Shown one piece after another: positions 1-64,000 of a stretch of DNA of 64,000 nt. A program made the translations under genes and the position numbers. Every line of letters begins with the position of its first letter. Position 1 is the stretch's first letter. The notes under the pieces were generated by a model. The model did not search any database. It was not told the origin of the DNA and saw only the letters and a program-made list of their open reading frames with translations. Source of the stretch: Herbiconiux moechotypicola (GTDB lineage: Bacteria; Actinomycetota; Actinomycetes; Actinomycetales; Microbacteriaceae); NCBI RefSeq assembly GCF_024979255.1, contig NZ_JANLCN010000001.1, positions 186,001 to 250,000 of the forward strand, written 5' to 3'.

Positions 1-138
1 GCCGGCTTCACGGCGACCGCCGAGGTCGACCGCAACGACTTCGGTGTGAACTGGAACGCCGCTCTCGAGACCGGTGGCGTGCTCGTGGGCGACAAGGTCA
101 CCATCACCATCGACGTGCAGGCGGTCCTGCAGCCGTAA
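1..138 (+). CDS. YceI-family protein, C-terminal fragment
   Basis: The frame is open from the window edge to a TAA at 136-138, giving the last 45 residues of a protein. They read as alternating beta-strand segments with the motif FGVNWN and end in VTITIDVQAVLQP. This matches the C-terminal strands of YceI-family lipocalin-like proteins, which bind isoprenoid-type lipids in a beta-barrel. The start and any signal peptide lie outside the window. The strong hairpin 24 bases downstream suggests this is the end of its transcript. Confidence 0.75.
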   Translation, partial: AGFTATAEVDRNDFGVNWNAALETGGVLVGDKVTITIDVQAVLQP

Positions 139-161
139 GGTCTGCAGCACGCAGCGCGTTC

Positions 162-192
162 GAGGGCACCGGAGGACTCCTCCGGTGCCCTC
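162..192 (+). terminator. Strong GC hairpin after the YceI gene
   Basis: A 15-base arm at 162-176 is perfectly complementary to 178-192, so a hairpin with a short loop is very stable. It is followed by a weakly T-containing tail (GTCTTGTCC) rather than a clean U-tract. Placed 24 bases after a stop codon, it is best read as an intrinsic terminator. Confidence 0.75.
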
Positions 193-286
193 GTCTTGTC
201 CTGCACAAGGATGGGTGTGGAGCGGGCTCCTCCACAGCAGCCGTTCTCGTGGCCGGCGAGTGCCTCGCGGTCGGCACACTCCCGGT

Positions 287-1450
287 ATGTCCGAATCCAC
301 CATCGTCCTCGACCGGTCTCCGGTCACCGTGCTCGAACCGTTGCTCGCCGACCTCGACTCCGTGCTCGGCTTCCGGCCCACCCGTTCGCTCGCCCTTCGC
401 ATCCGGCGGCCCGCCCGCCCTTTCGCGGTGCTGCGCCTCGACCTTCCCGGCCCACCCGCCTCGAGGCAGGAGGGAGAGCGCCTGGCGGCGGCGGTCGTCG
501 GGCTTCTCGCCCGTGTTCCCGGAGCGGGCTCGCTCGACCTGGTCGCGTTCGGCGAGCCGTCCGCGAGAGTCTCTACGACACGTGCCGCTCCGGGTTGCGC
601 CCCCGACGCCGGTGGGCGGGCAGAACCTCCCGCCGAGGAGGCCCGACGGCTGCTCGCCGCCGTCTCGGCCGTGAGGCGCGGCGCGCAGGCGGCGGGGTAC
701 GCGGTGCTCGAGGGCTGGTGCGTCTCGGGGGAGCGGGCGCTCGAGGCCTTCTCCGCACGCGGCCCCGGCGCGCGATCCGGGCCGGGTTCCGGTGAGGGTG
801 CGGCGCGCGGGTGGATCGAGGTGTCTCCGGGCCCCGAGCTCAAGCCGGCCGGTGGTGGCGGCGACGTGCACTCCGGCGGGTTCGTGCCGATACCCGAGGC
901 GTCGGAGCAGTGCAGAGCTCGCAGCCTCGCCACGCTGGCGGCTCTCGGCGGGTCGAAGGCCGGATCGGGGCCGGATTGGATGGCCGAGCGGGTGCGACTC
1001 TGGCATGAGGCGCTCGCGCGGGAGGCCCCGCCGTCCGAGGCGCGCTCCGTCGAGCTCGGCGCCTGGCTTCAGCACAAGCGGGTGCGCGACGGCGTGCTCG
1101 TGATGTGCGCGTGGGGTCTCGACGCGGGGCTCCGCGTGCTGCCGGGTGGTTCCCGGCAGGAGGCCGACCGGTACTTCGGCGCCGTCCTCGGCGAGGGCAG
1201 CGTCGCTCCCGACGACGTGAGGGTCAGGGCCGCGGTCGAACTGCTGCGACGCATCGTCGAGTGCAGCCCGGTCACTCTCGCGGCGGCCCCGCTCACGATC
1301 CTGGCCTGGCTGGAGTGGACGCGCGGTCGTGGGTCGGTGTGCGGAGCCTACCTGCGCCTCGCACTGCTCGCCGACGCCGATTATGAGTTGGCGGTACTGC
1401 TCGGCGAGGCGACCAGCCACGGGCGGGTGCCGGAGTGGGTGCGGCCGTGA
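287..1450 (+). CDS. DUF4192 domain protein
   Basis: A protein of 387 residues of unknown function. The N-terminal stretch after the start (LDSVLGFRPTRSLALRIRR) and the C-terminal stretch with AWLEWTRGRGS and LALLADADYELAVLLGEA are characteristic of DUF4192, a family found in Actinobacteria. The ATG at 287 was chosen because the family begins shortly before the 'LGFRP' motif, and because a CACACT hexamer at 275-280 sits six bases upstream, as in the leaderless promoters elsewhere in this window. The middle (residues ~95-200) is Gly/Ala/Arg-rich and poorly conserved in character. No signal peptide or membrane segment is visible, so it is probably cytoplasmic. Confidence 0.85.
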   Translation: MSESTIVLDRSPVTVLEPLLADLDSVLGFRPTRSLALRIRRPARPFAVLRLDLPGPPASRQEGERLAAAVVGLLARVPGAGSLDLVAFGEPSARVSTTRAAPGCAPDAGGRAEPPAEEARRLLAAVSAVRRGAQAAGYAVLEGWCVSGERALEAFSARGPGARSGPGSGEGAARGWIEVSPGPELKPAGGGGDVHSGGFVPIPEASEQCRARSLATLAALGGSKAGSGPDWMAERVRLWHEALAREAPPSEARSVELGAWLQHKRVRDGVLVMCAWGLDAGLRVLPGGSRQEADRYFGAVLGEGSVAPDDVRVRAAVELLRRIVECSPVTLAAAPLTILAWLEWTRGRGSVCGAYLRLALLADADYELAVLLGEATSHGRVPEWVRP

Positions 1451-1567
1451 GCCGCGAGAGTTCGGTGGCCGCTCACGCGAGCCCGGTGGCCGGCCGCGCG
1501 AGCTCCGTGCCCGGCCGGGGGCGCTCAGTGGCCGGCCGGGGGCGCTCAGTGGCCGGTCAGGGGCGCC
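1451..1567. repeat. 21-base minisatellite at a convergent gene junction
   Basis: About five degenerate copies of a 21-base unit run from the DUF4192 stop into the end of the convergent oxidase gene. The copies at 1511-1531 and 1532-1552 are identical; 1490-1510 and 1469-1489 are diverged and 1553-1567 is partial. The oxidase stop codon (1546-1548) lies inside a repeat unit, so gain or loss of units could move that C-terminus. Confidence 0.8.
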
Positions 1568-2973
1568 AGGAGCCGTGCGGCGAGGGAGCGGCGCCCGGTG
1601 ACCGACTCCTCCACGTCGGCCGCCTCGGTGCCGATGAGGCCGAGATTGGCCCCGGCGAAGCGCAACGGCTCGCGCTCCCAGCGGCGCGAGAGGTGGTTCA
1701 CCCAGGGCAGCCGGGTGAGCTCCGTCTCCTGCCGGGTGATGAGTTGCGCGAGGGTGCGGCCGGCGAGATTGGTGGTGCTGAGGCCGTCGCCGACGTAGCC
1801 TCCCGCATAGGCGATCCCCGTGCGGGGGTTGTAGCTCGCGGTCGGGTGCCAGTCGCGTGGCACGCCGAGCGGGCCACCCCAGCGGTGCGTCACCGGCGTG
1901 CCCTTCACCGCGGGGAAGAGCTCGCCGAGCGTCGACTCGAGATGGTCGAACACCCGGTCCACACGGTCGTACTCGGGGCGGATCGAGCTTCCCCAGTGGT
2001 ACCGGGCACCGCGACCGCCGAACGCGAACCGGTTGTCGGCGGTGCGCTGGCCGTACACGAGCAGGTGCCGGTAGTCGGAGAACGTCGTGCCGTGCTCGAT
2101 GCCGAGGTCGTCCCACACCTGGTCGGAGAGCGGCTCGGTCGCGATCATGAGCGAGTACAGCGGCAGGATGCGCCGCCCGATCCCCGGCATGGTCGCACCG
2201 TAGGCCTCGACGGCGAGCACCACCGTCTCGCAGCTGACGAGCCCTTGGCCGCCCGCGCCGGAGTAGAGAACGCGCCCGGGGGCCCACTCCACCGCCTCGG
2301 TCTGCTCCGCGATGGTCACGCCGAGCTCCTCCACCACGCGCGCCAGACCGCGCACGAGTTTCGCCGGGTGCAGGCGCGCGCAGGCGGGATCGAAGCTCGC
2401 CGCGAGCGAGGAGGTGGCGGCGAGCGCCCGGGCGTGCGCATCGTCGCGACCGCCCGGTGTGACGAGCTCGAGATCGTCGACCCCGAACTCCCTGGCCGCG
2501 TCGACCTCGCTCTGCGCGGCGGCTCGTTGCACGGTGTCCCGCGCGAACACGAGCGTTCCGCCCTTCACGAAGTCGCAGTCGATGCCCTCCGCCGCCGCGA
2601 CCCTCCCGACCTCGTCGACCGTGTCGATCATGGTCGAACGGAGGGCACGCGCCGCGTCGTCGCCGTAGGCACGCCGGAGCGCCTCGGCCGACTTGGGGAA
2701 CAGGGCGGAGCACCATCCGCCGTTGCGACCGGAGGCTCCGAACCCGGCGACCTGCTTCTCGAGAACGGTGATCTCGAGGCTCGGGTCGGCCTTCTTCAGG
2801 TAATAGGCGGTCCAGAGGCCGGTGAGGCCGCCGCCCACGATGCAGACTCCGGTGCTGAGGTCGCCCTGGAGCGCCGGGCGCGGCACCACCACCTCCCCGG
2901 CCTGCGCCAGCGAGTCGAACCAGAACGACAGGTCGCGGTAGATCGGAGCCGAGCCGCGGCGCTCGCCGGTCAG
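1546..2973 (-). CDS. FAD-dependent amine oxidase, PuuB-like
   Basis: A DAO-fold flavoprotein, 475 residues from the chosen start. The dinucleotide-binding motif VGGGLTG (residues ~46-52) is followed by VLEKQ and GASGRNGGW, the signature of gamma-glutamylputrescine oxidase-like enzymes; GGYVGDGLSTTNLAGR near the C-terminus is the second FAD segment. Such enzymes oxidise a primary amine to an aldehyde, releasing H2O2 and ammonia. The gene overlaps the upstream aminotransferase stop as CTGA, so the likeliest start is a CTG at 2973; no ATG, GTG or TTG lies close upstream, and the nearest GTG codons (~2892) would remove the first ~27 residues, which look conserved (YRDLSFWFDSL). The operon context suggests a polyamine substrate. 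Confidence 0.8.
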   Translation of the reverse strand: MTGERRGSAPIYRDLSFWFDSLAQAGEVVVPRPALQGDLSTGVCIVGGGLTGLWTAYYLKKADPSLEITVLEKQVAGFGASGRNGGWCSALFPKSAEALRRAYGDDAARALRSTMIDTVDEVGRVAAAEGIDCDFVKGGTLVFARDTVQRAAAQSEVDAAREFGVDDLELVTPGGRDDAHARALAATSSLAASFDPACARLHPAKLVRGLARVVEELGVTIAEQTEAVEWAPGRVLYSGAGGQGLVSCETVVLAVEAYGATMPGIGRRILPLYSLMIATEPLSDQVWDDLGIEHGTTFSDYRHLLVYGQRTADNRFAFGGRGARYHWGSSIRPEYDRVDRVFDHLESTLGELFPAVKGTPVTHRWGGPLGVPRDWHPTASYNPRTGIAYAGGYVGDGLSTTNLAGRTLAQLITRQETELTRLPWVNHLSRRWEREPLRFAGANLGLIGTEAADVEESVTGRRSLAARLLAPLTGH

Positions 2974-4388
2974 AGCCGGCTCCAGGCCTCGGTGAGAACG
3001 CCGCGGAGGATCTGCTCGATCTCGTCGAACTCGCGTGGACCGATGGTGAGCGGTGGTGCGAGCTGGATGACGGGGTCGCCCCGGTCGTCGGCCCGGCAGT
3101 ACAGTCCCGCGTCGAAGAGCGCTTTCGACAGGAATCCGCGCAGCAGCCGCTCCGACTCGTCGTCGTCGAAGGTCTCCTTGGTCGCCTTGTCCTTCACCAG
3201 CTCGATGCCGAAGAAGTATCCGTCGCCGCGCACGTCGCCGACGATCGGCAGATCGCCGAGCCGCTCGAGCGACTGGCGGAACAGGGGCGAGTTGGCCCGC
3301 ACGTTCTCGTTGAGTCCCTCTTCTTCGAAGATGTCGAGGTTCTCCAGGGCCACCGCGGCCGACACCGGATGCCCGGCGAAGGTGTACCCGTGGTAGAACG
3401 CCGTCTGACCGTGCTTGAAGGGCTCGTACACCCGCTCGTTCACGATGGTCGCGCCGATCGGCGAGTAGCCGCTGGTCATGGCCTTGGCGCAGGTGATCAT
3501 GTCGGGTTCGAAGCCGTAGGTGTCGCAGGCGAAGTAGTTGCCGATCCGGCCGAAGGCGCAGATCACCTCGTCGCTCACGAGCAGCACGTCGTGCCGGTCG
3601 CAGATCTCGCGCACGCGCTGGAAGTATCCGGGAGGGGGAGGGAAGCATCCGCCCGAGTTCTGCACCGGTTCGAGGAAGACCGCCGCCACCGTGTCAGCCC
3701 CCTCGAACAGGATCATCTCCTCGATGCGATCGGCCGCCCAGATCCCGAACTGCTCCTCGGTGCCCTCGAAGCCCATCTCGTGGGCACGGTAGTAGTTGGT
3801 GTTCGGCACCCTGAACCCGCCCGGGGTCACCGGTTCGAACATCTGCTTCATCGCCGGGATGCCGGTGATCGCGAGCGCACCCTGCGGTGTGCCGTGATAG
3901 GCGATCGACCGCGAGATCACCTTGTGCTTCGTGGGCCGGCCCTGCAGCTTCCAGTAGTACTTGGCGAGCTTGAAGGCGGTCTCCACGGCCTCGCCGCCGC
4001 CGGTGGAGAAGAACACGCGGTTAAGCTCGCCGGGGGCGAGATCGGCCAGGCGGTCGGCGAGTTCGATCGCCGAGGGGTGGGCGTACGACCAGATCGGGAA
4101 GAACGCGAGCTCCTCGGCCTGCTTGGCTGCGACCTCGGCCAGCCGTCGTCGCCCGTGGCCGGCGTTCACCACGAACAGCCCCGAGAGGCCGTCGATGTAC
4201 TTCTTGCCCCGGGAGTCCCAGATGTGATGCCCTTCACCCTTGGTGATGATGGGCACCCCGTCACCGGACTCCATCACCGACTGACGGGCGAAATGCATCC
4301 ACAGATGGTCTTTCGCCATCTGCTGCAGCTCGGCTTCCGAGCGCGGCGCACGGGCGGAGGCGGTGGTGGGTGTGTCGGTCGTGGTCAT
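2970..4388 (-). CDS. Class III aminotransferase, polyamine/omega-amino acid type
   Basis: PLP-dependent aminotransferase of 472 residues. The PLP lysine is K302 in ITCAKAMTSGYSPIGA; FFSTGGGEAVETAFKLAKYY forms the phosphate-binding cup and SDEVICAFGR carries the aspartate that binds the pyridine nitrogen. The pattern matches the putrescine/spermidine-pyruvate (SpuC) and beta-alanine-pyruvate branch, which moves a terminal amine onto pyruvate. The ATG at 4388 overlaps the regulator gene stop (ATGA) and the 3' end overlaps the amine oxidase, so the three are translationally coupled. The exact amine is inferred from context: the oxidase next door and a PotABCD-type transporter 15 kb away. Confidence 0.88.
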   Translation of the reverse strand: MTTTDTPTTASARAPRSEAELQQMAKDHLWMHFARQSVMESGDGVPIITKGEGHHIWDSRGKKYIDGLSGLFVVNAGHGRRRLAEVAAKQAEELAFFPIWSYAHPSAIELADRLADLAPGELNRVFFSTGGGEAVETAFKLAKYYWKLQGRPTKHKVISRSIAYHGTPQGALAITGIPAMKQMFEPVTPGGFRVPNTNYYRAHEMGFEGTEEQFGIWAADRIEEMILFEGADTVAAVFLEPVQNSGGCFPPPPGYFQRVREICDRHDVLLVSDEVICAFGRIGNYFACDTYGFEPDMITCAKAMTSGYSPIGATIVNERVYEPFKHGQTAFYHGYTFAGHPVSAAVALENLDIFEEEGLNENVRANSPLFRQSLERLGDLPIVGDVRGDGYFFGIELVKDKATKETFDDDESERLLRGFLSKALFDAGLYCRADDRGDPVIQLAPPLTIGPREFDEIEQILRGVLTEAWSRL

Positions 4389-4852
4389 CGTGTACCCCAG
4401 TTGTAGAGCTGTTTGTGCAGTTTCAGATAGACGAAGGTCTCGGTGGACTGGACCCCGTCGAGTCGCCTGATCTCCGAATTGAGAAGGGCGATGAGGTCGT
4501 CATCGTCTTCGCAGACGACTTCGGCCAGGATGTCGAAGGTGCCCGCGGTGAGCACCACGTAGTCGACCGCCGGCATGCGCGCGAGGGCATCGGCCACCTC
4601 GCGGGTGTCTCCCGACACCTTGAGCCCGATCATCGCCTGGCGGTAGAAACCGAGCTGCAGCGGGTCGGTCACGGCCACGATCTGCATCACGCCCGCTTCG
4701 GTGAGCTTCTGCACCCGTTGCCGCACCGCGGCCTCGCTCAAGCCGACCGCTTTGCCGATCTCGGCGTACGAGCGGCGCCCGTCGTCTTGCAGCTGCTCGA
4801 TGATCGCCTTCGACGTGTCGTCGAGCTGCGCAGGGCGAGGAGAGGACTTCAT
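4385..4852 (-). CDS. Lrp/AsnC-family transcriptional regulator
   Basis: 155 residues with the two-part Lrp layout: an N-terminal winged helix (LDDTSKAIIEQLQDDGRRSYAEIGKAVG followed by SEAAVRQRVQKL, residues ~10-55) and a C-terminal RAM ligand-binding domain (residues ~65-150; VVLTAGTFDILAEVVCED). Lrp proteins form octamers that sense amino acids or amines and usually control the adjacent gene. It is the first gene of the aminotransferase/oxidase operon and overlaps the next start by four bases, so autoregulation of the whole operon in response to an amine or amino acid is likely. Confidence 0.93.
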   Translation of the reverse strand: MKSSPRPAQLDDTSKAIIEQLQDDGRRSYAEIGKAVGLSEAAVRQRVQKLTEAGVMQIVAVTDPLQLGFYRQAMIGLKVSGDTREVADALARMPAVDYVVLTAGTFDILAEVVCEDDDDLIALLNSEIRRLDGVQSTETFVYLKLHKQLYNWGTR

Positions 4853-4858
4853 CTCTCG

Positions 4859-4887
4859 ATTTTGTCAGGATGACTGGCCGGCGGCAA
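4859..4887 (-). promoter_or_regulatory. Leaderless promoter of the AsnC operon
   Basis: Read on the minus strand: TTGCCG (4887-4882), a 17-base spacer, CAAAAT (4864-4859), six bases, then the ATG at 4852. This is the only promoter in the window with both hexamers recognisable at ideal spacing. Transcription should begin at or next to the start codon. Confidence 0.6.
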
Positions 4888-4989
4888 GCGATTCCGTCGG
4901 AGATGGGCTCTCAGGGTGCTGAAATCAGCAGTAGGGGAGCCGTCGCACCGCGTGCTTGCGCCCGGCTCCGTGCTCGGGGCCGGGTGGCG

Positions 4990-4995
4990 TAGGGT
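4990..4995 (+). promoter_or_regulatory. -10 box of the kinase operon
   Basis: TAGGGT lies six bases before the ATG at 5002, the spacing expected of a leaderless transcript. No convincing -35 hexamer is visible. It would drive the eight-gene operon 5002-19467. Confidence 0.5.
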
Positions 4996-5001
4996 GAGCG
5001 G

Positions 5002-5910
5002 ATGGCCGGGCGCGCTCAGGACGCAGAACGCGATCCATGGCGGGCGGTGGCGAGCGGCCGTTTCCTCGTGATCGTCGACGCCGGGGTCTCTGAGGAGGTG
5101 TGGCAGGGCGTCTGCGCCACGGTCGAAGTCGAATCGCTCCCCGAGAACATCGGTCCCGCCGGCCAGGTGCACACCGGAGGCCTGGAGAGGATCGTGTCCG
5201 CCATCCCGGTGCGGGGTGTCGACGCCGTCGACCACTTCGCCGTGGTCGAGCTGCCGCCCGCCCGCGACGGCGTCGCCGTCGACGAGCCCGGTGCCCGCAC
5301 GGTCATGGTGGTGGCGCGGGGCGGCGCCGAGGTGGAACTCCTGCTCGACAGCGGCGCCCACCGGCACACGGCCCGCGGCGCCGAACCGTGGTCGCTGGCC
5401 GAGTTCCCCCGCGTGCGGGCGGTCAGAGCGGGCCCGACGGGCTGGAGCGCCGGCACGATCCGTGCTCGTCACGACGGGGATCGGGGCCACGAACCCGTCA
5501 CCACAGCGGGCGAGCCCGGCACGACGCCCGCGCCCGCCTTCACGGTACGGGTGAACGACGGGCCCCTCGAGCCCCTCCGGCGGCCGCTCGTCGTCGGCCG
5601 TCGGCCCCGTGCCCTGCTCTCGGCGCCGCACTCCCGTGCCGAGACGCCCACCGACCTGCGCGCCGTGACTTCTCCTGCACAGCTCGTGTCGGCCACCCAC
5701 GTCGAGATCGCCCCGAGCGGTGACGTCGTGGTGGTGACCGACCTCGGATCGACCAACGGAACCCGCGTCGTTCCGGGGCACGGAACCCCGGTGCGACTGC
5801 GAAAGGGGGATTCTGCGGTCGTGCCGGTGTCGGCTATCGTCGAGATCGGAGACGGCAACGTCATCCACATCCTCCCGTCGGGGCCGGACGGGTTCACGAA
5901 GCCCGTCTAG
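5002..5910 (+). CDS. FHA-domain protein, first gene of the kinase operon
   Basis: 302 residues. The C-terminal part (~190-290) is a forkhead-associated domain: RPLVVGRRPR, SATHVEI and the signature DLGSTNGTRV, the loops that bind phosphothreonine. The N-terminal ~170 residues (GRFLVIVDAGVSEEVWQGVCATVEVES...) have no domain that I recognise; they look like alternating strands and may be operon-specific. No membrane segment is seen. As first gene of an operon with a kinase and phosphatase, it probably reads out phosphorylation by the kinase at 6732. A second FHA protein closes the operon at 18733. Confidence 0.85.
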   Translation: MAGRAQDAERDPWRAVASGRFLVIVDAGVSEEVWQGVCATVEVESLPENIGPAGQVHTGGLERIVSAIPVRGVDAVDHFAVVELPPARDGVAVDEPGARTVMVVARGGAEVELLLDSGAHRHTARGAEPWSLAEFPRVRAVRAGPTGWSAGTIRARHDGDRGHEPVTTAGEPGTTPAPAFTVRVNDGPLEPLRRPLVVGRRPRALLSAPHSRAETPTDLRAVTSPAQLVSATHVEIAPSGDVVVVTDLGSTNGTRVVPGHGTPVRLRKGDSAVVPVSAIVEIGDGNVIHILPSGPDGFTKPV

Positions 5911-5942
5911 TATTCCCGAAAAGCTGTCAGGAGTTGGTCATC

Positions 5943-6728
5943 GTGACCCAGATCGGTCGAACGAACGCGCGGGTGCGCTTGGAGGGCCCGGGCGCCCGGG
6001 GCGCCGCCGTGGTGCTGTCGTGGTCGGCCGTCTCCCACACCGGCAACAGGCGCACCGCCAACGAGGACAGCTCGCTCTCCGAGCCTCCGGTCTTCGCCGT
6101 GGCCGACGGGATGGGGGGGCACTCCGCGGGCGACGTCGCGAGTGCCGCCGTGGTCGGGCGGCTCTCCGCCATCACCGGTGCGCGCACCGACGCCGACACC
6201 ATCGAGGCCGCGCTCGAGCTGGCGCTGGCCGACATCGACCGGGTGGGCGACGAGTCGGTGCTCGGCACCGGCACCACGGTCACGGGTGCCGCCCTCAGCG
6301 AGCTGGAGGGAGAGCTCGGCTGGCTGGTCTTCAACATCGGCGACTCCCGCACCTATCTCTACGAGCACGGCGCCCTCCAGCAGCTGACGGTCGACCACTC
6401 CGTGGTGCAGGAACTGGTCGACGCGGGCCTCATCACCCGTGAGCAGGCCGAGACCCACCCCGACAGCAACGTCATCACCCGCGCCGTCGGCTTCCACGAG
6501 AAGCCCGTGCCCGATTACGGCACCGTCGCACTCGCCACGGGTCAGCGGCTCCTGCTGTGCTCCGACGGGCTCACGAAGGAGCTCACCGAGGTGGGCATCC
6601 AGCACTACCTCGCCACCACCGACACCGCCGATCGTGCCGCCGTCGAACTCGTCACCGCGGCGCTGGCCAACGGCGGCCGTGACAACATCACCGTGGTGGT
6701 GGTCGACGTCGAGGCCGCCGACGACTGA
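5943..6728 (+). CDS. PP2C-family Ser/Thr phosphatase
   Basis: 261 residues with all PP2C motifs: SHTGNRRTANEDS near the N-terminus, ADGMGGHSAG with metal-binding D55, NIGDSRTYLY, LLLCSDGLTKEL and GGRDNITVVVVD. Metal-dependent phosphatases of this type dephosphorylate the partner Ser/Thr kinase and its substrates. The GTG at 5943 was preferred over a TTG at 5934 because AGGAG at 5929-5933 lies nine bases before it, while it would abut the TTG. It sits between the FHA gene and the kinase gene, only three bases before the latter. Confidence 0.93.
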   Translation: MTQIGRTNARVRLEGPGARGAAVVLSWSAVSHTGNRRTANEDSSLSEPPVFAVADGMGGHSAGDVASAAVVGRLSAITGARTDADTIEAALELALADIDRVGDESVLGTGTTVTGAALSELEGELGWLVFNIGDSRTYLYEHGALQQLTVDHSVVQELVDAGLITREQAETHPDSNVITRAVGFHEKPVPDYGTVALATGQRLLLCSDGLTKELTEVGIQHYLATTDTADRAAVELVTAALANGGRDNITVVVVDVEAADD

Positions 6729-6731
6729 ACG

Positions 6732-8063
6732 ATGGCCCGGCGTCTCCCCTCCGCTCCACCCGCACTGCCCGGGTTCACGCCCGTCCGTGTGCTCGGTTCG
6801 GGGGGCTTCGCCGACGTCTTCCTCTTCGAGCAGAACCTCCCCAGGCGTTTCGTGGCCGTGAAGGTGGTCGTGCCCGAGGTCGTCGACGACCAGGTTCGGC
6901 GCATGTTCCGGTCGGAGGCCGACCTGATGGCCGGTCTCAGCGCACATCCCTCCGTGCTCACCGTGTACGAGGCCGGGGTCTCCTCCGACGGTCGCCCGTA
7001 CCTCGTCACGGAACTCTGCTCCTCGTCGCTCGGCGACGGCTATCGCAGCCGACCGCTGCCGGTGGCGGATGTGCTGCGCATCGGCGTGCGCGTCGGCGGT
7101 GCCCTGCACGCGGCCCACTACCAGGGCGTGCTCCACCGCGACGTCAAGCCCTCGAACATCCTCATCACCGCCTTCGGGGCCCCGGTGCTCGGCGACTTCG
7201 GTGTCGCCTCCACCATGAAGGGCCGCGCGGGGGGAACGGGGGCCGGCCTGTCGATCCCCTGGTCGGCACCCGAGGTGGTCGACGAGTCGACGCCGGGTAC
7301 GGTCGCCTCCGAGGTGTGGTCGCTCGGAGCCACGCTCTACTCCCTGCTGGCCGGGCGCAGCCCGTTCGAACGACCCGGGTCGGCGCCGGGCGAGCTCGCC
7401 CGGCGCGTGCGGTCGGCCCGCCTGCCCGCACTGGGTCGCGACGACGTGCCGGCGTCGCTGGAGCGGGTGCTCTCCCGCAGCATGGCGAAAGACCCGGCGA
7501 GACGTCAGGCCGACGTGGCGCAGCTGGTGCATGAGCTCCAGGCCGTCGAGGCGGAGCTGGGGCTCACCCCTACGCCGGCCGAGCTGGCCCCGGCCGCGTG
7601 GGCCGGGGAGTACGCGCGCGACCCCGACGACCGCACGCGCATCGCCCCGGCGACGTCCTCGGCGCAGGGAGGGGGAGGCGCGGGCGCCGGGCGATCCGGG
7701 AGCACGACCCGCCGGCGCACGGTCACGGTTCTGGTCGCGGGAGCAGCGGCGCTCGCCGTCGTCGCGGTGGCGGGGCTCGCCGGTCTCACGCTCGGGCGCC
7801 AGTCGTCGTCGACGGCGCCGGCCGTCGGCGAGATCCGGACCGTCGAGTCGGGAGAGGGCGTGCGCTTCGAATGGGCCGACCCGGGACTGGCTGCCGGTGA
7901 CAGCTACCGGGTGACCACGTCGACGGGCGGCACCTCGGTGCAGCAGTCAGCCGAGTTCGTGGTGCATCCCGCCCCAGGTCAGCGCATCTGCATCACCGTC
8001 GCAGTGGTGAGAGCCGGCCGGGCAGGCGAACCGAGCTCGCCCGGCTGCACGGAGGGTTCGTGA
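6732..8063 (+). CDS. Transmembrane Ser/Thr protein kinase with Fn3-like ectodomain
   Basis: 443 residues. The kinase domain (~15-275) is complete: glycine loop LGSGGFADVF, catalytic K44 (VAVKVV), HRDVKPSN with D137, DFG at 155-157 and SAPEVV. A linker follows, then one membrane segment (~330-352) and an ectodomain of about 90 residues (EWADPGLAAGDSYRVTTSTGG) that resembles a fibronectin type III fold. There are no PASTA repeats, so it is not the cell-wall-sensing PknB orthologue. The ectodomain may contact the Ig/Fn3 surface protein encoded immediately downstream, whose GTG start overlaps this stop by four bases. Confidence 0.93.
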   Translation: MARRLPSAPPALPGFTPVRVLGSGGFADVFLFEQNLPRRFVAVKVVVPEVVDDQVRRMFRSEADLMAGLSAHPSVLTVYEAGVSSDGRPYLVTELCSSSLGDGYRSRPLPVADVLRIGVRVGGALHAAHYQGVLHRDVKPSNILITAFGAPVLGDFGVASTMKGRAGGTGAGLSIPWSAPEVVDESTPGTVASEVWSLGATLYSLLAGRSPFERPGSAPGELARRVRSARLPALGRDDVPASLERVLSRSMAKDPARRQADVAQLVHELQAVEAELGLTPTPAELAPAAWAGEYARDPDDRTRIAPATSSAQGGGGAGAGRSGSTTRRRTVTVLVAGAAALAVVAVAGLAGLTLGRQSSSTAPAVGEIRTVESGEGVRFEWADPGLAAGDSYRVTTSTGGTSVQQSAEFVVHPAPGQRICITVAVVRAGRAGEPSSPGCTEGS

Positions 8064-11000
8064 CCGTCGCGGGCCCTGGCCGGCCCCGGTCCCCGCGACC
8101 GGCCAGGCGTCTTCGCGCGGTCGCCGTGGTGGCCGTGGTGGCGGTGGTGGCGGGTATCTCGGCCGGTGCGGCGCTCGCCGACGGCTACGCCGGTGCCCGG
8201 GTGCAGCCCGACGACGCGGCGATCTGGGTGAGCAGCGCCGTGCACCAGTCCGTCGCGCGTGCCAACACGCTCGTGGGCGAACTCGACACGGCGGTGCGCA
8301 TGGGGTCGTCGTCGCTCACCGTCGCCCAGTCGGGGCGCACGGTCGTCATCGGCGACCTGGGCGCGGGCGAGGCCAGACTTCTCGATCCTGCGACGGCCGA
8401 GGTTCTCGTCGCGGCGCCGTTGCCGAGCGGAACCGACCGGGTCGAGCTCCAGGGGGGCACGATCGTCATGTCGTCTCGGTCCACGGGCGACGTCTGGGCG
8501 GTCGAGGTCGGCGCGCTCGCCTCCTTCGACGCGACGACCACCCCGACCCTTGCTCTCGGTGCGGGCGGTGCGGCGAGCGTGAGCGAAGACGGCTCGATCG
8601 TCGCCGTGTCGCCCTCGGCCGGCGCGGTCTACACGCTTCCCCAGGGATCGAGGGGGGTGGCAGCCGGCTCGGCGGCGATCGACCTGCAGCCCGACGCCGA
8701 CGTCGAGATCGCCGCGGTGGGCGAGAGCTGGGCGGTGCTCGACCGTACCGTGCCGAGAGTGCTCCTCCCGAACGCCGTCGCCCCTCTCGACGCCGTGGAC
8801 GATCCCGCCACGGCGCGGCTGCAGGAGTCGGGGGAGTCGTCGGGGGCGGTGCTCGTGGCCACGTCGAGCGGGTTGCTCGGCGTCGGGCGCGACGGCGCGG
8901 TGGAACGCCTCGCCGACGGCGACGGTCCTCCGGCGGCTCCGACGTGGGTGGGCGGATGCGCGTACGCGGCCTGGAGCGGTTCCGGATACTGGACGGGGTG
9001 CGAGGGCGAGCCGGCCCGCAGCGGCGGGCTCGACGGGCTGTCGTCGAGCTCCCGGCTGGTGTTCGACGGCGACGGGGGTGAACGCCTGCTCGTCTCCGAC
9101 ACGGTCACCGGGCGCAGCTGGGACCTCGCCCGCGCGGGCGCCGTCATCGACGACTGGGAGCCGCTCGTGGCCGCGGCGGCCGACGACGACGCCGCGGGCA
9201 CCACGATCGCCGACCGTGCCGACGAGCTCGACCCCGATCAGCGGCCGCCGGTGGCGGCCGACGACCGGTTCGGGGCTCGACCGGGTCGCGCGACGGTGCT
9301 GCCGGTGCTCCAGAACGACTACGACCCCAACGGCGACGTGATCGTGATCGATGCGGTACAGGTGGCCGATGATGCCGACTACTCCGTCGGCATCGTCTCG
9401 GACCGCCAGCGGCTGCTGGTGACGCTGCCGTCGACCGCGAGCGGCACTCTCGCGCTCGGCTACACCGTCTCCGACGGGCACGGGGGAAGTGCGTCGGCCA
9501 CCGTCTCGGTCGAGGTGCGGACCGACTCCGAGAACTCCCCACCGGTGCAGGTGCGCCAGCGCACGATCGACGTCGTCAGCGGGGGCCGGGCAGAGGTCTC
9601 CGCGCTCTCCGACTGGTACGACCCCGACGGCGACCCGATCGTCGTGCGCACGGCATCGGCGGGGTCGCCCGGTTCGATCGCGGTCGGCCCCGACGGATCG
9701 ATCACGGTGCTCGATCCCGGAATCGAGACAGGCACCTCGCCGGCGGTGATCGTCGTCTCCGACGGAGTCTCCGACACCACGGGCACGGTGTGGATCTCCT
9801 CCACCGCTCCGGAAGACGCGCCCCTGCTCGCCGAGGGCTTCGCCGTCGCCGCGCGCGTGGGCGAGGCAGTGACGCTGTCGCCGCTGGCGCACGTCACCGG
9901 TGCGTCGGGCGGCCTGAGGCTCGGTTCGCTCACCGCGCGGGAGGGCGCGGTGCAGCCCGACTTCCTCACCGGAACGGGGGAGTTCACCCCGGCGAGCGCC
10001 GGCACCACCCTGCTCGAGTACTCCGTGGCCGACGGCGCGCGCTCGGCCTCCGGCGTGATCCGGGTGGTGGCCGAGCCTGCCGCCGAGGCGGGCGCGGCGC
10101 CCGTCACGCTGCCGCACGCCGCCGTGGTGCGCGCGGGCGGCAGCGTCGACGTCGACGTGCTCGCCCTCGACAGCGACCCGGCGGGCGGGGTGCTCCTGGT
10201 CGAGGGCGAGCTCGACGTGCCGGCACCGTATCGGGCCGAGGTGCTCGACCGCCGCACCGTGCGCATCGTGCTCGAGGGCCCGGACCCCGAGGAGTCGGCA
10301 GGGTCGGGCCGCAGCGTCGTGGGCTATCGCGTCACCAACGGCGTGGCCTCCACGGCGGGGACCATCTCCGTCATGGAGGTCTCGGCCGGTGCGACCGCGC
10401 CACCACCGGTGGCGCGCGACGATCGGGCCTCGGTGCGGGCGGGCGACGTGGTCGACATCCCGGTGCTCGCCAACGACCTCCACCCCTTCGGCGACCCGCT
10501 CACCCTCGACCCGGTGCTCCCGAGGAGCCTCGCCTCCGACGCCGGACTGCTCTTCGTGTCGGGGGACCGGCTGCGCTACCTGGCCCCGGGCACTCCGGGC
10601 GACTACACCGCTCTCTACCGGGTCGACGCGCCCGACGGACAGTGGGCGACCGGTTCGGTGACGATCACGGTGCGGGAGGCCGACCTCGACAGCAACAGCC
10701 CGCCGCGGCCCGGGGGGATCGTCGCGCGGGTGGCGGCCGGCGAGACCGTGCGCATCCCGGTCGACCTCGAGGGCGTCGACCCCGACGGCGACTCCGTGCA
10801 GTTCCTCGGTGCGGACTCCGCCCCGGGCAAGGGTGCCGTCACCGATTTCGGTGACGACTGGATGGAGTACACGGCGGGCGAGTATTCCACCGGCACCGAC
10901 CGGTTCGACTACGCCGTGGTCGACCGTCTCGGTGCCCGGGCGGTCGGGATTGCGCGGGTGGGCATCGCCCCCCGAACCGACGACGGCCCCGGAGCGCCCG

Positions 11001-14000
11001 TGGTGGTCGCCGACGAGGTGAGCACCCGGCCCGCGCGCACGGTGCTCGTGCCGGTGCTCGCCAACGACTCCGATCCCGAGGGCGGAGCGCTGAGCGTGGT
11101 GGGGGTCGAGCCGATCGATCCCGGTCAATCGGCGCTCGCCCGCGTGGAGGGCGATCTCGTGGCGGTCGAGGTGCCATCCGCCGAGCACCGGTCGGCGTTC
11201 GTCTACACCGTCTCCGACGATCGGGGTGCGGAGGCCACCGGCGTGCTGATCGTCGATGCGCGCAGCGACGCACCGCTCGCGAGGCCCGTGGTGAGCGACA
11301 CGGTCGTTCCGGTGGAGCAGGTGATGGAGGCCGAGGACGGTGTGATCGACGTCGACGTCCTCCGTTCGGTGTTCTTCGCGGAGGGCGAGGTGAGCCGGCT
11401 GTGGCTCTCGGTCGATCCGGGTTCGGCGCGGGTCGCGCGGGTGGCCGACGGCCGGGTTCGGGTGCAGGTGGCCGACGGACAGCAGATCATCCCGTTCACG
11501 GTCGCCCACCCCGACGATCCCAACGTGCGCTCGAGCGGGTTCGTCTGGGTGCCCGGCCGCGCCGACGCGCTGCCGCAGCGCCGCGTCGACGCCCCCGCCC
11601 TGCGGGTGCGATCGGGCGAGCCGCTCACGATCGAGCTGGCCGACCAGATCGTCGTGGCGGGGGGTGGGAGGCCGGTCGTGGCCGACCGGAGCTCGGTGCG
11701 GGCGACGCACTCCGACGGCGGATCGCTCGTCGTCGACGATGACACCCTCGGTTTCCGCAGTGCCGACGGCTACTTCGGCCCGGCATCGATCTCGGTGGAG
11801 GTGGCCGACGGCACCGGCGGCGACGCCAGGGTCTCGACGATCGTACTGGGCATCACGGTGACCCCGGCCGTCGACCAGCCGCCCCGGTTCGAGGGCGCTG
11901 TGGTCGAGCTGGAGCCGGGGCAGGCCCGTACTCTCGATCTCGTCCGGCTCACCTCCACTCCCGTGGGCACCAGCCCGCCCTCCGGCTTCTCGTTGCTCGA
12001 GCCCGCCTCCGGTGGCTTCACCGCGATGCTGGTGGGCTCGAGGCTCACGCTCACCGCGGCCGACGGCGCCGGCAGAGGTGACTCGGGCTCGTTCACGATC
12101 GGGGTGTCCTCCGCGGCGAGCGCGGGTCGCTCCGGCCGGGTCGAGGTCTCGGTGGTCTCCTCCACCCGGCCGAAGGCGGTGGCCGTCGCCGACACCGTCG
12201 TCGCACCGCGAGGGCGGACCACCAGCATCGACCTGCTCGCCAACGACGCCGCCGGCAATCCGTTCCCCGCGACCCCGCTCCGCCTCGTCGCCGTCCGGGG
12301 GGCCGAGGCCGGCCGGCTTCCCGACGGCGTCCAGGTCGTGCCACGGGGGGAGACGGGCGTGCTCGACGTCACCGTCTCGGCCGACGCGCCCGCAGCCGAC
12401 CTGGCCCTGCACTATCAGGTGCTCGACGCCACCGGCGCGAGCGACCGTGCCGTCTGGGGCTCGGTCTCCGTGAGCGTGCAGGATCGCCCGGAGCCGGTGC
12501 GCTCCGTGGCGGTGACCGGGTTCGGTGACCGAACCCTCACTGTGGCGATCGCTCCGGGTGCGGCACGCAACTCGCCCATCTCGGTGTTCGAGGTCACGGC
12601 CCGCACGCCGTCGGGGGATTCCGTGACCACGGAGTGCGCCAGCACGGTGTGCACGGTCGGCACTCCGGGGAACGGACCGACCGCGGCGGCCACGGTCTCG
12701 GTCTCCGCGCGCAACGCGGTCGGGCTGTCCGACCCGGTGGTGTACGGCTCCGCCGTGTGGAGCGACCTGCTGCCCTCCGTTCCCGTGGCCCTCACCGCCG
12801 CACCGGCCAACGGTACGCTGCTCGCACGATGGTCGCCGAGCACGGTGCCGGCCGGAGGCTCCGCCGTGCAGGAGTACACGGTGTCGGTGGACGGCAGGGC
12901 CCAGTCCACCGTTCCGGCCTCGTCGTGCGAGGCATCGGGCTGCTCCACCGTCATCACCGGGCTCTCGAACGGCACCTCCACCTCGATCGTGATCGGGGCG
13001 CGCAACGGAGCGTACCCGGCGCTCTCCAGCTGGCCCACCGCATCCGTCACCGCCACGCCCTACGGGGCGCCGCGGGCCGGCACGGCCACCGCGGTCGTCG
13101 ATCCCGCAGGGGCGCCCGGCAGCCTCACCGTGGTGTGGCCGGGATTCGAGGGCAACGGAGACCCGGTGTCGGGTTACGTCGTGCAACTGCTCGCACCGGG
13201 CACGACCGCTGTGCCCGGTGGCGCCCAGGCGTGCTCGGTCACGGCGCCCGCTCCCGGCTCCGTGGTCGAGCCCGTGGTGGGCTCCGCCGTGCTCGATCAG
13301 CGGGTTCTCGGTGCGGGAGCCGGGAGTGCCGTGTTCACCGGACTCGACCTCGTCGGTGCGGCCTACCCGGTGGTGGTGTGGGGTCACAACCGCGCGGGAT
13401 GCACGCCGAGCGCCCTCACGACGGCCGTCGTGCTGCCACGACCTGGGCCGGTCGACACCGGCGCCGTGCAGGTCGACATGGTGGTCGAGGGCACGGCGCT
13501 CGAGCCGCGGCTCGTCGCGGCGCCCGCGCCGTCGACCGTCCCCACCACGCGATACCGCGTGCAGCGGGTCGCCGAGGACGGGTCTCCGTTCGGACCGAGC
13601 GCTTCGCTCGCGCTCGGTGAGCTGCCACGCCTGCGCACGGGAGGGGAGTTCGGCGCGCCGTACCGGTTCGTGGTGCAGGCCTGCACCACGTGGAACGGCG
13701 TCGAGGCCTGCGGCGATCCGTCGGGTCCTGTGACCGCACCCGAGCCGAGTCTCACCTTCGCACCCGCAGCCGGCCCCTCCTTCGCGGCAGGGATGTGGCG
13801 CTGGAGCGGGGCGCCCGACAACGGTGACCTCCCGGCGATCTTCACCTGCGGGCCCGACGGCGCGACGCCCTCCCGCGACGTGGTGCCCGAATCGCTCACG
13901 AGCACCACGTGCACACCGGCCGGCTCCACGGGAGGCCCGCCGGGCGGCGACGGCCCGGCCTGGCTGCTCGTCGCCGTCGGCGGCCGCGACTTCGTCTATC

Positions 14001-14017
14001 GTGACCCAGGGGATTGA
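8060..14017 (+). CDS. Giant secreted/anchored Ig-like and Fn3 repeat protein
   Basis: 1985 residues, the largest gene here. An Arg-rich N-terminus followed by a hydrophobic run (AVAVVAVVAVVAGISAGAALA, ~21-41) acts as signal or membrane anchor. Residues ~60-390 are strand-rich with no named domain, perhaps propeller-like. Residues ~395-1470 hold about eleven cadherin/Ig-like repeats of ~98 residues, best seen in PVLQNDYDPNGD, PVLANDLHPFGD, PVDLEGVDPDGD and PVLANDSDPEGG. Three to four Fn3-like domains (~1475-1880) and a C-terminal tail with cysteines follow. No LPXTG or C-terminal anchor is present. It starts with GTG overlapping the kinase stop (GTGA). It is presumably the surface effector or receptor of this operon. 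Confidence 0.88.
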   Translation: MTVAGPGRPRSPRPARRLRAVAVVAVVAVVAGISAGAALADGYAGARVQPDDAAIWVSSAVHQSVARANTLVGELDTAVRMGSSSLTVAQSGRTVVIGDLGAGEARLLDPATAEVLVAAPLPSGTDRVELQGGTIVMSSRSTGDVWAVEVGALASFDATTTPTLALGAGGAASVSEDGSIVAVSPSAGAVYTLPQGSRGVAAGSAAIDLQPDADVEIAAVGESWAVLDRTVPRVLLPNAVAPLDAVDDPATARLQESGESSGAVLVATSSGLLGVGRDGAVERLADGDGPPAAPTWVGGCAYAAWSGSGYWTGCEGEPARSGGLDGLSSSSRLVFDGDGGERLLVSDTVTGRSWDLARAGAVIDDWEPLVAAAADDDAAGTTIADRADELDPDQRPPVAADDRFGARPGRATVLPVLQNDYDPNGDVIVIDAVQVADDADYSVGIVSDRQRLLVTLPSTASGTLALGYTVSDGHGGSASATVSVEVRTDSENSPPVQVRQRTIDVVSGGRAEVSALSDWYDPDGDPIVVRTASAGSPGSIAVGPDGSITVLDPGIETGTSPAVIVVSDGVSDTTGTVWISSTAPEDAPLLAEGFAVAARVGEAVTLSPLAHVTGASGGLRLGSLTAREGAVQPDFLTGTGEFTPASAGTTLLEYSVADGARSASGVIRVVAEPAAEAGAAPVTLPHAAVVRAGGSVDVDVLALDSDPAGGVLLVEGELDVPAPYRAEVLDRRTVRIVLEGPDPEESAGSGRSVVGYRVTNGVASTAGTISVMEVSAGATAPPPVARDDRASVRAGDVVDIPVLANDLHPFGDPLTLDPVLPRSLASDAGLLFVSGDRLRYLAPGTPGDYTALYRVDAPDGQWATGSVTITVREADLDSNSPPRPGGIVARVAAGETVRIPVDLEGVDPDGDSVQFLGADSAPGKGAVTDFGDDWMEYTAGEYSTGTDRFDYAVVDRLGARAVGIARVGIAPRTDDGPGAPVVVADEVSTRPARTVLVPVLANDSDPEGGALSVVGVEPIDPGQSALARVEGDLVAVEVPSAEHRSAFVYTVSDDRGAEATGVLIVDARSDAPLARPVVSDTVVPVEQVMEAEDGVIDVDVLRSVFFAEGEVSRLWLSVDPGSARVARVADGRVRVQVADGQQIIPFTVAHPDDPNVRSSGFVWVPGRADALPQRRVDAPALRVRSGEPLTIELADQIVVAGGGRPVVADRSSVRATHSDGGSLVVDDDTLGFRSADGYFGPASISVEVADGTGGDARVSTIVLGITVTPAVDQPPRFEGAVVELEPGQARTLDLVRLTSTPVGTSPPSGFSLLEPASGGFTAMLVGSRLTLTAADGAGRGDSGSFTIGVSSAASAGRSGRVEVSVVSSTRPKAVAVADTVVAPRGRTTSIDLLANDAAGNPFPATPLRLVAVRGAEAGRLPDGVQVVPRGETGVLDVTVSADAPAADLALHYQVLDATGASDRAVWGSVSVSVQDRPEPVRSVAVTGFGDRTLTVAIAPGAARNSPISVFEVTARTPSGDSVTTECASTVCTVGTPGNGPTAAATVSVSARNAVGLSDPVVYGSAVWSDLLPSVPVALTAAPANGTLLARWSPSTVPAGGSAVQEYTVSVDGRAQSTVPASSCEASGCSTVITGLSNGTSTSIVIGARNGAYPALSSWPTASVTATPYGAPRAGTATAVVDPAGAPGSLTVVWPGFEGNGDPVSGYVVQLLAPGTTAVPGGAQACSVTAPAPGSVVEPVVGSAVLDQRVLGAGAGSAVFTGLDLVGAAYPVVVWGHNRAGCTPSALTTAVVLPRPGPVDTGAVQVDMVVEGTALEPRLVAAPAPSTVPTTRYRVQRVAEDGSPFGPSASLALGELPRLRTGGEFGAPYRFVVQACTTWNGVEACGDPSGPVTAPEPSLTFAPAAGPSFAAGMWRWSGAPDNGDLPAIFTCGPDGATPSRDVVPESLTSTTCTPAGSTGGPPGGDGPAWLLVAVGGRDFVYRDPGD
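9241..12480 (+). repeat. Eleven ~98-residue Ig/cadherin-like protein repeats
   Basis: The core strand of each repeat begins near residues 412, 512, 601, 698, 801, 899, 999, 1094, 1187, 1290 and 1391 of the giant protein, a mean spacing of about 98 residues (294 bases). The acidic DxDPxGD loop, which typically binds calcium, is intact in repeats 1, 2 and 6, partial in 4, 5 and 7, and lost in the others. DNA identity between repeats is low, so the duplications are old. Confidence 0.75.
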
Positions 14018-14026
14018 GGACACACC

Positions 14027-15004
14027 ATGACCACCACCATGACGGCCGAGCAGGCCGGTAGGTTCGCCGACGTCGTCGAACGGCTCGCCGAGAACGTCTC
14101 GCATGCCGTGCAGGGCAAACCCCACGTCGTGCGGCTCGCTCTGGTGACCCTCCTCACCGGAGGGCACCTGCTACTCGAAGACGCCCCCGGCACCGGGAAG
14201 ACCTCGCTGGCCCGCGCCCTGGCCCAGAGCGTGCGCTCGACCACCTCACGCATCCAGTTCACCCCCGACCTGCTGCCCGGCGACATCACCGGCGTGAGCG
14301 TGTTGGACCAGGGCACAGGCCGCTTCGTCTTCCACCCGGGACCGGTGTTCGCGAGCATCGTGCTCGCCGACGAGATCAACCGCGCGTCGCCCAAGACCCA
14401 GTCGGCTCTCCTCGAGGTGATGGAGGAGGGGCGGGTGACCGTCGACGGGGTCTCGCATCCCGTCGGCGAGCCGTTTCTCGTGGTGGCCACCCAGAACCCC
14501 ATCGAGCAGGCCGGCACACACCGCCTCCCCGAGGCGCAGCTCGACCGGTTCCTCATCAAGACCTCGATCGGCTACCCCGACCACGCGACCACCCTGCGCA
14601 TCCTCGAGTCGGCCGCCGAGCCCCCGCACAGCGACCCCCTGCCCTCCATCGTCACCCCGGAAGGCGTCCTCCTCCTCATGGCCGAGGCACGCACGGTGCA
14701 CGTCGAGGCCGCCGTCAACGACTACGTCTCCCGGCTCGTCCAGGCCACTCGCGACGCCCCTGAGACGAGGCTCGGAGCCAGTGTGCGCGCGGCTCTCGGC
14801 CTCGTGCGCGCTGCGAAGACGTACGCCGCCTCGTCGGGCCGGCACTACGTGGTGCCCGACGACGTGAAGGCGCTCGCCGTGCCGGTGCTCGCGCACCGTC
14901 TCGTGCTCGACCCCGAGGCGGAGTTCGACGGAGCCACGTCCGAGGGCGTGGTGGCACGCGCGCTGCTCGACGTGGCCCCGCCCGGGGGCGTCGCCCAGGC
15001 ATGA
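14027..15004 (+). CDS. MoxR-family AAA+ ATPase
   Basis: 325 residues. Walker A EDAPGTGKTSLAR (~49-61), Walker B IVLADEIN, sensor stretch ATQNPIEQAGTHRLPEAQLD with the arginine-finger region and the C-terminal lid are all present, giving a normal-length MoxR. MoxR ATPases are chaperones that usually act with a von Willebrand-type or DUF58 partner, encoded here directly downstream with a four-base overlap (ATGA). TGAGGA nine to ten bases before the ATG serves as ribosome binding site. In this operon it probably assembles or remodels the membrane complex of DUF58, transglutaminase-like and Ig/Fn3 proteins. Confidence 0.95.
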   Translation: MTTTMTAEQAGRFADVVERLAENVSHAVQGKPHVVRLALVTLLTGGHLLLEDAPGTGKTSLARALAQSVRSTTSRIQFTPDLLPGDITGVSVLDQGTGRFVFHPGPVFASIVLADEINRASPKTQSALLEVMEEGRVTVDGVSHPVGEPFLVVATQNPIEQAGTHRLPEAQLDRFLIKTSIGYPDHATTLRILESAAEPPHSDPLPSIVTPEGVLLLMAEARTVHVEAAVNDYVSRLVQATRDAPETRLGASVRAALGLVRAAKTYAASSGRHYVVPDDVKALAVPVLAHRLVLDPEAEFDGATSEGVVARALLDVAPPGGVAQA

Positions 15005-16290
15005 GCACCGGGGAGACCGACAGCACCGAGACCACCGGGCGCACGGCGCGCACCGGGCCTGCCGCGCCGCCCGCCACCACCGGGCCTGCCGCGCCGCCCG
15101 CCACGACCGGTGCGCGCATCGTGGTGAGCCCGGCGGGCTGGTGCGTCGCGGCGACCGCGGCCGTGGGGCTCGTGACGGGTGTCCTCTTCGGCTGGACCGA
15201 ACTGTTCGTCGCGGGAGTCATCTGCGCCCTCGTCGCCCTGGTCTCGGGCCTGTTCCTGCTCGGAGGCACTCCGGTGCAGATCGGGCTGGAGCCTCCGCCG
15301 TCGGAGGTGACCGTCGGAGCGGAGGCGGTCGCGCTGATCACGGTCTCCAACCCCTCGCGCCTCCGGGTTCGCCCCGGAGTGCTCGAGGTGGACATCGACG
15401 GCTCGCGTGTGCCCCTCGTCGTCGGCGCACTCGAAGGGCACGCCACGGTGCGATCGCCGCAACGCGTTCCCACAGGACGCCGGGGAGTGGTGACCCTGGG
15501 CCCGGTCACGGCCATCACGGGCGACCCCCTCGGGCTGGTGCGGCGCGAGGCGGCGAGGTCGGGCACGATCGACGTCGTCGTGCGGCCGGTCACGGTGGCG
15601 CTGGGGAGCGTCGCCCCCGGGCTGTTGCGCGACCTCGAGGGGCTGCCCTCGTCGGTGCTCACCGACAGCGACCTCTCGTTCCACGCGCTGCGGCCGTACA
15701 CCCGGGGAGACGACCTGAGGCACATCCACTGGCGCAGCAGCGCCAAGAGCGGCACGTTCCTGGTGCGCCAGTTCGAGGAGACCAGGCGCAGTCACGTTCT
15801 CGTGCTGCTCGCCACGGCGCCGCACGACCACGCCGACGACGAGGAGTTCGAGCTGGCCGTGAGCACCGCCGCCTCGCTCGGAGTGCGGGCGCTGGCCGAA
15901 GAGACGAGGGTGAGCGTGTTCGCGCCCCGCGCCACCGCCGGCGGTCGGGAGCGGCTCGGACGACTCCGTGGTCACGCGCGCTCCGCGCTGCTCGACGACC
16001 TCGGGCGCGTCACGCGCGCCGAGGGCGCCCCGGGTCTCGAGCGCGTGGCCGGGGAGATCGCCCGGGAGGCCGCCGACGCCTCCGTCGTCTTCGTCTGTGC
16101 CGGTTCGACCGCGAGCGCGGCCCAGCTGCGCGCCGTGTCGGCGATGCTGCCGTCAGGGGCCGAGGTCGTCGCCGTGGTGGCCCGCCCCGCGAGCCCCGGG
16201 CGAGCGGCACGGATGGGGCGGCTGCGCATCCTGAACCTCGGCCGGCTCGCCGAGTTGCCGAGGATGCTCGTGCGGGCGGTCGGACTGTGA
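15001..16290 (+). CDS. DUF58 membrane protein
   Basis: 429 residues. A disordered Thr/Pro/Ala-rich N-terminus contains a nine-residue direct repeat (TGPAAPPAT twice; DNA copies begin at 15051 and 15078). Two membrane segments (~43-90) come next, then a beta-rich region and the DUF58 signature LRPYTRGDDLRHIHWRSSAK (~230-249), followed by a vWA-like half with LVLLATAP. DUF58 proteins are standard partners of MoxR ATPases. Its start overlaps the moxR stop and its own stop overlaps the next gene (GTGA), which argues for fixed stoichiometry. Confidence 0.93.
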   Translation: MSTGETDSTETTGRTARTGPAAPPATTGPAAPPATTGARIVVSPAGWCVAATAAVGLVTGVLFGWTELFVAGVICALVALVSGLFLLGGTPVQIGLEPPPSEVTVGAEAVALITVSNPSRLRVRPGVLEVDIDGSRVPLVVGALEGHATVRSPQRVPTGRRGVVTLGPVTAITGDPLGLVRREAARSGTIDVVVRPVTVALGSVAPGLLRDLEGLPSSVLTDSDLSFHALRPYTRGDDLRHIHWRSSAKSGTFLVRQFEETRRSHVLVLLATAPHDHADDEEFELAVSTAASLGVRALAEETRVSVFAPRATAGGRERLGRLRGHARSALLDDLGRVTRAEGAPGLERVAGEIAREAADASVVFVCAGSTASAAQLRAVSAMLPSGAEVVAVVARPASPGRAARMGRLRILNLGRLAELPRMLVRAVGL

Positions 16291-18728
16291 GCACGGCGAC
16301 GACGCTCCTCCGGGCGGCCGGCGCGATGCTGCTCACGGTCGTCGCGGCGTTCGCGTGGTGGCCGGTGCACGCCGACGGCGCCTTCGTGCTGCTCGTCTGC
16401 GTGACGGCACCCGCGGCGTCGGCGCTCGCTCTGCTCGCCCGCGTGCGGAGCTGGCCGGCCGTTGCGCTCGGCGGTGCCGGGGTGGCCCTGTGGCTGGTTC
16501 TCGGGGTGCCTCTCGCGGTGCCGTCGCTGGCCCTGGGCAGGGTGCTGCCCACGCCCGAGGGCCTCTTCGAGCTGGCCGCCGGGCTGATCGAGGGGTGGCG
16601 CGGGCTGCTCACCATCGCGCTGCCGGTCGGCGACTACCAGGCGCTGCTCGTGCCGGTGTTCACGCTGGTGCTGGTGAGCGCGCTGATCGCGACCGGTGCG
16701 GCGTTGTCGGAGCGGTGGGCGGTGCTGGCGGTGGTGCCGCCGGCGGCGGTGCTCGTGGAGGGAACGGCCTTCGGAGCATCCGTCGGTCCTGCGCCGGCCG
16801 CCCAGGTCGGGCTGGGAGCAGTGTTCGGCGTGCTGGTGGTGGTGTGGGCCGCTTGGACGGGGACGGCGCGGCGGGGGAACGGATCGGCTCCCGCCGCTCG
16901 GCGGTCGGGCCGGAGGCCAAGGGCGGTGCCGACCGTCGCCGTGGTGGTGGCCGGGGCGGGCGTGGTGGCCGTCGTGGCCGGGCTGTGGTTCTCCGCCGGT
17001 CCGGGCGCCGTGCGGGTCGTCGCGCGCGACGCCGTGGAACCGGGATTCGATGCCGCGGCCATGCCGAGCCCGCTGTCGTCGTTCCGGGCGGGGTTCGTGG
17101 CCGACCGCGCCGAGGCCGTGGAGTTCATGGTGTCGGGGGTGCCGGCGGGCACCAGACTGGCGGTCGCGCGGCTCGACGAGTTCGACGGCGTCGTCTTCCG
17201 GGTGTCCGACGACGACGGACTGGAGCGTGTGACCGGGGCGATCGGCGTCGCTCCTCCAGGTGGATCGACCACCTCGGAAGGCTCCTCCACGGCCGCATCG
17301 TCCTCCTCCTCCGCCGCGATGGCGGTGCAGGTCGAGGACTACACCGGAGCCTTCGTGCCGACCGCGGGCACGCCGGAGGAGGTGCGCTTCACGGGCGAGC
17401 GCGCCCAGAGCCTCCAGAACGGTGTCTACAGCGATTCCGAGCTCGCCACCGTCGCCGTCGCCGTCCCGCTCGGTTCCGGGGACGGCTACACCCTGGTCTA
17501 CTCACCGGCCGAGCGGGCCGCTCCGGTGGGCCGTGAGCTCGCCACCCTCACTCCGGGGATGCCGGGAGCGACCGATCCGGGCACTCCCGACGACTCGGTG
17601 GTTCCGGCCGCCGTGGGCGCCCGCCTGGCCGAATGGGCACCCGCCGACGCGGCACCGGGTCTCCGCCTCGAGGGCATCGTCGCCGGGTTGCGGTCGGGGT
17701 ACGTCTCCCACGGGCAGGCGGGTGAGCCCGCCAGCCGCTCCGGTCACAGCACGGCACGGCTGCAGCAGCTGCTCACCGACTCCCCGATGCTCGGCGATGC
17801 CGAGCAGTACGCGGCAGCGGGCGCACTCCTGGCACGCGCCGCGGGATTTCCCGCGCGCGTGGTGGTGGGGTATGTGGTGCCCCGACCGGGTGAGGAGGGA
17901 GACGTGCCGGGCGGGACGGTCGCCGGGGAGGGGGCGGCGACGGATGCGCGCGGCGCGGCGACGGATGCGAGCGGTGCGGCGATGGATGCGAGCGGTGCGG
18001 CGACGGATGCGCGCAGTGCGGCGACCGCGGCGATCGCGGTGCGGGGGCGTGACACCGCCGCGTGGGTCGAGGTGCTCACCCATGAGCAAGGCTGGGTGAC
18101 CCTCGACGTGACTCCCGAGAGTCGTCCTGTTCCCCCCGCCGTCGCCGAGGACGACCCGATCGCGGTCGAGCCGCCCCGCATCGTCGACCCCGCGCCGGAG
18201 CCGGCCGACCGCGGCACCGAACCGTCGGTGACCGCGACCGAGAACGACGACGACTCCCCGCTCCCGCAGACGGAGCCCTGGTGGGGGATCGCGGCCGTCG
18301 TCGCCGGCACCGTTGTCGCGCTGCTGCTGGTCGCCGCGATTCCCTTCATGGTGATCCTTCTGATGAAGCGCGCGAGACGTCGACGTCGGCACCGCGCCCC
18401 GCCGCGCGCCAGTGCCGCTGGGGCGTGGGACGAGCTGATCGACTCGGCGCGCGACCACGGCCTCCCTCCGCCACCGAGGGCGACCCGCCGCGAGAGCGCC
18501 CTTGTGCTGGCCGGCGACTCCGGCGGCGTGCGGCTCGCCGAACGCGTCGACGCCGCAGTGTTCGCTCCCGAGGTGCCCCGGGCCGAGCAGGTCGACGAGC
18601 TCTGGCAGGCCTCCGACCGGGAGCGCCGCGCGCTCGGAGAACATCGATCGCGGTGGGGGCGGCTGAGGGCGGCGCTCTCGACCCGGTCGTTGCGCACGTA
18701 TCATGGCACAGACACGAGAAACGGATAG
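16287..18728 (+). CDS. Transglutaminase-like membrane protein, apparently catalytically dead
   Basis: 813 residues with the TgpA-type layout: several N-terminal membrane segments (within ~1-245), an exported region, a transglutaminase-like core (~480-612), one further membrane segment (~667-690) and an Arg-rich cytoplasmic tail. In the core, the motif GDAEQYAAAGALLARAAGFP has Ala505 where active enzymes carry the nucleophilic Cys, and TAAWVEVL has Ala591 where the His is expected; Asp607 (TLDVTP) remains. Two of three catalytic residues are therefore missing, so a binding or structural role is likelier than crosslinking. A 7-residue repeat (~550-577) is inserted just before the degenerate His motif. 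Confidence 0.87.
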   Translation: MSTATTLLRAAGAMLLTVVAAFAWWPVHADGAFVLLVCVTAPAASALALLARVRSWPAVALGGAGVALWLVLGVPLAVPSLALGRVLPTPEGLFELAAGLIEGWRGLLTIALPVGDYQALLVPVFTLVLVSALIATGAALSERWAVLAVVPPAAVLVEGTAFGASVGPAPAAQVGLGAVFGVLVVVWAAWTGTARRGNGSAPAARRSGRRPRAVPTVAVVVAGAGVVAVVAGLWFSAGPGAVRVVARDAVEPGFDAAAMPSPLSSFRAGFVADRAEAVEFMVSGVPAGTRLAVARLDEFDGVVFRVSDDDGLERVTGAIGVAPPGGSTTSEGSSTAASSSSSAAMAVQVEDYTGAFVPTAGTPEEVRFTGERAQSLQNGVYSDSELATVAVAVPLGSGDGYTLVYSPAERAAPVGRELATLTPGMPGATDPGTPDDSVVPAAVGARLAEWAPADAAPGLRLEGIVAGLRSGYVSHGQAGEPASRSGHSTARLQQLLTDSPMLGDAEQYAAAGALLARAAGFPARVVVGYVVPRPGEEGDVPGGTVAGEGAATDARGAATDASGAAMDASGAATDARSAATAAIAVRGRDTAAWVEVLTHEQGWVTLDVTPESRPVPPAVAEDDPIAVEPPRIVDPAPEPADRGTEPSVTATENDDDSPLPQTEPWWGIAAVVAGTVVALLLVAAIPFMVILLMKRARRRRRHRAPPRASAAGAWDELIDSARDHGLPPPPRATRRESALVLAGDSGGVRLAERVDAAVFAPEVPRAEQVDELWQASDRERRALGEHRSRWGRLRAALSTRSLRTYHGTDTRNG
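17934..18017 (+). repeat. In-frame 21-base tandem repeat in the transglutaminase-like gene
   Basis: Four copies of a 21-base unit start at 17934, 17955, 17976 and 17997, with a decaying fifth copy. Each encodes a seven-residue Ala-rich block of the type AATDARG. The unit length is a multiple of three, so copy changes keep the frame. Confidence 0.85.
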
Positions 18729-18732
18729 ACCA

Positions 18733-19467
18733 GTGAAGTGCAGAACCTGCGGCACGTCTCTGACCGCCGGAGCCCTGCTCTGCGGCGAGTGCGGAACCTC
18801 CGTCATCGCCCCTCGTCCCACCCTCGGCGACACCGCCCACCATGACCGGGCCGCCCTCCGCGCTGCTCTGCGCCGGCCCGCCCCTGCCGCGCCGGTGGCA
18901 CCGCCCGCCGCCGTGACCCCACCCGCTCCCGCGCCCGCACCGCAGGCGCCCGCCGTACCTGGGGTGCCCGCCGAACCGCAGTCGCCCGCACCGCAGGCGT
19001 CCCCCGCGCCGCAGGCGCCCGCCGCACCTGGGGTGCCCACCACCATCACCACCCGACGCGCCGCCCGGGCCGCGGCCCGCGCATCCGCACCCACCCCCCG
19101 CGACGACCGCGCCGTGCACCACCTCCGCTTCAGCACGGGCGAGAGCATCCGCGTCGCAGGCTCCGGCCTCGTGGGCCGCAGCCCGTCGCCCGCCGACGGT
19201 GAGACCCTCGACTACCTCGTGCAACTCGTCGACCCTGCACGCAGCGTCTCCAAGACCCACCTCGAGTTCGCCGTCGACGGCGACGACTTCTGGGTCCGTG
19301 ACCGCGACTCGACGAACGGCACCCGAGTGCTCCCGCCCGTCGCAGGTGACCAGGGCGGCACGACGCCCCCCGGCACCACACCCCTCGATCTCGCCCCCGG
19401 CACCTGGCACCGCATCCCGCGCGGCACCCGAGTCGAACTCGGCGACCAATGGTTCGATCTCTCCTGA
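18733..19467 (+). CDS. Zinc-ribbon FHA-domain protein, last gene of the kinase operon
   Basis: 244 residues from the GTG at 18733, four bases after the preceding stop; an in-frame ATG at 18703 would overlap that gene and is less likely because the zinc ribbon (CRTC...CGEC) starts right at the GTG. A Pro/Ala-rich low-complexity linker (~55-105) leads to a C-terminal FHA domain (~130-244) with VGRSPSP, SVSKTHLEF and DRDSTNGTRV. FHA domains bind phosphothreonine, so it is a likely substrate or reader of the operon's kinase. This layout recalls GarA-like FHA adaptors but with a zinc ribbon in place of the phosphorylated tail. Confidence 0.87.
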   Translation: MKCRTCGTSLTAGALLCGECGTSVIAPRPTLGDTAHHDRAALRAALRRPAPAAPVAPPAAVTPPAPAPAPQAPAVPGVPAEPQSPAPQASPAPQAPAAPGVPTTITTRRAARAAARASAPTPRDDRAVHHLRFSTGESIRVAGSGLVGRSPSPADGETLDYLVQLVDPARSVSKTHLEFAVDGDDFWVRDRDSTNGTRVLPPVAGDQGGTTPPGTTPLDLAPGTWHRIPRGTRVELGDQWFDLS

Positions 19468-19500
19468 GACCTCCTGAGACCTCCTGAACCCCCCTGAGAC
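19461..19500 (+). repeat. 10-base tandem repeat containing a stop codon
   Basis: Four copies of CTCCTGAGAC (the third and fourth diverged) run from 19461 to 19500. The first copy contains the TGA that ends the FHA gene; the others extend the intergenic region. Confidence 0.9.
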
Positions 19501-19535
19501 CTTCGCGCCTCGTCTGAGCCTTCACCACCCCACCG

Positions 19536-19582
19536 ACGAAATCGAAGGTCATTCCACCGTTTCGGCACGGATTTCGTAAAGT
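19536..19582 (+). promoter_or_regulatory. Inverted repeat and possible promoter upstream of the polyamine transporter
   Basis: ACGAAATC (19536-19543) is repeated inverted as GATTTCGT (19570-19577), centre to centre 34 bases, in an AT-richer pocket. TAAAGT (19577-19582) could be a -10 box. An operator for an amine-responsive regulator, such as the AsnC protein at 4385, is possible but unproven. Confidence 0.35.
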
Positions 19583-19618
19583 CTTTGTTTCAGAATGGCT
19601 ACTTTCGCCGTTCGTGCT

Positions 19619-19671
19619 GGTGCATCCGACCACCGCCGTGCCAGGATCGGTGCACCCAGAACAGGTGCACC
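19619..19671 (+). promoter_or_regulatory. Three GGTGCA(C/T)C boxes in the polyamine transporter leader
   Basis: GGTGCATC at 19619 and perfect palindromes GGTGCACC at 19649-19656 and 19664-19671 are spaced 30 and 15 bases apart, between the presumed promoter and the ATG at 19694. Regular half-helical-turn spacing suggests a protein-binding array or attenuating structure. Confidence 0.4.
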
Positions 19672-19693
19672 AGACCAGAGGAGACAGCGAGAG

Positions 19694-20917
19694 ATGCCTT
19701 TGAAGCCGCCTACCGATCCGATGATCATCCAGGCCATCCGCCACTCCCAGGCGTTGCAGCGCGCCCGTGCCCTCACCCTCTCGCGGCGCGGCTTCATCGG
19801 GGCGGCCGGATTCGGCGCCACGGCGCTGGCGCTCGCCGCCTGTTCGGGTGAACAGCGCACCCTCACCCCCGCCAAAGACCTCTCCGCCACCGAGAAGACC
19901 CTCACCTGGGACAACTGGCCCGCCTACATGGACGAGGACGACGACGGCAACTACCCCACCCTCATCGGCTTCCAGGACGAGACCGGCATCGAGGTCACCT
20001 ACAACGTCACCGTCGACGACAACAACAGCTACTACGCCAAGGTCAAAGACCAGCTGGCGCTCGGGCAGGACATCGGCGCCGACACGGTCTGCCTCACTGA
20101 CTGGATGGTCGCCCGCCTGGTGCGCCAGGGCTACCTCCAGGAGCTCGACCACGCGAACATCCCCAACATCGCCAACCTCGCCGAGGCCTTCGCGAACCCC
20201 GACTTCGACGAGGGCCGCACGCACTCGCTGCCGTGGCAGGGCGGCTTCGCCGGCATCTGCTGGAACAAGGAGAAGGTGCCGGGCGGCCTCGCGAGCGTCG
20301 ACGACCTGTGGAACTCCGAGCTCAAGGGCCGCGTCGGCGTGCTGAGCGAGATGCGCGACACCATGGGCCTCATCATGCTGAGCCAGGGCACCGACATCAC
20401 CGGCGAGTGGGGAGACGACGAGTTCGCCAACGCGATGGATGCGTTCACCCAGCAGGTCGAAGACGGCCAGATCCGCAACATCAAGGGCAACGCCTACCTC
20501 AACGACCTGCAGTCGGAGGACACCTACGCGGCCATCTGCTGGTCGGGCGACATCACGAGCCTCAACGCCACGGCGGGCGACAAGTGGGAGTTCGCGATCC
20601 CGGATGCGGGCGGCACGCTCTGGAACGACACCTTCATCGTGCCGATGGGCTCGGCCCACAAGGCCAACGCCGAGGCCGTCATGAACTACTACTACGAGCC
20701 CGAGGTCGCCGCCGAGCTCGCCGCCTGGGTGAACTACGTCACCCCGGTGGTGGGCGCCAAGGAGGCGATGGACGCCATCGACCCCGACCTCGCGTCGAAC
20801 CAGCTCATCTTCCCCGACGAGGAGACGCTCTCCACGGTGCACGTGTTCCGCACGCTCACCCCGCAGGAGGAGAACGACTACCAGGCCCAGTTCCAGAAGG
20901 TGCTGCTGGGCAGCTGA
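19694..20917 (+). CDS. potD: Spermidine/putrescine ABC transporter substrate-binding lipoprotein
   Basis: 407 residues. The N-terminus has a Tat-type signal ([10 protein letters not shown]) running into a lipobox, LAAC with the lipidated cysteine at residue 50, so it is exported folded and tethered to the membrane. The mature part follows the PotD/PotF pattern ([42 protein letters not shown]). It delivers polyamines to the permeases encoded downstream. The ATG at 19694 is preceded by AGAGGAG ten bases upstream. The stop shares a base with the start of the ATPase gene (TGATG). Confidence 0.9.
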
Positions 20918-22125
20918 TGGCCACGTCATCCATCGCGTCGTTCGCCGAGGCGGGGGCCGACCTCGAGCTCGCCGGCATCACCAAGCGCTTCCCGGGCTTC
21001 ACCGCCATCGAAGAGCTCGACCTGTCCATCCCGGCCGGCTCGTTCTTCGCCCTGCTCGGTCCCTCCGGCTGCGGCAAGACGACCACGCTCCGGCTGGTCG
21101 CGGGGCTCGAAGAGCCGACCTCCGGGCGCATCCTCATCGGCGGTGCCGACGTCACGAGCACCAAGCCGTTCCAGCGGCCGGTGAACACCGTGTTCCAGTC
21201 GTACGCGCTGTTCCCGCACATGACGATCCTCGAGAACGTGGCGTTCGGTCTGCGCCGCCGCAAGATCGCGGATGCGGTGGGCAAGGCCCACGAGGCGCTC
21301 AAGCTGGTCGAGCTCGACCACGTCGCGGCTCGTCGCCCCGCCCAGCTGTCGGGCGGTCAGCAGCAACGCGTCGCTCTGGCCCGCGCGATCGTGAACCGCC
21401 CGGCGCTGCTGCTGCTCGACGAGCCGCTCGGCGCGCTCGACCTCAAGCTCCGCCGCCAGATGCAGCTCGAGCTCAAGACCATCCAGACCGAGGTGGGCCT
21501 CACCTTCCTCCACGTCACCCACGACCAGGAGGAGGCCATGACCATGGCCGACACCGTCGCGGTGATGAACAAGGGCCGCATCGAGCAGATGGGCGCGCCC
21601 GAAGAGCTCTACGAGCTGCCGCGCACCGCGTTCGTCGCGAACTTCCTCGGGCAGTCCAACCTCTTCACGGGCGACGTGGTCGCGTCCACCGCCGACCACA
21701 TCACGGTCGACGTGGCGGGTGTCCCCATCGTGGTGCCCCGCAAGCGTGCCCAGAGGCACGCGGGCGAGGTGGCGATCGGCGTGCGCCCCGAGAAGGTGTC
21801 GCTGCTCACGGAGGCCCCCACTCCCGAGGCCGGCCGCAACGTGCTCGGGCCGGGCCGGGTGACGGATGTGTCGTTCTCGGGCGTGAGCACCCAGTACCTC
21901 GTCGAGGTGCCCGGGGTGGGCGAGCTCATCGTGTTCGCTCAGAACATGGTGTTCGGGCCGGTCGTCGCGGTGGGCGCCGAGGTGTGGCTGTCGTGGAACG
22001 CCGAGCACGGCTTCGGTCTCGACGACGATCCCGGCGTGGTGCCCCGCTTCGTGCCCGACGACTCGACCGAGTCGATCGCCATCCAGCGGCGCATCGCGCT
22101 CGAAGAAGAGCTCGAGCAGGCGTAG
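20917..22125 (+). CDS. potA: Polyamine ABC transporter ATPase
   Basis: 402 residues, usual PotA length. Walker [12 protein letters not shown]-loop [12 protein letters not shown], signature [14 protein letters not shown], Walker [12 protein letters not shown] and switch THDQEEAM are all intact; the C-terminal ~150 residues (from ~250, [10 protein letters not shown]) form the TOBE regulatory domain. It powers import by the PotB/PotC-like permeases. The start overlaps the binding-protein stop as TGATG. Confidence 0.95.
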
Positions 22126-22134
22126 GGGAGCGGC

Positions 22135-23046
22135 ATGGCCTTCTCCGCATTCGCGTCGCAGCCCGCGGTCGAGCAGGCGCCGCGCAAGCGCAGCTTCATC
22201 GCGCTGGTGCTGCTCCTGCCCGGCATCCTCTACCTGGTGCTGTTCTTCCTCACGCCGCTGGTGTCGCTCATCATCACGTCGTTCCAGGCACCCGACCTCT
22301 ACGGCGACATCGGCGACTACGTCACGGCCTTCCGCTGGGAGAACTACACCGAGGCGGTGGGGGAGTACTGGCCGCTGATCCTGCGCGCCTTCGGCTACGC
22401 CATCGTCGCGACCGTGCTGGCGCTGGTCATCAGCTACCCGATCGCCTACTTCATCGGGGTGAAGGCCCGGCGCTGGCCGCTGCTGCAGAGCCTCATGCTC
22501 ACGCTCGTGATCGCCCCGTTCTTCATCAGCTTCCTGCTGCGCACCCTGGCCTGGAAGCAGATCATGTCCGACGAGGGCCCGATCGTGCAGGCGCTCAAGG
22601 CCGTGGCCATCCTGCCCTCCGACGGGCACCTCACGGGCACGGCGTTCTCGGTGATCTTCGGTCTCACCTACAACTTCATCCCGTTCATGACGCTCCCGCT
22701 CTACGCCACTCTCGAGCGCCTCGATCTGCGCTACATCGAGGCGGGGGCCGACCTCTACGCGAGCCCGTTCACCACCTTCCGCAAGGTCACCATCCCGCTC
22801 TCGATGCCCGGCATCGTGTCGGGAACGCTGCTCACGTTCATCCCGGCCGCCGGTGACTACATCAACGCCAGCCGCGACTTCCTCGGTTCGGCGTCGACCT
22901 CGATGGTCGGCAACGCGATCGAGGCGAACTTCCTCGTGCTGCAGAACTACCCGGCGGCGGCGGCGCTGTCGATCGTGCTCATGGCGGTCATCCTCATCAT
23001 CGTGGGCGTCTACGTGCGCCGCTCCGGAACGGAGGACCTGGTATGA
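22135..23046 (+). CDS. potB: Polyamine ABC transporter permease 1
   Basis: 303 residues with six predicted membrane segments. The EAA loop that docks on the ATPase reads IEAGADLYASPFTTFRKVTI (~203-222). The long first periplasmic loop (SFQAPDLYGDIGDYVTAFRWENY) is typical of the PotB subunit. It lies nine bases after the ATPase gene and overlaps the next permease by four bases (ATGA). Confidence 0.93.
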   Translation: MAFSAFASQPAVEQAPRKRSFIALVLLLPGILYLVLFFLTPLVSLIITSFQAPDLYGDIGDYVTAFRWENYTEAVGEYWPLILRAFGYAIVATVLALVISYPIAYFIGVKARRWPLLQSLMLTLVIAPFFISFLLRTLAWKQIMSDEGPIVQALKAVAILPSDGHLTGTAFSVIFGLTYNFIPFMTLPLYATLERLDLRYIEAGADLYASPFTTFRKVTIPLSMPGIVSGTLLTFIPAAGDYINASRDFLGSASTSMVGNAIEANFLVLQNYPAAAALSIVLMAVILIIVGVYVRRSGTEDLV

Positions 23047-23840
23047 AGCGCCGCGACGGCCTCGGCCTGGGCATCTACACCGTCATCGCGCTGGTGTTCC
23101 TGCTCATCCCGATCGCCTACACCTTCGTGTTCTCGTTCAACGACTCGGGCAAGCTCAACATCGCCTGGCAGGGGTTCACCTTCGACAAGTGGCTCACCGT
23201 CTGCAGCGTGCAGGGGCTGTGCGAGGCTTTCGCGAACAGCATCATCGTCGGCCTCGTGGCGACGGTGCTCGCCACGGCGCTCGGCACGCTCATCGCGATC
23301 GCGCTCGTGCGCTACCGGTTCCGTGCGCGGTCGGCCATCAGCCTGCTGCTGTTCCTGCCGATGGCGACCCCCGAGGTGGTGCTCGGCGCCGGTCTGGCGG
23401 CGCAGTTCCTCACGGTGGGGGTGGAGAAGGGGCTCGGCACCATCATCCTGGCCCACACCATGTTCTGCATCAGCTTCGTGGTGGTGACGGTGAAGGCGCG
23501 CGTGGCGTCGCTCGACCCGGCGCTCGAGGAGGCGGGGCGCGACCTCTACGGCTCGCCCGGCCAGGTGTTCTGGCGGGTCACCTTCCCGCTGCTCATTCCG
23601 GGCATCGCGGCGGCGGCGCTGCTGTCGTTCGCGCTGAGCTTCGACGACTTCATCATCACGAACTTCAACTCCGGGTCGGTCAACACCTTCCCGAAGTTCA
23701 TCTACGTGGCCGCCGCGAGGGGTATCCCGGCGCAGGTGAACGTGATCGCCTCGGCGGTGTTCCTGCTCGCGATCGTGCTCGTGATCGTGGCCCAGGTGTC
23801 GCGGGCCGCCCGCGAGAAGCGGCTGGCGCGGCTCGGCTGA
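23043..23840 (+). CDS. potC: Polyamine ABC transporter permease 2
   Basis: 265 residues, six membrane segments, PotC-type. The EAA motif is LEEAGRDLYGSPGQVFWRVT (~161-180). Together with the PotB-like subunit it forms the transmembrane channel. It is the last gene of the transporter operon and ends 28 bases from the convergent asparaginase gene; no hairpin terminator is evident between them. Confidence 0.93.
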   Translation: MKRRDGLGLGIYTVIALVFLLIPIAYTFVFSFNDSGKLNIAWQGFTFDKWLTVCSVQGLCEAFANSIIVGLVATVLATALGTLIAIALVRYRFRARSAISLLLFLPMATPEVVLGAGLAAQFLTVGVEKGLGTIILAHTMFCISFVVVTVKARVASLDPALEEAGRDLYGSPGQVFWRVTFPLLIPGIAAAALLSFALSFDDFIITNFNSGSVNTFPKFIYVAAARGIPAQVNVIASAVFLLAIVLVIVAQVSRAAREKRLARLG

Positions 23841-23867
23841 GGAGGGCGTGCGGCGCGCGCGCTGCGC

Positions 23868-24878
23868 TCAGAACGAGGTGCGGATGCTGCCCACGATGCT
23901 CGCGCCGCCGTGGGTGTCGAGGTCGAGCAGCGGTGTCATGCCGGCGAGCTGCTCCTCGCTGATCGAACCGTGACGGGCGAGCAGCGTGAGCGCTACGAGC
24001 GACGCGGCGCGAAGGCTCCCGTCGAGCATCTTGACCGCCACGGAGGCGCCGTCGGGCGTCGCCATCACCATGACGCCCTCGGCCCCCAGCTTCGCCACCA
24101 CGCCGAGACGATCGATCACGACGGTGTTCGCGCGTCCAGGCCCGTCGATGGCCCAGCCCTGGGCGAGGATGCTGTCGGTCAGCTGCTTCGCCGGCCCCCC
24201 GGTGGCCCTCCGGATGCGTCCGATGCCCCGCGCGAGCGCCACGAGCGACATCGCGTGCACCGGTGCCCCGCATCCGTCGACCCCGGTGTGAACGATCGGC
24301 TCGCCGGTCTCGCGCTCCACCACCGCGGCGATGCGCTGCTGCAGCGGATGCGCGGGGTCGAGATAGGTGGTGGTGCTCCAGCCGTTCTGCACGCAGGCGT
24401 AGAGCATCGCGGCGTGCTTGCCCGAGCAGTTCATGTAGACGGGGGAGCGGCCTCCGTGCGCGCGACCGACCGCGTCGCGCGCGGCCGAGTCGCCCGGCCA
24501 GTCGGGCGGGCAGCCGAGGTCGTCGACCCCGAGCCCGGCGAGGGCGAGGATGGACTCGACCACCTCCACGTGCGCGGGCGTGGCGGAGTGGCTCGCGGTC
24601 GCGAGTACGGTCTGCACGGGGTCGAGTGAGACCCCCGACTCGAGCACGGCCAGCGCCTGGAACGGCTTCATGCACGAGCGCGGGTACACCGGATGCGCGG
24701 GGGCGCCGAGCGACACCACCACCTCGCCCGCGGGGTCGAGCAGCACCGCCGAGCCGAGGTGGCGCGACTCCACGAAGCCGCTGCGGGTGACGACGGCGAG
24801 CTCGGCGCTCTCCGCCGCCGGAGCGGTGCCGGGTGTCACAGCGCCGGCCGACGTACCCGTCGCGCCCGTCGCGCTCAC
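23868..24878 (-). CDS. L-asparaginase of the AnsA/type II actinobacterial family
   Basis: 336 residues from a GTG that overlaps the gabT stop (GTGA). It belongs to the asparaginase II family (the Rhizobium etli-type, pfam06089), not the E. coli type. A Ser-x-x-Lys pair occurs in RSCMKPFQ, and the conserved blocks MNCSGKHAAML and VDGCGAPVHAMSL carry the family's cysteines and lysine. It would hydrolyse asparagine to aspartate and ammonia. Coupling with GabT places it in nitrogen-source catabolism. No signal peptide is seen, so it is cytoplasmic. Confidence 0.85.
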   Translation of the reverse strand: MSATGATGTSAGAVTPGTAPAAESAELAVVTRSGFVESRHLGSAVLLDPAGEVVVSLGAPAHPVYPRSCMKPFQALAVLESGVSLDPVQTVLATASHSATPAHVEVVESILALAGLGVDDLGCPPDWPGDSAARDAVGRAHGGRSPVYMNCSGKHAAMLYACVQNGWSTTTYLDPAHPLQQRIAAVVERETGEPIVHTGVDGCGAPVHAMSLVALARGIGRIRRATGGPAKQLTDSILAQGWAIDGPGRANTVVIDRLGVVAKLGAEGVMVMATPDGASVAVKMLDGSLRAASLVALTLLARHGSISEEQLAGMTPLLDLDTHGGASIVGSIRTSF

Positions 24879-26248
24879 GCGCCGAGCCGCGCGAAGCCCT
24901 CCTCGATCACCGCGAGGGCGTCGAGCAGCAGCTCCTCGCTGATCGCGAGGCTGGGCAGAAAGCGCAGCACGTTGCCGTAGGTGCCGGCGGTCAGCACGAG
25001 CACGCCGTTCTGGGCGGCGTGGGCGACGATCGCGTTCACGGCCTCGGCGTTGGGCGCCTTGGTGGTGGCGGCGGTGCCGGGCTGCACGAGCTCGATCGCC
25101 ACCATCGCACCGATGCCGCGCACCTCTCCGATGACGTCGTAGCGCTCCTGCAGGGCGGTGAGCCCGCTCACGAGGGTGCTCTCGATGCGGCGGGCGGCGG
25201 CGAAGCCCTCGCCGCTCTCGAGCTGCTCGAACACTGCGACCGCCGCGGCCGCGGCCACGGGGTTGCCGCCGAAGGTTCCGCCGAGGCCGCCAGGCTGGGC
25301 CGAGTCCATGATCTCGGCACGACCGGTCACGCCGGCGAGCGGCAGACCGCCCGCGATGCCCTTGGCCGAGAGCACCAGGTCGGGCACGAGCCCGAAGTGC
25401 TCGCTCGCGAACCAGGCGCCGGTGCGGGCCATCCCGCTCTGGATCTCGTCGGCGATGAACACCACGCCGTTCGCCGTGCACCACTCCTGCAGCGCCGGGA
25501 GGAAGCCGTCGGCCGGCACGACGAAGCCGCCCTCGCCCTGGATGGGCTCGACCACGAGGCAGGCCAGGTCAGCTGCGCCGACGGTCTTCTCGAGGTAGCC
25601 GATGGTGCGGGCGGCGGCCTCGGTGCCGCTCAGACCGTCGTGGTACGGGTAGGAGTTCGGCGCCCGGTAGACGTCGCCGGCGAGCGGGCCGAACCCGGTG
25701 GCGTAGGGGGCCGCCTTGAAGTTCATGGCCATGGTGAGGTTGGTGCGGCCGTGGTAGGCGTGGTCGAGCACGGCCACACCGTTGCGGCCGGTGTGCTTGC
25801 GGGCGATCTTCACGCCGTTCTCCACCGCCTCCGCCCCGGAGTTCACCAGCACGGTGCGCTTGGCGAAGTCGCCGGGGGTGTGCGCGGCGAGCAGCTCCGC
25901 CACCCGCACGTACTCCTCGTAGGGGGTGATGGTGAAGAGGGTGTGGGTGACGTCGCCCAGCTGGGCGGCCGCCGCATCCACGACCCCCTGGTCGGTGTGG
26001 CCGATGGTGGTGACGCCGATGCCGGCGCCGAGGTCGATGAACTGGTTGCCGTCGACGTCGGCGATGATCGCCCCGTGCGCCTTGGCGATGTAGACGGGCA
26101 GGGCGCTGGACACACCGGGCGGCACGACGGCCAGGCGTCGCTGCTGCAGTTCCACCGACTTCGGGCCGGGGATCGCCGTGACGACCTTCCGCTCCTGAGT
26201 GAGGGTGTTCGCGGCTGCAGCCGCCGGGGCGTCGATGATGTCAGTCAT
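24875..26248 (-). CDS. gabT: 4-aminobutyrate aminotransferase
   Basis: 457 residues, class III PLP aminotransferase. The PLP lysine is K296 in [32 protein letters not shown] and [14 protein letters not shown] are the other active-site blocks, and the whole matches GabT rather than the SpuC-like enzyme at 2970. It converts GABA plus 2-oxoglutarate to succinate semialdehyde plus glutamate. GABA is the product of putrescine catabolism by the oxidase/aminotransferase operon at 1546-4388, so the genes plausibly form one pathway. It is followed with a four-base overlap by the asparaginase gene. No succinate semialdehyde dehydrogenase gene is in the window. Confidence 0.92.
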
Positions 26249-26257
26249 AGTCAGGCA

Positions 26258-26294
26258 AGCTTAGGCCAGCGCTCCCGCGAGCGCCGGGTAGCAT
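26258..26294. promoter_or_regulatory. Divergent promoters between gabT and the OsmC gene
   Basis: On the minus strand TAAGCT (26263-26258) lies nine bases before the gabT ATG at 26248. On the plus strand TAGCAT (26289-26294) lies six bases before the GTG at 26301. Both transcripts would have almost no leader, and the two promoters share only 52 bases. Confidence 0.45.
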
Positions 26295-26300
26295 GGCCGC

Positions 26301-26768
26301 GTGACTCGTGAGCATCGCTACAGGGTGGATGTTGCCTGGCTGGGCAATCGCGGCACCGGCACCAGCGGCTACCGCGACTACCGGCGCACCAGCGTGGTCG
26401 AGGCGGCCGGCAAGCATCCCATCGAGGCCTCGGCCGACCGCACCTTCCACGGCGACGCAGACCGCTGGAACCCCGAGGAGTTGCTGCTCGCCGCGCTCAG
26501 CGAGTGCCACATGCTCTCGTTCCTGCACGTCGCGGTGAAGCACGGCGTGGTGGTGACGGCCTACACGGATGCTCCGGAGGGCGTGATGGAACAGGACGGC
26601 GACGGGGGGCGCTTCACCTCGGTGACCCTCCGCCCGGTGGTCACCACCAGCGCTCCGGTCGACCCCGACGAGCTCGCGCTGATGCACCACGAGGCGAACG
26701 CGGTGTGCTTCATCGCGAACTCCGTGTCGTTCCCCGTGCTGCACGAGCCGCGCGCGCTCGTGGCCTGA
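26301..26768 (+). CDS. OsmC/Ohr-family peroxide reductase
   Basis: 155 residues, starting with GTG. The OsmC fold is indicated by NPEELLLAALSECHMLSFL and NAVCFIANSVSFPV, which carry the two redox cysteines that reduce organic hydroperoxides. The position next to an amine oxidase pathway that makes H2O2 may be coincidental. It lies five bases before the exporter gene and may be co-transcribed with it. Confidence 0.88.
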   Translation: MTREHRYRVDVAWLGNRGTGTSGYRDYRRTSVVEAAGKHPIEASADRTFHGDADRWNPEELLLAALSECHMLSFLHVAVKHGVVVTAYTDAPEGVMEQDGDGGRFTSVTLRPVVTTSAPVDPDELALMHHEANAVCFIANSVSFPVLHEPRALVA

Positions 26769-26772
26769 GCCC

Positions 26773-28197
26773 GTGGCCGAGTCGATGGTCGGATCGAAGG
26801 CGGGGGCGAGTTCGCCGGCCCAGCGTCTGGTGCTCGCCGTCGCCATCCTCTCGGCCTTCGTCTCCTTCCTCGACGCCACCGTCATCAACGTGGCCCTGCC
26901 CGCGATCGGGCGCGAGCTCGGCGGAGGTCTGTCGACGCAGCAGTGGGTGGTCGACGCCTATCTGCTCACGCTCGGCTCCGTCATCCTGCTCGCGGGATCG
27001 CTCTCCGACGTGTTCGGCCGCAAGCGCGTGCTGCTCGCCGGCCTCGTGGGCTTCGGTGCCACCTCGCTGCTGTGCGCCTTCGCGCCCACCATCGAGGTGC
27101 TCATCCTGGCCAGAGCCCTGCAGGGGGTGGCGGGAGCCCTCCTCGTGCCGAGCTCGCTGGCGCTCATCCTGGCGAACTTCTCCGGCCCCGCCCAGGGCAG
27201 GGCGATCGGCATCTGGACCGCCTTCACGAGCGTGGCGAACATCGCCGGCCCGGTGCTCGGGGGCGTGCTCGTCGATCAGCTGAGCTGGCGGCTGGTGTTC
27301 GGCATCAACGTGCTGCCGATCGCCGTCACCCTCGTGCTGCTCGCCCGGTTGCCGCACGACGCGCCGCACGCACCGGGCGCCCGGGTCGACGTGCTGGGGG
27401 CGGTGCTCGGCATGGTGGGACTCGGTCTGCCGGTGTTCGCGCTCATCGAGCAGGTGAACTTCGGCTGGGCCTCGCCGGTGGTGCTGGTGCCGCTGGTCGT
27501 GGGCGCCGCCGCCCTCGTGCTCTTCGTGCTCCACGAGCGGCGGGCCGCGCAGCCGATGCTGCCGTTGTCGCTGTTCCGCTCGCGCAACTTCTCGGCGGGC
27601 AACGTGGCCACGGTGTTCATCTACGGGGCGCTCTCGCTCGGGTTCTTCAGCCTCGCCGTCTTCCTGCAGCAGGTGGCCGGGTACAGCGCCACGCTCGCGG
27701 GCTTCGCCACCATTCCCACGAGCATCCTGCTCATCGGACTGTCGACGCTCTTCGGGCGACTGAGCGGGCGATTCGGCCCGCGGCTGTTCATGACCGTCGG
27801 ACCGCTGCTGGCGGGCGCCGGGTTCCTCCTGCTGCTGAGGGCGGATGCGAGCGCCGACTACCTCACGCAGGTGCTGCCCGCGGTGCTCGTCTTCGGCCTC
27901 GGCATGGCGATCACGGTCGCCCCGCTCACCTCCGCCATCCTGGGCGCCATCGAGCCGGCGCGCTCAGGCATCGCCTCGGCGGTCAACAATGCGGTCTCCC
28001 GCGTCGCGGGCCTCATCACCATCGCGCTCGCGAGCGTGGTCACCGGAGCGGCGGTGCTCGACCTCGCCGGGTTCCACCGCGTCGCCCTCGTCACGGCCGT
28101 GCTGTTCTTCGCCGGTGCCGCCGTCTCGTTCGTGGGCATCCGCAACCCCGGCCCCGGCACCGGCACCGGCCCCGCTCCCAGCGAGCGGCCAGCTTGA
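26773..28197 (+). CDS. MFS exporter, DHA2 (14-TMS) type
   Basis: 474 residues. It has fourteen hydrophobic segments, the DHA2 N-terminal motif FLDATVINVALPAI in TM1 and QQWVVDAYLL, and motif A GSLSDVFGRKRVLL between TM2 and TM3; ALQGVAGALLVPSSLA is the motif C region. These proton-driven exporters extrude drugs or metabolites. A GTG at 26773 was chosen because it follows the OsmC stop by four bases and precedes TM1 by the usual distance. The substrate is unknown. Confidence 0.87.
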   Translation: MAESMVGSKAGASSPAQRLVLAVAILSAFVSFLDATVINVALPAIGRELGGGLSTQQWVVDAYLLTLGSVILLAGSLSDVFGRKRVLLAGLVGFGATSLLCAFAPTIEVLILARALQGVAGALLVPSSLALILANFSGPAQGRAIGIWTAFTSVANIAGPVLGGVLVDQLSWRLVFGINVLPIAVTLVLLARLPHDAPHAPGARVDVLGAVLGMVGLGLPVFALIEQVNFGWASPVVLVPLVVGAAALVLFVLHERRAAQPMLPLSLFRSRNFSAGNVATVFIYGALSLGFFSLAVFLQQVAGYSATLAGFATIPTSILLIGLSTLFGRLSGRFGPRLFMTVGPLLAGAGFLLLLRADASADYLTQVLPAVLVFGLGMAITVAPLTSAILGAIEPARSGIASAVNNAVSRVAGLITIALASVVTGAAVLDLAGFHRVALVTAVLFFAGAAVSFVGIRNPGPGTGTGPAPSERPA

Positions 28198-28250
28198 CCC
28201 AAGGCCGCTGCGACAGACTGTCGCCGTCCCCCACCAGACGAAGAGGAATC

Positions 28251-29240
28251 ATGCGCTCACTCCCGGCCCTGGCCACCGCGGCCGTCGCCGCCTCCCTGCT
28301 GCTCGCCGGCTGCACGGCGTCCACCCCGTCGGCCACGTCCACGCCGACGGCCGGTGCCGACGCCACGGTCGACAACACCTGCGCCACCGACGGCGACGTC
28401 TCGTCGTCGATCACGGTCACCGGTGACTTCGGGGCCGCGCCCACCACCACCTTCGAGGGGCCGCTCTCGGTCGACACCACCGAGCGCACCATCGTCACCG
28501 AGGGCGACGGCGACGCGCTCGAGACGGGCTCGCTCGCCACCATCGACTTCACCATCTACAACGGCACCTCGGGCGACCAGGTGTTCTCCACCCTCGACGA
28601 GGGCGGCACCCAGCTGCAGCTCACCGTCGACTCCAGCCAGTACATCCCGGGCATCGTCAAGGCCGTCAACTGCGCCACCGTCGGCTCGCGCGTGGTCGCA
28701 GTCATCCCGCCCGCCGATGCCTTCGGCGACACCGGCAACGACTCCCTCGGCATCGGCGCCGGCGACGACATGGTGATGGTCGCCGACATAGAGGCCATCG
28801 TGCCCACCCGCGCCGACGGCGTCGACCAGCCCGCGCAAGACGGCTTCCCGACCGTGACCCTCGACGACACCGGTGCCCCCACCGTCGCCATCCCCTCCAC
28901 CGACGCGCCCACCGACCTCCAGATCGAGGTGCTCAAGAAGGGCGACGGCGCCACCGTCGGAGACGGCGACAGCGTGACCGTGCAGTACCAGGGCGTCATC
29001 TGGGGCTCGGGCACCGTGTTCGACCAGAGCTGGGGCAACGGCGGGCCGCGCACCTTCCAGACCACCGGCGTGGTCACCGGCTTCGCCGCGGCGATGATCG
29101 GGCAGACCGTCGGCTCGCAGGTGCTCGTGGTCATCCCGCCCGATCAGGGCTACGGCTCCGACGGCAACTCGGCGGCCGGCATCTCGGGCACCGACACGCT
29201 CGTGTTCGTCATCGACATCCTCGCCACCGCCTCGGCCTAG
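28251..29240 (+). CDS. Lipoprotein with two FKBP peptidyl-prolyl isomerase domains
   Basis: 329 residues. The signal peptide ends in the lipobox LLAGC with the lipidated cysteine at residue 21. Two FKBP-like domains follow: the first (~75-185; [27 protein letters not shown]-like block [12 protein letters not shown]) is diverged, the second (~225-329; [35 protein letters not shown]) is canonical. Such proteins help proline isomerisation in exported proteins. AAGAGGAA precedes the ATG. It ends just before a 21-base inverted repeat. Confidence 0.9.
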
Positions 29241-29251
29241 CCCCTCAGCCT

Positions 29252-29309
29252 CGAGTGGGCGCAATCGGTCGCCATCACCCTCCAGGATGCGACCGATTGC
29301 GCCCACTCG
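29252..29309. repeat. Perfect 21-base inverted repeat between FKBP and dxr genes
   Basis: The arm at 29252-29272 is the exact reverse complement of 29289-29309, with a 16-base loop. There is no following T-run, so it is not a classical intrinsic terminator. It may still end FKBP transcription, or be a copy of a dispersed palindromic element. Confidence 0.85.
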
Positions 29310-29334
29310 ACGTCTCGGCGGCAGTCGCGGGTGG

Positions 29335-29340
29335 CATGAT
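29335..29340 (+). promoter_or_regulatory. Possible -10 box of dxr
   Basis: CATGAT lies six bases before the GTG at 29347, the spacing used by other apparent leaderless promoters in this window. No -35 is recognisable. Confidence 0.35.
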
Positions 29341-29346
29341 GGCACG

Positions 29347-30432
29347 GTGCGACGCGTCATCATCCTCGGTTCCACCGGCTCCATCGGCGTTCAGGCCCTC
29401 GACGTCATCAGGGCGAACCCCGAGCTGTTCGAGGTGGTGGGCCTCGTCGCCGGCACCAACCGGGAGACGCTCGACGCCCAGGCGGCCGAGTTCCACGTGG
29501 CCGACACCGGTCTCGGCGTCGTCGAGGCCGAGCAGCTGGTGCGTGACGTGGAGGCCGACGTGGTGCTCAACGGCATCACCGGCTCCATCGGACTGGGGCC
29601 GACGCTCGCCGCTCTCGAGGCGGGCCGGATGCTCGCGCTGGCCAACAAGGAGAGCCTGATCGTGGGCGGCGACTTGGTGAAGCGGGTGGCCGCGCCCGGT
29701 CAGATCGTGCCCGTCGACTCCGAGCACTCGGCCCTCGCGCAGGCGTTGCGGTCGGGGTCGCGGAGCGAGGTGTCGCGGCTCGTGCTCACCGCATCGGGCG
29801 GCCCGTTCCGCGGCCGCAGCCGCGAGTCGCTGGCCGGTGTCACGCCCCGCGAGGCGCTCGCGCACCCCACCTGGGACATGGGTCTCGTCGTCACCACGAA
29901 CTCGTCGACGCTCGTGAACAAGGGCCTCGAGGTGATCGAGGCGCACCTGCTCTTCGACGTGCCGTACGCCGACATCGAGGTCACCGTGCATCCGCAGTCG
30001 GTCATCCACTCGATGGTGGAGTTCGTCGACGGGTCGACCATCGCGCAGGCCTCGCCCCCCGACATGCGGCTGCCCATCTCGCTCGGCCTGCACTGGCCGG
30101 AGCGGGTTCCGGGCGTCGGCGCGCCGATCGACTGGACCGCCGGGCACAACTGGACCTTCGAGCCGCTCGACGACGCAGCCTTCCCGTCGGTCGGTCTCGC
30201 CAAGCAGGTGGGCCGCGCCGGAGCGAGTTTCCCCGCGGTGTTCAACGCCGCCAACGAACAGGCGGTCATGGCCTTCCACGCCGGTCGCATCGGCTACCTC
30301 GACATCGTCGACACGGTGCAGCGGGTGGTGGACGCCCACGAGCCCGCGAGCGGCGAGGTCACCCGCGAGTCTCTGGCCGAGGCCGAAGTGTGGGCGCGCT
30401 CCACGGCCGACGCCCTCATCGCCGCGGCCTGA
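29347..30432 (+). CDS. dxr: 1-deoxy-D-xylulose-5-phosphate reductoisomerase
   Basis: 361 residues. The NADPH-binding motif is GSTGSIG at the N-terminus; [15 protein letters not shown] and [12 protein letters not shown] carry the metal and substrate residues. It converts DXP to MEP, the first committed step of the non-mevalonate isoprenoid pathway. The GTG at 29347 is used because it directly precedes [10 protein letters not shown]. It is followed by rseP and ispG, the usual actinobacterial arrangement. Confidence 0.97.
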
Positions 30433-30527
30433 CCCGGAGCCGGGGTCGCACTCGGTGGCGCGCATCCTCATCACCGCCTGACAGCCGGCGCTCAGCCAAC
30501 CATCAGCGCGGTCGATTCCGCGCGGGG

Positions 30528-30533
30528 TAGTGT
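30528..30533 (+). promoter_or_regulatory. Possible -10 box of rseP
   Basis: TAGTGT lies eight bases before the GTG at 30542. It would give rseP its own near-leaderless promoter in the 109-base gap after dxr. Confidence 0.35.
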
Positions 30534-30541
30534 CCTCTCTC

Positions 30542-31870
30542 GTGGAAACGGTCCTGCAGTTCATCCTCGGCGTGCTCATCGTCGCCGTCGGCGTGGCCGT
30601 CTCCATCGGCCTTCACGAGGTGGGGCACCTGGTGCCCGCCAAGCTCTTCGGCATCAAGGTCACCCAGTACATGATCGGCTTCGGCCCGACCGTCTTCTCG
30701 CGCCGTCGCGGCGAGACCGAGTACGGCCTTAAGGCCATCCCGCTCGGCGGCTACGTGTCGATGGTGGGCATGTTCCCGCCACGGCGCCCGGGCGACAAAG
30801 CGGTGGCCAACAGCACCGGCTTCTTCCAGTCGATGGTGCAGGATGCGCGCCAGCAGTCGCAGGAGTCCATCGGCGACGACGAGAGCCGCGCCTTCTATCG
30901 CAAGCCGGTGTGGCAGCGCATCATCGTGATGCTCGGCGGGCCCTTCATGAACCTCGTGCTCGCGGTGGTGTTCTTCTCGATCGTGCTCGTCGGCTTCGGC
31001 ACTCTGCAGACCTCCACCACCGTCGGCAGCGTGTCGGCCTGCGTGCTGCCGGCCACGAGCGACCGGCAGACGTGCGAGGAGGGCGACCAGGTGTCGCCCG
31101 GCGCCGCCGCGGGACTCCAGCCCGGCGACCGGCTGGTGAGCCTGGACGGGGTGGAGATCACCAGCTGGGCGCAGTCGACCGCCATCATCCGCGAGTCGTC
31201 GGGGGAGGCCCTGCCGCTGGTGGTGGAGCGCGGCGGCGAAGAACTCACCCTCACCGTCACGCCGCTGCTCACCGAGCGCTACGTCACCGACGAGTCGGGC
31301 GCCGTCGTCACGAACGCCGACGGCACCTCGCAGACCCAGGAGGTGGGCTTCGTCGGCATCGGCGCCGCGCAGGAGCTCGTGCCGCAGCCCATCACCGCCG
31401 TGTTCCCGCTCATCGGCGAGAACATCGCGAGCACCGCCAACCTGGTGCTCAACCTGCCGCAGCGGCTCTACGACGTGGCGCAGGCCGCGTTCGGCTCGGA
31501 GGAGCGCGACGTCAACGGGCCCATCAGCGTGGTGGGAGTCGGCCGGGTGGCCGGCGAGATCGCGTCCATGGACTCGATCTCGCTCGAGTCGAAGGCCGCG
31601 ACGCTCCTCGGCCTCCTCGGCTCGCTCAACATCGCGCTCTTCGTCATCAACCTCGTGCCGCTCACGCCGCTCGACGGAGGGCACGTGGTGTCGGCGCTCT
31701 GGGAGGGCATCCGCCGCTTCTTCGCCAAGCTGTTCAAGCGCAAGGACCCGGGCCCGGTCGACGCCGCGAAGCTCATGCCGCTCACCTTCGCCGTGGTGAT
31801 CGTGTTCGGCGGCATGACCGCGCTCCTGGTGTACGCCGACATCGTCAAGCCGGTCAACATCTTCGGCTGA
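30542..31870 (+). CDS. rseP: Site-2 intramembrane metalloprotease, RseP/Rip1 type
   Basis: 442 residues. The zinc motif HEVGH (25-29) lies in the first membrane segment and the second ligand site is PLTPLDGGH in the C-terminal membrane region. A PDZ domain (~190-260; GAAAGLQPGDRLVSLDG) sits between. Such proteases cut anti-sigma factors and other membrane proteins. The GTG at 30542 was preferred over one at 30530 because it starts METVLQF just ahead of the first membrane helix, as is usual in this family. The last 15 bases of the gene are duplicated downstream. Confidence 0.94.
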   Translation: METVLQFILGVLIVAVGVAVSIGLHEVGHLVPAKLFGIKVTQYMIGFGPTVFSRRRGETEYGLKAIPLGGYVSMVGMFPPRRPGDKAVANSTGFFQSMVQDARQQSQESIGDDESRAFYRKPVWQRIIVMLGGPFMNLVLAVVFFSIVLVGFGTLQTSTTVGSVSACVLPATSDRQTCEEGDQVSPGAAAGLQPGDRLVSLDGVEITSWAQSTAIIRESSGEALPLVVERGGEELTLTVTPLLTERYVTDESGAVVTNADGTSQTQEVGFVGIGAAQELVPQPITAVFPLIGENIASTANLVLNLPQRLYDVAQAAFGSEERDVNGPISVVGVGRVAGEIASMDSISLESKAATLLGLLGSLNIALFVINLVPLTPLDGGHVVSALWEGIRRFFAKLFKRKDPGPVDAAKLMPLTFAVVIVFGGMTALLVYADIVKPVNIFG

Positions 31871-31911
31871 CGCCGGCCGGCCGGCGCTCGGCGCCGAACA
31901 TCTTCGGCTGA
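31856..31911 (+). repeat. Duplicated 3' end of rseP
   Basis: The 15 bases AACATCTTCGGCTGA that end rseP (31856-31870) recur exactly at 31897-31911. The intervening 26 bases are GC-rich and palindromic (GCCGGCCGGCCGGC). The copy includes a second stop codon. Confidence 0.9.
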
Positions 31912-31948
31912 TCCGGCTCGCGCTGACCGCGCATCCAGCCACCGGTTC

Positions 31949-31954
31949 TACACT
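31949..31954 (+). promoter_or_regulatory. -10 box of ispG
   Basis: TACACT lies six bases before the GTG at 31961. A CTGACC at 31923-31928 might be a -35 but its spacing (20 bases) is long. Confidence 0.5.
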
Positions 31955-31960
31955 GAAAAC

Positions 31961-33112
31961 GTGCCAGCCGTGAACCTGGGGATGCCCAAGCCCCCGCCCG
32001 AGACCCTCGCCCCCCGTCGCAAGTCGCGGCAGATCAAGGTCGGCAAGGTGCTCGTGGGTGGAGACGCGCCCGTGAGCGTGCAGTCGATGACCACCACGCC
32101 CACGCCCAACATCAACGCCACCCTGCAGCAGATCGCCGAGCTCACGGCCTCCGGATGCGACATCGTGCGGGTCGCCGTGCCGTCCCGCGACGACGCCGAG
32201 GCGCTGCCGATCATCGCGAAGAAGTCGCAGATCCCGGTGATCGCCGACATCCACTTCCAGCCCAACTACGTCTACGCGGCGATCGACGCCGGCTGCGCGG
32301 GCGTGCGCGTGAATCCGGGCAACATCCGCAAGTTCGACGACCAGGTCGGCAAGATCGCGGCGGCGGCCAAGGCGGCCGGGGTGAGCATCCGCATCGGCGT
32401 GAACGCCGGCTCGCTCGACCCGCGCCTGCTCGAGAAGTACGGCAAGGCCACCCCCGAGGCGCTCATGGAGAGCGCCATCTGGGAGGCGTCGCTGTTCGAG
32501 GAGCACGACTTCCACGACTTCAAGATCTCGGTGAAGCACAACGACCCCATCGTGATGGTGAAGGCCTACCGCCTGCTCGCCGAGCGGGGCGACTGGCCGC
32601 TGCACCTCGGGGTGACCGAGGCCGGGCCCGCGTTCCAGGGCACCATCAAGAGCGCCACCGCGTTCGGCATCCTGCTCTCCGAGGGCATCGGCGACACCAT
32701 CCGCGTGTCGCTCTCGGCGCCGCCGGCCGAGGAGGTGAAGGTGGGCCTGCAGATCCTGCAGTCGCTCAACCTCCGTGAGCGCAAGCTCGAGATCGTGTCG
32801 TGCCCGTCGTGCGGGCGGGCCCAAGTCGACGTCTACACTCTGGCGAACCAGGTCACCGACGGTCTCGAGGGCATGAGCGTGCCGCTACGCGTGGCGGTGA
32901 TGGGATGCGTCGTGAACGGACCGGGCGAGGCCCGTGAGGCCGACCTCGGGGTGGCCTCGGGCAACGGCAAGGGCCAGATCTTCGTGAAGGGCGAGGTCAT
33001 CAAGACCGTGCCGGAGGCCGAGATCGTGGCGACGCTCATCGAGGAGGCCAACCGGCTCGCGGCCGAGATGCCGTCCGACGTGGTGGGCACCCCGCAGGTC
33101 GTCACGGCCTGA
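31961..33112 (+). CDS. ispG: 4-hydroxy-3-methylbut-2-enyl-diphosphate synthase
   Basis: 383 residues. IspG/GcpE is a 4Fe-4S enzyme of the MEP pathway that converts MEcPP to HMBPP. The N-terminal TIM-barrel shows VQSMTTTPT and [12 protein letters not shown]; the iron-sulfur ligands are the cysteines in CPSCGRA and [10 protein letters not shown] with the nearby Glu. A GTG at 31961 is supported by the adjacent -10 box. It follows rseP and dxr as in most actinobacteria. Confidence 0.97.
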
Positions 33113-33122
33113 GGCCCCGGCG

Positions 33123-34061
33123 GTGGCCGTGACTGATCGGGCGGTCGCCGCGGCGATGACGGATGCGGGTGCACCCGTGGCCGGTGAGGTCTCGACCGTC
33201 GCGGGGCGCGAGCTCGTCGGGATCCTGGGCCGTCGGCCTCTGATCGTGACCGGCATGCCCGCCCGTCCGCTGGACTCGGGGTCGCTGGCGGAGTGCGCCG
33301 AGCAGCTGCGTGGATCGGTCGACGCCGTGCTCTCGGGCGACTCGGGGCGGGCTCGCGTGCAGTACCCGCCCTCGTACCGTGCAGCGCTCATCCGTCGGGA
33401 GGGGTTGCGTGCCTGGCTCGGGGTGAACGCGCGCGACCGCAATCGCACCGCGCTGCACGAGGAGCTCGCCGCCCTCGCGGCGGCCGACGTGGGTGCCGTG
33501 CACTGCGTGACGGGCGACCACACCGCCCTCGGCCACCGCGCAGACGCCCGCGCCGTGTTCGACCTCGAGGGCACCACTCTCGTGCCCGCCGCTCGCTCGC
33601 TGGGTCTGCTCACCTCGGTCGCCGAGTCGCCCGCGGCGCCACCGCGCGACCGGCGGGCGGCGCGCACCGTGCAGAAGCAGCGGGCGGGCGCGCAGCTGTG
33701 CCTGCCGCAGTACGTGGGCGAGGTCTCCGAACTCGCCGAGTTCATCGATGAGACCCGGGTGGCGGGTGGCACGCTGCCGTTCCTGGCCGGGGTGCCCGTG
33801 GTGATCGACCACGACGGCGCACGGGTGCTCGCGTCGTTCCCGGGCACCGTGCTGCCGCCGGGGTATCTCGACGAGGTGCTCTCCGCATCCGACCCGTTCA
33901 CCACCGGCGTCAGGCTCGCGGTCGAGCTCGGCACCCGGCTGCTCGCGGTGGAGGGCGTGGCGGGAATCGTGGCCGCCGGGGGAGCGACACCGGGGTCGGA
34001 AGTGCGCTACGCCCGCGCCCTGGCGGCCATCGGGCGCGAGCTCGGCGGCGGTGCGCGATAG
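33123..34061 (+). CDS. Methylenetetrahydrofolate reductase-like protein
   Basis: 312 residues. The middle matches the MTHFR barrel: AWLGVNARDRNRTALHEEL, VHCVTGDHTALG, RAVFDLEG and QKQRAGAQLCLPQYV. Typical MetF starts with a clearer FAD-binding N-terminus, so this is a side branch; related proteins can serve folate-dependent C1 or demethylation reactions. The GTG at 33123 lies ten bases after ispG, suggesting read-through from that gene. Its stop TAG supplies the first bases of the -10 box for the next gene. The physiological role is not determined. Confidence 0.65.
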   Translation: MAVTDRAVAAAMTDAGAPVAGEVSTVAGRELVGILGRRPLIVTGMPARPLDSGSLAECAEQLRGSVDAVLSGDSGRARVQYPPSYRAALIRREGLRAWLGVNARDRNRTALHEELAALAAADVGAVHCVTGDHTALGHRADARAVFDLEGTTLVPAARSLGLLTSVAESPAAPPRDRRAARTVQKQRAGAQLCLPQYVGEVSELAEFIDETRVAGGTLPFLAGVPVVIDHDGARVLASFPGTVLPPGYLDEVLSASDPFTTGVRLAVELGTRLLAVEGVAGIVAAGGATPGSEVRYARALAAIGRELGGGAR

Positions 34062-34064
34062 GTT
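34059..34064 (+). promoter_or_regulatory. -10 box embedded in a stop codon
   Basis: TAGGTT begins with the TAG that ends the MTHFR-like gene and lies six bases before the ATG at 34071. Confidence 0.45.
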
Positions 34065-34070
34065 CGGAGC

Positions 34071-34523
34071 ATGCCGCACTACCTCGAAGACCTCGCCGCC
34101 GGTCAGCGGTTCGTCAGTCCGGGCAAGACCATCACCGAGACCGACGTGGTGATGTTCGCCGCGCTCACGAACGACAACAACCAGGTGCACACCGACGCCG
34201 AGTTCGCGGCGGGCACCCGGTACGGGCAGCGGGTGGTGCACGGGCTGTTCGGCACCTCGCTGTGCCTGGGGCTGATCGCGCGCACGGGGGTGTTCGAGGG
34301 GAGCGCCGTCGCGCTGCTCGGGATCGATGCGTGGCGGTTCACGGCGCCGGTGTTCATCGGCGACACGGTGACGTGCACGGTCGAGATCCTGTCGACGAGG
34401 CTCACCTCGTCGGGGACGACGGGGGTGGTGGGGCGGTTGGTGTCACTGCGCAACCAGCGGGACGAGCTGGTGCAGGAAGGGCGGATGGACCTGCTCGTGC
34501 TCACGCGGGCCGCTGCGGTCTGA
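34071..34523 (+). CDS. MaoC-like hot-dog fold hydratase
   Basis: 150 residues. The hydratase motif is AALTNDNNQVHTDAEFAAG, with the catalytic Asp and His of (R)-specific enoyl-CoA hydratases, followed by RVVHGLFGTSLCLGL. The ATG at 34071 is nine bases after the MTHFR-like gene. Members act on enoyl-CoA thioesters or in fatty acid/polyketide-type pathways; the substrate cannot be told from sequence. Confidence 0.85.
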   Translation: MPHYLEDLAAGQRFVSPGKTITETDVVMFAALTNDNNQVHTDAEFAAGTRYGQRVVHGLFGTSLCLGLIARTGVFEGSAVALLGIDAWRFTAPVFIGDTVTCTVEILSTRLTSSGTTGVVGRLVSLRNQRDELVQEGRMDLLVLTRAAAV

Positions 34524-34550
34524 GGCGGGCGGGCGAGCGGGCTGGCGGCA

Positions 34551-34570
34551 CGGTCCGGTCCGGTCCGGTC
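34551..34570 (+). repeat. Pentanucleotide repeat (CGGTC)4
   Basis: Four exact copies of CGGTC lie in the 138-base gap between the MaoC-like and DUF1801 genes. Downstream of it, GATAGT at 34615-34620 could be a -10 box for the DUF1801 gene. Confidence 0.8.
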
Positions 34571-34661
34571 GCGCGTTCGAGCAGGATTCGAGAAGCGCGC
34601 ACCGCGTCGTGCTGGATAGTGTCGAGGCATCAGCAAGCCGACACCCGCGAGGAGACCCATC

Positions 34662-35114
34662 ATGAGCCCCGACAGCAGCGACGGATTCACCGCCGAGGAA
34701 CGCGCCGCCATGAAGGAGCGCGCCGCCGAGCTCAAGACCGCCGCCAAGCGCACCAAGGCCGGCGACAAGGCGGCCGCCGAGAAGCAGGACCTGCTCGACA
34801 AGATCGCCGGCATGCCGGAGCCCGACCGCGGGATGGCGGAGCGCATCCACGCCATCGTGGCCGAGGTCGCGCCCGAGCTCGCACCGAAGCTGTTCTACGG
34901 TCAGCCCGCCTGGGCGCGCGGCGGCAAGCCGGTCGTGTTCTTCCGCAGCGGGCAGCAGGACAAGGACCGCTACTCCACGCTCGGGTTCAGCTCGCTCTCG
35001 GCGCTCGATGACGCCAGTGGTCTGTGGCCCACCTCCTACGCTCTGACGAAGGTCACCGACGAGTCGGCCGAGCGCATCGCCGAGCTGGTGCGCGCCGCCG
35101 CGGCGCTACGCTGA
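34662..35114 (+). CDS. DUF1801 (YdhG-like) protein
   Basis: 150 residues. The N-terminal ~50 residues are charged and helical (Lys/Ala/Glu-rich), the rest matches DUF1801: MAERIHAIVAEVAPELAPKL, FYGQPAWARGGKPVVFF, SSLSALDDASGLWPTSYAL. The fold resembles the iron-chaperone/YdhG group, with no established activity. GAGGAG lies nine bases before the ATG. It ends four bases before the next small gene. Confidence 0.8.
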   Translation: MSPDSSDGFTAEERAAMKERAAELKTAAKRTKAGDKAAAEKQDLLDKIAGMPEPDRGMAERIHAIVAEVAPELAPKLFYGQPAWARGGKPVVFFRSGQQDKDRYSTLGFSSLSALDDASGLWPTSYALTKVTDESAERIAELVRAAAALR

Positions 35115-35118
35115 GGCC

Positions 35119-35352
35119 ATGAGCGACTACACCGACCCCACGCCCGACGAGCTCGAGAACTCCGACAAGCTCGAGAAGAAGACCATCGGCGGCGAACTGC
35201 GCTACTACGTGAAGAACATCAAGGCGCACTGGCCCGTCGTCGAAGACGCCCCCGACGCCGAGGGGCACGCGGCGTGGTTCACGCCCGACGGGCGGTTCCA
35301 TGTGACCCACGAGCAGCTGCGGCGCGACGCGGCCATCGGCGCCATCGTCTGA
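35119..35352 (+). CDS. Small conserved-looking hypothetical protein
   Basis: 77 residues, acidic, with the readable core GGELRYYVKNIKAHWPVVED and AAWFTPDGRFHVTHEQL. No family was recognised. Codon use is normal for the window, and TACGCT at 35107-35112 lies six bases before the ATG, so an independent leaderless transcript is possible as well as co-transcription with the DUF1801 gene. Confidence 0.65.
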   Translation: MSDYTDPTPDELENSDKLEKKTIGGELRYYVKNIKAHWPVVEDAPDAEGHAAWFTPDGRFHVTHEQLRRDAAIGAIV

Positions 35353-35381
35353 GACGGTCGGCCGGTGTCGGCGGTGCGGGG

Positions 35382-35387
35382 TAGCCT
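35382..35387 (+). promoter_or_regulatory. -10 box of the GIY-YIG-like gene
   Basis: TAGCCT lies six bases before the GTG at 35394. Confidence 0.45.
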
Positions 35388-35393
35388 CGCGCC

Positions 35394-35981
35394 GTGACGT
35401 CGCTCCAGGCCGCCGGATGCGGGATCATCGACCGCGCATCCGGAGAGCCGTGCCCGCGACCGGTCGCCGCGGGCGACCTCAACCTCTGCGCACGCCACCT
35501 GCTCGAGGCCTACGACGCAGTCGTCGGCGAGGTGGGGGTGACGGATGCGCTGCCGGCTCCGTGCGCGGTGTGCGGTTCCCGGCTCGGGGTGCTGTACGCC
35601 TCCGGGTGGTTGTGCGCGGTGTGCGAGTGGCGGCACGGTGAGGTGCCCGACGAGGGGGCCGAGTCGGTGCGTGTCGAGGTGGTGTACTACCTGGCGCGGC
35701 TCGACCGCATCAAGATCGGCACCTCGTCGAATCCGCGGGCTCGTCTCGCGCAGATCCCCCACGACGAGCTGCTCGCCTTCGAGCGCGGCGGCCGCGACCT
35801 CGAGCAGCGTCGCCACCGCGAGTTCGCCCACTGCCGCGCCGGGCGCGAGTGGTTCGATCGCGACCCGCTGCTGCTCGCCCACCTCGAGCGCCTCCGAGCA
35901 GACGCCCCCGCCGACCCCTGGCAGCTCTACCTCCGCTGGCGCAGCGAGGCCACCGCCCTCCTCGGCCACCACCCCGCCTGA
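35394..35981 (+). CDS. Zinc-finger protein with GIY-YIG-like (T5orf172/Mug113) domain
   Basis: 195 residues. Cysteines are clustered in the N-terminal half (CGIIDRASGEPC, LCARH, CAVCG...CAVCEW), suggesting one or two treble-clef or ribbon zinc sites. The second half, VYYLARLDRIKIGTSSNPRA followed by ERGGRDLEQRRHREF and REWF, matches the Mug113/T5orf172 branch of the GIY-YIG superfamily, where YxG...G replaces the canonical GIY...YIG. Such domains are often nucleases or DNA-binding relics. The stop codon lies in the first copy of a 46-47-base repeat. Confidence 0.75.
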   Translation: MTSLQAAGCGIIDRASGEPCPRPVAAGDLNLCARHLLEAYDAVVGEVGVTDALPAPCAVCGSRLGVLYASGWLCAVCEWRHGEVPDEGAESVRVEVVYYLARLDRIKIGTSSNPRARLAQIPHDELLAFERGGRDLEQRRHREFAHCRAGREWFDRDPLLLAHLERLRADAPADPWQLYLRWRSEATALLGHHPA

Positions 35982-36074
35982 CCGTCCCGCCCGCCGCGTG
36001 CGGTGCTCACCAGCGTGTGTCTCCTGACCACCCCGGCCCGCCGCGTGCGGTGCTCACCCGCGTGTGTCTCCTGA
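35977..36074 (+). repeat. 46-47-base tandem repeat starting at a stop codon
   Basis: CCTGA-led units start at 35977, 36023 and 36070. The segments 35989-36011 and 36036-36058 are identical over 23 bases (GCCCGCCGCG...CTCACC), each followed by GCGTGTGTCTCCTGA. The first unit contains the stop of the GIY-YIG-like gene. Confidence 0.88.
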
Positions 36075-36382
36075 GTGCGCTGTCCCGTCCCGTCCGGCAC
36101 CCACCCGCCCGTGCCTTCTGACCGTCCCGCCCCATCCGCGCGCCTCGTGACCGTTCCTCCCGCCCACTCGCGCGTGCCTCCCGACCGCCCCCTCCCATCC
36201 CACCCACCTGCCTCGGTCTCGATGGCCCGACCCGGCGCAGTCGCGCGTCGAGAACGCCACGCGTGAGTGAGATCGAGGCGCTCTGGCCGCCGGTTGCGCT
36301 CTCGAGTGGCGCTGCCGTCGGTGGGTGTGGGAGTGGGGCGCGGGGATGCGGTGGGGAGGTGGCGGGCGAGTCAGGGCCCGGG
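35982..36382. other. Gene-free 401-base stretch with degenerate repeats
   Basis: After the exact repeats (to 36074) come further decayed units with TGACCGTCCCGCC-like or CCGACCGCCCC-like starts up to about 36200. The remainder, 36200-36382, holds no gene that I can support. Short frames here have repetitive composition and no family resemblance. The stretch separates convergent transcription units. Confidence 0.6.
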
Positions 36383-37168
36383 TCAGTGGGCGGTCCAGCC
36401 GCCGTCCATGGCGTAGCTGGAGCCGGTGACCATGGCGGCGGAGTCGGAGGCGAGCCAGGCGACGAGGGAGGCGACCTCGGCGGGCTCGACGAGGCGTTTG
36501 ACGGCGCTCTCGGCGAGCATGACGCGTTCGAGCACCTCGCTCTCGGGGATGCCGTGCAGCGCCGCCTGCTGCGCGATCTGCCGTTCGACGAGCGGGGTGC
36601 GCACGTAGCCGGGATTCACGCAGTTGCTCGTCACCCCGTGTGCCGCCCCCTCGATGGCGGTGACCTTCGACAGCCCCTCGAGCCCGTGCTTCGCGGCCAC
36701 GTAGGCGCTCTTGTAGGCGGAGGCGCGCATCCCGTGCACCGAGGAGATGTTGACCACCCGCCCGAAGCCCCGCTCGTACATACCGGGCAGTGCCGCGCGC
36801 ACGAGCAGAAACGGAGCTTCGAGCATGACGGCGAGCATGGTGCGGAACTGCTCGCGCCCGAACTCCTCGATGGGTGCGACATGCTGGAGACCGGCGTTGT
36901 TGACGAGGATGTCGACCCGCCCGAGCATCCGTTCGGCGGCCCCGTCGGTGAGCTGGTCGGCATCGCCGAGGTCGACGGCCCAGGAGTCGCCGCCGACCTC
37001 GCGGGCGACCGCGGCGGCTCCGGCGGCGTCACAGTCGGCGACGATCACCTCGGCCCCCAGTCCCGCCAGCTCGCGCGCGGCGGCGGCGCCGATGCCGCCG
37101 GCCCCTCCCGTGACGAGTGCCGTGCGCCCTCGCAGCGCGCCGTCGCCCGGCACCGCCGCGCCGCTCAC
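36383..37168 (-). CDS. 3-hydroxybutyrate dehydrogenase-like SDR
   Basis: 261 residues from a GTG that overlaps the preceding transporter stop (GTGA). Classical short-chain dehydrogenase: TGGAGGIG cofactor loop, NNAG, catalytic Ser in VNISSVHG and YVAAK (Y-x-x-x-K). The segment SAYVAAKHGLEGLSKVTAIE and the C-terminal GSSYAMDGGWTAH are typical of D-3-hydroxybutyrate dehydrogenases, which oxidise 3-hydroxybutyrate to acetoacetate with NAD. Coupling to an MHS-type symporter suggests uptake and oxidation of a hydroxy acid. Confidence 0.85.
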   Translation of the reverse strand: MSGAAVPGDGALRGRTALVTGGAGGIGAAAARELAGLGAEVIVADCDAAGAAAVAREVGGDSWAVDLGDADQLTDGAAERMLGRVDILVNNAGLQHVAPIEEFGREQFRTMLAVMLEAPFLLVRAALPGMYERGFGRVVNISSVHGMRASAYKSAYVAAKHGLEGLSKVTAIEGAAHGVTSNCVNPGYVRTPLVERQIAQQAALHGIPESEVLERVMLAESAVKRLVEPAEVASLVAWLASDSAAMVTGSSYAMDGGWTAH

Positions 37169-38577
37169 GCCGCGGTCCCGGCCCGGGCTCCGAAGCGCTC
37201 CTCGTCGCGGGCGTCGACCGCCCGCAGCGAGCTGCCGCGGGTCTCCCGCAGGGTGAGCACCGTCACGGCGGTGACGACGCACGCCCCCACGAGATAGAGC
37301 GCGATCGGCAGCCAGCTCTCGAAGCGCTGCAGCAGCGCCGTGGCGATGATGGGTGCGAGCGACCCCGCCACGATCGAGGTGACCTGGTACCCCAGCGACA
37401 CGCCCGAGTACCGGGTGCGGGTGGGGAACATCTCGGCCATGATCGCCGGCTGACCGGCGTACATGAGGGCGTGGAAGCAGAGCCCGATGGTGACCGCCAG
37501 CACGATGAGCACCGGGTTCATGGTGTCGAACATCGGGAAGGCGAAGAACGCCCAGCTCGCCCCGAGCACCGCTCCGGCGAAGTACACGGGCTTGCGCCCG
37601 ATGCGATCGGAGAGCCGGCCGGCGAGCGGGATGACCGCGAAGTGCACCGCGTGCGCGATGAGCAGCGCGAGCAGCAGCTGGCTGGTGTCGTACTCGTGCA
37701 CGGTGACGAGGTACACGATCGAGAAGCTCACGATGAGGTAGTACAGGATGTTCTCGGCGAACCGCAGCCCCATGGCCCTGAGCACAGAGCCCGGGTACCG
37801 GCGAAGCAACTCGACCACTCCGTAGGACCGCTTCTTCTCTTCTTCTGCCTTCGCCCGCGCCTCCACGAAGATGGGCGCCTCGCTCACGTGGGTGCGGATG
37901 TAGTAGCCCACGAGCACGATGACAGCCGACAGCCAGAACGCGATGCGCCAGCCCCAGCCGAGGAACTGGTCGTCGGGCAGCGTGGCCGAGAGGATGAGCA
38001 GCACGAGCGTGGCGACCGCGTTGCCGACCGGCACGGCGGCCTGCGGCCAGCTCGACCAGAACCCTCGCGAGCGGTCGGGACTCTGCTCCGCCACGAGCAG
38101 CACCGCCCCGCCCCACTCGCCGCCGAGTGCGAAGCCCTGGATGAACCTCAGTGCCACCAGCAATGCCGGCGCCCAGTACCCGATGCCGTCGAAGCCGGGG
38201 AGGCACCCGATGAGGAAGGTGGCAGCACCGATGAGCACGATGGTCACCTGGAGGGTGTGCTTGCGGCCGAGCCTGTCTCCGATCTGCCCGAACACGATGC
38301 CGCCGAGGGGCCTCGCCACGAAACCCACCGCGTAGGTGAGGAACGCGGCGATGATGCCGTCGAGCCGGCTGCCCGCGTTGGGGAAGAACACCACCCCGAA
38401 CACCAGGCTCGCGGCCGTGGCGTAGAGGAAGAACTCGTACCACTCCACCACGGTGCCCACCATCGAGGCAGCCACCACCTTCTTCAGCCCCGCGGGTGCG
38501 CCGCCGCGTACGGTGGCCGCCGTGGAGGCGGCCGGATGCTCGCGGCTCGGTGTGCGGAGGGGGTTGTTCACGCTCAT
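37165..38577 (-). CDS. MHS-family metabolite:H+ symporter
   Basis: 470 residues, twelve membrane segments. The signature GTVVEWYEFFLYATAASL in TM1, GGIVFGQIGDRLGRKHTL between TM2 and TM3, and FALGGEWGGAVLLVAE are diagnostic of the metabolite:H+ symporter group (ShiA, KgtP, ProP relatives). It imports an organic acid, perhaps 3-hydroxybutyrate given the dehydrogenase it is coupled to. The ATG at 38577 has AAGGAG upstream. The gene is divergent from a LysR regulator with a palindrome between them. Confidence 0.92.
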   Translation of the reverse strand: MSVNNPLRTPSREHPAASTAATVRGGAPAGLKKVVAASMVGTVVEWYEFFLYATAASLVFGVVFFPNAGSRLDGIIAAFLTYAVGFVARPLGGIVFGQIGDRLGRKHTLQVTIVLIGAATFLIGCLPGFDGIGYWAPALLVALRFIQGFALGGEWGGAVLLVAEQSPDRSRGFWSSWPQAAVPVGNAVATLVLLILSATLPDDQFLGWGWRIAFWLSAVIVLVGYYIRTHVSEAPIFVEARAKAEEEKKRSYGVVELLRRYPGSVLRAMGLRFAENILYYLIVSFSIVYLVTVHEYDTSQLLLALLIAHAVHFAVIPLAGRLSDRIGRKPVYFAGAVLGASWAFFAFPMFDTMNPVLIVLAVTIGLCFHALMYAGQPAIMAEMFPTRTRYSGVSLGYQVTSIVAGSLAPIIATALLQRFESWLPIALYLVGACVVTAVTVLTLRETRGSSLRAVDARDEERFGARAGTAA

Positions 38578-38664
38578 GTGCGGTCTCCTTGCAGGTCGTC
38601 GTTGACTGCACTCGAGTCTTCGTGCCCCTCGGGAGTCGAGCAATGCCCAAGATCGCGCAGACCG

Positions 38665-38680
38665 TGTGCATAATTGCACA
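38665..38680. promoter_or_regulatory. Palindromic operator between symporter and LysR genes
   Basis: TGTGCATAATTGCACA is a perfect 6-4-6 inverted repeat directly abutting the LysR ATG at 38681. The embedded CATAAT (38669-38674) is a good -10 box six bases before that ATG, so a bound regulator would block its own leaderless promoter. Confidence 0.6.
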
Positions 38681-39640
38681 ATGTCGACGACGACACCCGG
38701 CTCCGCGCCCGACCCCTCCGATCTCCTCGTGCTGCTCGCGGTCTCCCGCACGGGCCGGTTCACCACCGCCGGAGAGTCCCTGGGCCTCAACCACACCACG
38801 GTCGCCCGGCGCATCGCGGCCCTCGAGCGTGAGCTCGGCGGTCGCGTGCTCTCGCGCGCACCCGGCGGCTGGGAGCCGACCGAGCTGGGCGCGAGGGCGG
38901 TGCGTGCCGCCGAGGGTGTGGAGCGCGCGGTCGCCGCGATCGGCGACGACGGCCCCGCGACGCTGAGCGGCGTGGTGCGGCTCTCCGCCACCGACGGGTT
39001 CAGCGCCTTCGTGGCCGCGCCCGCCGTCGCCGAGCTGCAGCGCGAGCATCCGCAGCTCTCCGTGGAGATCGTGACCGTCACCCGCCGCGCCCTGCAGCAG
39101 CGCTCGGGCCTCGACATCGAGGTCGTGGTCGGCCGGCCCCAGGTGCACCGCGCCGAGGCGGTGCTGCTCGGCGACTACGTGCTCGGCATGTACGCCTCGC
39201 GCGACTACCTCGAGCGTGCCGGGATGCCGGAGTCGGTGGATGCGCTCGCCGCGCATCCGCTCGTGTACTTCATCGACTCGATGCTGCAGGTCGACGACCT
39301 CGACGCCCCGCGCCGGCTGGTGCCCGCCATGCGCGACGCGGTGAGCTCGACGAACGTCTTCGTGCACGTGGAGGCCACGAGGGCGGGGGCGGGGATCGGC
39401 TTTCTGCCGTGCTTCGTGGCCGACCGGCACGACGACCTCGTGCGGGTGCTGCCCGGCGCGATCGCCGAGCGGCTGCCGTACTGGATGGTGGTGCGTTCCG
39501 ACAGTCTCGCCCAGCCCGCGGTCGCGGCGGTGGTGGAGGCGCTGCGACGCCGCACCGCGGCGATGGCGGGCGAGCTCGCGGGCGACGGCGGCGGCAGCCA
39601 GGGCGGCGGCGGCCGAAGCGGCGGCGGCACCGCCCGGTGA
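38681..39640 (+). CDS. LysR-family transcriptional regulator
   Basis: 319 residues. The N-terminal winged helix-turn-helix (~7-65) reads LLVLLAVSRTGRFTTAGESL then NHTTVARRIAALERELGG, followed by the effector-binding domain (~90-295). The Gly/Ser-rich C-terminal tail (GGGSQGGGGRSGGG) is low complexity. It most likely controls the divergent symporter/dehydrogenase operon in response to its substrate. The ATG at 38681 fits the adjacent -10 box; an upstream GTG at 38666 would start inside the operator. Confidence 0.9.
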   Translation: MSTTTPGSAPDPSDLLVLLAVSRTGRFTTAGESLGLNHTTVARRIAALERELGGRVLSRAPGGWEPTELGARAVRAAEGVERAVAAIGDDGPATLSGVVRLSATDGFSAFVAAPAVAELQREHPQLSVEIVTVTRRALQQRSGLDIEVVVGRPQVHRAEAVLLGDYVLGMYASRDYLERAGMPESVDALAAHPLVYFIDSMLQVDDLDAPRRLVPAMRDAVSSTNVFVHVEATRAGAGIGFLPCFVADRHDDLVRVLPGAIAERLPYWMVVRSDSLAQPAVAAVVEALRRRTAAMAGELAGDGGGSQGGGGRSGGGTAR

Positions 39641-39658
39641 GCTCGCAGGCGGCCCCGC

Positions 39659-39664
39659 TAGGCT
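39659..39664 (+). promoter_or_regulatory. -10 box of the DUF3817 gene
   Basis: TAGGCT lies seven bases before the ATG at 39672. Confidence 0.45.
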
Positions 39665-39671
39665 CGTGGGG

Positions 39672-40121
39672 ATGTCACCGCGCACCGTGTTCCGAACCCT
39701 GTCCATCGCCGAGGCCGTCACGTGGAGCGCCCTCATCGCCGCCATGGTCGCCCGGGCCGTGGGTGCCGAGGTGCCGTTCTTCTTCGCCGTGGGCCTCGCC
39801 CACGGCGTGGTGTTCATCGCCTTCGCCGTCGGTGCCGTGGTGGTGGGGCTCAACCAGCGCTGGCCGTGGTGGGTGACGGTCCTCTGCGTTCTCGCCGCCG
39901 TTCCTCCGTACGGCACGGTCGTGGCCGACGTGGTGCTCGAGCGTCGCGGCCGCCTCGACGGCGTCTGGCGCACCCGCCCGAGCGACGATCCGCGCGACGA
40001 CAGCGCGGTCGACCGGATGCTGCGCTGGTCGCTCGGGCGCCCGTGGCTGTTCGCGGTCGGGCTGGCCCTCGTGGTGGCCGTGCTCGCCGGGGGAGCGCTC
40101 GCGGCACCGAAGCCCGCCTGA
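39672..40121 (+). CDS. DUF3817 integral membrane protein
   Basis: 149 residues with about four membrane segments: three in the first 80 residues (FRTLSIAEAVTWSALIAAMV, FFFAVGLAHGVVFIAFAVGA, WWVTVLCVLAAVPPYGTVV) and one at the C-terminus. LAHGVVF and the charged stretch ERRGRLDG match DUF3817, a small actinobacterial membrane family of unknown function. The ATG at 39672 was preferred over a GTG at 39666 on promoter spacing. Confidence 0.85.
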   Translation: MSPRTVFRTLSIAEAVTWSALIAAMVARAVGAEVPFFFAVGLAHGVVFIAFAVGAVVVGLNQRWPWWVTVLCVLAAVPPYGTVVADVVLERRGRLDGVWRTRPSDDPRDDSAVDRMLRWSLGRPWLFAVGLALVVAVLAGGALAAPKPA

Positions 40122-40177
40122 GCCGAGCGGGCGGGGCCGAGCCGAGCACGCGCGGACGGTCGAGGCCCTCGGCGGTC

Positions 40178-41464
40178 TCAGACCCCCGCGTAGAACGCGG
40201 AGATCGCCCCGTGCAGCCCCATCAGGTCGTCGACGTGCGCGAGCTCACGGGCCGAGTGCATCGACAGCAGCGGCGCACCCACGTCGACGGTGCGCACCCC
40301 GAGACGGGTGGCGGTGAGGGGCCCGATGGTGGAGCCGCAGGGCACCGCGTTGTTCGACACGAACTCCTGATAGCCCACCCCGGCGCTCGCACAGAGCCGG
40401 TTCCAGAGCGCCGCGCCGTGCGCATCCGTCGCGTAGCGCTGGTTGGCGTTGATCTTGAGCAGCGGACCACCCCCGGGCACGGGCCGGTTCACCGGGTCGT
40501 GGCGGTCGGGGTAGTTCGGGTGCACGGCGTGGCCCGCATCGCTCGACAGGCACCAGGATGCGGCGAGCGCGCGGGCGCGCGACTCCGGTGAGGCGCCGAG
40601 CCCGGCCGCGATGCGCCGCAGCACGTCTTCGAGGAACGGACCGCTGGCACCCGAGCGCGACTGCGACCCCAGCTCTTCGTGGTCGAACGCGGCGATGACC
40701 GGAACGAAGCCCGACGGCGACTCGGCCGTCACGAGCGCGGTGACCGAGGCGTGCACGGAGCTCAGGTTGTCGAGCCGGCCCGAGGCGAAGAGGCTGTCGT
40801 CGAGCCCGAACCGGGCGGGCGCCGCCGTGTCGGCGGTGAGCAGGTCGAATCCGGCGATGCGCCCGGCGCCCTCCAGTCCGGCGCGCTCGGCGACGATCGC
40901 GAGCAGGTCGGCCGAGCCGGGCGCGCCCGCGCCGAACACCGGCACGGTGTGCCGCTGCCGGTCGAGCGAGAGGCCGGAGTTGACCTCGCGATCGAGGTGG
41001 ATGGCGAGCTGCGGGATGCGCAGCAGCGGCCCGGTGCGCACGAGCCGCTCCTCGCCCTCGTCGGTGACGACGCGACCGGCCAGTTCGAGCTCGCGGTCGA
41101 GCCACGAGTTCAGCAGCGGCCCGCCGTAGACCTCGACGCCGGCCTGCAACCAGCCGTGCGCCGCGATGGTGGGCTGTGGCTTCAGCATGAAGCCGGGGGA
41201 GTCGGTGTGGCTGCCCACGATCCGGAACGGGGTCTCGGGCCCCGCGTCGCCCGGGAGGGTCCAGCCGATCACGGCGCCGTCGCGCACCACGTGGTAGCGC
41301 CCGGGCGTCGACGGCCACGGCGCGCCCTCGTCGAGGGCGACCGAGCCCGCCTCGCCGAGACGCCTGGCCACCTCGTGCGCCGCATGGTAGGACGAGGGGG
41401 AGGCCTGCACGAAGGCGGCGAGGTCGTCGAGGTGGGAGGTGCGCGGGTCGTGGGGGTCGGCCAT
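40178..41464 (-). CDS. apeB: M18-family aspartyl aminopeptidase
   Basis: 428 residues. The M18 dizinc ligands are visible in order: GSHTDSPGF (His), GRLDNLSS (Asp), FDHEELGSQSRSGA (Glu-Glu), SSDAGHAVHPNY (Asp) and LLSMHSARELAHVDD (His). These form dodecameric cytoplasmic aminopeptidases that remove acidic or neutral N-terminal residues. The start at 41464 gives MADPHDPRTSHLDDLAAFV, which has the usual distance to the first conserved block (QASPSSYHAA). It is convergent with the DUF3817 gene. Confidence 0.94.
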   Translation of the reverse strand: MADPHDPRTSHLDDLAAFVQASPSSYHAAHEVARRLGEAGSVALDEGAPWPSTPGRYHVVRDGAVIGWTLPGDAGPETPFRIVGSHTDSPGFMLKPQPTIAAHGWLQAGVEVYGGPLLNSWLDRELELAGRVVTDEGEERLVRTGPLLRIPQLAIHLDREVNSGLSLDRQRHTVPVFGAGAPGSADLLAIVAERAGLEGAGRIAGFDLLTADTAAPARFGLDDSLFASGRLDNLSSVHASVTALVTAESPSGFVPVIAAFDHEELGSQSRSGASGPFLEDVLRRIAAGLGASPESRARALAASWCLSSDAGHAVHPNYPDRHDPVNRPVPGGGPLLKINANQRYATDAHGAALWNRLCASAGVGYQEFVSNNAVPCGSTIGPLTATRLGVRTVDVGAPLLSMHSARELAHVDDLMGLHGAISAFYAGV

Positions 41465-41570
41465 CCCCTCATCCAAGCAGAGTCCGCCTCGGGTGTGGTC
41501 AGGCGGTGGTCACCTCGGTGTCGTAGAGTTCGGCTCGGAGCGGTCGGTGCTCGGAAGGATGAGGTGCTCG

Positions 41571-42059
41571 ATGGGCGCACGGCGTCGGCGGCGCGGGTGT
41601 CGTGGCGCTGCGCTCGCGCTCGTGCTCGGGGCTGCAGCCCTGACGGTCCTGGCGGGCTGTGCACCGGTGCCGAGCGACGCCCTCTCGCGACTCGCCCACC
41701 TCGACGCCGGCGCGCATCCCTCTGACGAGCTCGACCCACCCGTGGTGGAGGGCATCGACTCCGACCTGCTCGACTCCTCGCTCCGCCTGCTCGACACCGA
41801 CCAGGGCACCGAGTACTGGGTCGGAGTCACGACCGACGACCGGGTGTGCTTCATCGCCGAGGTCACCGCCGTGGTCACCGAACCGGCGGGGGAGCCCGTC
41901 GCCACCCACGTGGAGTGCGTCGGCGCCGAGCGGTTCGGCCGGGCGGGCGCGACGCTCGAACTCACCGACCCCGACCGGCACGTGTGGCTGCACACCGAGT
42001 ACATGACCCCCGGCGCGGGCTGGACCGTGCTCACGCCGAGCCTCGCGATGCGCAGCTGA
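41571..42059 (+). CDS. Small lipoprotein of unknown function
   Basis: 162 residues. A very Arg-rich N-terminus (MGARRRRRG), a hydrophobic core and the lipobox VLAGC with the lipidated cysteine at residue 30. The mature part holds two cysteines (VCFIAEV and HVECVGA) that could form a disulfide, and strand-rich sequence ending LTPSLAMRS. No family recognised. GATGAGG precedes the ATG at a normal distance, and TAGAGT at 41524-41529 may be the -10 box with a 40-base leader. Confidence 0.75.
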   Translation: MGARRRRRGCRGAALALVLGAAALTVLAGCAPVPSDALSRLAHLDAGAHPSDELDPPVVEGIDSDLLDSSLRLLDTDQGTEYWVGVTTDDRVCFIAEVTAVVTEPAGEPVATHVECVGAERFGRAGATLELTDPDRHVWLHTEYMTPGAGWTVLTPSLAMRS

Positions 42060-42128
42060 GTCCGCGTGCAGCCACCGGCACCCCGGTGGCGTCTTGCCCG
42101 CGCGGTCGACCTCCGGGAGCATCGGAGC

Positions 42129-42830
42129 ATGGAATCCTCACTGCTCGTCGACGTCGTCTCCGTGTTCACCGATGAGGCGGGTGGTCACGGCAACGCCCTC
42201 GGCCTCGTGCGCGCCTCGGCCCTCAGCGAGGGTCGCGAGCAGGAGATCGCCGCGCTGCTCGGCTTCAGCGAGACCGTGTTCGTCGAGGAGCTGATCGAGC
42301 ACGGAGCGCACCGGGAGGCCGTGATGCGCATCTTCACCCCCGGTACGGAGCTGCCGTTCGCCGGGCATCCCTCGGTGGGATGCTCGTGGTGGCTCGATCG
42401 GCACGGCACCCCGGTTCGGGCGCTGCGGGTGCCGGCGGGCGAGGTGCTCGTGCGCTACGCGGGAGACCTCACCTGGATCACCGGGCGCGCCGAGTGGGCG
42501 CCCGAGTTCGAGTTCCACCAGCTGGCCTCGGCGGCCGAGGTCGAGGCTCTCGACCCGGCCGACGTGACGGATGGACGGCACTACAGCTGGGCCTGGATAG
42601 ACGAGCAGGCCGGACACGTGAGGTCGCGGATGTTCGCCCCGGCCCTGGGCATCGCCGAGGACGAGGCGACGGGGGCGGCGGCCGTGCGGCTCACCACCCT
42701 GCTGCAGCGGGATCTGCTCATCGACCAGGGGGCCGGATCGCGCCTGCTCACCCGTCACCTCGGAGACGGCTCGATCGAGGTGGGAGGCCGCACGCGCGCG
42801 GCCGACCCGGTCAGGCTCGTGCTGGCCTGA
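42129..42830 (+). CDS. PhzF-family isomerase/epimerase-like protein
   Basis: 233 residues. PhzF motifs are clear: GHGNALGLV near the N-terminus, GFSETVFVEE with the catalytic Glu, FTPGTELPFAGHPSVG and EDEATGAAAVRL. At ~233 residues it is shorter than typical PhzF proteins (~280) and seems to lack part of the second lobe. Most members outside phenazine clusters have unknown substrates, and no phenazine genes are nearby. The ATG at 42129 was chosen for the match of MESSLLVDVVSVF to the family start. Confidence 0.85.
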   Translation: MESSLLVDVVSVFTDEAGGHGNALGLVRASALSEGREQEIAALLGFSETVFVEELIEHGAHREAVMRIFTPGTELPFAGHPSVGCSWWLDRHGTPVRALRVPAGEVLVRYAGDLTWITGRAEWAPEFEFHQLASAAEVEALDPADVTDGRHYSWAWIDEQAGHVRSRMFAPALGIAEDEATGAAAVRLTTLLQRDLLIDQGAGSRLLTRHLGDGSIEVGGRTRAADPVRLVLA

Positions 42831-42845
42831 CCGGGTCGGGCGGCA

Positions 42846-42887
42846 CCGGGATGCGCGTGCCGGGATGCGCGTGCCGGGATGCGTGTG
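42846..42887 (+). repeat. 14-base tandem repeat after the PhzF-like gene
   Basis: Three copies of CCGGGATGCGCGTG (third with one change) at 42846, 42860 and 42874, then a decaying copy. It lies between the convergent PhzF-like and exporter genes. Confidence 0.88.
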
Positions 42888-42910
42888 CCGGATGTGCCGC
42901 GCATCCGGGC

Positions 42911-44395
42911 TCAGTGCATCGCCACCGGCGCCTCGTCCGACGGTGCGGCCGCGGCGGCCGGTGCCGCGGCACCCGTGCGGCGCCGGAACAGCAGGGCCGA
43001 CAGCACCGCTCCTGCGGCGAAGAAGCCGGCCGCCCACCAGTACGCGGTGGCGTAGCTGTGCACCGCGGCGTCGGCGGCGATGGCGTCGGTGACCGGCTGG
43101 TGGTCGGCCAGGTAGTCGGCCAGCGCGGTCGCGGCGAGCGTGTTGAGCAGCGCGGTTCCGATCGAGCCGCCCACCTGCTGGCTCGTGTTCACCATGGCCG
43201 AGGCCACACCGGCGAACTGCCGGTCGACGCCGAGCGTGGCGGTCTGGATCGAGGCGGGCATGATGGTGCCCATCGCGGTACCGAGGATCATGAGCGGCGC
43301 GAGCAGGTCGGCGGCGTAGACGCTGTCGGCGCCGAGGTGGGTGAGGTAGATCATGCCGGCGGTCGCGAGGGTCATGCCGATCGGCACCATCACCTTGGGC
43401 CCGAAGCGGGGCACGAAGATGTTGGTCGAGAGCTGGGCGGCGAGCACGAGCATGCCGATCATGGGCAGGAACGACAGGCCGGTCTGGATGGGCGTGTAGT
43501 GCAGCGTGGTCTGCAGGTAGTAGGTGACGAAGAGGAAGATCGCGAACATGCCGATCCCCGCGATGAGCACCGAGCTGTAGGCGGCGCCCCGGTTGCGGTC
43601 GAGCACGATCGACAGCGGCAGCAGCGGATGCGCGGCGCGGCGCTGCCAGAGCACGAATACCACCAGCAGCACGACGCTCGCCGCGAGCATCCCCCAGGTC
43701 AGCGGGGCGTCCCAGCCGTCGGTCTCGGCGTGGGAGAAGCCGTAGACGAGGGAGAACAGCGCCGCGGAGACCAGCAGGGTGCCGGGCACGTCGAGCTTGG
43801 GGCGGGGGCCGGTGCGGTGCAGGGCGGGCACGAACACGAGGGCGCCGATCACCGCGACGACGGCGATCACCACGTTGATGTAGAGGTTCCAGCGCCAGTC
43901 GAAGCTCTGGGTGAGCACGCCGCCGAGCAGCAGGCCGATCGCGCCGCCGGCCCCGGCGATCGCGCCGAATACGCCGAAGGCGCGGGCGCGCTCCTTCGGG
44001 ATGGTGAAGGTGGTGGTGAGCACCGCGAGCGCTGTGGGGGCGAGCAGGGCGCCGAACACGCCCTGCAGGGCACGTGCCGCGACGAGGGTGCCGAAGCTGT
44101 CGGCCGCCCCGCCCAGGGCGGAGGCGGCGGCGAACCCGACGAGGCCGATGATGAAGGCGCGCTTGCGGCCGATGAGGTCGGAGAGGCGACCGCCGAACAG
44201 CAGCAGCGAGCCGAAGGCGAGGGAGTAGGCGGTGACGACCCACTGGCGGTCGCCGTCGGAGAAGCCGAGGTCGGCCTGGGCGGAGGGGAGGGCGATGTTG
44301 ACGACGGTCGCATCGAGCACGACCATGAGCTGGGCGAGGGCGACCGTGGCGAGGGTGAGCCAGCGGCGCGACGCGGGGGCGGGAGTGGATGCCAT
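42911..44395 (-). CDS. MFS drug exporter, EmrB/QacA (DHA2) type
   Basis: 494 residues, fourteen membrane segments. LMVVLDATVVNIALPSA in TM1, RQWVVTAYSLAFG, GGRLSDLIGRKRAFI (motif A) and RALQGVFGALLAPTAL (motif C) are typical of proton-driven multidrug exporters. It is transcribed divergently from a TetR regulator, with a 12-base palindrome between them: the standard layout of a drug-inducible pump. The ATG at 44395 lies seven bases after a TATAGT box. Confidence 0.93.
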   Translation of the reverse strand: MASTPAPASRRWLTLATVALAQLMVVLDATVVNIALPSAQADLGFSDGDRQWVVTAYSLAFGSLLLFGGRLSDLIGRKRAFIIGLVGFAAASALGGAADSFGTLVAARALQGVFGALLAPTALAVLTTTFTIPKERARAFGVFGAIAGAGGAIGLLLGGVLTQSFDWRWNLYINVVIAVVAVIGALVFVPALHRTGPRPKLDVPGTLLVSAALFSLVYGFSHAETDGWDAPLTWGMLAASVVLLVVFVLWQRRAAHPLLPLSIVLDRNRGAAYSSVLIAGIGMFAIFLFVTYYLQTTLHYTPIQTGLSFLPMIGMLVLAAQLSTNIFVPRFGPKVMVPIGMTLATAGMIYLTHLGADSVYAADLLAPLMILGTAMGTIMPASIQTATLGVDRQFAGVASAMVNTSQQVGGSIGTALLNTLAATALADYLADHQPVTDAIAADAAVHSYATAYWWAAGFFAAGAVLSALLFRRRTGAAAPAAAAAPSDEAPVAMH

Positions 44396-44402
44396 GCAGG
44401 GA

Positions 44403-44436
44403 ACTATATACGGAACTGATCAGTTTCGGATACACT
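44403..44436. promoter_or_regulatory. TetR operator with divergent promoters
   Basis: AACTGATCAGTT (44414-44425) is a perfect 12-base palindrome. On the minus strand TATAGT (44408-44403) lies seven bases before the exporter ATG. On the plus strand TACACT (44431-44436) could serve the regulator gene, which has its own AGAGGAGAAGG ribosome site. The palindrome overlaps both promoters, so repressor binding would shut both. Confidence 0.65.
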
Positions 44437-44477
44437 CGGTTCAGTAATGTTCGGCGAACCAGAGGAGAAGGCCCGCG

Positions 44478-45095
44478 ATGACGCAGACCGACGCCCCCGT
44501 GAAACTCGGTCGGCGGCGCGACCACAGCCGTGACCCCGAGATCCTCGCCGCCGCGCTCGACGTGCTGGCCGAAGAGGGCTACGAGGGCATGACGATCGAC
44601 ATGGTCGCCTCCCGAGCGCGGGCGGGAAAGGCGACCCTCTACCGGCGCTGGCCCTCCAAGGCGGAGTTGGTGATCGACGCGGTGGCGTGCATGAAACGCG
44701 ACCACCTCACCCAGTCGCCGCTGCCCGACACCGGCACGCTGCGAGGCGACCTCATCGCCATGATCAAACCCCACGCCGTGGAGGACGCCGAGCGCAAAGC
44801 GCAGATCATGGCCGGCCTCGCCTCGGTGCTGTCCCGCTCGCCCGAGCTCAGCGGCGTGATCGAGCAGGCGATCGTCGAACCGCGCGCCGAGGTGAACCGC
44901 ACGCTGCTGCGCCGGTCGATCGCGCGCGGCGAGGCCAGGGCCGACTGCGACGTGGAGACCATCGCCCTCATCAGTCCGTCGATGGCGGCGTACCGCACGC
45001 TCATCCTGCGCAAGCCCATCGACCGTGAGTTCCTCGTCTCGCTCATCGACGGCGTCATCCTGCCCGCGGCGGGCATTGTCGGAGGCGACGGCTAA
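44478..45095 (+). CDS. TetR-family repressor
   Basis: 205 residues. N-terminal TetR helix-turn-helix (~18-65): DPEILAAALDVLAEEGYEGM followed by TIDMVASRARAGKATLYRRW. The C-terminal ~130 residues are the ligand-binding and dimer domain (TetR_C-like). It is expected to repress the divergent exporter until a drug or metabolite binds. Its stop codon TAA provides the first bases of the -10 box of the next gene. Confidence 0.93.
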   Translation: MTQTDAPVKLGRRRDHSRDPEILAAALDVLAEEGYEGMTIDMVASRARAGKATLYRRWPSKAELVIDAVACMKRDHLTQSPLPDTGTLRGDLIAMIKPHAVEDAERKAQIMAGLASVLSRSPELSGVIEQAIVEPRAEVNRTLLRRSIARGEARADCDVETIALISPSMAAYRTLILRKPIDREFLVSLIDGVILPAAGIVGGDG

Positions 45096-45098
45096 CCT
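45093..45098 (+). promoter_or_regulatory. -10 box of the nuclease-helicase gene, inside a stop codon
   Basis: TAACCT begins with the TAA ending the TetR gene and lies six bases before the ATG at 45105. Confidence 0.45.
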
Positions 45099-45104
45099 GG
45101 CACC

Positions 45105-48100
45105 ATGATCGTCACACCGGCTCCTCACGACGGGGCCGCCGCGGGCGATCTCACGGTGCTCTACAGTGCGACCGATCTCACCGCGGCCGCCACCTGCGAG
45201 TTCGCGCTGGTGCGACGGCTCGATGCCAAGCTCGGCCGCTGCGAGACCCCGCCCGACCCCGACGACCCCATGCTCGAGCGGGCGGCGAGGCTCGGCGACG
45301 CCCACGAGCTGCGGGTGCTCGAGGAGTACCGCGCGCGCTTCGGCCCCCACGACGCCGCTGCGGGCAAGGGGGTGGCCGAGATCGGGCGGCCGCCGAGCGC
45401 CTCACCCGAGCTGCTCTCGGCGGCGGCCGCCGAGTCGGTCGCCGCGCTGCGTGCCGGCGCCGACGTGGTGTTCCAGGCGGCGTTCTTCGACGGGCGGTTC
45501 CTCGGCTACGCCGACTTCCTCGTGCGCGAGGGCGACGACGCCGAGGGCAGGCCGCGCTACGCCGTGGTCGACACCAAGCTCGCCCGCCGGGCGAAGGTCA
45601 CCGCCCTGCTGCAGGTGGCCGCCTACGCCGACCAGCTCGCCCGGGAGGGCGTGCCGGTCTCCGACGAGGTGCACCTGCTGCTGGGCGACGGCTCCACGTC
45701 GACCCATCGTCTGCGCGACCTGCTGCCGGTCTACCTCGATCGCCGGGCCCGGCTCCAGACCCTGCTCGACTCCCGGCTCGAGGCCCCGGCCGTGGAGTGG
45801 GGCGATCCCGGCTACGCGGTCTGCGGGCGGTGCGAGGTGTGTGCTCCCGAGGTGGAGGCCCACCGTGACCTGTTGCTCGTGGCCGGGCTGCGGCTCGCTC
45901 AGCGAGATCGGTTGCGGCGGGCCGGGCTCGCGACGATCGACGCGCTGGCCGCGTCGTCGGGCCCCGTCGAGGGCATCGGGTCGGCCGCGCTGGAGGCCCT
46001 CCGCGATCAGGCGCGCATGCAGGTCGGCGGCGAGGGGCAGTCTCTCCGCTACCGGGTGTACGACGCCGCGCCGCTCGCGGCCCTGCCTGCCGCCGACGAG
46101 GGAGACGTGTTCTTCGATTTCGAGGGCGACCCCCTGCACACCGAGGGCGACGGTCGGGAGTGGGGGCTCGACTACCTGTTCGGGCTGGTCGAGCACGACC
46201 CGGACAGGCCCGGAGAGACAGTGTTCAGGCCGTTCTGGGCGCATGACCACGCCGAGGAGAAGGAGGCGCTCAGGGGCTTCCTCGACCACGTCACCGAGCG
46301 GTTGCGCCGTCACCCGGGCATGCACGTTTACCACTACGCCGACTACGAGCGCGCCCACCTGCAGGCGCTCTGCGCACGGCACGGGGTGGGAGAGGAGCAG
46401 CTCGACGAGCTGCTCAGGCGCGGTGTGCTCGTCGACCTGTATCCGCTCGTGCGCCGCAGCATCCGGGTCAGCGGGCGCTCCTACGGCCTGAAGAAGCTCG
46501 AGCCGCTCTACATGGGCGATCTGCTGCGCGAGAGCCAGGTCACCACCGGGGCCGACTCGATCACCGCCTACGTCGACTACACGGAGCTGCGGCGTGCCGG
46601 CCGGGAAGACCCGGTCGCGGCGGAGGCCGCGCGCGCCCAGCTGCAGGAGATCGCCGACTACAACGAGTACGACTGCCTGTCGACGCTGAGACTGCGCGAC
46701 TGGCTCCACGCGCGGGCCGCCGAGAACGGCGTGCAGCCCGATCCGCCACTCGCCCTGCGTGACCCGGCCGACGAGCAGGAGGGCCCGCCCACCCGGGGTG
46801 AGGCCGTGGCCCCGTTCGAGCCGAGCGGACTGCACGAGCGACTGCTCGCGGGCCGCTCACTGCTTCCTGCGGCGCCCGGCGGCGGTGTCTCGGCCGACCA
46901 GCAGGCGCTCGCGCTGGCGGCCGCCGCGATCGACTACCACCGGCGCGAGGAGAAGTCGTTCTGGTGGGAGCACTACAACCGGCTCGACGCACCCGTGCAC
47001 GAGTGGGCCGAGGGGCGCGACGTGCTCGTCGTGTCGGAGGCCCGGGTGGAGCGTGACTGGGAGGTGGAGCCGGGGCGGCGGGCGCCGCGCCGGCAGCTCG
47101 TGCTGCGCGGTGAGCTCGGGCCGGGGAGCCGGCTCGACCGTGGGGCCACCAGGCGGTTCCTCGTCTACGACCCGCCACATCCGTGGATCGCCCCCCGCTC
47201 GCGGCCGAGCGATCGCGTGGCCCACGACCGCACCGAGGTGACGGCCGTCACGCACGCCGCCGACGGCGCGAGCCTGTTCCACCTCTCCGAGGGCGCCACG
47301 GTCGACGCCGAGCCCTACACGGCTCTGCCGATCGCTCTCGTGCCGGCCGCGCCGCCGCGCACCACGGGCATCCAGTCGGCGATCGCGGGGTGGGGCCGCT
47401 CGCTCGTCGAGAGCCTGCCCCGGTTTCCCTCCGATCCGGCCGTCGACCTCCTCAGGCGCCGCCCGCCGCGACTGCGACAGGATGCGCCGATCGCCGGCGT
47501 GCTCCCCGCGCGCGATCCGGGGTCGGGTGAGCCGCTCGACCCGGCCCGCCGCATCCTCGACACCCTGCTCGCGCTCGACGACTCCTACCTGGCCGTGCAG
47601 GGCCCGCCCGGCACGGGCAAGACCTACACCGGCGCGCACGTGATCGCCGAGCTGGTGCGGCGCCACGGCTGGACGGTGGGGGTGGTGGCCCAGTCGCACG
47701 CGGTGGTCGAGAACATGCTCACGGCGGTGGTGGAGGCGGGGCTCGACCCCGCGCGGGTGGGGAAGGCCACGGGCGCGGCCGAGCCCCCGTTCACCGCGCT
47801 CAAGCCGTCGACCGGTCTCGGCTCCTTCCTCTCCGACGCGGCGCGCGACGGCAGGGGAGTGGTGGTCGGCGGCACCGCCTGGGACTTCACGAACACCTCC
47901 CGGGTGCCGCGGCGCCGGCTCGATCTGCTCGTCGTCGACGAGGCCGGCCAGTACTCGCTGGCGAACACCATCGCGGTGAGCGTCGCGGCCCGTCGACTGC
48001 TGCTGATCGGCGATCCGCAGCAGCTCCCTCAGGTGAGCCAGGGCGTGCATCCTGAGCCGGTCGACCTCTCGGCACTGGGGTGGTTGTCGGCGGGGCACGA

Positions 48101-48752
48101 GGTGCTGCCCGAACGGTTCGGGGTGTTCCTCGATCGCAGCTGGCGCCTCCATCCCGCTCTCTGCGAGGCGGTGAGCGAGCTCTCCTACGAGGGCGAGCTG
48201 CACTCGGCCGCTCCCGCCACCCTGGAGCGCCGGCTCGACGGGGTCGCTCCGGGACTGCATCCCGTTCCGCTCGAGCACGACGGCGACTCCACCTCGTCGG
48301 AGGCCGAGGCGCGGCGGGTGGTGGAGATCGCCGCAACGCTGATCGGGCGGGAATGGGACGACCGGGGGGTGAGACGGCCGCTCGGGCAGACCGACCTCAT
48401 CGTGGTGGCGCCCTACAACGCCCAGGTCGACCTCGTGCGGGCGCGGCTCGACGAAGCGGGCCTCGCCGAGGTGCCGGTCGGCACGGTCGACCTGTTCCAG
48501 GGCCGTGAGGCCGTGGTGTCGATCGTCACCCTCGCGGCCTCGTCGGCCGTCGAGGTGCCGAGGGGGATCGAGTTCCTGCTCATGAAGAACCGGCTCAACG
48601 TGGCCATCTCGCGGGCGCGATGGGCGGCGTTCCTCGTGCACTCCCCGGCACTCGCCGGCCACCTGCCGCACACCGCCGAGCAGCTCGCGGCGCTGTCGGG
48701 GTTCCTCAGGCTCAGTCGAGCGGCTCCCAGCGGCCCTTCACGAGACGGGTGA
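45105..48752 (+). CDS. Fusion of Cas4/RecB-like nuclease, RNase H-like exonuclease and SF1 helicase
   Basis: 1215 residues, TM0106-family. Residues ~20-260 form a RecB/Cas4-type nuclease: D137, D156-T-K158 and Q170...Y174 are the PD-(D/E)xK motifs, and C31 with C240, C243 and C246 are placed like the 4Fe-4S cluster of Cas4, AddB and Dna2. Residues ~330-540 are a DEDD-like exonuclease (FFDFEGDP, HYADYERAHL, YNEYDCLSTLRL). Residues ~800-1200 are a UPF1/Dna2-like helicase: GPPGTGKTYT, VVDEAGQYS, IGDPQQLPQV, DLFQGREAVVSIVTLA, NVAISRAR. All key residues look intact. It probably processes DNA ends or flaps; cellular role unknown. Confidence 0.9.
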   Translation: MIVTPAPHDGAAAGDLTVLYSATDLTAAATCEFALVRRLDAKLGRCETPPDPDDPMLERAARLGDAHELRVLEEYRARFGPHDAAAGKGVAEIGRPPSASPELLSAAAAESVAALRAGADVVFQAAFFDGRFLGYADFLVREGDDAEGRPRYAVVDTKLARRAKVTALLQVAAYADQLAREGVPVSDEVHLLLGDGSTSTHRLRDLLPVYLDRRARLQTLLDSRLEAPAVEWGDPGYAVCGRCEVCAPEVEAHRDLLLVAGLRLAQRDRLRRAGLATIDALAASSGPVEGIGSAALEALRDQARMQVGGEGQSLRYRVYDAAPLAALPAADEGDVFFDFEGDPLHTEGDGREWGLDYLFGLVEHDPDRPGETVFRPFWAHDHAEEKEALRGFLDHVTERLRRHPGMHVYHYADYERAHLQALCARHGVGEEQLDELLRRGVLVDLYPLVRRSIRVSGRSYGLKKLEPLYMGDLLRESQVTTGADSITAYVDYTELRRAGREDPVAAEAARAQLQEIADYNEYDCLSTLRLRDWLHARAAENGVQPDPPLALRDPADEQEGPPTRGEAVAPFEPSGLHERLLAGRSLLPAAPGGGVSADQQALALAAAAIDYHRREEKSFWWEHYNRLDAPVHEWAEGRDVLVVSEARVERDWEVEPGRRAPRRQLVLRGELGPGSRLDRGATRRFLVYDPPHPWIAPRSRPSDRVAHDRTEVTAVTHAADGASLFHLSEGATVDAEPYTALPIALVPAAPPRTTGIQSAIAGWGRSLVESLPRFPSDPAVDLLRRRPPRLRQDAPIAGVLPARDPGSGEPLDPARRILDTLLALDDSYLAVQGPPGTGKTYTGAHVIAELVRRHGWTVGVVAQSHAVVENMLTAVVEAGLDPARVGKATGAAEPPFTALKPSTGLGSFLSDAARDGRGVVVGGTAWDFTNTSRVPRRRLDLLVVDEAGQYSLANTIAVSVAARRLLLIGDPQQLPQVSQGVHPEPVDLSALGWLSAGHEVLPERFGVFLDRSWRLHPALCEAVSELSYEGELHSAAPATLERRLDGVAPGLHPVPLEHDGDSTSSEAEARRVVEIAATLIGREWDDRGVRRPLGQTDLIVVAPYNAQVDLVRARLDEAGLAEVPVGTVDLFQGREAVVSIVTLAASSAVEVPRGIEFLLMKNRLNVAISRARWAAFLVHSPALAGHLPHTAEQLAALSGFLRLSRAAPSGPSRDG

Positions 48753-49002
48753 GACGCCACGCGATCGGCTGCGCCGACACGCGGCTACCGTCGATGCCCT
48801 GCTCCGCGATGAGGAAGGCCGCCTCGTCGCCGTCGGCCGTGAAGCGCACGGTGACCCTGGGCGTTCCGGCCACCACGGCGATGTCGGAGCCCTCGACCAC
48901 GGTGTAGTCGGCGATCGCCTGCGTGAGGGTGGGCAGGACGCTCTCGGGCTCGACGCCGAGCTCGAGCGGGCCGACGATCATGGTGACGCGATACGAACTC
49001 AT
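48712..49002 (-). CDS. Small hypothetical protein
   Basis: 96 residues: SSYRVTMIVGPLELGVEPES, then strand-helix pattern IAVVAGTPRVTVRFTADGDE and a C-terminal RLTRLVKGRWEPLD. No family recognised; the pattern suggests a small alpha/beta fold. It overlaps the 3' end of the nuclease-helicase gene by 41 bases tail to tail. TACGCT (49014-49009 on the minus strand) six bases before the ATG supports it being expressed. Confidence 0.7.
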   Translation of the reverse strand: MSSYRVTMIVGPLELGVEPESVLPTLTQAIADYTVVEGSDIAVVAGTPRVTVRFTADGDEAAFLIAEQGIDGSRVSAQPIAWRLTRLVKGRWEPLD

Positions 49003-49008
49003 CTGCCC

Positions 49009-49037
49009 AGCGTACGGGGCGGATGGGGCAGTACGGT
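49009..49037. promoter_or_regulatory. Divergent leaderless promoters
   Basis: TACGCT (49014-49009, minus) lies six bases before the ATG at 49002, and TACGGT (49032-49037, plus) seven bases before the ATG at 49045. The two start codons are only 42 bases apart. Confidence 0.5.
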
Positions 49038-49044
49038 GGTCGGC

Positions 49045-49530
49045 ATGGAGCACGTCTGGTTCACCGCCGCGGTGGAGACCTCGGTGGCGGCTCCGACCGC
49101 GTTCGGCCGAGTGGTGCCGCGCGACGACGCGACGCTGTTCCGGCGCCACCTGGGTCTGCCCGGGGTCGCCGGGGTGAGAGACGCGACGGGGGAATGGGAT
49201 GCGCCCGGGCGACAGCGCACCGTGAGGCTCGACGACGGCGGCACCTTCCGCGAGACCCTCCTGCGCTACGACCCCGAGGGGCCGGAGCGCGTCGGTCATT
49301 TCGACTACCGCGTCACCCACTACACCGGAAAGCTCGCGCACCTTGTCGACGAGGGTATCGCCCGCTGGGAGTTCAGGCCGCTGGCCCGCGGTTCGCTCAT
49401 CCGCTGGAGCTACGGCTACCGGCCGCTCCCGCGTCGCCGCTTCGTGGTCGAGCGGATCGTCGGGCCGCTGTGGCGCTCGTACATGCGCGCCGGCCTGGCG
49501 GAGTGCGCCAGGGTCGCGGAGCAGGAGTGA
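49045..49530 (+). CDS. SRPBCC-like small protein coupled to the ATP-grasp/GNAT gene
   Basis: 161 residues. The strand-helix-strand pattern, VWFTAAVETSVAAPTAFGRV, then FDYRVTHYTGKLAHLVDEG, ARWEFRPLARGSLIRWSYGY and a long C-terminal helix fits the SRPBCC (START/polyketide cyclase-like) fold, which encloses hydrophobic small molecules. No catalytic motif is diagnostic. Its stop overlaps the next gene's GTG by four bases, so the two proteins are probably made together and act on the same compound. Confidence 0.7.
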   Translation: MEHVWFTAAVETSVAAPTAFGRVVPRDDATLFRRHLGLPGVAGVRDATGEWDAPGRQRTVRLDDGGTFRETLLRYDPEGPERVGHFDYRVTHYTGKLAHLVDEGIARWEFRPLARGSLIRWSYGYRPLPRRRFVVERIVGPLWRSYMRAGLAECARVAEQE

Positions 49531-51887
49531 GCGATCGGGCGGTCGTGGTGACCGGCGGCCGCGCCCCCGTCGCCCTCGACCTCGCGCGACGGTTCCACGA
49601 GGACGGGTGGAGGGTGGTTCTCGCCGACAGCGCGCCGATGCTCGGTGCGCGGTCGCGGGCGGTGCACGCGGCCTACCGGGTGCCTCCGCCTCGGCATCGG
49701 CCGCGAGAGTTCGGGGCGGCCGTCGCGGGGATCGCCCGGCGTCACGCCGCCGAGCTGGTGGTGCCGACCTGCGAGGAGGTGTTCTGGCTGTCGTCGGTGG
49801 CGCACGACTCAGGGGCTTCGGGGCCGGCGGAGTCGTTGCGTGAGCTGCTCGTCGCGCCGGGTCCGGATGCGCTGCGCCGACTGCACGACAAGGCCGAGTT
49901 CCTGTGTCTGCTCGACGAGCTCGGCCTCGCGCATCCGGTCACCACCGTGCTCTCGTCGCCGATCGCCTGGCGGCGGCTGGCGCGGCGGCGGGGTGGCGAG
50001 CCCGCGGTGGTGCTGAAGCCCGCGTTCTCGCGGTTCGGCACGCGCATCCGGTTCGTCGAGGCCGGTGGGCCGTTGCCCGAGCCCGGCTCGGCGGGCATCG
50101 GCCGGGTGACCCCCGAGGAGCGCTGGCTCGTGCAGCACCGGGTCGAGGGGGAGGAGCTCTGCAGCTACGCCGTCGCCGTCGGGGGAGAGCTCACCGCGTT
50201 CGTGGTCTATCGACCGGTGTGGCGGGCCGGGCGGGGTGCGGGGGTCGCCTTCGAGCGCCTCGACCGCACCGCTCCGGCGGCCCGGGCCCTGCGAGACGCG
50301 AGTGAGCGCCTCGCTGGTGCCCTCGGCATCACGGGGCAGTTCGGTCTCGACGCCATCGACACCCCGACCGGAGTGAGCATCCTGGAGTGCAACCCGCGGG
50401 CCACGAGCGGGGTGCACCTGTTCGGGCCGGGCGATGGCCTGGCGGAGGCGTTCGCGGTGCGTGAAGTCTCGGCGCGGGATGCGCGGGCGCGGTCTGCGGT
50501 CGTCGCGACGCGCCGGAGCGCGCGGCTCGGGCTGCCGCACCTGCTCTGTGCTCCGGCCGGCGTGCGCTCGGGTCGCGACCTCGTGCGCTTCGCGCGGCAG
50601 CTCGCGGCGCCCGACGCGCTGGCCGAGCCGGGTGACCGGGTGCCGGTCGCGGGGCTGACACGCGCGCTGCTGCACCAGCTCGCCACGGCCCGGCGCGAAG
50701 GGGTGCCGGTGCTAGCGGCGACGACGGCCGATCTCGAGTGGAACGGGCAGACGCTCTCGCCCGGCGCATCGGCATCGTCGCGCGAGCCGGAGTGGGGTGA
50801 CGTGTTCGCGACGATCGCGCCGGTCGAGCGAGCGGTGGAGAACGTGCGGGCCACGGTGGGCGTCGTGACCCTGTCCGGTGAGAGGGTGCCGCTGGTCGTG
50901 AGCGCGTGCGAGCGGCCCGCCCCGGGCGGCGGGCCGCAGAGCTACGTGGTGTCGCCGATCAGCCATTACGTGCACTACGCCCGCGAGGAGCTCGGCGAGC
51001 TGCGATCGCCACTGGCCCGCGGTGCCGCGGGCCTCGTGATCGACGGTCTCGACCGGGTTCTGCGCGGCGGCCGGGTCGACGAGGTGGTTCTCGTCGGCAA
51101 CGCCCTGCTCTCCACGAACCTCCTGCCCGACCCCGCGGAGGGCGAGGTGCGGGCGCTCACGGCCCGGTTGGTCGCCGAGCATCCCGAGCGTGCGGTGGTG
51201 TGGCGCAGCGTGCACGGTCGGGGCTCCGGCCTGCCGGCGACTCTGCGTCGGGCGGGTTACGCGCTCATCCCCGCCCGCAGCGTGCTGTTCACCGTCACGC
51301 GGGAGAGCGACTGGACCACCCTGCGCGATGTGAGGCGCGACAGCGCCCTGCTGGCCGGCTCCGGGTACCGGGTGATCGATGCACCGCTCGACGCGGCCAC
51401 CGGATGTTCGCCGCCGGAGCTCCGGCGGCGGATCGCGGAGCTGTACTCGCTGCTCTACGTCGACCGCTACTCCCGCCTCAATCCGCGGTACACCGAGGAG
51501 TTCGTCGCCCTGGCGCAACGCAGCGGCCTGCTGCGCTTCGTGCTGCTGGAGCGGGATGGTCGGGTCGACGGCGTGCTCGGCTACACCGTGGCACACGGCC
51601 ATCTCGCGGCGCCGGTGGTGGGCTACGACACCTCGCTGCCGCAGGAGCTCGGTCTCTACCGCATGCTGAGCCTGCTCATGCTGCGCACGGCGGCCGACTG
51701 GGGCGTCGACCTGCACGCCTCGAGCGGCGTCGCCGACTTCAAGCGCCACCGCGGCGCCGAGCAGGAGTTCGAGTACACCGCCGTCTACACCGCTCACCTC
51801 GCCTGGCCCCGCCGACTCGCCTGGCGCCTCCTCGCCGCCGTCGTCCACCACATCGCCGTCCCCCTCGTCCGCCGCGCCGCCCTCTGA
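49527..51887 (+). CDS. Bifunctional ATP-grasp ligase and FemAB/GNAT-like acyltransferase
   Basis: 786 residues. The N-terminal ~300 residues are an ATP-grasp domain: pre-ATP-grasp Rossmann start VVVTGGRAPVALDLARRFHE, VVLKPAFSRFGTR with K164, LVQHRVEGEELCSYAV, then the metal-binding FGLDAID (D275) and LECNPRATSG (E287, N289). Residues ~430-760 resemble FemAB/CelD-type GNAT acyltransferases, with GYTVAHGHLAAPVVGYDTSL and VADFKRHRGAEQEFEYTAVY. ATP-grasp enzymes join a carboxylate to an amine via acyl phosphate. The pair could therefore build and acylate a peptide-like metabolite. Both halves look intact; product unknown. Confidence 0.8.
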   Translation: MSDRAVVVTGGRAPVALDLARRFHEDGWRVVLADSAPMLGARSRAVHAAYRVPPPRHRPREFGAAVAGIARRHAAELVVPTCEEVFWLSSVAHDSGASGPAESLRELLVAPGPDALRRLHDKAEFLCLLDELGLAHPVTTVLSSPIAWRRLARRRGGEPAVVLKPAFSRFGTRIRFVEAGGPLPEPGSAGIGRVTPEERWLVQHRVEGEELCSYAVAVGGELTAFVVYRPVWRAGRGAGVAFERLDRTAPAARALRDASERLAGALGITGQFGLDAIDTPTGVSILECNPRATSGVHLFGPGDGLAEAFAVREVSARDARARSAVVATRRSARLGLPHLLCAPAGVRSGRDLVRFARQLAAPDALAEPGDRVPVAGLTRALLHQLATARREGVPVLAATTADLEWNGQTLSPGASASSREPEWGDVFATIAPVERAVENVRATVGVVTLSGERVPLVVSACERPAPGGGPQSYVVSPISHYVHYAREELGELRSPLARGAAGLVIDGLDRVLRGGRVDEVVLVGNALLSTNLLPDPAEGEVRALTARLVAEHPERAVVWRSVHGRGSGLPATLRRAGYALIPARSVLFTVTRESDWTTLRDVRRDSALLAGSGYRVIDAPLDAATGCSPPELRRRIAELYSLLYVDRYSRLNPRYTEEFVALAQRSGLLRFVLLERDGRVDGVLGYTVAHGHLAAPVVGYDTSLPQELGLYRMLSLLMLRTAADWGVDLHASSGVADFKRHRGAEQEFEYTAVYTAHLAWPRRLAWRLLAAVVHHIAVPLVRRAAL

Positions 51888-51949
51888 CCTCTGGTTCCGA
51901 CACATTAGGTGCAAAAGCATGCGTGTGAAGCGCTCTGGTTGCCATGGCA

Positions 51950-51959
51950 TGGGGCAGGT
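51950..51959. promoter_or_regulatory. Palindrome upstream of the XRE gene
   Basis: TGCCATGGCA is a perfect 10-base palindrome 11 bases before the GTG at 51971. TAGGCA follows at 51959-51964, six bases before the GTG. This suits an autoregulatory operator for the XRE protein. Confidence 0.4.
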
Positions 51960-51970
51960 AGGCATGAAGG

Positions 51971-52288
51971 GTGAGTTCCACCCCGTCCGACGCCGCGCGC
52001 CTGCTGGGATCCCGCATCCGTGACGAGCGTCAGCGGGTGGCGATCAATCAGATGGAGCTCGCCGAACTCGCGGGCCTGCACTTCACCAACCTCGGCAAGA
52101 TCGAGCGCGGCCAGGCCAATCCCTCGCTGCACACGATCCTCCGGATCGCGGGGGCGCTCAACATGAACCCGGCCACTCTGCTCGACGGCATGACGGCCGA
52201 CATGCTGCCCGATCGCCCCCACAAGGTCACCGTGGCCGACCTCATCCGCGCGCGGGAACAGGGCACGGTCGACCCCGACCGCGCCTGA
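51971..52288 (+). CDS. XRE-family helix-turn-helix regulator
   Basis: 105 residues. The HTH (~9-65) reads LGSRIRDERQRVAINQMELA, then ELAGLHFTNLGKIERGQANP and SLHTILRIAGALNMNPATLL, a classical Cro/C1-type fold. The short C-terminal tail (VTVADLIRAREQGTVDPDRA) is acidic. The isolated gene with a small palindrome upstream suggests autoregulation. Similar proteins can be restriction-modification controllers, but no such genes are adjacent. Confidence 0.88.
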   Translation: MSSTPSDAARLLGSRIRDERQRVAINQMELAELAGLHFTNLGKIERGQANPSLHTILRIAGALNMNPATLLDGMTADMLPDRPHKVTVADLIRAREQGTVDPDRA

Positions 52289-52305
52289 GCACGCCGCCCG
52301 CGGCG

Positions 52306-52611
52306 TCAGAAGCTCACCCGCCAGAGGAACTCGTCGTCGTCGGGCCTGAACCAGCGCACGACGAGCACCGTCGACACCGGCAGGTTCTCGGCGCGGATGC
52401 GGAGCCGAACGAGCTGGCCGGGTGCCAGGAGGAGGGGCGGGGTCGCCCGCATGACGCCCGCGCCGAGCAGGCTGAAGGAGAGGCCGCGTACCACCTCGTC
52501 GCCGGTGTTGACGAGGGCGTAGCTGCGCGGTGCATCGGTGCGGTCGAACCGGAAGGGGACGCGGTAGGCCAGAGGGCGGGAGACGATGGGGAGCGGTGTG
52601 GTGAGTGCCAT
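52306..52611 (-). CDS. Small hypothetical protein
   Basis: 101 residues: PLAYRVPFRFDRTDAPRSYA, then strand-rich sequence with LLLAPGQLVRLRIRAENLPV and a C-terminal VVRWFRPDDDEFLWRVSF. The even strand pattern suggests a small all-beta (immunoglobulin-like) domain. No family name can be assigned. Codon use is normal, which supports it being real. It converges with the XRE gene. Confidence 0.65.
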   Translation of the reverse strand: MALTTPLPIVSRPLAYRVPFRFDRTDAPRSYALVNTGDEVVRGLSFSLLGAGVMRATPPLLLAPGQLVRLRIRAENLPVSTVLVVRWFRPDDDEFLWRVSF

Positions 52612-52691
52612 GGGGGTATTGCAGACGGGACCACCGACGGTGGGGGCCTGAATTCGGCTGCCGGGGAAAAGCTGTGGAGAACGTGTCGGGA

Positions 52692-53429
52692 TCAGCCGGC
52701 TGTGGCGGAGGAGTAGAGCTCGAGCGCTTCGTCGATCGGGCCATCGAAGACGAGCCTCCCTCCCTCCAGATACAGGCCCCGGCTGCAGAACCGCCGGAGG
52801 TCGCGCTCGTTGTGCGAGACGAAGAAGAGGGTGCGCCCGCCGGCGAGCAGCTCCTCGATGCGGGCGTAGCACTTCTCACGGAATCCCTTGTCGCCCACGG
52901 CGAGCACCTCGTCGACGAGGATGATGGGCTCCTCGAGCTGCGCGATCACCGAGAAGGCGATCCTCACGCGCATCCCGCTCGAGAGGTGCTTGTACGGGGT
53001 GTCGAGGAAGTCGCCGATCTCGGCGAAGTCGATGATGTCGCCGAAGCGCGCATCCACCTCGCGCTTGGTCATGCCGTGCAGCCCCGCCGTGAGGTAGACG
53101 TTCTCGCGCACCGACAGGTCGTCGACGAATCCGCCGGTGATCTCGATGAGCGGCGCGACGCCGCGGTGCACCCCCACGCGACCCTCGTCGGGCAGCACCA
53201 CCTCGGCCACGAGCTTGAGCAGGGTGGACTTGCCCTGCCCGTTGCGGCCGATCACCCCGATCGCCTCGCCGGCCTGCACCCGGAAGCTCACGTCGCGCAG
53301 CGCCCAGAACTCGCCCGGGCGCGACCTGCGCCGTGCGCCGGCGAACAGGTCCTTGAAACTGCGGCGGGCACGGCGGTTGCGCTTGAACCGGATGCCGACG
53401 CCGTCGACCTCGATCACCGACTCGCCCAT
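52692..53429 (-). CDS. Polysaccharide/teichoic acid export ABC ATPase (Wzt/TagH type)
   Basis: 245 residues. Walker A is GRNGQGKSTLLKL, with signature YKHLSSGMRVRIAFSV (an LSSGM variant typical of this family), Walker B IILVDEVLAVGD and VSHNERDL as the switch. The N-terminal insertion FKDLFAGARRRSRPGEFWAL is characteristic of exporters of O-antigen or wall teichoic acid. It lacks the C-terminal carbohydrate-binding extension found in some Wzt proteins. The ATG shares a base with the stop of the permease gene (TGATG). Confidence 0.92.
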   Translation of the reverse strand: MGESVIEVDGVGIRFKRNRRARRSFKDLFAGARRRSRPGEFWALRDVSFRVQAGEAIGVIGRNGQGKSTLLKLVAEVVLPDEGRVGVHRGVAPLIEITGGFVDDLSVRENVYLTAGLHGMTKREVDARFGDIIDFAEIGDFLDTPYKHLSSGMRVRIAFSVIAQLEEPIILVDEVLAVGDKGFREKCYARIEELLAGGRTLFFVSHNERDLRRFCSRGLYLEGGRLVFDGPIDEALELYSSATAG

Positions 53430-54229
53430 CAGATCTCCTTCAGCACCGAGCGCTCCGACGCCCGGAACACGACCAGCCCCACGGCGAGCAGGGCGAAGGA
53501 CATGGCCGCCCCGACGGCCACCTGGTACCAGTCGAGCTGGTCGGGGAAGAATCCGGCCCGGTAGAGCGCGAAGATGCCGCTGAGGGGGTTGAACGCCGCC
53601 CACGGCTCGAGCGCGTCGGGAAGGTCGTGGGTGCCGTAGATGATGGGCGAGGCGTAGAAGAGGAAGCGCAGCGCGAGCTTCACGGCGCGCTCGAGGTCTC
53701 TGAAGAACACCACCAGCGGGGCCACGATCAGGGCGACCCCCGCGGTGAGCACGGCCTGCAGCAGCACCGCCAGCGGGAAGAACACGAGGTCGGGATTGAC
53801 GGCGGCGCCGGCGACGATCGCGAACACCCCCAGAACCGGGATGCTCGCGAGGAACTCGATGCCCTTCGAGAGCACGAGGCGATTGACCCAGATCGTGCGC
53901 GGGATCTTGGTGGAGCGGATGAGCTTGGCCTCGCGCAGGAAGGCGCGCGTGGAGTCGGAGACGGCACCGTTGAACCACATCCACGGCAGCAGCGCCGAGA
54001 GGAGGAACACGATGTAGGGCTCCGTGCCGACCGGGCGGTGGAAGACCTGGGTGAACACGAACCAGTAGATGCCGGCCATGACCAGCGGGTCGAGGATCGA
54101 CCACACGTAGCCGAGGGCCGAGGTGGAGTACCGCACCCGGAGGTCTCGCTGGGTGAGCAGCCAGAGGGAATGGCGATATCGAGCCCACCCGTTCCGCCGC
54201 AGCCGCGACGTCTCGGTTGCTGCGCTCAC
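53429..54229 (-). CDS. ABC-2 type polysaccharide export permease (Wzm/TagG type)
   Basis: 266 residues, six membrane segments. The N-terminal YRHSLWLLTQRDLRVRYSTS and SALGYVWSILDPLVMAGIYW and the C-terminal FNPLSGIFALYRAGFF are typical of TagG/Wzm permeases that export lipid-linked wall polymers. The start is GTG. It pairs with the ATPase downstream and follows, 51 bases later on the same strand, a nucleotidyltransferase gene, so the three probably serve one cell-surface glycopolymer. Confidence 0.92.
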   Translation of the reverse strand: MSAATETSRLRRNGWARYRHSLWLLTQRDLRVRYSTSALGYVWSILDPLVMAGIYWFVFTQVFHRPVGTEPYIVFLLSALLPWMWFNGAVSDSTRAFLREAKLIRSTKIPRTIWVNRLVLSKGIEFLASIPVLGVFAIVAGAAVNPDLVFFPLAVLLQAVLTAGVALIVAPLVVFFRDLERAVKLALRFLFYASPIIYGTHDLPDALEPWAAFNPLSGIFALYRAGFFPDQLDWYQVAVGAAMSFALLAVGLVVFRASERSVLKEI

Positions 54230-54280
54230 CTGTTACCTGCCTCGTGCCCTCGGGTCGAGGCCGAGTCTAACCGGATGTGT

Positions 54281-54973
54281 TCAGACGAACAGGTTGGCGC
54301 GCTCGAGGTCTTCGGCGAAGTCGACCTCGACGGCGTAGAGGTCGGAGATGTCGACCGGCTCGACGAGCACGCCGTCGCGGGCGATGGCGAGCTCGAGGCC
54401 GCGCTCGAAGTAGTCCTGGTCGTCGACCCGCTGCAGGTGGCGCACGAAGGCCGCCTTGTCGCGCGAGGAGATGTAGTTGATGCCCACGGCCTCACCGAGG
54501 CCGCCCACCACGGTCTTGGAGAGCTCGTCGATGTAGCCCTCGGCGGTGGTGGTGTACTTCACCTCTTCATCGCTCACCTTGGCGGTGTTGACGGTGACGA
54601 AGGACTGGTCGCGCGCGATGAAGGGGAGCGCGCGATCGAGCACGGCGGGGTCGAAGACGACGTCGCCGTTCATCCAGAGCACGCCACCCGCGGTGGACGC
54701 CTGGAGGGCTCGCAGGAGGCTCTTCGAGGTGTTCGTCTGGTCGTACTCCTCGTTGTAGACGAAGGACGACTCGGGGAACGCCTCGATGATGTGCTCGAGC
54801 TTGTAGCCCACGACGATGGTGACCTTCGCGTCGCCGCCGAAGGTGTGACGGATGTTGTCGAACTGCTGACCCATGATGGTGCGGCCGTCGGAGAGCGGGG
54901 TGAGCGGCTTCGGCAGCGATCGGCCGAGGCGGCTGCCCATGCCCGCGGCGAGGATGACGACCTGGGTGGTCAC
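54281..54973 (-). CDS. Sugar/choline-phosphate nucleotidyltransferase (LicC-like)
   Basis: 230 residues from a GTG with AAGGAG upstream. The nucleotidyltransferase motif is VVILAAGMGSRLGRSLPKPL, followed by metal-binding GVLWMNGDVVF. The short length and NTSKSLLRALQ match the LicC/phosphocholine cytidylyltransferase branch and related enzymes activating a sugar or polyol phosphate. With the TagGH-like exporter it likely activates a building block or decoration of a wall polymer. The exact nucleotide and substrate cannot be read from the sequence. Confidence 0.83.
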   Translation of the reverse strand: MTTQVVILAAGMGSRLGRSLPKPLTPLSDGRTIMGQQFDNIRHTFGGDAKVTIVVGYKLEHIIEAFPESSFVYNEEYDQTNTSKSLLRALQASTAGGVLWMNGDVVFDPAVLDRALPFIARDQSFVTVNTAKVSDEEVKYTTTAEGYIDELSKTVVGGLGEAVGINYISSRDKAAFVRHLQRVDDQDYFERGLELAIARDGVLVEPVDISDLYAVEVDFAEDLERANLFV

Positions 54974-55142
54974 GATGAGCTCCTTAAACAATTCGTTCAC
55001 GCGAGTGAACAGTCGATGAACAGTGTATCCGGAGCGGATTTTCCGGCAAGGGAGGTGGCGTGTATCGTTTCTCTTTCGTGATGCGTCAGGGGGCGGGTCC
55101 ACGGCCGGGCGGGTGGCCGATGCGGTGCACCTGAGGGATTGA

Positions 55143-55148
55143 TAGGTT
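55143..55148 (+). promoter_or_regulatory. -10 box of the ABC-2 exporter operon
   Basis: TAGGTT lies six bases before the GTG at 55155. Confidence 0.45.
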
Positions 55149-55154
55149 GGTGCG

Positions 55155-56276
55155 GTGAGCTCAGAGCCAGACACTCCAGACGCCGGGGGAGCTCGGTCTG
55201 GTGCTCCGCGCACGCCTCGCCGGGCACCCGCGAAGACCGCGGCGAAGTCGGCCGCACGCCCTGCCGCCTCCGCAGCATCCGCCGCCGCCTCGATCGAGTC
55301 CCCCGACGGCGAGCCGACGCCCGCGCGCACTCCTGCACCCAAGCGTCCCGCCAGCCCGCGCAAGCCCGCCCAGCGACCCTCCGCTCCCCGCACCGCCGCG
55401 GCGAAGGAGGCGAAGGAACCGGCCGCACCCCGCACGCCGCGCACCCCCCGCACGCCGGCGCGCCCCCGCACGGCTCCCGCACCGCCCCCGTCGGTGGTGC
55501 GCGACCTCGATCCCGACGACATCGTGCTCGAGATCTCGGGCCTGCTCAAGCGCTTCGGCAGCACCACCGCGGTCGCCGGCATCGACCTGCGGGTGCCCCG
55601 CGGCTCCTTCTACGGCATCGTGGGCCCGAACGGCGCGGGCAAGACGACCACGCTCTCGATGGCCACGGGGCTTCTCCGGCCCGACGGCGGGAGCATCTCG
55701 GTGCTCGGCCACGACGTCTGGCGCGATCCCGCCGGCGCCAAGCGGCTCATCGGAGTGCTGCCCGACAGGCTCCGCCTGTTCGACCGCCTCACCGGCCGGC
55801 AGCTGCTGCACTACGCGGGCACCCTCCGCGGCCTCGACGCCACGGCGGTCGCCCAGCGCAGCGACGACCTCGCGGCGGCCTTCGGCCTCGGCGACGCCCT
55901 GGGGCGCCTCGTCTCCGACTACTCGGCGGGCATGACCAAGAAGATCGCCCTGGCCAGCGCGATGATCCACTCGCCACGGCTGCTGGTGCTCGACGAGCCC
56001 TTCGAGTCGGTCGATCCCGTGTCGGCGCAGAACGTGGTCGAGATCCTCGAGCGCTACGTCGCGGCCGGCGGCACCGTGGTGCTCTCCAGCCACAGCATGG
56101 ACATGATCCAGCGGGTCTGCGATCGCGTGGCCATCATCGTCGAGGGCGCCGTGCCCGCCCAGGGTACCGTCGACGAGGTGCGCGAGGGCGGCACGCTGGA
56201 GCAGCGATTCCTCTCGCTCACGGGCGAGCACCGGAACGCGGAGGGGCTGGAATGGCTTCTGAGTTCCTCCGACTGA
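55155..56276 (+). CDS. ABC transporter ATPase with long disordered N-terminus
   Basis: 373 residues. The first ~115 are almost only Ala, Pro, Arg, Lys, Ser and Thr (PARTPAPKRPASPRKPAQRP, PRTPRTPRTPARPR) and must be disordered and basic. The ATPase (~120-340) has GPNGAGKTTTLSMA, DYSAGMTKKIALASA (signature SAGM), LLVLDEPFESVDP and SSHSMDMI, the pattern of multidrug/sodium ABC-2 exporters. A GTG at 55155 is supported by the -10 box. Its 3' end overlaps the permease gene by 25 bases. Confidence 0.9.
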   Translation: MSSEPDTPDAGGARSGAPRTPRRAPAKTAAKSAARPAASAASAAASIESPDGEPTPARTPAPKRPASPRKPAQRPSAPRTAAAKEAKEPAAPRTPRTPRTPARPRTAPAPPPSVVRDLDPDDIVLEISGLLKRFGSTTAVAGIDLRVPRGSFYGIVGPNGAGKTTTLSMATGLLRPDGGSISVLGHDVWRDPAGAKRLIGVLPDRLRLFDRLTGRQLLHYAGTLRGLDATAVAQRSDDLAAAFGLGDALGRLVSDYSAGMTKKIALASAMIHSPRLLVLDEPFESVDPVSAQNVVEILERYVAAGGTVVLSSHSMDMIQRVCDRVAIIVEGAVPAQGTVDEVREGGTLEQRFLSLTGEHRNAEGLEWLLSSSD

Positions 56277-57820
56277 GACTCAGGCAGTTCGCGAACGCCG
56301 GGCAGCTCGGCACACCACAGCTTGTGCGGGTCATCATCGGCGTGGTCTACGCCGCCGCGATGACGGTGCTCCTCGTGCTGGTGCTGATCGGCTTGCGCGA
56401 TGCGCAGCCCGACACGGCCCGCACCGCGGTGGTGCTGGGCGGCTCGGTGGTTCTGCTCGGCTTCTTCGTGGTGCCGCTGCTGTTCCCCGTGAGCGACCGG
56501 ATGGATCCCCGCGCGTTCTCGCTGTTCGGCTTCACCCCCGAGACCGTCGCGCGCGGTCTGCTGGCCGCATCCTTCCTCAGCGTCCCGGCGATCGCCGTGA
56601 CAATCGTCGGACTGGCCACGGTCGTGACCTGGTCGGCCACGGTGGGCACGGCGCTGCTGGCCGTCGTCGGCGCGGCGATCGGTGTGGTCACCTGCGTGCT
56701 GGCGGGCAGGGTCTCGCTGTCGATCTCGGCGTTCGCCCTCGCCACCCGCCGCGCGCGCGAGGCCGGCGTGGTGGTGGGCGTGCTGGCGCTCGTGGTGCTC
56801 GTGCCCGGCCTGGTGCTCCTCGTGCTCGGCGGCGGAACGGAGGCCGGAGGGGCGCTCGGCGCCCTCGAGTCAGTGCTCGGCTGGACACCTCTCGGGGCGG
56901 CCTGGGCCGTGGCGGCCGACGCGGCGAACGGGCAGTGGGTGCTCGCCGTGCTGAAGCTGCTCATCGCGGGCGCCACCCTGGCGCTGCTCTGGCTCGGCTG
57001 GAAGGGGCTCGTGGCGCTCATGGCCGTCACGCCCTCGCAGGAGGAGTCCGTGCGCGAGCACTCCGGTCTCGGCTGGTTCGCGCGCACCCCCTCGACCCCC
57101 ACCGGTGCGGTCGCCGCCCGAGTGCTCACGTACTGGGCGCGCGATCCCCGCTACTACGCCCAGCTGGTGATCGTGCCCGTCGTGCCCGTGATCGCCATCC
57201 TCGTCTTCCTGTTCGTGGGCATCCCGGTCGAGTACACGGCGCTGCTCCCCGTGCCCGTGATGTGCGTGTTCCTGGGCTGGGTCGTGCACAACGACGTCGC
57301 CTTCGACAACACCGCCATCTGGCTCCACGTCGCCTCCGGCCGGCTCGGCCTCGCCGACCGCATCGGCCGTACCGTGCCGGTCGTGCTCATCGCCATACCG
57401 CTCATCGGCATCGGCTCCTTCCTCAGTGTGCTCTTCGCCGACCAACTGTCGGCCCTGCCCGCGGTGCTGGGGGCGAGCACCTGTCTCGTGCTCACGGGCA
57501 TCGGCATCGGCAGCGTGTTCTCGGCACGGTTCCCCTACGCCGCCACCCGCCCGGGCGATGGCGCGTTCACCCAGCCGCAGTCGCCGGGGGCGACCTGGGC
57601 GCTGGCTCCCGGTTTCTCGCTGCTCGGCACCGTGCTGCTCTCGACGCCCTCGATCGTGTTCGGCGTGCTGGGCGTGTTCGCCGACCCCGAGTACGCCTGG
57701 GTCTCGCTCTGGACCGGTGTAGGCGTGGGGGTCGTGGTGGCCATGGTCGGCATCGTCTGGGGCGCGCGCATCTTCGACCGACGAGGACCTGAGCTGCTCG
57801 CGGCCGCCCAGCGTTCCTGA
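56252..57820 (+). CDS. ABC-2 exporter membrane protein
   Basis: 522 residues with about ten to twelve membrane segments. It starts at ATG 56252 inside the end of the ATPase gene. Segments such as VVLGGSVVLLGFFVVPLLFP, VVGVLALVVLVPGLVLLVLG and LVIVPVVPVIAILVFLFVGI form two groups separated by a cytoplasmic stretch (~245-290). The shape is that of double-length ABC-2 permeases in Actinobacteria. Cargo is unknown. Its stop is in the first of three 14-base repeats. Confidence 0.85.
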   Translation: MASEFLRLRLRQFANAGQLGTPQLVRVIIGVVYAAAMTVLLVLVLIGLRDAQPDTARTAVVLGGSVVLLGFFVVPLLFPVSDRMDPRAFSLFGFTPETVARGLLAASFLSVPAIAVTIVGLATVVTWSATVGTALLAVVGAAIGVVTCVLAGRVSLSISAFALATRRAREAGVVVGVLALVVLVPGLVLLVLGGGTEAGGALGALESVLGWTPLGAAWAVAADAANGQWVLAVLKLLIAGATLALLWLGWKGLVALMAVTPSQEESVREHSGLGWFARTPSTPTGAVAARVLTYWARDPRYYAQLVIVPVVPVIAILVFLFVGIPVEYTALLPVPVMCVFLGWVVHNDVAFDNTAIWLHVASGRLGLADRIGRTVPVVLIAIPLIGIGSFLSVLFADQLSALPAVLGASTCLVLTGIGIGSVFSARFPYAATRPGDGAFTQPQSPGATWALAPGFSLLGTVLLSTPSIVFGVLGVFADPEYAWVSLWTGVGVGVVVAMVGIVWGARIFDRRGPELLAAAQRS

Positions 57821-57858
57821 CGACGCAGCGCTCCTGACGACCCTGCGCTCCTGACGAT
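57811..57858 (+). repeat. 14-base direct repeats around a stop codon
   Basis: GCG(T/C)TCCTGACGA(C/T) occurs at 57811-57824, 57828-57841 and 57845-57858, period 17. The first copy contains the TGA ending the exporter gene; the last abuts the -10 box TAGAAT of the next gene. Confidence 0.9.
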
Positions 57859-57859
57859 C

Positions 57860-57865
57860 TAGAAT
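57860..57865 (+). promoter_or_regulatory. -10 box of the DUF3039 gene
   Basis: TAGAAT, close to the TATAAT consensus, lies six bases before the ATG at 57872. Confidence 0.55.
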
Positions 57866-57871
57866 CGTCGC

Positions 57872-58168
57872 ATGGTCCACTCCGCGTTCTCCCGCGTCTC
57901 CGAGCCCGGCGGTCTGCCCGACGGCGGCGGAGGCACCACCACGCTCGATCGCGAGCTCGAAGAGCTGCTCAACACCGAGAACATCGACCCGGGCGACCAC
58001 GAGCGCTTCTCGCACTACGTCGAGAAGGACAAGATCCTCGAGTCGGCGCTCACGGGCAAGCCGGTGAAGGCGCTCTGTGGCAAGAAGTGGACTCCGGGGC
58101 GCGACCCGGAGAAGTTCCCGATCTGCCCCACCTGCAAAGAGATCTACGAGCGCCTGCTCGACGAGTAG
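57872..58168 (+). CDS. DUF3039 protein
   Basis: 98 residues. ERFSHYVEKDKILESALTGK, then ALCGKKWTPGRDPEKFPICP and TCKEIYERL match DUF3039, a small actinobacterial family. The cysteines in ALCGKKW and ICPTCKEIYE probably bind a metal. Function is unknown. It is convergent with pncB, ending 21 bases from that gene's stop. Confidence 0.9.
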   Translation: MVHSAFSRVSEPGGLPDGGGGTTTLDRELEELLNTENIDPGDHERFSHYVEKDKILESALTGKPVKALCGKKWTPGRDPEKFPICPTCKEIYERLLDE

Positions 58169-58189
58169 CGCCGGGCGGGGCGGCCGCGT

Positions 58190-59515
58190 TCAGAGCTGCC
58201 GGAGCTCGGTGCGCACCGCCGGGTCGCCGGCGGCCAGCCGGAACGCCTGATCGGGCAGCTCGGCCAGCACCTGGGTGTGGTGTCGTCTGGCCGCTTGCAC
58301 ACCCGCGACACCGAGCATCCGCTGCTCGGCCTCGCCGTCGACCATGAGCGGTACGACGAGATCGCGCCCGCCTGCCGCCGGGGCCGCCGCGCCGGATGCG
58401 TCGTCGGATCCACCCACATACACCGCCTCCAGTGCGGCTCGCCCGTCGGCTCCGAACAGGCGCACCGGATGCTTGCGGCCGCCGTGGGTGGCCTTCGATG
58501 CCGACCGCTTCGCTACCGGCACCATGCTGCCGTCGGGTCCCTCGCGCGACACCAGCTTGTAGACCATCCCCGATGCCGGATGCCCCGACCCGGTGACGAG
58601 CGAGGTGCCCACCCCGTACGAGTCCACCGGTGCCGCGGCGAGAGCGGCGATCGCGTACTCGTCGAGGTCGTTGGTGACGGTGATGCGGGTGCCGCTGTTG
58701 CCGAGCTCGTCGAGCCGGCGGCGCACGGAGGCGACGAGGGTGAGCAGGTCGCCGGAATCCAGCCGCACCGCCCCCAGGCCGGGCCCGGCCACCCGCACCG
58801 CCGTCTCGACGCCGCGAGCGACGTCGTAGGTGTCGACCAGCAGCGTGGTGCTCGCGCCGAGGGCCTCGACCTGGGCGCGGAAGGCCTCCTCCTCGGAGTC
58901 GTGCAGCATCGTGAAGGCGTGCGCGGCCGTGCCCATCGTGGGCACGCCCCAGCTGCGGCCGGCCTCGAGGTTCGAGGTCGCACCGAAGCCCACGATGTAG
59001 GCCGCCCGGGCCGCCGCGACTGCGGAGCGCTCGCCCGTGCGCCGCGACCCCATCTCGGCCAGCGGCCTTCCACGGGCCGCGGACACCATGCGGCTCGCCG
59101 CCCCCGCGACCGCCGAGTCGTAGTTGAGCACGCTCAGCACGAGGGTCTCCAGCAGCACGCCCTCGGCGAAGCCGCTCTCCACGGTGAGGATGGGGGAGTC
59201 GGGGAAGTACAGCTCGCCCTCGTGGTAGCCCCGGATGGTGCCCGTGAAGCGGTAGTCGGCGAGCCAGTCGAGGGTGCGCGACGACACCACGGCGTTCTCG
59301 GCGAGCCAGGCGAGTTCGGCGTCTCCGAACCGGAACCGCGAGACCAGCTCCAGCAGGCGACCGGTTCCGGCCACCACTCCGTAGCGGCGACCCGCGGGCA
59401 GGGAACGGGCGAACACCTCGAACACGCTCGCGCGCCCGGCGGTGCCCGAGCGCAGGGCCGCGTCGACCATGGTGAGCTCGTAGCGGTCGGTGAGCAATGC
59501 CGTCGATGCGTCCAC
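58190..59515 (-). CDS. pncB: Nicotinate phosphoribosyltransferase
   Basis: 441 residues, GTG start. [20 protein letters not shown] at the N-terminus, [44 protein letters not shown] and VRLDSGDLL are the family's PRPP and nicotinate-binding blocks. It makes nicotinate mononucleotide in the NAD salvage pathway. TAAGCT lies six bases before the start, so the mRNA is probably leaderless. It is divergent from murI. Confidence 0.95.
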
Positions 59516-59521
59516 AGTGAG

Positions 59522-59543
59522 AGCTTACGAGTCGGGCTAGGCT
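59522..59543. promoter_or_regulatory. Back-to-back promoters of pncB and murI
   Basis: TAAGCT (59527-59522, minus) is six bases before the pncB GTG at 59515. TAGGCT (59538-59543, plus) is eight bases before the murI GTG at 59552. The whole divergent regulatory region is only 36 bases, so each -35 region lies over or beyond the other gene's -10. Confidence 0.5.
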
Positions 59544-59551
59544 GTCGTGTT

Positions 59552-60451
59552 GTGAGTGACGCACCGATCGGTATCTTCGACTCCGGTGTGGGCGGTCTCT
59601 CCGTGGCCCGGTCGGTGCGCGATCAGCTGCCCCGCGAGTCGATCCTCTACGTGGGAGACACCGCGCACTCGCCCTACGGCCCCAAGCCCCTCGCCGACGT
59701 GCGCCGCTACGCCCTCCAGGTGCTCGACGACCTCGTGGAGCAGGACGTGAAGCTCCTCGTCATCGCCTGCAACACGGCCTCGGCGGCGATGCTGCGGGAT
59801 GCGCGTGAGCGTTACAGCGTGCCGGTGGTCGAGGTCATCCAGCCGGCCGTGCGCACGGCGGTCTCGGTCACCCGCAACAACCGCGTCGGTGTGATCGGCA
59901 CCACGGCCACCATCACCTCCCGTGCCTACGACGACGCGTTCGCCGCCGCTCCCCACCTCGAGCTGTTCACCCAGGCCTGCCCCGAGTTCGTGAGCTTCGT
60001 GGAGGCGGGCGACACCACGAGCGACGACCTCGTCTCGACGGCCGAGCGCTATCTGCGGCCGCTGGTCGAGCAGGGCATCGACACCCTGGTGCTCGGATGC
60101 ACCCACTACCCCTTTCTGAAGGGCGCCATCTCGTACGTGGTCGGCGACGGGGTGCGGCTGGTCTCCAGCGACACCGAGACCGCCAACGACGTGTACCGCA
60201 CCCTGGTGAGCGCCGGCATCCAGCGCACCTCTCCCGGTCGCCCGAGCTACCGCTACGAGGCCACGGGTCAGAGCGCGGAGGAGTTCATCCGGCTCGCCGA
60301 CCAGCTGCTGGGCCCCGAGGTCACCGCGGTCGAGCTGGTGGAGACCGGCGCGATCACTCTGCCCGGCCGAGTTCCGCGCATCCGGCCCACCGGCCACACC
60401 GCCACCCGCACCGGCGCCGCCGGTGACACCACCACCCAGGAGACGTCATGA
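59552..60451 (+). CDS. murI: Glutamate racemase
   Basis: 299 residues, GTG start. [23 protein letters not shown] and [13 protein letters not shown] carry the two catalytic cysteines. It makes D-glutamate for peptidoglycan. The C-terminal ~25 residues ([20 protein letters not shown]) are a Thr-rich extension beyond the family core. The stop overlaps the rph start (ATGA). Confidence 0.96.
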
Positions 60452-61209
60452 CCGATGCCACCACCCCCGCGATCGTGCGCAAAGACGGCCGCGCCGTCGA
60501 CCAGCTGCGGCCCGTGACGATCGAGCGCGGCTGGAGCGACCAGGCGGAGGGCTCGGCCCTCATCTCGTTCGGCAAGACCCGGGTGCTCTGCACCGCGTCG
60601 TTCACGAACGGCGTGCCGCGCTGGAAGACCGGCAGCGGCAAGGGCTGGGTGACCGCCGAGTACGCCATGCTGCCGCGTTCCACCAACGACCGGATGGACC
60701 GCGAGTCGGTCAAGGGCCGCATCGGCGGCCGCACGCACGAGATCTCGCGCCTGATCGGTCGTTCGCTCCGGGCTGTGGTCGACATGAAAGCCCTCGGCGA
60801 GAACACGATCGTGATCGACTGCGACGTGCTGCAGGCCGACGGCGGCACCCGCACCGCGGCCATCACGGGAGCCTACGTCGCGCTCGCCGACGCGCTCGAG
60901 TGGGCCCGCGGCAAGAAGTTCATCGGCCAGAAGTCGCAGCCGCTCATCGACTCCGTCTCGGCCGTGTCGGTGGGCATCATCGACGGCGAGCCGATGCTCG
61001 ACCTCGCCTACGTCGAGGACGTGCGGGCCGAGACCGACATGAACGTCGTGGTGACCGGCCGCGGCCTCTTCGTCGAGGTGCAGGGCACGGCCGAGGGCGC
61101 CCCGTTCGACCGCCGCGAACTCGACTCGCTGCTCGACCTCGCGGTGGGAGGCGCCGCCGAGCTGGCCGCGCTGCAGCGGTCGGCGCTCGACGCGGTCGCG
61201 GGCGCCTGA
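60448..61209 (+). CDS. rph: Ribonuclease PH
   Basis: 253 residues, normal length. [20 protein letters not shown] at the N-terminus, [34 protein letters not shown] and [20 protein letters not shown] are conserved phosphorolytic and hexamer-forming blocks. It trims tRNA 3' ends with phosphate. AGGAG precedes the ATG. It sits in the usual actinobacterial murI-rph-rdgB operon. Confidence 0.97.
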
Positions 61210-61210
61210 C

Positions 61211-61807
61211 GTGCGCGTCGTTCTCGCGACCCACAACGCCCACAAGGTCGAGGAGTTCCAGGGCATCCTCGGCGCCGAGCTGCCCGAGCTCGAGATCGTC
61301 GCCTACGACGGCCCCGAGCCGGTCGAAGACGGCACGAGCTTCGACGAGAACGCGCTCATCAAGGCCAGGGCCGCCGCCGCCCACACCGGCCTGCCCGCGC
61401 TCGCCGACGACTCGGGCATCTGCGTCGACGTGCTGGGCGGGGCTCCCGGCATCTTCTCGGCCCGCTGGGCCGGACACGGCCGCGGCGGCGAGGCGAACCT
61501 CGAGCTGCTGCTCGACCAGCTCGCCGACATCGCCGATCCGCACCGCCGCGCCCACTTCACCTGCCGCATCGCCCTGGTGGTGCCCGCCACCGGTGTCGAG
61601 CGCGTGGTGGGCGGCGAGTGGCCGGGACGCCTGGCGGCACGGGCCCACGGCGGGGGAGGGTTCGGCTACGACCCGATCTTCGTGCCCGAGGGCCTCGAGG
61701 TGACCGCCGCCGAGCTGACGGCGGCGGAGAAGAACGCGATCAGCCATCGCGCCAGGGCCTTCCGCGAGGCCATCCCGGTGTTGAGAACGAACCTCATTCC
61801 CGACTAG
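61211..61807 (+). CDS. rdgB: Non-canonical purine NTP pyrophosphatase
   Basis: 198 residues, GTG start one base after rph. ATHNAHKVEEFQ, SFDENALIKARAAA and ADDSGICVDVLGGAPGIFSA are the Ham1/RdgB substrate and metal motifs. It removes dITP and XTP from the nucleotide pool, preventing mutagenesis. Third gene of the murI operon. Confidence 0.96.
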   Translation: MRVVLATHNAHKVEEFQGILGAELPELEIVAYDGPEPVEDGTSFDENALIKARAAAAHTGLPALADDSGICVDVLGGAPGIFSARWAGHGRGGEANLELLLDQLADIADPHRRAHFTCRIALVVPATGVERVVGGEWPGRLAARAHGGGGFGYDPIFVPEGLEVTAAELTAAEKNAISHRARAFREAIPVLRTNLIPD

Positions 61808-61840
61808 CGCGAACGGTGGCGGCGCGCTCCGCGGGGCGGT

Positions 61841-61846
61841 TACCGT
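61841..61846 (+). promoter_or_regulatory. -10 box of the cation efflux gene
   Basis: TACCGT lies seven bases before the ATG at 61854. Possible GTG starts at 61845, 61848 and 61851 overlap or crowd this box and are less likely. Confidence 0.4.
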
Positions 61847-61853
61847 GGTGGTG

Positions 61854-62903
61854 ATGACCGAGCACGACGATCCCCACGGCCACGAGCACGACGCCCGCGG
61901 CTGCGGTCCGGCGCGCGCGTCCGCGCATCCCGGCAGCCCCGCGCATCCCGGCACCCCCGCGCCGGCATCCGCCGAGGCGACGACCGGGCACGGGCACTCC
62001 GGCCACGATCACGGCGCGGGCGCGAACCGCACCCGCCTCGCCATCGCCATCGCCATCGTGGCCACCGTGCTGGTGGTCGAGACGGTGGGTGCGTTCGTCT
62101 CGGGTTCGCTCTCGTTGTTCGCCGACGCGGGTCACATGCTCTCCGACCTCATCGGGCTCATCATCGCCCTGGTCGCCACCGTGGTCGCCGCCCGGCCCGC
62201 CAACGCCCGCCACAGCTACGGCTACCAGCGCGCCGAGGTTTTCGGGGCGCTGGCCAACGGCATCATCCTCGTGGGCGTGGCCGCGTTCGTCACGATCGAG
62301 GCCGTCGGCCGGCTGTTCAGCTCCGAGGCGGCGGAGGTGGAGGCTCCCCTCATGCTGGGCGTGGCCGTCATCGGCCTGGTGGCCAACTTCGTCTCGCTGC
62401 TCATCCTGCGCGGCGGGGCGAAGAGCTCGCTCAACATGCGCGGCGCCTATCTCGAGGTGCTCGGCGACCTGCTCGGGTCGGTCGCCGTCATCGCGGCGGC
62501 CGCGGTCATCCTGCTCACCGGCTTCGAGAAGGCCGACGCGGTGGCCTCGCTCGCCATCGCCGCGATGATCGTGCCGCGCGCCGTGTCACTGCTGCGCGAC
62601 GTGGCGGCCGTGCTGGGTCAGACGACGCCCGCCTCGCTCGACGTGGAGGGCATCCGTCACCACATGCTCGCCGAGCCGGGCGTCGTGGCCGTGCACGACG
62701 TGCACGTGTGGGCCATCACCTCGGGGCGCTATGTGTTCTCGGCGCACGTGGTGGTGGAGCCCGCCGTGTTCGAGCGGGGCGAGACGGGGCCGCTGCTCGA
62801 TGCGCTGGGCGCATGCCTCTCGGAGCACTTCGACGTGGAGCACTCCACGTTCCAGATCGAGCCCGCCGAGCACGCCAGGCACGAGGCCGACGCGCACGAC
62901 TGA
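61854..62903 (+). CDS. Cation diffusion facilitator (CzcD/ZitB-like)
   Basis: 349 residues. His-rich cytoplasmic N-terminus (DPHGHEHDARG, GHGHSGHDHG) likely collects metal. Six membrane segments follow, then a C-terminal metallochaperone-like domain (~260-340; VAVHDVHVWAITSGRYVFSA). The transport site has the expected H94 and D98 in TM2 (DAGHMLSD), but TM5 reads LEVLGDLLGS, with Glu201 where zinc CDFs carry His, and Asp205 retained. Such a change may alter metal preference. It exports divalent metal in exchange for protons. Confidence 0.92.
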   Translation: MTEHDDPHGHEHDARGCGPARASAHPGSPAHPGTPAPASAEATTGHGHSGHDHGAGANRTRLAIAIAIVATVLVVETVGAFVSGSLSLFADAGHMLSDLIGLIIALVATVVAARPANARHSYGYQRAEVFGALANGIILVGVAAFVTIEAVGRLFSSEAAEVEAPLMLGVAVIGLVANFVSLLILRGGAKSSLNMRGAYLEVLGDLLGSVAVIAAAAVILLTGFEKADAVASLAIAAMIVPRAVSLLRDVAAVLGQTTPASLDVEGIRHHMLAEPGVVAVHDVHVWAITSGRYVFSAHVVVEPAVFERGETGPLLDALGACLSEHFDVEHSTFQIEPAEHARHEADAHD

Positions 62904-62940
62904 GCGCGGCGCGGCCGGGTCGACGGATGCGCGCCGAGGC

Positions 62941-63708
62941 CTAGAACTTGGGGTTCGTGTCGAGGTCGTTGCCGAACACCTCGGGCTCGAGAGTGAGCTT
63001 CTCGGCGGCGCCGGTGATCTCGATCTCTTCGGCGACGGCCGCTGCGGCGTTCTTCTTGGCCTTGCTGCGCTCGCGCAGGTAGTGGAAGACGGTCGGGATG
63101 ACCGTGAGCACGACCACGGCGATGAGCACGACGTCGAGGTACTTCTCGGCGAACTCCTTCACGATCGGGATCTGGCCGAGGCCGTAGCCGAGCAGCGTGA
63201 TGCCCGATCCCCAGATGAGGGCGCCGATGGCGTTGTAGAGCGAGTAGCGCCGGTAGTTCATGTGCCCGACGCCCGCGGCGATCGGGGCGAAGGTGCGCAC
63301 GATCGGTACGAAGCGGGCCAGGATGACGGCGAGGGCGCCGAAGCGCTCGAAGAACGCGTTGGTGCGCTCGACGTTGTGCACGCTGAACAGCCCCGACTCC
63401 TTGCGCTCGAAGATGCGCGGGCCGACCTTGTGCCCGATGAGATAGCCCACCTCACCGCCGAGGAAGGCGGCCAGCGAGATGGCCAGGCACACCCACCAGA
63501 TGTCGATGCCGAACTTGCCGCCCACGGCGAGCACGCCGGTGAAGAACAGCAGCGTGTCGCCCGGCAGGAGGAAGCCGACCAGCAGCCCGGTCTCGGCGAA
63601 CACGATCGCGCAGACCACGAGGAGCGCCACGGGCCCGAAGACCCCGCTCAGCAGGGTGTTGGGGTCGAGCCAGGGGATGAGTGCGGCGGGGGCTGCGGCG
63701 GCGATCAC
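62941..63708 (-). CDS. DedA-family membrane protein
   Basis: 255 residues, GTG start. VGFLLPGDTLLFFTGVLA, SLAAFLGGEVGYLIGHKVGP, and LARFVPIVRTFAPIAAGVGH are the DedA/SNARE-associated motifs, including the re-entrant loops. DedA proteins act as lipid flippases or proton-linked transporters in envelope homeostasis. A charged C-terminal tail (RSKAKKNAAAAVAEEIEITG) follows the last membrane segment. Confidence 0.94.
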   Translation of the reverse strand: MIAAAAPAALIPWLDPNTLLSGVFGPVALLVVCAIVFAETGLLVGFLLPGDTLLFFTGVLAVGGKFGIDIWWVCLAISLAAFLGGEVGYLIGHKVGPRIFERKESGLFSVHNVERTNAFFERFGALAVILARFVPIVRTFAPIAAGVGHMNYRRYSLYNAIGALIWGSGITLLGYGLGQIPIVKEFAEKYLDVVLIAVVVLTVIPTVFHYLRERSKAKKNAAAAVAEEIEITGAAEKLTLEPEVFGNDLDTNPKF

Positions 63709-63733
63709 GTCTAGTCTCCAGTCGATCAGAAGG

Positions 63734-63815
63734 TGCGGGAGAAGGGACTTGAACCCTCACGCTCGAAAGCACAGGAACCTAAATCCTGCGTGTCTGCCAA
63801 TTTCACCACTCCCGC
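63734..63815 (-). tRNA. tRNA-Leu (anticodon UAG)
   Basis: On the minus strand the acceptor arm GCGGGAG (5' end at 63815) pairs with CTCCCGC, followed by discriminator A at 63734. D-arm, anticodon stem CAGGA/TCCTG with loop TTTAGGT (anticodon TAG), a long class II variable arm and T-loop GGTTCAAGTCC are all present. CCA is not encoded. It lies 25 bases upstream of the DedA gene on the same strand. Confidence 0.96.
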
Positions 63816-63857
63816 CCAGGTGCTCTCCAGTGTAGGGGCAGGCTGCGCGGCGAATCC

Positions 63858-64000
63858 TCAGCCGCGGGGGCGGTGGGGCAGATAGCGCGGGATGTTGCGC
63901 CAGAGGATTCCCGCTCCGAGCGCCCCGACGACGCCCACCGCCGCGGTGGCGATCGGGAGTGAGGCGACGGCCACGATCGCGGCGACGCCGAGTGGGGCCA
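63858..64000 (-). CDS. C-terminal fragment of a membrane protein
   Basis: The frame is open from the window edge to a stop at 63860-63858, giving 46 residues. One strongly hydrophobic run (GVAAIVAVASLPIATAAVGV to GALGAGILW) is followed by the basic tail RNIPRYLPHRPRG. This is the end of an integral membrane protein; the family cannot be told from this piece. Confidence 0.6.
   Translation of the reverse strand, partial: APLGVAAIVAVASLPIATAAVGVVGALGAGILWRNIPRYLPHRPRG

Follow-up and report, generated by a model that had tools for sequence, protein, structure and literature searches.

The closest described system is the PFNA operon of Bifidobacterium (pkb2, fn3, aaa-atp, duf58, tgm, prpC, a hypothetical gene and fha). 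In publications it is held to be unique to bifidobacteria and to link the cell with the immune system of the host, and one of its products is taken for a transglutaminase-like enzyme or a presumed cysteine protease (PMC8430577, PMC10688814; these and the other cited papers are used here through excerpts). Co-transcription is reported for the operon of B. longum GT15, as is phosphorylation of the operon's MoxR by the kinase Pkb2 in B. longum (PMC8430577). These reports, together with the binding of TNF-alpha by FN3 fragments (PMC10688814), fill in a role that a first-pass annotation of the present locus had left blank. PFNA has already been compared with the RavA-ViaA and mycobacterial moxR1-DUF58-vWA operons (PMC12067865), in which MoxR has a DUF58 or vWA partner, as here; the excerpts available say nothing of a propeller, a giant rod or a pseudo-transglutaminase in either. 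TgpA of Pseudomonas aeruginosa (DUF3488; 6g49), encoded in MoxR-DUF58-TgpA operons, shows transglutaminase activity (PMC3507681), and ternary MoxR-vWA-beta-propeller systems (bpMoxR) have also been described (Kaur et al. 2020, PMC7159879).

Eight genes of Herbiconiux moechotypicola almost certainly form a PFNA-type operon, judging by their content and order. They lie within a 64,000-nucleotide stretch of DNA (the window) from a genome in a different family from Bifidobacterium. All eight reading frames are open, without internal stops, and occupy the positions that the first-pass annotation gave them (5002..19467, + strand):

5002..5910, + strand: FHA1, with an unknown N-terminal region and an FHA domain at residues 226-270 (Pfam FHA, E 8.4e-6)
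5934..6728, + strand: PP2C Ser/Thr phosphatase, Stp1 type, TTG start (Pfam PP2C_2, 6e-9)
6732..8063, + strand: Ser/Thr kinase (Pfam Pkinase, 1.7e-35)
8060..14017, + strand: giant membrane-anchored surface protein, 1985 aa, GTG start
14027..15004, + strand: MoxR AAA+ ATPase (Pfam AAA_3, 1.9e-59)
15001..16290, + strand: DUF58 protein with N-terminal hydrophobic segments (Pfam DUF58, 9e-10)
16287..18728, + strand: TGL, a TgpA-like membrane protein with a transglutaminase-fold domain, GTG start (Pfam TgpA_N, 1.1e-10; Transglut_core, 2.3e-11)
18703..19467, + strand: FHA2 (Pfam FHA, 1e-5)

Three 4-base overlaps, correctly noted at the outset, and gaps of 23, 3 and 9 bases join these genes; a further overlap of 26 bases, between TGL and FHA2, was absent from the first-pass annotation. 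Pfam backs the gene names, and with them the proposed joining of a phospho-signaling module (kinase, phosphatase, FHA) to a surface module, except for fn3, which has no call in the window's own giant protein. The flanks belong to other systems: a class-III aminotransferase upstream on the opposite strand and an ABC transporter 127 bases downstream. A scan of 4300-19800 found no terminator-like site within 5002-19467 and a single one overall, at 4840-4857 (shuffled mean 2.2).

The suggested resemblance to PFNA is borne out by gene order, by the layout of the giant protein and by named Bifidobacterium loci, in which profiles derived from the window and related loci match kinase, giant protein, MoxR, DUF58 and TGL in order. 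Both operons have this five-gene core on one strand, accessory PP2C and FHA genes of the same kinds, and giant proteins of similar length (1985 aa here versus 1994 aa in B. longum GT15) with an Fn3 pair at corresponding positions (residues 1476-1677 versus 1494-1671). The arrangement departs from that of B. longum: here the kinase comes after FHA and PP2C genes, and TGL is followed by a second FHA gene.

The operon extends well beyond Bifidobacterium. Within the window's order, 141 of 248 genomes match its diagnostic component, the giant protein, and the other 107 show no match. Loci were hand-picked from the listed matches (20 from the family; 26 plus 6 large-genome loci from the class; 20 and 40 from the order; 20 from the phylum). 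The core order giant-MoxR-DUF58-TGL, uninterrupted among eight profiles, is found in 134 of 142 annotated loci, and the kinase directly precedes this core in 112. Since the core order recurs to this extent, the operon is not a chance arrangement; the genes are one conserved unit, as first proposed, and are not scattered in most relatives. Open frames lie 100 bases or less apart in 129 of 137 giant-MoxR, 136 of 138 MoxR-DUF58 and 139 of 141 DUF58-TGL pairs. Named genera with the operon are Bifidobacterium, Cellulomonas, Actinotalea, Georgenia, Jonesia, Sanguibacter and Microbacterium, of which the last six are mostly free-living. This distribution directly contradicts the published restriction to Bifidobacterium.

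TGL lacks its catalytic nucleophile and is almost certainly a pseudoenzyme. The catalytic Cys is missing from 187/187 operon TGLs (149 and 38 in two sets; 180 distinct after seven duplicate pairs; the set leaves out L096, L109, L115, L116, L138, L141, L272 and one unaligned sequence of the 40), and the triad His is lost in 156 and kept in 31. The transglutaminase-like label of the first-pass annotation holds for the fold, through TgpA_N and Transglut_core, while the catalytic Cys is absent from every copy read. In the window, Ala occupies the places of both Cys and His, and the third residue, Asp, is kept. The sites concerned are:

17742..17759, + strand: conserved new site GH(x3)R (Gly486/His487/Arg491), each residue 137/137 in one alignment set
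17793..17813, + strand: dead nucleophile site GDAEQYA, with Ala505 at the Cys place of active relatives
18057..18062, + strand: place of the lost catalytic His, Ala before Ala-Trp

On these alignments, the dead site is conserved, not decaying. Operon TGLs follow the pattern GH(x3)R...G[DN]xEQ[YF]A, with Glu506 in 187, Gln507 in 186, His487 in 186 and Arg491 in 182 of the 187 sequences; five distant dead TGLs are without Asp/Asn504 and Arg491. The old Cys place itself varies (D, S, A, E, G or Q). Ala stands there in the window and in 13 of 20 copies from the same family, other copies have Gln, Gly, Asp or Glu, and 55 of the 77 named copies, most of them Bifidobacterium, have Ser, a difference between this locus and most bifidobacterial ones. 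The search that yielded the 80 named TGLs used a pattern with GDxEQYA fixed and the Cys place free, which biases their flanking Asp504, Glu506 and Gln507. Because Glu506 and Gln507 also occur in active relatives with GYCEQFA, only His487, Arg491 and Asp504 count as specific; His487 is also present in 4 of 18 active phylum relatives. Decay is not general among the operon's enzymes, since the Walker A motif is intact in 139/139 MoxR reading frames and DG[MV]GG in 79/79 PP2C reading frames examined.

Catalytic loss in TGL is coupled to the presence of the propeller gene. Cys and His are both present in 48/48 TgpA-type relatives, comprising 30 same-family paralogues and 18 phylum-wide sequences. 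The window's genome itself has a canonical Cys-bearing paralogue (G000:C1, about 411.6-413.4 kb). All 30 paralogues sit in MoxR-DUF58-TGL sets with no propeller or kinase match within about 20 kb, and the 18 phylum-wide controls show no propeller match within stretches of 12-20 kb (four contigs of 12-15 kb). The giant protein served to find the class and order sets, and TgpA_N the family set; among operon-set TGL loci, L127, L168, L189 and L201 showed no propeller match. One tree branch, with SH-aLRT 99, parts 81 dead from 27 active TGLs. The operon protein resembles TgpA in its TgpA_N membrane part, its MoxR-DUF58 neighbors and its fold (model versus 6g4h, Foldseek E 1.4e-12, TM 0.69 by target length). 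Long inserts split the domain matches in the TGL set. Unlike TgpA, operon TGLs always lack Cys and mostly lack His, carry the additional GH(x3)R site, are encoded next to a propeller protein and, in most cases, a kinase, and form a separate tree branch. Given the loss of the catalytic Cys in every copy read, the most likely role of TGL is to bind or hold, not to cross-link. EPB42, Rad4 and menin similarly have a transglutaminase or related fold, lost activity and a binding or scaffold use (PMC10318531), although these are eukaryotic proteins outside any MoxR or kinase operon and serve as an analogy only. In the part of the open-access literature that was seen, neither the Cys loss nor the operon's wider distribution is reported.

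The giant protein begins, according to its predicted structure, with a beta-propeller. Its main regions are:

8183..9244, + strand: N-terminal beta-propeller, residues 42-395 (AlphaFold2 pLDDT 90.4, pTM 0.87)
9245..12470, + strand: Ig-like repeats (Big_9/cadherin-like), about residues 396-1470 (Big_9 1.1e-59 over the protein)
12485..13090, + strand: Fn3 pair region, residues 1476-1677, from homologous columns

Foldseek matches the propeller model to WD40, YncE, NHL and PQQ propellers in a viral library, and the profile of this region weakly matches designed Pizza propellers (E 0.016). Pfam names no domain over the region, which the original description as an Ig/Fn3 repeat protein had missed; its Ig-like part stands. 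Twenty same-family relatives are 30-52% identical to the window's protein. Big_9/Ig-like repeats occur in 21/21 aligned giant proteins and Pfam fn3 calls in 18/21, the window's own not among them. No wall-binding domain was recognized by Pfam in the operon proteins or the aligned giants. At one locus (L111), a 435-aa propeller frame without the long Ig tail is followed by MoxR-DUF58-TGL, and loci from larger genomes (L112-L114, L117) have shorter propeller-like proteins, of 786-1163 aa and with Ig repeats outside the scan, next to the same three genes. From these short forms, the long rod seems not to belong to the common core.

The signaling genes retain their characteristic motifs. PP2C keeps DGMGG and DNIT and matches NCBIfam Stp1 at 9e-61, under that model's cut-off. 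The kinase consists of a catalytic domain (residues 17-259, with VAVK, HRD and DFG kept in the window), one hydrophobic helix and a C-terminal domain that, by profile matches, is an Fn3-like sensor and is predicted to face outward:

7815..8060, + strand: kinase Fn3-like sensor, predicted external, with a conserved Trp and two Cys

This ectodomain matches Fn3 domains in the PDB (best 3lpw, 1.7e-6) and the Fn3 region of the giant protein (hhalign probability 84%, E 7.4e-6); Pfam makes no fn3 call in any kinase ectodomain. W381, C420 and C439 are invariant among 26 aligned kinases, namely the window and 25 of 28 extracted loci, leaving out L046, which is cut; L207, from the organism that also gave L135; and L088, whose ectodomain keeps both Cys and lacks the Trp. 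Counts from motif patterns that were too strict or matched cut reading frames (HRD and DFG 64/91, Walker B 1/139, sensor 1 8/139) were set aside. FHA2 combines an N-terminal zinc-ribbon-like CxxC...CxxC (Zn_Ribbon_1 5.9e-4, below the model cut-off) with its C-terminal FHA domain. The printed rows of a 135-row alignment showed no conserved phosphosite in the cytosolic N-tail of the giant protein. Among 137 TGL tails, 126 have Thr at T733 and 115 have Ser at S798; active TgpA tails presumably have a TPRE stretch like that at T733, and we do not claim a phosphosite at either position, as T733 may be structural.

Like the bpMoxR systems, the operon has a MoxR and a propeller; by Pfam, its best MoxR family and the partner protein differ from theirs. 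The window's MoxR, with its Walker A GTGKT kept, fits AAA_3 far better than bpMoxR (199.7 versus 33.3 bits; bpMoxR cut-off 27). DUF58 stands in place of a Pfam vWA family, and the propeller is predicted to be external and membrane-anchored, unlike in bpMoxR systems; the word DUF58 does not occur in the main text of PMC7159879. The window's DUF58 has ATA where relatives show DT. Loss of the metal site (MIDAS) was considered and dropped, as same-family control DUF58s are also without a full DxSxS and some operon copies keep the Asp.

We slightly favor a MoxR machine, gated by the kinase, through which phosphorylation controls the assembly, display or latching of a giant surface rod. The giant protein would be anchored by its N-terminal helix, with the propeller next to the membrane and the Ig-like repeats and Fn3 domains pointing outward. 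TGL would be a polytopic membrane protein whose external transglutaminase-fold domain, at about residues 243-652 and non-catalytic, acts as receptor or latch through a repurposed site (His487, Arg491, Asp504, Glu506, Gln507), its partner most probably being the propeller protein or a wall peptide. The latch mechanism itself is a tentative proposal. MoxR, with DUF58 as membrane adaptor, may spend ATP on remodeling the TGL/propeller complex. The kinase would read the outside through its Fn3-like domain and phosphorylate MoxR, as reported for B. longum; PP2C would reverse this phosphorylation and the two FHA proteins would bind the phosphosites. More speculatively, the operon could be a pan-actinobacterial envelope machine in which a MoxR-associated transglutaminase lost catalysis once, on coupling to a membrane-proximal propeller. 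Its site (Gly-His, Arg, Asp, Glu-Gln) would have been rebuilt as a ligand or latch pocket, the kinase and MoxR ATP energy would control the rod through the pseudoenzyme receptor, and the bifidobacterial immune-sensing operon would be a late, specialized branch.

Other readings of the rod are less probable. Evolution of the operon to bind cytokines and signal with an animal host, as proposed for bifidobacteria, is very improbable. In vitro, TNF-alpha is bound by FN3 fragments, and in B. longum GT15 it increases PFNA expression (PMC10688814, PMC12607495), which fits host sensing in that genus, but the operon recurs across the order in genera from Cellulomonas to Microbacterium. Because it is not confined to bifidobacteria, a cytokine role would be only a later addition, and the host-immune line is at most genus-specific. 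Envelope sensing or homeostasis, with a wall-spanning rod that is not a displayed product and a kinase and pseudo-TGL that read wall state and set envelope synthesis, is unlikely but the better alternative. Predictions place both the kinase sensor and the pseudo-TGL on the outside, the operon occurs in many genomes of the order, and a wall function has been suggested for the related TgpA, an essential protein of P. aeruginosa (PMC3507681). However, Pfam finds no wall-binding domain, and the operon is not essential housekeeping, since 107 genomes of the order are without a match. An adhesin or biofilm module, in which the rod is a regulated adhesin, exported or folded with the help of the pseudo-TGL and MoxR, is somewhat less likely again: the Ig/Fn3 architecture and the adhesion reported for FN3 in B. 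bifidum S17 (cited in PMC12607495) agree with it, whereas the 435-aa and 786-1163-aa propeller forms speak against it.

An enzymatic transglutaminase or cysteine protease role for TGL is, from the residues present, unlikely. TGL could still be an enzyme with a substituted nucleophile or new His/Glu chemistry, given near-invariant His487 and Glu506 beside the old site and the common Ser in named copies, which leaves a formal chance of serine chemistry in most Bifidobacterium copies. This is nonetheless a long shot, with Ala, Gln, Gly, Asp or Glu at the Cys place elsewhere and the triad His mostly lost. For the kinase-gated machine that we favor, the non-catalytic conserved site and the propeller are clear targets, and function is open to study in easy, non-host actinobacteria.

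The window's genome has two copies of the operon, and dozens of genomes of the order show two to four giant-protein matches, which may include fragments. Two pattern matches fell in viral contigs, where no relative was found. The most distant operon copies are L225, L224 and four large-genome ones. In keeping with a probable placing of the window's family as Microbacteriaceae, in the tree the copy of Microbacterium sp. SD291 (L220) is sister to one from the window's family (L093), with a 77% match over 5.1 kb.

The operon is bounded as the first-pass annotation had proposed. All eight reading frames are open and follow the order claimed for them, and the flanks carry a divergent aminotransferase on one side and an ABC transporter on the other; the unit therefore ends where it had been drawn.

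5002–19467, plus strand: operon of FHA1, PP2C, kinase, giant protein (1985 aa), MoxR, DUF58, TGL (a TgpA-like membrane protein with a transglutaminase-fold domain) and FHA2
19595–23840, plus strand, directly downstream: ABC transporter genes (an extracellular solute-binding protein and two permeases)
Upstream of the operon, minus strand: class-III aminotransferase

Pfam assigns the eight products to FHA, PP2C, Pkinase, Big_9/cadherin-like repeats, AAA_3 (MoxR), DUF58, TgpA_N with Transglut_core, and FHA, the last also showing a weak zinc ribbon. Nothing resembling a terminator was detected between 5002 and 19467.

Gene order, which the first-pass annotation proposed comparing across relatives, is conserved. 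When 80 genomes of the same family were searched with TgpA_N, the TGLs fell into two score classes, and 20 loci were taken from the class that scored lower. All 20 have the order giant-MoxR-DUF58-TGL, with the kinase directly ahead in 18. Wider draws were searched with profiles built on the N-terminal domain of the giant protein, and loci were selected by hand among the listed matches. With a cut-off of E 1e-6, the order draw gave matches in 141 of its 248 genomes and 47 of its 86 genera. Giant-protein profiles matched 50 of 197 genomes in the class draw, many of the matches being confined to Ig repeats; in at least 18 of the genomes listed the match runs along the N-terminal domain. The TGL-bearing annotated loci number 142 (20 from the family set, 24 from the class set, 18 from the order set and 80 from named genomes). 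Counting only the eight profiles, 134 of them carry the four core genes consecutively on one strand, and 112 have the kinase directly 5' of the core. Frames are no more than 100 bases apart in most pairs (giant-MoxR, 129/137; MoxR-DUF58, 136/138; DUF58-TGL, 139/141; kinase-giant, 92/118). Placement of the phosphatase and FHA genes varies: ahead of the kinase, after the TGL, or divergent. At six loci (L100, L103, L104, L106, L107 and L108) the kinase, often with FHA, is divergent from the core and still adjoins it.

The bifidobacterial PFNA operon and the Herbiconiux operon form one family. Scanning named genomes with the TGL alignment gave at least 593 pattern matches, at least 580 of them confirmed. 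The best 80 loci, which were kept, are mostly from Bifidobacterium, with Cellulomonas, Actinotalea, Georgenia, Jonesia, Sanguibacter, Microbacterium and a few uncultured records. Identical sequences also link a small-genome family of the order draw to Bifidobacterium. The resemblance to PFNA suspected earlier is thus borne out. Two papers confine the operon to bifidobacteria: PMC10688814 has it "found only in bifidobacteria", and PMC8430577 calls it "unique to bifidobacteria". The restriction, as worded there, does not hold.

The operon transglutaminase is almost certainly catalytically dead. The window TGL has Ala505 at the place of the catalytic Cys and Ala also at that of the His. We read every operon TGL that could be aligned, 187 in all: the window's own, 20 family, 24 class, 18 order, 80 named, 4 large-genome and 2 phylum proteins, plus 38 of 40 from further order loci. 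Seven pairs among them are single records retrieved twice, leaving 180 distinct. None of the 187 has the catalytic Cys (the place holds D, S, A, E, G or Q), and 31 retain the His. Both residues are present in 48/48 controls, comprising 30 same-family TgpA paralogues and 18 phylum-draw TGLs. All 30 paralogues adjoin MoxR and DUF58, with no propeller or kinase match within ~20 kb; no propeller match was found within the 12–20 kb examined around the 18 phylum controls. A tree built from 108 TGLs has a single branch (SH-aLRT 99) that separates 81 dead from 27 active proteins, so one loss suffices to explain the data. Two family members (L290, L311) carry tandem pairs of TGL and DUF58 genes in a canonical propeller-free MoxR operon.

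The altered site is itself constrained. No row of a 137-row TGL alignment departs from Gly486, His487 or Arg491. Across the 187 operon TGLs, His487 occurs in 186, Arg491 in 182, Glu506 in 187 and Gln507 in 186, and place 504 is Asp or Asn except in five of the most distant copies, the named 80 being uninformative on 504, 506 and 507 since their selecting pattern demanded GDxEQYA. Residues at 491 and 504 differ in 48/48 active controls, and 487 is a different residue or a gap in 44/48. Glu506-Gln507, also found in some active relatives (GYCEQFA), is probably inherited. The TGL domain model (pLDDT 80) matches the TgpA periplasmic domain 6g4h. We infer that the pattern would reflect retention for binding rather than decay. 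In the cytosolic tail, Thr733 (126/137) and Ser798 (115/137) are conserved and are possible kinase or FHA sites.

The giant protein begins with a predicted propeller. Its N-terminal domain, without a Pfam name, is modelled as all-beta (pLDDT 90) and matches WD40, YncE, NHL and PQQ propellers. The external part of the kinase, described as highly variable in the published passages, is a single Fn3-like domain in which a Trp and two Cys are invariant across 26 aligned kinases; the kinase of L088, a locus outside that set, lacks the Trp. A profile of the Fn3-like domain hits Fn3 domains whose structures are known and, weakly, the giant protein's own Fn3 pair.

PMC8430577 reports that the operon's MoxR is phosphorylated by the kinase in B. 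longum and describes MoxR ATPases as remodelling chaperones of protein complexes. In the sets found through TGL, the propeller accompanies all 20 family loci and 77 of the 80 named ones, the exceptions being L168, L189 and L201. We therefore propose a mechanism in which the propeller rod would have the pseudo-transglutaminase as its receptor or latch; MoxR with DUF58 would open or set this latch, and the kinase, phosphatase and FHA proteins would gate MoxR. Rival readings place the system in wall sensing, host sensing or adhesin export, or give the TGL a new chemistry.

In L111 a 435-aa frame encodes the propeller domain alone, with MoxR, DUF58 and TGL next to it downstream, and this locus is a minimal version of the system; a 457-aa frame in G312, from the order-draw listing, resembles it. 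In larger genomes (L112–L114 and L117), a 786–1163-aa protein with a partial propeller match adjoins MoxR-DUF58-TGL, and the TGL has Ser at the Cys place. Judged by these forms, the system seems to have a core of propeller, MoxR, DUF58 and TGL, on which the long Ig and Fn3 rod is an elaboration. At L112, L113 and L117, all from large-genome actinobacteria, the propeller-like gene is divergent from MoxR-DUF58-TGL, and in their TGLs Leu replaces His as Ser replaces Cys; L112 and L113 have a PASTA-type kinase nearby. The rod gene is duplicated within the operon in L141 (G346:C1 1423331–1443330), where MoxR is preceded by two giant propeller-Ig genes arranged head to tail, and in other genomes with paired giant-profile matches ~6 kb apart (G425, G427, G465 and G307). 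The window's genome holds a second, diverged PFNA-type operon on contig C12 at 62.3–78.7 kb (L086, L118), ordered giant-MoxR-DUF58-TGL-FHA-PP2C-FHA-kinase, whose TGL has Asp at the Cys place and keeps the triad His.
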